16,893 nt of DNA from Acidithiobacillus sp. (GTDB lineage Bacteria > Pseudomonadota > Gammaproteobacteria > Acidithiobacillales > Acidithiobacillaceae), in NCBI GenBank assembly GCA_027445725.1, contig DAIAVG010000012.1:1-16893 (forward strand), given 5' to 3'. The notes below the pieces were generated by a model. It was not told where the DNA came from and searched no databases. It worked only from the letters and a program-made list of their open reading frames with translations. Positions 1 through 16,893 of this stretch are shown one piece after another. Positions within the stretch are counted from its first letter, which is position 1. Every line of letters starts with the position of its first letter. The position numbers were made by a program, and so were the translations under genes.

Positions 1-301
1 GCAAGGATCGGTTTTGCTCTATGGCCCCGGTCACCCTCCCGGTACCATTTCTCCAGAACAGCAGAGTGGGATAGCTCACCGCGAGCCACTCCGCAGGGCT
101 GATGCCATAGGGATACCCAGAATCAATAAATGAGAAGATGATCATCACCCCAACGACGAACATCGCCGGTTCTGCGATCATCCACAGCATGCCCAGCCCC
201 TCTCGTCCGAATCGCGTGACCGTCTCGCGTAAGGTGAGCGCCCAGATGATGCGCCCCTGTAGCCGTAATTGATCCCAGAAGGTTAGGTTGTCAGCGCGCA
301 T
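1..301 (-). CDS. kpsM: Capsular polysaccharide ABC transporter permease, KpsM-like (partial, runs off left edge)
   Basis: Inner-membrane subunit of the ABC-2 type transporter that moves a finished, lipid-linked capsule chain across the cytoplasmic membrane. Reading the minus strand from an ATG at 301 gives 100 residues with no stop. The start MRADNLTFWDQLRLQGRIIW leads into a cytoplasmic segment LRETVTRFGREGLGMLWMIAEP (residues about 23-44), which matches the conserved R-E-x-x-T-R-F-G...LG-x-x-W...EP pattern of KpsM/CtrC/BexB permeases. A first membrane helix follows at about 45-59 (MFVVGVMIIFSFI). The ATG overlaps the last 11 bp of the kpsE-like gene, so the two are probably translationally coupled. 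The ATPase partner (KpsT) should lie beyond the left edge. The family call is secure; only the N-terminal third is visible. Confidence 0.88.
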   Translation of the reverse strand, partial: MRADNLTFWDQLRLQGRIIWALTLRETVTRFGREGLGMLWMIAEPAMFVVGVMIIFSFIDSGYPYGISPAEWLAVSYPTLLFWRNGTGRVTGAIEQNRSL

Positions 302-1409
302 GGTGCTCTCGAATCCCAGCGAACAGGATGCTCAGCACGCCCCACACCATCAGCGATACCAGCAATACGGCCAGCACGTCTTCAAAGCGTTTCGGCTCCT
401 GCGGCGCGTCGGGCAGATTCGGCCTGCTGATGGTCTCCAGGTAGAGCTCCTGCTTTTGCGCTGTCAGCCGTGCCTGCTCCAAAGAAGTGACAGCCGCCTC
501 CAACAGTTTCTCTGCGAGAATCTGATTGACGCTCAGATGCTCATATTCCGTGTCTTTGCTGGCCAGCGACTGGCCAGAGCCTGTCACCTTGCCCTGCTCG
601 GTCTTGATTTCCCCTTCCAGCGCCTTGATGGAACTCTTCAATACCGGGATCTGTGGATTTCCGGGAGCATGCGCCAGAATGGCGTCCAACTGAGTTTTTT
701 GGGTGATCAACTGGTCCTGCAGTTTGGAGACCATGCCAAGTTGCAGGGCGGACTGTGCGGCCGGGTTGAATACGCCGTGGACGTTACGGTATTGCGCCAG
801 CGCCAGAGTGGCCCGCTTGAGATTATCTTCCGCGGTTTTGACATCTTGCCTGGCGTAGTAGACTGCTTTGTGGCGGGCGTTTTCGTTGAGCTGATTGACG
901 ATATCCTGACTTTTCTGGAGCAGGAAGGCGTTGATCTTCCGGGCGTCCTCGGCGCTGTAGGCGCGCACTTCGAGTTTGGTAATGCTGTCGGTAGTACCCA
1001 GCTTATCCGTAACCATGGACTGGTAGTATCTCAGCAGCTTCACCATGCTGGTATAGGGGTACAGGATTCCGCCGAAGCGATTGAAAATGTCGATGTGATC
1101 ATTGCCGTATATCTTTTTGAGATCATACGTCTTCTGAAGCGACATCAATGCATCCCAAGACTCGATGTAGGCGTGGATCGTCTCTGCCGCGCTGGCTGAG
1201 TTGCTGCCGCCCAGGCTGCTGAGCAGACTGCCAAGACCTGTGGTGCTGATACGCTGGCTGGGACTGTAGACTACGAAGGACGCCTCACTGATATAGACCG
1301 GTGAGGCAATGAAACCGAAGTACAGAATGGACAACCCCGTCGGCAGCAGCACCACGTAGATGAACAGTTTGTTGAGGTTCCTGACCCGATTCCAGACGGA
1401 TTGCAGCAC
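291..1409 (-). CDS. kpsE: Capsule polysaccharide export inner-membrane protein, KpsE/CtrB-like
   Basis: Polysaccharide co-polymerase of the PCP-3 class, which links the inner-membrane ABC exporter to the outer-membrane OPX protein. The 372-residue protein has the usual two-helix layout: helix 1 at about 14-34 (LFIYVVLLPTGLSILYFGF), a long periplasmic part rich in charged heptad-like stretches (about 165-320, likely coiled coil), and helix 2 at about 347-366 just before the C-terminus. A proline-rich stretch (NLPDAPQEPKRFED) precedes helix 2, as is typical for this family. Length is normal. The start is GTG at 1409, with AAGGA six bases upstream; the gap to manC is 14 bp, so they share a transcript. 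Wzc-like kinase motifs are absent, which fits the ABC-dependent and not the Wzy-dependent capsule type. Confidence 0.9.
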   Translation of the reverse strand: MLQSVWNRVRNLNKLFIYVVLLPTGLSILYFGFIASPVYISEASFVVYSPSQRISTTGLGSLLSSLGGSNSASAAETIHAYIESWDALMSLQKTYDLKKIYGNDHIDIFNRFGGILYPYTSMVKLLRYYQSMVTDKLGTTDSITKLEVRAYSAEDARKINAFLLQKSQDIVNQLNENARHKAVYYARQDVKTAEDNLKRATLALAQYRNVHGVFNPAAQSALQLGMVSKLQDQLITQKTQLDAILAHAPGNPQIPVLKSSIKALEGEIKTEQGKVTGSGQSLASKDTEYEHLSVNQILAEKLLEAAVTSLEQARLTAQKQELYLETISRPNLPDAPQEPKRFEDVLAVLLVSLMVWGVLSILFAGIREHHAR

Positions 1410-1423
1410 AGATGTTCCTTATA

Positions 1424-2926
1424 TCAGATGATTGTCGGCGCGGGTTCGCTTGGCGCTACGGGCAGGGCCCGCCCATAGATATCTTCGAAACGCACGATAT
1501 CATCCTCACCCAGGTAGGCGCCACTCTGCACTTCGATCAGGTGCAGGTCTATGACACCGGGGTTGCTCAGCCGGTGTGACTCACCCGCCGGGATGAAGGT
1601 AGATTCGTTGGTCATGATCAGACGCTCTTCTCCACCCACATGAATCAGTGCGGTACCCGACACCACAATCCAGTGTTCGCTGCGATGATAATGCATCTGC
1701 AGGGAGAGCTTTTCTTTGGGTTTAACCACGATGCGCTTGATTTTGAAATGATCACCCTCCTCCAGCACCGTGTAACTACCCCAAGGTCGATGGCTGGTTA
1801 CATGGCTATCGACGGACTCGTGGCGACGCGATCGGAGAGTTTCCACGATGTGTTTAACGTCCTGATCGCGGGCCTTGTCCGCGATGAGCAACGCATCGGG
1901 CGTGTCCACCACGAGCAGGTCGTGGACCCCCAGAAGCGCCGTTACCCGGTTCGGACTATGTATCACGCAGTCTGCACTGTCCACAAGCACGCTGTCCCGA
2001 ACCATCATGTGATTATTCTGCGCGTCGACATCCATCAGGGCACCGTAGGCATTCCAGGCGCCCAGGTCATTCCAGCCGAACTCCGCACGGACCACCGCAA
2101 CATTATCGGCTTTCTCCATGACGGCATAGTCGATGGAAAGATCGGGCGAATCCTGAAGCGCTCCGCCCAACTCGATACTGTCTCCGTTGCGGCTGCTGCA
2201 CTCCCAGGCAGAGGATGCGGCGGCGTATACTTGCGGGGCATGATCCGCCATGGCCTGCAACAGCACATCGGCCCGCATGCAGAACATGCCGGAATTCCAG
2301 AGGTAATCGCCGCTACGGAGGTAATCTGTGGCGGTAGCGGCATTTGGTTTTTCTACAAAGCGGGCGACCTTATGCCCGCCTTTCGCCAGCGCGTCCCCCA
2401 TCTGAATGTAGCCATAACCCGTCTCTGCAGCCGTGGGCACCACCCCAAACGTCACCAGGAACCCGGCTTCAGCCAGTTCCGCGGCTTGATGGACTGCCCT
2501 GAAAAAGGCTTGATCGCCTTCAATGATATGATCTGCCGGCAAAAACAGAAGGATGCTGTCTTCTCCCGCTTCCGACTGCGCCCAGAGTGCAGCCGCGGTC
2601 ATGGCCGGCGCGGTGTTGCGTCCGGCGGGCTCCAGCAGGTAGTGCGCTTTGGGAATCGTGCGGCCATGATGGGCGCAGGCCGTAAAGGCATCACGGGTCA
2701 GGAAGTAGTAATCCCGATTGGTGACCGTGAGCATGGGCCCTTGCAGATCCAGTTGCAGAATGCGGCGCAATGTCTTTTCAATCAAGGTCTCGCCATCGGG
2801 CAAGGTGATAAATGGCTTGGGGAAGGACTTGCGGGACAGGGGCCAGAGTCGGCTGCCTGAGCCACCCGAAAGAATCGTCGGTATGATCTGCATAGTCGCG
2901 AAGCCATCCTGAGAAGCAAACTGCAT
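1424..2926 (-). CDS. manC: Bifunctional mannose-1-phosphate guanylyltransferase / mannose-6-phosphate isomerase
   Basis: Makes GDP-mannose from fructose-6-phosphate-derived mannose phosphates (type II PMI-GMP, AlgA/XanB/CpsB group). It supplies activated mannose, or sugars derived from it, for the capsule. The N-terminal nucleotidyltransferase domain shows the signature LSGGSGSRLWPLSRKSFPKP, then FVEKPN and WNSGMF. The C-terminal cupin isomerase domain (last ~115 residues) shows HRPWGSYTVLEEGDHFKIKR followed by the metal-site region LQMHYHRSEHWIVVSG. Start choice: an upstream in-frame GTG at 2965 overlaps the likely promoter. ATG at 2926 has AAAGG four bases upstream and is used here. ATG at 2893 (MQIIPTILSGG) matches where relatives usually begin but has a poorly spaced ribosome site. 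Full-length, first gene of the leftward operon. Confidence 0.95.
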   Translation of the reverse strand: MQFASQDGFATMQIIPTILSGGSGSRLWPLSRKSFPKPFITLPDGETLIEKTLRRILQLDLQGPMLTVTNRDYYFLTRDAFTACAHHGRTIPKAHYLLEPAGRNTAPAMTAAALWAQSEAGEDSILLFLPADHIIEGDQAFFRAVHQAAELAEAGFLVTFGVVPTAAETGYGYIQMGDALAKGGHKVARFVEKPNAATATDYLRSGDYLWNSGMFCMRADVLLQAMADHAPQVYAAASSAWECSSRNGDSIELGGALQDSPDLSIDYAVMEKADNVAVVRAEFGWNDLGAWNAYGALMDVDAQNNHMMVRDSVLVDSADCVIHSPNRVTALLGVHDLLVVDTPDALLIADKARDQDVKHIVETLRSRRHESVDSHVTSHRPWGSYTVLEEGDHFKIKRIVVKPKEKLSLQMHYHRSEHWIVVSGTALIHVGGEERLIMTNESTFIPAGESHRLSNPGVIDLHLIEVQSGAYLGEDDIVRFEDIYGRALPVAPSEPAPTII

Positions 2927-2948
2927 CTTGCCTTTATAAGCAATTTCT

Positions 2949-2978
2949 ATGTTACACTGGCCCACGAAAGAAACACAA
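2949..2978 (-). promoter_or_regulatory. Possible sigma-70-like promoter for the manC-kpsE-kpsM operon
   Basis: On the minus strand TTGTGT (2978-2973) and TAACAT (2954-2949) are separated by 18 bp. They would start transcription near 2942, about 15 bases before the ATG at 2926. This lies in the only divergent intergenic space of the window (2927-3009). A promoter for the rightward operon must also lie here, and TATAAG at 2935-2940 is a possible -10 for it, but no convincing -35 is seen. The match is weak and is supported mainly by position. Confidence 0.3.
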
Positions 2979-3009
2979 GCCTGGTTTCTGAACGCACCGT
3001 GGAGATCCC

Positions 3010-4200
3010 TTGAACCACCTATGGAAATCTCGCATGCGCCGCTCTACCGTCCTGACGGCGCTTCTGCTGGGCATGACCCTGACCGGCTGCGCCTCGTACA
3101 TGCCCTACTCCGGGCCACGCGCCTCCAGCGTGAACGATGTAGCCCACAACAAGGTCATGGCTGGCATCCAGTTGGTGGATGTGAATTATGCGATCTCCCG
3201 CTACCTGAAAGATGAAATAGAGCGCCCAAAACTGGATTTACTCCAGGATTTCACCAACCTGCACCCCCTGATCTATACCGTCGGGGCTGGCGACACCTTG
3301 CAGGTGTATATCTGGGAAGCTCCCCCGGCCATGCTCTTTGCGCCCAGCACAGCATCCATGAGCACGCCCTCCGGTTCCATCATGACGACGATCCCCGACC
3401 AGATGGTGGGAAGTGACGGCGATATCATGATCCCCTTTGCAGGCAAAATCCCCTGTGCTGGTAAAACCCTGAATCAGATTGGTGCTGAAATCCGGGAGCG
3501 CCTCGCACGCATGGCCCACGACCCACAGGTGGTGGTCCGTCTGGTGAAGAATCATGCCCAGAGCGTTACGGTAGTCGGCAATGTAAAAAACAGTACCGAG
3601 ATCCCCATGATTCCGGGTGGCGTCAGCGTGCTGCAGGCCATCGCGGCAGCAGGAGGCGTGGTAAGACCGGTCAACAAGGTGACCATCCAGCTCTCCCGCG
3701 GTGGCAAGATACTGCAACTGCCTCTGGAGGAGGTCATTCGCAACCCGCGCGAGAATATTTCCTTGCGTGGCGGTGATGTGTTGACCGCACTCTATAAACC
3801 CTTACAGGTGACGGTCATGGGGGCGACCAAGGAGACCAAGGAAGTGGATTTTCAGGCTTCCGGAATCAACCTGGCCCAGGCGTTGGCGCAGGCGGGCGGG
3901 ATCAATGGCGATCAGGCGGATGCCAAGGCGGTTTTCGTGTTCCGCTTCGAAAAACCGACATTTCTCCCGCAATGGCCGAAACCCGTGCAACTCACGGCCA
4001 ATGGCGAGGTGCCTACGGTCTTCCGCTTCGATTTCTCTAATCCGGCCACCTTGTTCGCCGCGCAGACCTTCCCCATCCAGAATCATGATCTGATTTATGT
4101 GGCTTCGGCACCGATCACCGATCTGCAGAAGTTTCTGGGGCTGATCGTGCAGATCGTCTATCCGATTCAGGGACTGACGGCGGCAGGCGTGGTCCAGTAG
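3010..4200 (+). CDS. Outer-membrane polysaccharide export (OPX) lipoprotein, Wza/CtrA/BexD family
   Basis: Forms the outer-membrane channel through which the capsule chain leaves the cell. A lipoprotein signal is clear: basic MRRS, hydrophobic TVLTALLLGMTLTG and a lipobox Cys (residue 27 from TTG 3010, residue 19 from ATG 3034). The Poly_export domain covers about 85-180 (YTVGAGDTLQVYIWE, then GDIMIPFAGKI). A first SLBB domain follows (SVTVVGNVKNSTEIPM...AIAAAGGV, about 185-265) and a second (VTVMGATKETKEVDF...ALAQAGGI, about 270-355). The C-terminal hydrophobic segment KFLGLIVQIVYPI resembles the membrane-spanning helix of OPX proteins. At about 396 residues it is the CtrA/BexD/WcbC size. 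The TTG start at 3010 has GGAG five bases upstream; ATG at 3034 gives a more standard 18-residue signal peptide and is equally possible. First gene of the rightward operon. Confidence 0.92.
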   Translation: MNHLWKSRMRRSTVLTALLLGMTLTGCASYMPYSGPRASSVNDVAHNKVMAGIQLVDVNYAISRYLKDEIERPKLDLLQDFTNLHPLIYTVGAGDTLQVYIWEAPPAMLFAPSTASMSTPSGSIMTTIPDQMVGSDGDIMIPFAGKIPCAGKTLNQIGAEIRERLARMAHDPQVVVRLVKNHAQSVTVVGNVKNSTEIPMIPGGVSVLQAIAAAGGVVRPVNKVTIQLSRGGKILQLPLEEVIRNPRENISLRGGDVLTALYKPLQVTVMGATKETKEVDFQASGINLAQALAQAGGINGDQADAKAVFVFRFEKPTFLPQWPKPVQLTANGEVPTVFRFDFSNPATLFAAQTFPIQNHDLIYVASAPITDLQKFLGLIVQIVYPIQGLTAAGVVQ

Positions 4201-4208
4201 GATCGTCC

Positions 4209-5384
4209 ATGAGCGGGTTTGGCGACGCGCCGATTTTCCTGGATGTAACCCGCCTGCTGCACCGCCTGACGCGAGGACGGAGGCCGACCGGAGTGGATCG
4301 CGTGTGTCTCGCCTACGTGCGGCATTTCCACCATCGGGCGCAGGCCATGGTGATTTGGGGCGGCGTTGCGTTGGGCTTGTCCCCATCGGCTTCCGGGGCG
4401 ATTTTCGACTTGCTGGCGGGCTGGGAAGATGGTGAACGGACGATCAGTTTGGGGAGTACCCTGGGGGTCTTGCTCAAATGGCCGCTGCGCCCGGTACCTG
4501 CCGGGAGCTGGGTGCTCAATATGGGGCACAGCGGGCTGGACCAGAGGAGTTATCGTGGCTGGCTACGTCGGAAAAACATACGCTTGCTGGTGATGGTCCA
4601 TGACCTGATTCCTATTACCCATCCGCAGTTTTGTCAGGCGGGTGCGGCAAAACGTCATGCGCGACGAATGGGCTTGATTCTGGGGCAGGCCGAGGGGATC
4701 GTCAGTAATTCCCGGCATACGGCACAGATGCTCGATGACCATGCCCGACAGGCGGGGGCAGCGGTGCCGCCGGTAGCGGTGATTCCGCTGGGCGCCAAAA
4801 AATACCGGAACGCCTGTGCGGATGCACCTGGCGCGGCAGCGGGGCCTTATTTCGTGATGGTGGGGACACTCGAGCCCCGTAAAAACCATGCTTTCGTACT
4901 GCATCTCTGGCAGCGCATGCTGGACGAATGGAGCGCCGCGGATATCCCCCACCTGTTGGTCATCGGGCAAATCGGCTGGATGTGCGGTGGGGTGGTCCAC
5001 CAGTTGAGGACTGATGAGCGCCTGAAACAGGTCGTGCATCTGATAACGGATTGCGACGATGCCCGGCTCGGGCATTATGTGCGCCATGCCCAAGCCATGC
5101 TTTTTCCTTCGCATGCGGAGGGTTACGGATTACCTCTGCTGGAGGCGATGGATTTGGGAGTGCCGGTGCTGGCGAGCCCGTTGCCGGCGTTTCACGAGAT
5201 GGCGGGTATGGTGCCGGATTACCTTGACCTGGGCGACGAGGATGCGTGGTTGGAGGCGATTCTCGATTATGCGCAACCCGCGAGTGTCCGACGAGAGGCA
5301 CAATTGCGCCGCCTGCGCGGATTTTCTGCACCCAGATGGGCTGATCATTTTACAGAATTCGAAAACTTTGTGAGCCGCTTATGA
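4209..5384 (+). CDS. Glycosyltransferase, GT4 family (GT-B fold)
   Basis: Cytoplasmic sugar transferase, probably adding a residue to the capsule repeat or linker; donor and acceptor cannot be read from the sequence. The C-terminal half carries the GT4 pattern: the donor-domain entry strand FVMVGTLEPRKNH (about 216-228), then FPSHAEGYGLPLLEAMDLG (about 298-316), which has the E-x7-E nucleotide-sugar motif (EGYGLPLLE), and GVPVLASPLPAFHEMAG. The N-terminal half is less conserved, with LDVTRLLHRLTRGRRPTGVDR near the start, a pattern seen in bacterial GT4 enzymes that act on surface polysaccharides. It begins 8 bp after the OPX gene with AGGA placed six bases before ATG, and its TGA overlaps the next ATG (ATGA), which implies coupling to the PKS. 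391 residues is normal. Confidence 0.88.
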   Translation: MSGFGDAPIFLDVTRLLHRLTRGRRPTGVDRVCLAYVRHFHHRAQAMVIWGGVALGLSPSASGAIFDLLAGWEDGERTISLGSTLGVLLKWPLRPVPAGSWVLNMGHSGLDQRSYRGWLRRKNIRLLVMVHDLIPITHPQFCQAGAAKRHARRMGLILGQAEGIVSNSRHTAQMLDDHARQAGAAVPPVAVIPLGAKKYRNACADAPGAAAGPYFVMVGTLEPRKNHAFVLHLWQRMLDEWSAADIPHLLVIGQIGWMCGGVVHQLRTDERLKQVVHLITDCDDARLGHYVRHAQAMLFPSHAEGYGLPLLEAMDLGVPVLASPLPAFHEMAGMVPDYLDLGDEDAWLEAILDYAQPASVRREAQLRRLRGFSAPRWADHFTEFENFVSRL

Positions 5385-8300
5385 CAAATAAAAAAATCGC
5401 GATCATTGGCTATGCGTCGCGCTTACCGCAAACCTCGGATGCCACCTTCTGGGAGGACTTGCTAGCGGGCCGAAACCTGGTGACGCGGGTGGCGGGGGAC
5501 CGCTGGGCGCAGTACGGTTTCGAGCATCCGTCACGCGCCCATCCGGGCAGCTCGGTGACCTTTGCCGCAGGTTCACTAGGGGATGTAGCCGGTTTCGATG
5601 CCGGCTTTTTTCACATTTCTCCACGCGAGGCGGCGGCGATGGATCCGCAGCAGCGATTGCTTCTGGAGATGAGTTGGGAGGCCTTTGCCCATGCGGGGGT
5701 AGTGCCGAACCGTCTGCGCGGGAGTCGCTGCGGGGTATTTATTGGTCTGGCAAGCACCGATTATGGCTACCGCCTCGCCGATGACCTGGCCGCTATCGGA
5801 TCCAATACCGCCACCGGATGTACCGCGAGCATTGCGGCGAATCGCTTGTCCTATTTTTATGATCTGCGTGGTCCGAGTTTTGTGGTCGATTCCGCCTGCT
5901 CCTCAGCCCTCGTGGCCTTTCATCAGGCCTGCCAGGCCATTCTGCATGGCGAAAGCGATCTGGCCCTGACCGGTGCCATCAACCTGCATCTGCATCCTTT
6001 CGGGTTCATTATTTTTTCCAAGGCGTCCATGTTGTCGGCCGGGGGCCGTTGTCGGCCCTTTGATGCGGCCGCGGATGGGTATGCCCGCTCTGAGGGGGGC
6101 GGGCTGTTTGTGTTGAAGGACTATGATCGCGCCCGCCGGGACGGAGATCGCATTCTGGCGGTGGTGGCCCATACGGCGATCAATAGCGATGGCCACAAGA
6201 GCGGCCTGACCGTACCCAGCAGCCAGGCGCAGGAGAGATTGCTGGAGGAGGCCTACACGGCTGCCGGCATCGACCCCGAAACCATCGCGTATATCGAAGC
6301 CCACGGCACCGGTACGACGGTAGGTGATCCCATAGAAGTGGAGGCTATCGGTCGCGCCCTCGGCATGGCCCGCCAGCGGGGGAACCCGCTGCCCATCGGT
6401 TCCGTAAAAAGCAATCTGGGGCACCTGGAAACGGCTTCCGGAATTCCGGGATTGCTCAAAGCCATTCATTGTTTACGGGAGCGCACTGTACCGGCCACCA
6501 TCGGTATCCGCGCGTTGAATCCGCGTTTGCCACTGGCCGATTACGGCTTGGAGGTAGTGCAGGAAAACCGGCCCCTGAATCCCCATGGCGGTTTGGTTAT
6601 TGGCGTGAACTCTTTTGGCTTTGGCGGTGCCAATGCCCATGTGATCCTGGAAAGCGCGGAGCCGCGCAGGAAGCGACCAACACTCTGGCCGCGGCTGGGA
6701 CGCCACCAGCAGGAATTGCCCCTGATGTTGACCGCCGCTACCGCGACGGCCTTGCGCCAGGTGGCCGGCGATTTTGCGGACGCCCTGAGCGGTGAGGCCA
6801 GTGCCGACTACGCCCGCCTGTATCAGGCGAATTTCCGTCGCGGGCACTTGCGCGAACGGCTGCTACTGAAAGCCAGCAGCAGCAATGAACTGCAGGCCGC
6901 ACTCCGCGCATTTGCCGCCGGTTCGGAGCCAGCGGCGATACGGTTCGGATCGGCCATGGAATCTCCCCGTGGCCCGGTGTTTGTATACTCGGGCAATGGT
7001 TGTCAATGGGATGGCATGGGCCATGCCCTGCTCGAAGATCCCGTATTCGCGGCGACATTGGCCGAGGTGGATCGCTATTTCGCGCCGATGGCGGGCTATG
7101 CTTTGCGCGATGAATTGGCCGGCACATTGGGCAGCGGCCGCTATGCGCTGGCGGAACATACACAGCCCGCCCTCTTCGCCTTGCAGGTCGGTATCACGGC
7201 CATGCTGCGCGCAGAAGGGATCGAGCCGGTCGCAGTGACCGGCCACAGCGTCGGTGAAGTCGCCGCCGCCTGGGCCTGCGGCAGCCTGTCGCTGAGGGAT
7301 GCCGTACAGATCATATTTGAACGCAGTCGCCTGCAGGGGCAGTCCCGCGGTCAAGGATGCATGACCGCCGTCGCCAGTGATGGCGATACGGTTGGCGGCT
7401 GGCTGACAAGTTGGGGCCTGGCGGAGCAGATCAGCGTCGGCGCATGGAACAGTCCGCGCGGGGCCACCGTGGTCGGGCCGGAAGCGGCGGTGGACACGCT
7501 GGAACGGCAGCTGCGAGCCCAGGGTACCGGTTTTAAACGCCTGGAAATCGATTATCCTTTCCATAGCGCCCGCATGGATCCTTTGCGGGACGATTTGCTG
7601 CGTGTCTTGGCGGATATTCATCCGAGTCCTTCCCGTATCCCCTTTCTCTCTGCGGTGACTGGCAACGCAGTCGCTGGTGAGGACTTGGACGCCCATTACT
7701 GGTGGCGCAACATTCGCGAGCCAGTGCGTTTTCAACAGGCCGCCGCGGCCCTTTTGCCCGAATGGAATCTCTTTGTGGAACTGGGTGGGCACCCCATTCT
7801 CCGCAACTATCTGCAAGACACCCTGAATGCCGCGGGACACGAAGGCCAGGTCATCGAGACGCTACGGCGCAATGAAGACCAGCCACAGGCCATCTGGCAG
7901 ACAGCCTCAGCCATCTGGCTGGCGGGCATGGCACCTCAATGGCAAAACCATTATCCGCAGGCACCATCAGTAGCCGTCGACATCCCCCACTATCCATGGG
8001 AGCGGGAGCGTCACTGGCATGCGGTGACCTCCGAATCCGCGGGTACGCTGTACCGTTATCCCGTGCATCCTCTGCTGGGACATCCCGTACCGCAGCATCC
8101 GGGCGAATGGGAACAGATCATTGATATGCAACGCCTGCCCTTTCTGGCGGACCATAAGGTGGGTGATGGCATCGTCTTCGCCGGCGCGGCTTATGCGGAA
8201 ATGTTTCTGGCGGCAGCACGCGAGTGCGACCCGGATACAAAAGCCTGGATTGTGGAGGAGCTGGAAATCCAGGCGCCTTTGCTGTTGGAGGACGGGGTCA

Positions 8301-11300
8301 GCAAGGTCCTGCGCCTGAGTCTCGCGGACGATGGATGGGCAACCATCCAGGCGCGGACGCAGATGGAGGCGGACTGGACCCTCCACGCAAAGGCCCGGGT
8401 GCGCACGGGAAAACACCCGATGCGGGAACCGGCCATCGCAATGACCGGCATCGCGCAGGTGGCAGAGCAAGCACCCGATTTTACGGGTAGCGCGCATTAT
8501 GCCCTCACCCAGCATGTGGGCTTGCTTTATGGTCCGGCCTTTCAAACGGTGGAACAGGGTTGGTTAACGGCGGACGGTGTTGTGGCTCGGCTAACGCTGA
8601 CCCATACCGATGCGGAGGCGTTCCTGTTGCATCCCGCCTTGCTGGATGGCGCGCTGCAGTTGTTCGCCGACTGGCTGGCACAACGAGGGACGGGGGACAT
8701 CGGCTGGGGTTTTGTACCTGTACGCATGGAGCGCTTGACCATCTTGCGGGAGGCAGGCCGCGAACTTTGGGCGCAGATTCGGGTACGCCGTCAGTCGCCG
8801 CAATCCTTGCTCGCGGATGTGCTGCTCTTTGACCTGCAAGGGGCCTTGATAGCCCATGCGGAAGGGGTGCGGCTGCGCCGGGTACGTTTGCAGCATCACG
8901 AAACAGAACGTCTGCGCTTCCTGGACAGCGTGCTGGTGCCATGTCCTCAGGCGACCGACGCGATCTCCGCTTTGCCCGCGGACGAAATAACCAACCTATG
9001 GCGGGTAGCCTCAAGCGATACCCCTGCCGTCGACCGTTACGTCAACGAATACTCGCCTCTGCTGGAAGGCCTTCTGCACAGCTATGCCGAAGAACTGGCG
9101 GGTCAGAACGATGAAGAGGTTCAGGCGGCGGATATCTGGCACACCCTGCTACAGGATTACCCGGAGTTTTTTCCGATGACTCTGCAGGTGGGGCGGTGGG
9201 GACTGCACCAGGCGGGACGGGGCGAAGCATTCCACCCCATGGATTTCATCCCGGCAGCCCAAAAAGCCATTCTCCAGACCCTGACTCCAACGCTGATAGC
9301 GTTCCTGGGCGACGCAATCACGTTGATGCGCCGGCAATTGCCCTCTTCCCGACCCATCCGCGTGGCGGAAATCAGTGCGGCCGCCGCCGAGGCTCTTCCC
9401 GGGCTCAGCGCCGCATTGCAGGACGACCCCCGTTTCAGTTTTTTCCATCTCACATCGGTTACCGAAGATTCCGGCGAAGATAAGGGCTGGCTTACCCTGC
9501 CGCTGGATACTCCGGATCTTCCCCCCGTCGATCTGCTCTGGCTAAAGCTGGACCATCCGGAAGCGGAGCAGCAATGGCAGATGCTGAATGCCGCCCTGCA
9601 AACCCTCGCCGACGGCGGCTTGCTCATGCTCCAGGGGTCGCATCCGGAAAGCTGGTGGCAAACGCTCAGCCCCCAAACCGGGAGCTTGTTGACCCGCGCA
9701 ATCTGCCTCGAATGGTTGACGCAAAGAGGCCTCACCAACCGCACGCCGGTTAGCGCGGATGACTCACTCACCGGGCCCTATACGCTGTTACTGTCCAAAC
9801 CCGCACTGGTTCACCTTCCCTGCCTGGACGCTTCGGTCGGTAGCTGGCTGCTGGTGGCACCAACCCCGACGCCGGATCATCCCGATCTGGGCATATTGAT
9901 GGCGGCGCTGCAACAAGCCGGGCTGAACACCCGCTTCGCATATGGAGGGGCAGCGGATGGCATGGCCGACGATCTGTCAGCACAAGGACCACTATCCGGA
10001 ATTATTTACGTCGATCTGCCCGCAGATGAGCCCACGTTTCCTGTATCCGGCTTGACTCAGGCTTGCGATACACTGACCTTGATCGGCAAATGGGCAGTAC
10101 GCCGCACGCCGGTGGTGCCCGTGTATGTTCTGAGTGCAGGAGGCATACAGGCGACACATGCCGACGCCCATGGGAATGGCGCATCGGCAACTGCTCTGAA
10201 CGCGGCGGCGCTCTGCGGTTTTGCGCGCAGCCTGCAAAATGAATGGCCCGAGTTGTCGCTCAGGATCATTGACCGGGGGCTGCAGCCTCTCACCACCGCA
10301 CAGACGGACCATCTACTGCGCTTCTTACGGATGCCAGACACGGAAACGGAGATGGTCATTGATCCGGACGGAGCGCGCTTTGTACCCCGGGTGCGCGAAG
10401 TCGCTCTGCCCGTGAAAACGGCTGCCGGTAGGACAGCGCCATCAACCGGGACGGAAACGGCGCCATGCCGGCAATTGCGCTTTTCCATGCCCGGACAGCT
10501 GCGCAATCTGCAATGGATGACATGCCGTCTGCCTGCTCTGGCGGATCATGAAGTACGGGTGGCGGTCGCCTATACCGGACTCAACTTCCGCGATGTCATG
10601 TATGCCCTGGGCATGCTCTCGGATGAAGCCCTCGAAAGCGGATTCTCTGGTCCGGGTCTGGGTCTGGAATTTGCCGGACGGGTGCTTGAAGTCGGGCGAA
10701 AGGTCACGCGCTGGACACCCGGGGATGCCGTCATGGGTTTTGCACCGTCGAGCTTCTCTACGCAGGTATGCACCCTCGAAACCGCCATCACCGCTATCCC
10801 CGCGGCCATGGAGATGGCCTCTGCAGCGAGCATCCCCACGGTATTTTTTACGGCCTGGTATGCCTTGCAGGAAATGGCACGGCTGGAGACGGGCGAACGG
10901 GTACTGATTCATGGTGGTGCCGGAGGCGTGGGCATTGCGGCGATCCAGATCAGCCAAATGCTGGGCGCAGAGATTTACGCCACGGCCGGGTCGCCGGCAA
11001 AACGGGATTTTTTGCGTCTGCTCGGCGTGCCGCATGTTTATGATTCCCGGTCTCTGGATTTTGCAGACGCCATCTTGCAGGACACGGGCGGCGAAGGAGT
11101 CGATGTCGTACTGAACAGCCTATCCGGGGAAGCCATTCGGCGTAATCTACAGATATTGCGTCCCTTCGGGCGCTTTCTGGAGCTCGGCAAACGGGATTTT
11201 TACGAAAACACGCTTGTGGGGCTACGTCCCTTCCGGAACAATCTCAGCTATTTCGGCATCGACGCCGACCAGTTGCTGGCAGGGCGACCCGCCCTCACCC

Positions 11301-12706
11301 GCCGTCTTTTTGCTGCAATCATGGCACATTTCGCGCAGGGTGATTTTTTCGCTCTACCCGTCGCCCGCTTTCCGGCAGACCGGGTAGTGGAAGCATTTCG
11401 CCATATGCAGCAGGCGCGGCAAATCGGCAAGGTGGTCGTGGATCTGCAACCGCCCATGGCTGTTGCCCTTCATCCGGAGCATGCACCTTTGCCGCACATG
11501 GTGCTGGACGCTGACGGAACGTATCTGATTACCGGCGGTATTGGCGGCTTTGGTCTGGCCACAGCTCGCCGCCTGGCGGAGCGCGGCGCACGGCATCTGA
11601 TATTGGTCAGCCGCAGCGGAGCCCCGGACACCGCCGCGGCAGAAACCATAGAGGCGATGCAGGCGCAGGGCGCTGAGATCTGCTATCGAGCTTGTGACGT
11701 CAGTGATCACGGTCAGGTAGAGGCGCTGTTTGAAGCTATCCGTGAGCAACCGCGTCCTTTACGCGGTATCGTCCATGCGGCCGCAGTGATTGACGATGCC
11801 CTGGCGGAAAATCTGACGATGGAACACCTTCAACGCGTCCTGGCCCCCAAAGTCGCCGGAGCCTGGAACCTCCACCAACAAAGCCTCGGCATGCCCCTGG
11901 ACTTTTTTGTGCTGTACTCCTCCATCACCACCCTCCTCGGCAACCCAGGCCAGGCCCCTTATGTGGCCGCCAATACCTGGCTGGAGGGATTGGCCCGCTA
12001 CCGTCGCGCCCGGGGATTACCCGCTGTGGCGGTACGCTGGGGTGCTATCGGCGATGTCGGTTATCTCACACGCCACGAGAAAACCCGCGATCTCCTGCAG
12101 CAACGTTTGGGAGGTGCAGCGCTGAGCGCAGGCGGCGCCCTCGATACACTGGAAGCATTACTCGCCAGTGATCGTTCCGGTCTGGTGGTGGCGGATTTCG
12201 ACTGGCGGGCCGTGCGTCGTTTCCTGCCGAACGCCTCCGCGCCCCGCTTTGCCGCACTGAATGGCAGCATAGCGGATGATGGTCATGAAATGGATTTGGA
12301 TCTGCGCGCACACCCGTTGACCTTACCCGCAAATGCGGCGGAGACGTTCCTCAGCGATCTGGTGCGACGGGAAGTCGCGCAGATTTTGCGTCTGGCTCCT
12401 GAAAAGATCACCAATGACCAAAACCTGGCGCAATTGGGCCTGGACTCTCTGATGGGGGTGGAACTGGCTTTGGCCCTGGAGGAACGACTAGGTGTCAAAC
12501 TGCCGGCTTTTCTGCTGAGCGAAGGACCGACGTCGGCACGACTCGCCCAGCGTCTGGCGCATATGTTGCTGAAGGAGGCTGCTGACGAAGGCGATGCCCT
12601 CAGGCTGGATTTCGGAGCCCAGCAACTTCAGCATCTGGCCGATGCACACGGCGTAGTATCCGGTAGCGCCGATGCCGGCCGCCTCCTATCTGCAGGGAGC
12701 CATTGA
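5381..12706 (+). CDS. FAS-like highly reducing type I polyketide synthase (KS-AT-DH-psiMT-psiKR-ER-KR-ACP)
   Basis: A single 2441-residue megasynthase, probably iterative, that builds a reduced acyl chain from malonyl-CoA. Domains: ketosynthase about 4-430 (Cys173 in DSACSSAL, His308 in EAHGTGT, His348 in NLGHLE); acyltransferase about 530-845 (Ser623 in GHSVGE; YPFHS at 726-730, the FH type usual for malonyl); dehydratase about 890-1180 (His925 in LADHKVGDG, Asp1089 in HPALLDGALQ); methyltransferase-like region about 1200-1480 without a proper SAM motif; structural ketoreductase half about 1485-1670; enoylreductase about 1705-2025 (HGGAGGVG, about 1844-1851); ketoreductase about 2045-2260 (TGGIGGFG, Ser2181, Tyr2194; IDD motif suggesting B type); ACP about 2325-2400 (Ser2356 in LGLDSLMG). 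No thioesterase or reductase follows the ACP. The domain order is that of animal FAS and fungal reducing PKSs. From memory, WcbR of the Burkholderia pseudomallei capsule locus is a comparable protein. The start ATG overlaps the previous stop. Confidence 0.95.
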   Translation: MTNKKIAIIGYASRLPQTSDATFWEDLLAGRNLVTRVAGDRWAQYGFEHPSRAHPGSSVTFAAGSLGDVAGFDAGFFHISPREAAAMDPQQRLLLEMSWEAFAHAGVVPNRLRGSRCGVFIGLASTDYGYRLADDLAAIGSNTATGCTASIAANRLSYFYDLRGPSFVVDSACSSALVAFHQACQAILHGESDLALTGAINLHLHPFGFIIFSKASMLSAGGRCRPFDAAADGYARSEGGGLFVLKDYDRARRDGDRILAVVAHTAINSDGHKSGLTVPSSQAQERLLEEAYTAAGIDPETIAYIEAHGTGTTVGDPIEVEAIGRALGMARQRGNPLPIGSVKSNLGHLETASGIPGLLKAIHCLRERTVPATIGIRALNPRLPLADYGLEVVQENRPLNPHGGLVIGVNSFGFGGANAHVILESAEPRRKRPTLWPRLGRHQQELPLMLTAATATALRQVAGDFADALSGEASADYARLYQANFRRGHLRERLLLKASSSNELQAALRAFAAGSEPAAIRFGSAMESPRGPVFVYSGNGCQWDGMGHALLEDPVFAATLAEVDRYFAPMAGYALRDELAGTLGSGRYALAEHTQPALFALQVGITAMLRAEGIEPVAVTGHSVGEVAAAWACGSLSLRDAVQIIFERSRLQGQSRGQGCMTAVASDGDTVGGWLTSWGLAEQISVGAWNSPRGATVVGPEAAVDTLERQLRAQGTGFKRLEIDYPFHSARMDPLRDDLLRVLADIHPSPSRIPFLSAVTGNAVAGEDLDAHYWWRNIREPVRFQQAAAALLPEWNLFVELGGHPILRNYLQDTLNAAGHEGQVIETLRRNEDQPQAIWQTASAIWLAGMAPQWQNHYPQAPSVAVDIPHYPWERERHWHAVTSESAGTLYRYPVHPLLGHPVPQHPGEWEQIIDMQRLPFLADHKVGDGIVFAGAAYAEMFLAAARECDPDTKAWIVEELEIQAPLLLEDGVSKVLRLSLADDGWATIQARTQMEADWTLHAKARVRTGKHPMREPAIAMTGIAQVAEQAPDFTGSAHYALTQHVGLLYGPAFQTVEQGWLTADGVVARLTLTHTDAEAFLLHPALLDGALQLFADWLAQRGTGDIGWGFVPVRMERLTILREAGRELWAQIRVRRQSPQSLLADVLLFDLQGALIAHAEGVRLRRVRLQHHETERLRFLDSVLVPCPQATDAISALPADEITNLWRVASSDTPAVDRYVNEYSPLLEGLLHSYAEELAGQNDEEVQAADIWHTLLQDYPEFFPMTLQVGRWGLHQAGRGEAFHPMDFIPAAQKAILQTLTPTLIAFLGDAITLMRRQLPSSRPIRVAEISAAAAEALPGLSAALQDDPRFSFFHLTSVTEDSGEDKGWLTLPLDTPDLPPVDLLWLKLDHPEAEQQWQMLNAALQTLADGGLLMLQGSHPESWWQTLSPQTGSLLTRAICLEWLTQRGLTNRTPVSADDSLTGPYTLLLSKPALVHLPCLDASVGSWLLVAPTPTPDHPDLGILMAALQQAGLNTRFAYGGAADGMADDLSAQGPLSGIIYVDLPADEPTFPVSGLTQACDTLTLIGKWAVRRTPVVPVYVLSAGGIQATHADAHGNGASATALNAAALCGFARSLQNEWPELSLRIIDRGLQPLTTAQTDHLLRFLRMPDTETEMVIDPDGARFVPRVREVALPVKTAAGRTAPSTGTETAPCRQLRFSMPGQLRNLQWMTCRLPALADHEVRVAVAYTGLNFRDVMYALGMLSDEALESGFSGPGLGLEFAGRVLEVGRKVTRWTPGDAVMGFAPSSFSTQVCTLETAITAIPAAMEMASAASIPTVFFTAWYALQEMARLETGERVLIHGGAGGVGIAAIQISQMLGAEIYATAGSPAKRDFLRLLGVPHVYDSRSLDFADAILQDTGGEGVDVVLNSLSGEAIRRNLQILRPFGRFLELGKRDFYENTLVGLRPFRNNLSYFGIDADQLLAGRPALTRRLFAAIMAHFAQGDFFALPVARFPADRVVEAFRHMQQARQIGKVVVDLQPPMAVALHPEHAPLPHMVLDADGTYLITGGIGGFGLATARRLAERGARHLILVSRSGAPDTAAAETIEAMQAQGAEICYRACDVSDHGQVEALFEAIREQPRPLRGIVHAAAVIDDALAENLTMEHLQRVLAPKVAGAWNLHQQSLGMPLDFFVLYSSITTLLGNPGQAPYVAANTWLEGLARYRRARGLPAVAVRWGAIGDVGYLTRHEKTRDLLQQRLGGAALSAGGALDTLEALLASDRSGLVVADFDWRAVRRFLPNASAPRFAALNGSIADDGHEMDLDLRAHPLTLPANAAETFLSDLVRREVAQILRLAPEKITNDQNLAQLGLDSLMGVELALALEERLGVKLPAFLLSEGPTSARLAQRLAHMLLKEAADEGDALRLDFGAQQLQHLADAHGVVSGSADAGRLLSAGSH

Positions 12707-12707
12707 G

Positions 12708-14042
12708 ATGAGCCGGAACCCCCGCAGCCTTGCGGCCCAGGTAAAGGAGCGGCTGATCCAAAAAGGGCTCGAAAGGCGGATGGATCAATTGGCAAAAGGC
12801 CATACGACCCCCCTGTCCATTCATCATCACGCGACCCCCGAAAGCTTTACCCGTTTTGACCGGCAGCCGGGCTATCAGCAGGTTCGTCTGATGCAAGACG
12901 GTGCCCAGCGCCTGGGCGTAGAAAGCCCTTTTTTCCATGTGCATGAAGGGACCGCTTCTGCCCATAGTGCAATCGGCACCAAGCAGGTCATCAATTATGG
13001 CAGCTACAATTATCTGGGTCTGTCCGGGCATCCGGCGGTCAATGCGGCGGCCAAGGCGGCCATAGAACGTTATGGAACCTCCGTCTCGGCCAGCCGCATC
13101 GTGGCTGGCGAACGGCCTTTGCACCGTGAACTGGAAAACCTGATCGCTGCCACCTACGGAGTGGACGATGCCCTGGTGATGGTCAGCGGTCACGCCACCA
13201 ATGTCAGCGTGATCAGCCACTTGCTGGGGCCGAAAGACATGGTGCTGCATGACGAATATGCCCACAACAGCATTCTGATGGGCATTCAGCTCGCAGGCGC
13301 GCAACGGCTCAGCTTTCGCCATAATGATCTCGAATCTTTGGAACAACTGCTTGGACGCCACCGCCACCAGGTTGAGCGCTTGCTCATCGTGGTGGAGGGA
13401 CTGTATAGCATGGATGGTGATTTTCCCGACCTTCCCGAGCTGATTAAACTGAAAAAACAGTATGGTGCCTGGCTGATGGTGGATGAAGCCCACTCCTTCG
13501 GCGTACTCGGTATGCAAGGTCTCGGCATCCGTGAGCACTTCAGCGCAGATGCCCACGATGTGGACATCTGGATGGGTACTCTGAGCAAAACCCTTGCAGC
13601 CTGCGGTGGCTATGTGGCGGGTGAGCACGCCCTGATTGAGAACCTGCGCTATCTCGCACCGGGTTTTTTATACAGCGTAGGAATGTCACCACCGGTGGCC
13701 GCCGCTGCAACGGCAGCGCTCAAGATCCTGCGCGCCGAACCACAGCGGGTAGCAACCTTGCATGCCCGCAGCACTTATTTTCTGGAGCAGGCCCGGGCTC
13801 TGGATCTGAAGACCGGTTACAGCGCAGGACTTGCCATCACCCCCGTCATTCTCGGCAACTCGCTGGAGTCCGTGCGACTTGCTGCAGTTCTGCTGAAACA
13901 GGGGGTCCATGTGCAGCCGATCTTATATCCGGCAGTCCCCGAAAAGCAGGCGCGTCTGCGCTTTTTTCTCAGTTCTGCCCATAGCGTGGAAGACATCGAC
14001 AAGACGGTGATCGCGCTAAAAAAAGCCCTGTCTTCTACATAA
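12708..14042 (+). CDS. PLP-dependent alpha-oxoamine synthase (serine palmitoyltransferase / KAPA synthase family)
   Basis: Family members condense an acyl thioester with an amino acid (Ser, Ala or Gly) with loss of CO2, giving an alpha-amino ketone. Visible signatures: NYGSYNYLGLSGHP (substrate entry), GTSVSASRIVAGERPLH, HDEYAHNSI (the His that stacks on PLP), VVEGLYSMDGD, DEAHSFGVLG (the Asp that binds the PLP ring nitrogen), GTLSKTLAACGG (Lys forming the Schiff base) and FLYSVGMSPPVAAA. The start is ATG 12708, with AGGGAG eight bases upstream; an upstream in-frame ATG at 12672 lies inside the PKS. About 444 residues, longer than BioF because of an N-terminal extension of roughly 60-100 residues. 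It directly follows the thioesterase-less PKS, and no biotin genes are nearby, so release of the PKS chain is more likely than biotin synthesis. Serine versus another amino acid cannot be read from sequence. From memory, WcbT of B. pseudomallei belongs to the same family. Confidence 0.88.
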   Translation: MSRNPRSLAAQVKERLIQKGLERRMDQLAKGHTTPLSIHHHATPESFTRFDRQPGYQQVRLMQDGAQRLGVESPFFHVHEGTASAHSAIGTKQVINYGSYNYLGLSGHPAVNAAAKAAIERYGTSVSASRIVAGERPLHRELENLIAATYGVDDALVMVSGHATNVSVISHLLGPKDMVLHDEYAHNSILMGIQLAGAQRLSFRHNDLESLEQLLGRHRHQVERLLIVVEGLYSMDGDFPDLPELIKLKKQYGAWLMVDEAHSFGVLGMQGLGIREHFSADAHDVDIWMGTLSKTLAACGGYVAGEHALIENLRYLAPGFLYSVGMSPPVAAAATAALKILRAEPQRVATLHARSTYFLEQARALDLKTGYSAGLAITPVILGNSLESVRLAAVLLKQGVHVQPILYPAVPEKQARLRFFLSSAHSVEDIDKTVIALKKALSST

Positions 14043-14057
14043 ATGCTCGATATCATG

Positions 14058-14098
14058 TACGCTCTTTTGCATAGATGTTCTTCAGGAAGATGAGCGTA
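14058..14098. repeat. Short inverted repeat in the 118-bp gap between the oxoamine synthase and acyltransferase genes
   Basis: TACGCTC (14058-14064) and GAGCGTA (14092-14098) are exact inverted copies separated by 27 bp, extendable by two G-T wobble pairs. There is no T run after it, so it does not look like an intrinsic terminator. It may be a weak mRNA hairpin or chance. The gap (14043-14160) holds only tiny open frames (for example ATG 14043, 16 codons) and no convincing promoter. Confidence 0.25.
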
Positions 14099-14160
14099 TG
14101 CTGATCAATTACTGAAGCTTGTATCGCCGCAAAACAATAGTCGGCCATGAAGAGGACGCA

Positions 14161-15312
14161 TTGAAAAGCATCGTATTTACCCGCATAGGCGACGTTCCAG
14201 AAAAGGTTTGGGATGCCCTGAATGCTCAGGGCAGCGTAACGATGTCCCGGGCCTTCTGGTCTGTGGTGGAGCAATCAGATCTGAATGATTTTACCTATAG
14301 CCATGTACTTTTTCTGGAGGATGATGACACCCCGGCCGGGATCGTCAGCTTCTATTCCGTCACTACCGATATCGCCATTTTTGCACCAAGATCCGTCCGT
14401 TTCCTACTGAATATGGTCCGCAGCATCTGGCCCGGCTTCCTGAAATTGAAAATGCTGGAATGTGGCACCCCGGTCACCATTACCAGCCCGCCGTTCGTTT
14501 CGTCCACTTCGCGGGAACGTTTGCTGGAATCCATTATGGATATTTTGCAGCAAACAGCTCGCCGCGATGGTCATCTGCTGATTATTCTGCGAGATTTTGA
14601 ACCCAATGCACAGAAGTTCCGTGACCCACTCCAAAAACGGGGTTATCACTGGATAGAGAGCTTGCCCAATACCTACATGGATATCATCTGGGCTTCACCG
14701 GAGGCATATCGCCAGTCCATGCGGAGTTACTACCGTAGCAAACTGCAAAAACATCTGAAGCGCAATATAGAGGCGGGGGTACATCACGAGCTGGTGGATG
14801 ATTTTGCTGACATGGCCGATATCCTCTGTCGGCAATGGATGGTGGTCCATACGCACGCCAAGGAATTCCAACGTGAAGTGCTGACACCGGAGTTCTACCG
14901 GACCTTATCGCAGGAAATGGGCAGCGACTCCAAGGTACTGCTTTTTTACAAGGACGAGGAATTGGTCGGACACGCGCTCCTCCTGATGGATGGAGAAATG
15001 TTGCGCTGGCTGTATGTCGGGCGCGAGGTGGCAGCCAACGACAGTCTGTATATTTATATTGCCTACACCGTTGTCGAGTCGGCCATACTCCTGGGGGCCA
15101 AACAACTGGAGATGGGACTGACGACCTACGCCATCAAGCAGGATCTGGGCGCCGAAGTGGTGCCCATCCAGATGGCGCTGCGGGCCACATGGAGCTTTAT
15201 CAATCCTTTTGTGGGCCTGGGCTACCGCCTGTTAAATCATATCCCAGAAACCCACCCCCGCCCTGTTTTCAAGGCGGCAGCCATTAAGGAAACCCATCAT
15301 GACCGCAGATAA
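14161..15312 (+). CDS. GNAT-fold acyltransferase (FemAB/BioF2-like), candidate N-acyltransferase of a ceramide-like pathway
   Basis: About 383 residues with a two-part layout that suggests a GNAT/FemAB-like transferase: an N-terminal half of about 150 residues containing FWSVVEQSDLNDF and HVLFLEDDDTPAGIVSFYS, and a C-terminal half with SYYRSKLQKHLKRNIEAGV, then VLLFYKDEELVGHALLLMDG and LRWLYVGREVAANDSLYIYI, the strand-turn-strand core seen in GNAT proteins. GLTTYAIKQDLGAEVVP near the end resembles the closing part of Acetyltransf_6/DUF482-type proteins. No signal peptide. The chosen TTG at 14161 has AGAGGA four bases upstream; the longer TTG at 14119 has no good ribosome site. Its stop overlaps the following SDR by 14 bp. 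From memory, bacterial ceramide synthase (bCerS) of Caulobacter is a GNAT-type acyltransferase encoded with serine palmitoyltransferase and an SDR; the gene context matches. The fold call is fairly good, the function is inferred. Confidence 0.65.
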   Translation: MKSIVFTRIGDVPEKVWDALNAQGSVTMSRAFWSVVEQSDLNDFTYSHVLFLEDDDTPAGIVSFYSVTTDIAIFAPRSVRFLLNMVRSIWPGFLKLKMLECGTPVTITSPPFVSSTSRERLLESIMDILQQTARRDGHLLIILRDFEPNAQKFRDPLQKRGYHWIESLPNTYMDIIWASPEAYRQSMRSYYRSKLQKHLKRNIEAGVHHELVDDFADMADILCRQWMVVHTHAKEFQREVLTPEFYRTLSQEMGSDSKVLLFYKDEELVGHALLLMDGEMLRWLYVGREVAANDSLYIYIAYTVVESAILLGAKQLEMGLTTYAIKQDLGAEVVPIQMALRATWSFINPFVGLGYRLLNHIPETHPRPVFKAAAIKETHHDRR

Positions 15313-16300
15313 ACCGGTTCTGGTGACAGGTGCCACCGGATTTATTGGCAGTCATCTGGCCGAACGACTGATATCCCAGGGCAAAACGGTACGCTTACTG
15401 GTGCGCAATCCACTGCGCCTGAACATTCCGCTACGCCTGGCCACCCAAATCTGTGCGGGTGACCTGGAGAAAACCGAAACTTTGCATGCCGCCGTCAAAG
15501 GCGTCGACACCGTATTCCATTGTGCGGCCAATGTCAGCACCTGGGATCACCCAGAAAACTATGAAAAGACGAATGTAGAGGGACTGGGCCATCTGCTGGA
15601 TGCGATATCCGACTCCGGCACCCTGCCCCGCCGCTTTGTGCATCTATCAACCGTGGATGTTTATGGCTTTCCCGTGAATCCGTGTGACGAAAGCTGCCCG
15701 ACCCGTGCGCCAGGATTTGGTTATGGGGATAGCAAACTTCGCGGTGAAGCACTGCTTCGCGCTCGGGCGCAAGCCATGGCTTTGCCCTTTGTAATATTGC
15801 GTCCAACTAACGTCATGGGGCCACGTAGTCCATTTATAGAGCGAATCGGACATGAGTTGCGCTCAGGACTTATGCTTACCATTCATCGGGGGAAAGTGGA
15901 TGCCGGTTTTTTGTATGTCGGCAATCTGGTGGATACGATGCTTTGGGCCGCAGATGCGCATCAAGCCGCAGGTGAAACTTTTAACGTCAATGATCCTTCG
16001 CAAATCACCTGGCATCGCTTTTTGGAAGACTTTCGTAGCGGCATTCATGGTAAAGGATGGACCATCAATTTACCCTACGGCATAGCCAATGCTGCGGCAT
16101 CGGTCATTGAATCTCCTTATCGATGGCTCGGTTTGCGCCAGGAGCCACTGCTGCACCGTCTTCTGATACGCCTATTCGGACGCAGTTGCGGTCATTCTGC
16201 GGCAAAACTCGCTGCGGCCGGCGCACCGGTCGGCACAGTCGACTACGACCAGGCGATGGCCCAATCCATAAACTGGTACCTACGGACTTTTCGCCCGTGA
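15299..16300 (+). CDS. Extended SDR, NAD-dependent epimerase/dehydratase (3-beta-HSD-like); candidate keto-sphingoid/ceramide reductase
   Basis: Rossmann-fold oxidoreductase of 333 residues. Visible features: the N-terminal cofactor loop VTGATGFIGSHL (TGxxGxxG), FHCAANVSTWDHPENYEKTNVEG (about 79-101), VHLSTVDVYG with the catalytic Ser/Thr, and the catalytic pair YGDSK (YxxxK, about 142-146), then ILRPTNVMGP. The C-terminal third is typical of the 3-beta-hydroxysteroid dehydrogenase and dihydroflavonol reductase branch, which reduces ketones on lipid-like substrates, more than of nucleotide-sugar epimerases. Start ATG 15299 has AAGGAA upstream and overlaps the acyltransferase gene by 14 bp; its TGA overlaps the kpsS GTG. 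From memory, CerR of Caulobacter ceramide synthesis is an SDR annotated as an epimerase. Reduction of the beta-keto group made by the oxoamine synthase is the inferred role; a nucleotide-sugar activity for the capsule is the alternative. Confidence 0.82.
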   Translation: MTADKPVLVTGATGFIGSHLAERLISQGKTVRLLVRNPLRLNIPLRLATQICAGDLEKTETLHAAVKGVDTVFHCAANVSTWDHPENYEKTNVEGLGHLLDAISDSGTLPRRFVHLSTVDVYGFPVNPCDESCPTRAPGFGYGDSKLRGEALLRARAQAMALPFVILRPTNVMGPRSPFIERIGHELRSGLMLTIHRGKVDAGFLYVGNLVDTMLWAADAHQAAGETFNVNDPSQITWHRFLEDFRSGIHGKGWTINLPYGIANAAASVIESPYRWLGLRQEPLLHRLLIRLFGRSCGHSAAKLAAAGAPVGTVDYDQAMAQSINWYLRTFRP

Positions 16301-16893
16301 GTGCCCAAACCTGTAGGCATGTCCTTTTTCTTCAGGGGATGCCATCGCTTTTTTTTTATCGCATTGCACAAAAACTGGAAAATCACGGCTGCCGCGCAAC
16401 CCGTATCAACCTATGTGCCGGCGATCAACTGTTCTGGCCCGGAGAAAATGCATTGGATTACCGAGGCACGCTGGCAACCTGGCCCGACTTCGTCAGAACT
16501 TTCATGCGCACTCAGGGCGTTAGTGATCTCGTGCTGTTGGGTGAACACCGTCGGTATCACCGGGAGGCCGTCGATATTGCCTTGGAAATGGGGGTCAAGA
16601 TTACCGTCACCGATTTTGGTTATCTCCGGCCGGATTGGGTGACTTGGGAACGCAACGGCATGAGCGGCAGTTCACTGTTTCCCCGCGACCCGGCAGTCAT
16701 TCGCGCAATGGCTGCAGATGCGCCAGAAGTAGACTGGCAACCGTGCTTTTCTGATAATGCTCTGGCAATGGCAAGGGGTGATCTCTTACATAATTTTGCC
16801 AATTTTTTTGGGGTATTCCTGTACCCGCACTACCAGCGCAGCGATCGACGACCGGCTACCTTGCTTTATACAGGTGCGAGCGCTCTGCGCCTG
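16297..16893 (+). CDS. kpsS: Capsular polysaccharide export protein KpsS-like, beta-Kdo transferase (partial, runs off right edge)
   Basis: An open frame from GTG 16297 to the window end (199 codons, no stop). KpsS-type enzymes place the first beta-linked Kdo on the lipid acceptor of ABC-exported capsules; KpsC then extends it. The translation has the family's N-terminal pattern: VLFLQGMPSLFFYRIAQKL, RINLCAGDQLFWPGENALDY, RGTLATWPDFV, VLLGEHRRYHREAVDIA and FGYLRPDWVTWERNGM, with SSLFPRDP after it. The GTG overlaps the SDR stop as GTGA, so they are coupled. A run of nine T lies in codons 18-21. The frame starting at 16301 in another phase covers the same DNA but is not the real gene. The call is strong; only the N-terminal half is visible. 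Confidence 0.92.
   Translation, partial: MSAQTCRHVLFLQGMPSLFFYRIAQKLENHGCRATRINLCAGDQLFWPGENALDYRGTLATWPDFVRTFMRTQGVSDLVLLGEHRRYHREAVDIALEMGVKITVTDFGYLRPDWVTWERNGMSGSSLFPRDPAVIRAMAADAPEVDWQPCFSDNALAMARGDLLHNFANFFGVFLYPHYQRSDRRPATLLYTGASALRL
16349..16357 (+). repeat. T9 homopolymer near the 5' end of the kpsS-like gene
   Basis: Nine consecutive T bases encode part of LFFY at codons 18-21 of the kpsS-like frame. Slippage by one base would shift the frame early in the gene. Tracts of this kind switch capsule genes on and off in some pathogens, but nine T in one genome copy is only suggestive. Confidence 0.6.

What the first reader, a model, noticed from the sequence alone, without database searches (positions are those of the whole stretch)
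5381..16300. A PKS-fed ceramide-like lipid pathway embedded in a capsule locus
Seen: four consecutive genes encode a reducing PKS with no release domain, an alpha-oxoamine synthase, a GNAT-type acyltransferase and an extended SDR. Known: bacterial ceramide synthesis (Caulobacter, recalled from memory) uses serine palmitoyltransferase, bCerS (a GNAT acyltransferase) and CerR (an SDR). Inference: here the long-chain substrate comes from the PKS's own ACP and not from fatty acid synthesis; the oxoamine synthase joins it to an amino acid, the GNAT enzyme N-acylates it, and the SDR reduces the ketone. The product would be a ceramide or related sphingoid lipid of polyketide origin. A PKS plus oxoamine synthase pair in the B. 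pseudomallei capsule I locus (wcbR, wcbT) suggests the arrangement is wider than one species, with an unsettled role.
Basis: partly seen in the sequence, partly recalled or inferred. Interest (0 to 1): 0.85.

Follow-up and report, generated by a model that had tools for sequence, protein, structure and literature searches.

The report
Capsule locus with polyketide-made sphingolipid pathway
An acid-loving sulfur bacterium (Acidithiobacillus-like) carries, inside its capsule genes, a pathway that most likely builds a sphingolipid-type lipid from a polyketide chain, perhaps the lipid that holds the capsule to the cell, with two finishing enzymes that differ from the described versions.

Summary
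In detail: window 5381-16300 encodes a monomodular reducing PKS (KS-AT-DH-ER-KR-ACP, no TE), an alpha-oxoamine synthase (AOS), a GNAT-fold acyltransferase and an extended SDR, inside an ABC-transporter capsule locus. So PKS-fed sphingoid synthesis is not new. The bCerS/CerR half is not borne out by homology: the GNAT shows no detectable relation to bCerS and folds like FemX; the SDR shares only a superfamily with CerR. New here: two finishing modules on one PKS-AOS capsule core. Variant A (S. meliloti rkpAGHIJ, Pseudomonas, Burkholderiaceae) has a classical SDR plus an LTA-synthase-like protein (RkpI by position); variant B (this window and five genomes of a Methylococcaceae MAG's order) has the FemX-fold GNAT plus the extended SDR. 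In 16 AOS genomes LTA-like and GNAT never meet (7 and 5; 4 have neither). Best reading: a dedicated sphingoid capsule lipid, N-acylated in variant B. Function is inferred, not shown.

The parts
2..301 (-). KpsM-like ABC transporter permease, N-terminal 100 aa, cut by the window end
   Evidence: blastp 35% to L080 KpsM E 2e-20, 40% to L128 KpsM E 9e-20; no Pfam hit on the fragment
291..1409 (-). KpsE/CtrB/BexC-type capsule export inner-membrane protein
   Evidence: NCBIfam TIGR01010 313 bits, below its cut-off of 437.5
1424..2965 (-). ManC: mannose-1-P guanylyltransferase / mannose-6-P isomerase
   Evidence: TIGR01479 566 bits, above cut-off 373
3010..4200 (+). Wza/KpsD-type polysaccharide export lipoprotein
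   Evidence: PF02563, SLBB domains; start codon not settled
4209..5384 (+). GT4 glycosyltransferase
   Evidence: PF13692
5381..12706 (+). monomodular highly reducing type I PKS, KS-AT-DH-ER-KR-ACP, no release domain (RkpA/WcbR/SgaA-like)
   Evidence: Pfam domains, motifs
12672..14042 (+). PLP-dependent alpha-oxoamine synthase of the PKS-adjacent (RkpG-like) clade; a second possible start is 12708
   Evidence: PF00155; 52% to S. meliloti RkpG; trees
14161..15312 (+). tandem-GNAT, FemX-fold acyltransferase (PF13480/PF04339), TTG start; proposed N-acyltransferase
15299..16300 (+). extended SDR (GATGFIG and YGDSK motifs), proposed 3-ketosphinganine / 3-ketoceramide reductase
   Evidence: PF01370, PF01073; motifs; present with the GNAT in 5 of 5 genomes
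16297..16893 (+). KpsS-like capsule polysaccharide transferase, N-terminal 199 aa, cut by the window end; GTG start overlaps the SDR stop
   Evidence: PF05159 72 bits; NF050054 KpsS 86 bits, cut-off 600, on the fragment

Best explanation
The window is part of an ABC-transporter-dependent capsule locus that makes its own lipid. The PKS works iteratively and builds a long, fully or mostly reduced acyl chain on its ACP. The AOS takes the chain off the ACP by decarboxylative condensation with an amino acid, most likely serine, giving a 3-ketosphinganine (shown for SgaAB, inferred here). The extended SDR reduces the 3-keto group (inferred) and the FemX-fold GNAT acylates the 2-amino group (inferred), giving a ceramide-like lipid; the order of these two steps is open. 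KpsS (and KpsC, outside the window) then build the glycan linker on this lipid and KpsMTE/Wza export it (inferred from the gene set). It is variant B of a two-variant system; in variant A a classical SDR reduces the ketone and an LTA-synthase-like enzyme adds phosphoglycerol where variant B adds the N-acyl group.
For: PKS and AOS complete and coupled. Published SgaAB chemistry, PG-sphingolipids and a proposed SgaC reductase (PMC12134224 sections 7-9). PKS-AOS fusion in Planktothrix, KS-AT-DH-ER-KR-ACP-AOS. AOS clade apart from nine SPTs (SPT clade 100/99; AOS clade 100/98 and 97/99) and from BioF, KBL, ALAS. Capsule setting: capsule genes beside the AOS in L004-L008 and L128; at least 12 of the 16 best plasmid AOS rows have an LTA-like hit within 10 kb. 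Variant A: S. meliloti order PKS-AOS-SDR-RkpI(LTA-like)-RkpJ(KpsS-like); the LTA-like family matches solved LtaP, GacH and LtaS, with E221, T263, D445, H446 invariant in 11 of 11 rows. Variant B: AOS in 5 of 5 genomes with the GNAT, the seed genome included, and the SDR in the same 5, AOS being in 12 of 369 genomes of the class; 34 longest-contig lengths shared between the listed 120 GNAT and 120 SDR hits, control mean 0.72, maximum 6. Exclusivity: of 16 AOS genomes LTA-like in 7 (E 1e-20), GNAT in 5 (E 1e-20), SDR in the same 5 (E 1e-60), overlap of LTA and GNAT 0, neither in 4. rkp-1 makes a specific lipid carrier (PMC4881576); KpsS primes on (lyso-)PG in E. coli K5 (PMC7694667).
Against: No biochemistry for any protein here. 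GNAT has no bCerS homology and its fold neighbours include users of aminoacyl-tRNA, acyl-CoA and acetyl-CoA. LtaS-type catalytic domains face away from the cytoplasm in known members (recalled) while KpsS acts inside, so the order of steps in variant A is not clean. Variant B genomes are from one order, plus protein hits without context; the exclusion is p = 0.029 by counting and not corrected for kinship; 4 of 16 AOS genomes fit neither variant. The window AOS and the four other variant B AOSs in the tree are not one clade (the window pairs with a variant A row, 97/98), so the module or the AOS was exchanged. The window's DH lacks the motif Pro. SgaB itself was not compared (not held). Genes beyond the cut KpsS were not seen.
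Confidence: 0.5

Rival explanations
1. The PKS and AOS make a free sphingolipid (membrane lipid or metabolite, as described for P. fluorescens), and sitting among capsule genes is co-regulation, not an anchor role.
For: MYb115 sphinganines and PG-sphingolipids were found as extractable lipids and the paper does not mention capsule ('capsul' 0 occurrences). In L009 and L010 the AOS is not in an annotated capsule export locus.
Against: Capsule genes lie beside the AOS in L004-L008 and L128, beside the AOS or the GNAT in the 5 variant B genomes, and beside the AOS or the LTA-like gene in 6 of 7 variant A genomes (the exception G307 ends at its LTA-like gene). S. meliloti KPS genetics as reviewed (PMC4881576).
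Confidence: 0.2
2. The GNAT and the extended SDR act on a capsule sugar (N-acylated or keto/deoxy sugar) and not on the lipid; the lipid is plain sphinganine reduced by another enzyme.
For: Extended SDRs are common in sugar pathways; best NCBIfam match of the SDR is HpnA, hopanoid-associated sugar epimerase, 105 bits against a cut-off of 368; PDB matches include epimerases.
Against: Both genes go with the AOS in 5 of 5 GNAT genomes and are absent from the 11 other AOS genomes at the limits used. No classical KDSR-like or LTA-like gene was matched in the variant B stretches fetched; a classical SDR elsewhere in those genomes was not sought.
Confidence: 0.2
3. The GNAT is an aminoacyl-tRNA-dependent transferase (FemX/MprF-like) that puts an amino acid, not a fatty acid, on the long-chain base or on the glycan.
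Confidence: 0.15
4. The AOS uses glycine or alanine, or acts as a BioF-like enzyme, so the product is an aminoketone or deoxysphingoid, not a sphingoid base.
For: Highest NCBIfam score is BioF 352 bits; amino acid choice cannot be read from these data.
Against: The BioF cut-off of 426 is not reached; E. coli BioF stands on a very long branch outside the clade; no bio gene found in the window; SgaB has a nearly exclusive preference for serine over alanine and glycine (PMC12134224 section 8).
Confidence: 0.12

Closest known systems
SgaA/SgaB/SgaC of Pseudomonas fluorescens MYb115 (PMC12134224)
   Same: iterative monomodular PKS plus adjacent AOS; product class long-chain base
rkpA-rkpG-rkpH-rkpI-rkpJ (rkp-1) of Sinorhizobium meliloti; wcbR/wcbT of the Burkholderia capsule locus
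   Same: PKS, AOS (52% identity to RkpG) and KpsS-like gene in a capsule context
   Different: RkpH is a classical SDR and RkpI an LTA-synthase-like protein; the window has neither in its sequenced part. The wcb genes were not fetched; their labels come from PMC3908369 (wcbR) and recall (wcbT)
Caulobacter/E. coli BL21 ceramide pathway Spt-bCerS-CerR
   Same: logic: oxoamine synthase, GNAT-type N-acyltransferase, SDR
   Different: AOS outside the Spt clade; GNAT not homologous by profile comparison; no separate ACP or acyl-ACP synthetase in the window
Fungal fumonisin/sphingofungin PKS plus AOS (recalled; sphingofungin AOS also appears as 9pep)
   Same: AOS releases a PKS-bound chain
   Different: fungal, toxin products, no capsule
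FemX/MprF/N-myristoyltransferase tandem GNAT fold
   Same: fold of the GNAT protein
   Different: 7-13% identity in the rows shown; donor unknown

Membership tests
SgaAB-type PKS-derived sphingolipid pathway | monomodular reducing PKS without release domain next to an AOS | tested here: met
SgaAB-type PKS-derived sphingolipid pathway | AOS orthologous to SgaB | tested here: inconclusive
   in a clade of PKS- or capsule-linked AOSs, 47-60% to the 19 variant A and B rows, but SgaB itself is not held
SgaAB-type PKS-derived sphingolipid pathway | KDSR-like classical SDR | tested here: not met
   the window SDR is an extended SDR, PF01370/PF01073; the cut window may hide another gene
SgaAB-type PKS-derived sphingolipid pathway | serine palmitoyltransferase activity | not testable with these tools
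   needs an enzyme assay
Bacterial ceramide pathway (Spt, bCerS, CerR) | AOS in the Spt clade | tested here: not met
   Spt clade 100/99 without it; its own clade 100/98 and 97/99; the three SPT models give 312, 291 and 228 bits against cut-offs 640, 500 and 670
Bacterial ceramide pathway (Spt, bCerS, CerR) | GNAT homologous to bCerS (YghO/CC_1154 family) | tested here: not met
   hhalign probability 0.3%, E 0.19 over 28 columns; blastp best E 5.5
Bacterial ceramide pathway (Spt, bCerS, CerR) | NDUFA9-type CerR | tested here: inconclusive
   27% over 292 aa, E 5e-20 to E. coli CerR; NDUFA9 chains among CerR's best PDB hits but not in the 60 of 120 shown for the window SDR
Bacterial ceramide pathway (Spt, bCerS, CerR) | dedicated ACP and acyl-ACP synthetase beside spt | tested here: not met
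   no such gene among the main genes of the window; the only ACP domain found is the PKS's own
rkp-1/wcb capsule lipid module | PKS + AOS + KpsS-like gene in an ABC-export capsule locus | tested here: met
rkp-1/wcb capsule lipid module | classical SDR (RkpH) and LTA-synthase-like RkpI | tested here: not met
   not among the genes of the window, which is cut; LTA-like absent at E 1e-20 from 5 of 5 variant B genomes
BioF (8-amino-7-oxononanoate synthase) | score above the TIGR00858 cut-off; bio genes nearby | tested here: not met
   352 against 426 bits; no bio gene among the window's genes

The most novel reading that the evidence does not exclude
A whole class of bacterial capsules is anchored on a purpose-made sphingolipid: the PKS-AOS core supplies the long-chain base, and two unrelated finishing modules complete it, phosphoglyceryl-sphinganine (a look-alike of lyso-PG, the known KpsS acceptor) in rkp/sga-type loci and an N-acylated, ceramide-like base in this window's type, made by a FemX-fold acyltransferase, a ceramide synthase type separate from both the eukaryotic and the bCerS families.
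Probability: 0.33. Interest if true: 0.85.

Novelty: new variant of a known kind. Interest (0 to 1): 0.6.

Why it matters
The 'specific lipid carrier' of rhizobial capsule is named but not given a structure in the passages seen here, and the 2025 PKS-sphingolipid paper does not mention capsule. Putting the two together gives a direct test: look for a sphingoid at the reducing end of these capsules. If right, it could explain why PKS-AOS pairs (6,101 reported in PMC12134224, mostly Burkholderia) so often sit with capsule genes, as in the loci seen here; it would widen the set of sphingolipid makers to acidophilic sulfur oxidisers and methanotroph relatives, and add a third, unrelated candidate for N-acylating long-chain bases.

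Tried and rejected
Considered and rejected: (1) GNAT as a bCerS homologue: blastp, hhalign of a 31-row against a 6-row alignment, Pfam, and a search of 5 variant B genomes with YghO (the last has no positive control in those genomes). (2) The strong PF04339 protein near some sphingomonad-like spt genes (L056 and kin) as bCerS: YghO has no Pfam match, so I took that protein for another family; the window GNAT is its distant relative (hhalign 96.7%). (3) AOS as BioF. (4) The short GNATs near the AOS in L004 and L005 (200 and 227 aa) as the same gene: no phmmer hit and blastp E 0.8 or worse against the window GNAT.

Led nowhere: the genome-contig scan with the GNAT gave one locus; a phylum-wide draw of 398 genomes gave no GNAT genome besides the centre; the window's own genome is not held; Kiss 1997 is not held. 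PDB sequence searches with the GNAT and bCerS profiles found nothing up to E 0.1. Paper searches listed no paper that I could see tying PKS-AOS sphingolipids to capsule anchoring; they cover only the open-licence PMC library, in ranked lists of 3 to 25 papers, most of which I did not open.

Tree caveats: the first tree (37 rows) flagged long branches; the second dropped 7 rows (ALAS, KBL, Acidisoma and four unassigned AOSs) and gave the same separation. The AOS of G093 (L048, part of a longer protein) was in neither tree. NDUFA9 or OleD chains may lie among the 60 PDB rows not shown.
Full report
Source. The window is close to Acidithiobacillus: the GNAT is 96% identical to a protein named Acidithiobacillus thiooxidans and the SDR 95%. 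No genome is held for it.

Observation. ORFs, Pfam and NCBIfam confirm the four genes and a capsule setting on both sides. KpsM, KpsE and ManC run on the minus strand, Wza-GT4-PKS-AOS-GNAT-SDR-KpsS on the plus strand, with overlapping or near-touching ends except for a 118-nt gap before the GNAT. Terminator-like stems lie in the AOS 3' end; whether they matter is unknown. The PKS has all reducing domains and one ACP, and no release domain was found. The AT motif YPFHS fits malonyl-CoA use (rule recalled). In the DH motif the window has Ala where 6 of 9 relatives have Pro; the other 3 did not match my pattern.

PKS and AOS. The literature already holds this chemistry. PMC12134224 (abstract, sections 7, 8, 9, 15 and passages read) shows PKS SgaA and AOS SgaB making C24-C28 sphinganines in P. 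fluorescens, serine use by purified SgaB, likely phosphoglycerol sphingolipids, a proposed KDSR-like SgaC, and 6,101 homologous pairs, mostly Burkholderia. It does not mention capsule. PMC3908369 (passages) describes wcbR/rkpA PKSs as part of capsule clusters. In a tree of 37 rows the window AOS sits in a clade of PKS- or capsule-linked AOSs (support 100/98), apart from nine SPTs (100/99) and from E. coli BioF, KBL and an ALAS; a second tree of 30 rows agrees. Identity is 47-60% to the 19 variant A and B rows, 43-57% to five other AOS rows, and 32-37% to SPT, KBL, BioF and ALAS. A Planktothrix protein is a KS-AT-DH-ER-KR-ACP-AOS fusion, which supports direct take-off from the ACP.

Variant A. 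Around the AOS in named plasmid records and in fetched genomes a set recurs: PKS, AOS, classical SDR, LTA-synthase-like protein, KpsS- and KpsC-like proteins; not every stretch shows every member, and L128 has no PKS beside the AOS. In S. meliloti pSymB the gene between RkpH and RkpJ, absent from the PLSDB gene table, is such an LTA-like protein, so by position it is RkpI (the names are assigned from the order given in PMC7902896 and from recall). The family, queried with the L004 member, matches solved LtaP, GacH and LtaS and keeps Glu, Thr, Asp and His that fit the LtaS metal and nucleophile residues (recalled, 11 of 11 rows). Of the 16 best plasmid AOS rows, at least 12 have an LTA-like hit within 10 kb; none was listed for Planktothrix, two Streptomyces and Nocardia (40 of 42 LTA rows listed). 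This fits the phosphoglycerol sphingolipids of MYb115: that the LTA-like enzyme makes them is my inference. It would give sphinganine-1-phosphoglycerol, a look-alike of lyso-PG, on which KpsS starts in E. coli K5 (PMC7694667, passages). Against this: known LtaS-type domains face outwards (recalled), KpsS works inside.

Variant B. A search of 251 genomes of the order of G001 gave 5 with the GNAT at E 1e-60, G001 included (its contig, from a MAG named Methylococcaceae, is the locus that led there). All 5 have the AOS, the extended SDR and a KpsS-like gene. G811 holds PKS, AOS, KpsS, SDR, GNAT, KpsC, GT4 and Wza on one contig; G766 holds a cut AOS, KpsS, SDR and GNAT; G001 holds PKS end, AOS, KpsS, SDR and the start of a GNAT on one contig and GNAT, KpsC, GT4, Wza on another; G744 and G678 have PKS-AOS and the GNAT-SDR-KpsS group on different contigs. 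In the class, 12 of 369 genomes have the AOS at E 1e-100. Of the 16 AOS genomes in hand (12 of the class plus 4 more of the order), LTA-like proteins are in 7, the GNAT in 5, the SDR in the same 5, none has both LTA-like and GNAT, and 4 have neither (limits E 1e-20, 1e-20, 1e-60). Counting gives p 0.029 for the exclusion and 0.0002 for GNAT and SDR falling in the same 5, not corrected for kinship; the 5 are from one order. In variant A, LTA-like and AOS lie in one fetched stretch in 4 of 7 genomes (G080, G307, G075, G366); in G364 they are near the two ends of one contig, in G159 and G333 on different contigs. Capsule genes were matched beside the AOS or the LTA-like gene in 6 of 7 (not G307). 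Wider support for the GNAT-SDR pair: 34 longest-contig lengths are shared between the listed 120 GNAT and 120 SDR hits, control mean 0.72, maximum 6 over 200 offsets, and Acidihalobacter aeolianus gives BJI67_10620 (GNAT) and BJI67_10615 (SDR); Thiomonas proteins are in both lists. The GNAT is rare: no further genome in a phylum draw of 398.

SDR. It has GATGFIG and YGDSK, is 27% identical to E. coli CerR, and its best PDB matches are 3beta-HSD-like and epimerase-like enzymes, while CerR's include NDUFA9. A ketone reductase of a lipid is plausible; OleD, a 2-alkyl-3-oxoalkanoate reductase model, gives 97 bits against a cut-off of 580, and HpnA, a sugar epimerase model, 105 against 368, so neither settles it.

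Role. [quoted passage not shown] PMC5539429 (passage) says that KPS is attached to a lipid anchor. In B. pseudomallei, deletion of the stretch wcbR to wcbA removes capsule I (PMC5507470, PMC8650638, passages); this removes several genes, so it does not test the PKS alone. The capsule review PMC12220298 has no occurrence of 'sphingo', 'polyketide', 'ceramide' or 'rkp'. The ten paper searches listed no paper whose title or abstract start names a sphingoid as capsule anchor.

Verdict. The PKS-fed long-chain base is likely and has a published precedent. The bCerS identity is not borne out for the GNAT, and the CerR identity is open for the SDR. The new point is the pair of finishing modules on one capsule-lipid core, with a concrete product proposal for each.

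Noticed in passing
L009 1617-9215 (Planktothrix agardhii plasmid p3): PKS with the AOS fused to its C-terminus after the ACP, near glycosyltransferase genes; no capsule export gene is annotated in the 17-kb stretch.
   Followed up: partly
L128 11025-23917 (Acidisoma sp. plasmid): Capsule locus with AOS, classical SDR, a fatty-acid-hydroxylase-family protein, KpsC/KpsS-like and LTA-like genes but no PKS beside them: possibly the same lipid fed by ordinary fatty acids.
   Followed up: partly
L007 14259-15797 (S. meliloti pSymB): RkpI by position is an LTA-synthase/GacH-like protein (PF00884); the gene is missing from the PLSDB gene table.
   Followed up: yes
window 8150-8191 (PKS residues 924-937): DH motif reads DHKVGDGIVFAGAA where 6 of 9 relatives read FPG: the motif proline is replaced; DH activity may differ.
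   Followed up: no
L005 13094-14008, L006 13030-13956, L041 15182-16087: LpxC-like deacetylase gene near the PKS-AOS pair in three variant A loci; possible further step on the lipid.
   Followed up: no
L010 4311-9134 (Streptomyces anthocyanicus plasmid), L048 6476-9820: Larger proteins with the AOS as one part; no capsule gene annotated (L010) or matched (L048) nearby.
   Followed up: no
L103 14283-19886 (E. coli BL21(DE3)): Complete Spt-ACP-CerR-ligase-YghO set beside genes annotated lptF/lptG in a common laboratory strain.
   Followed up: no
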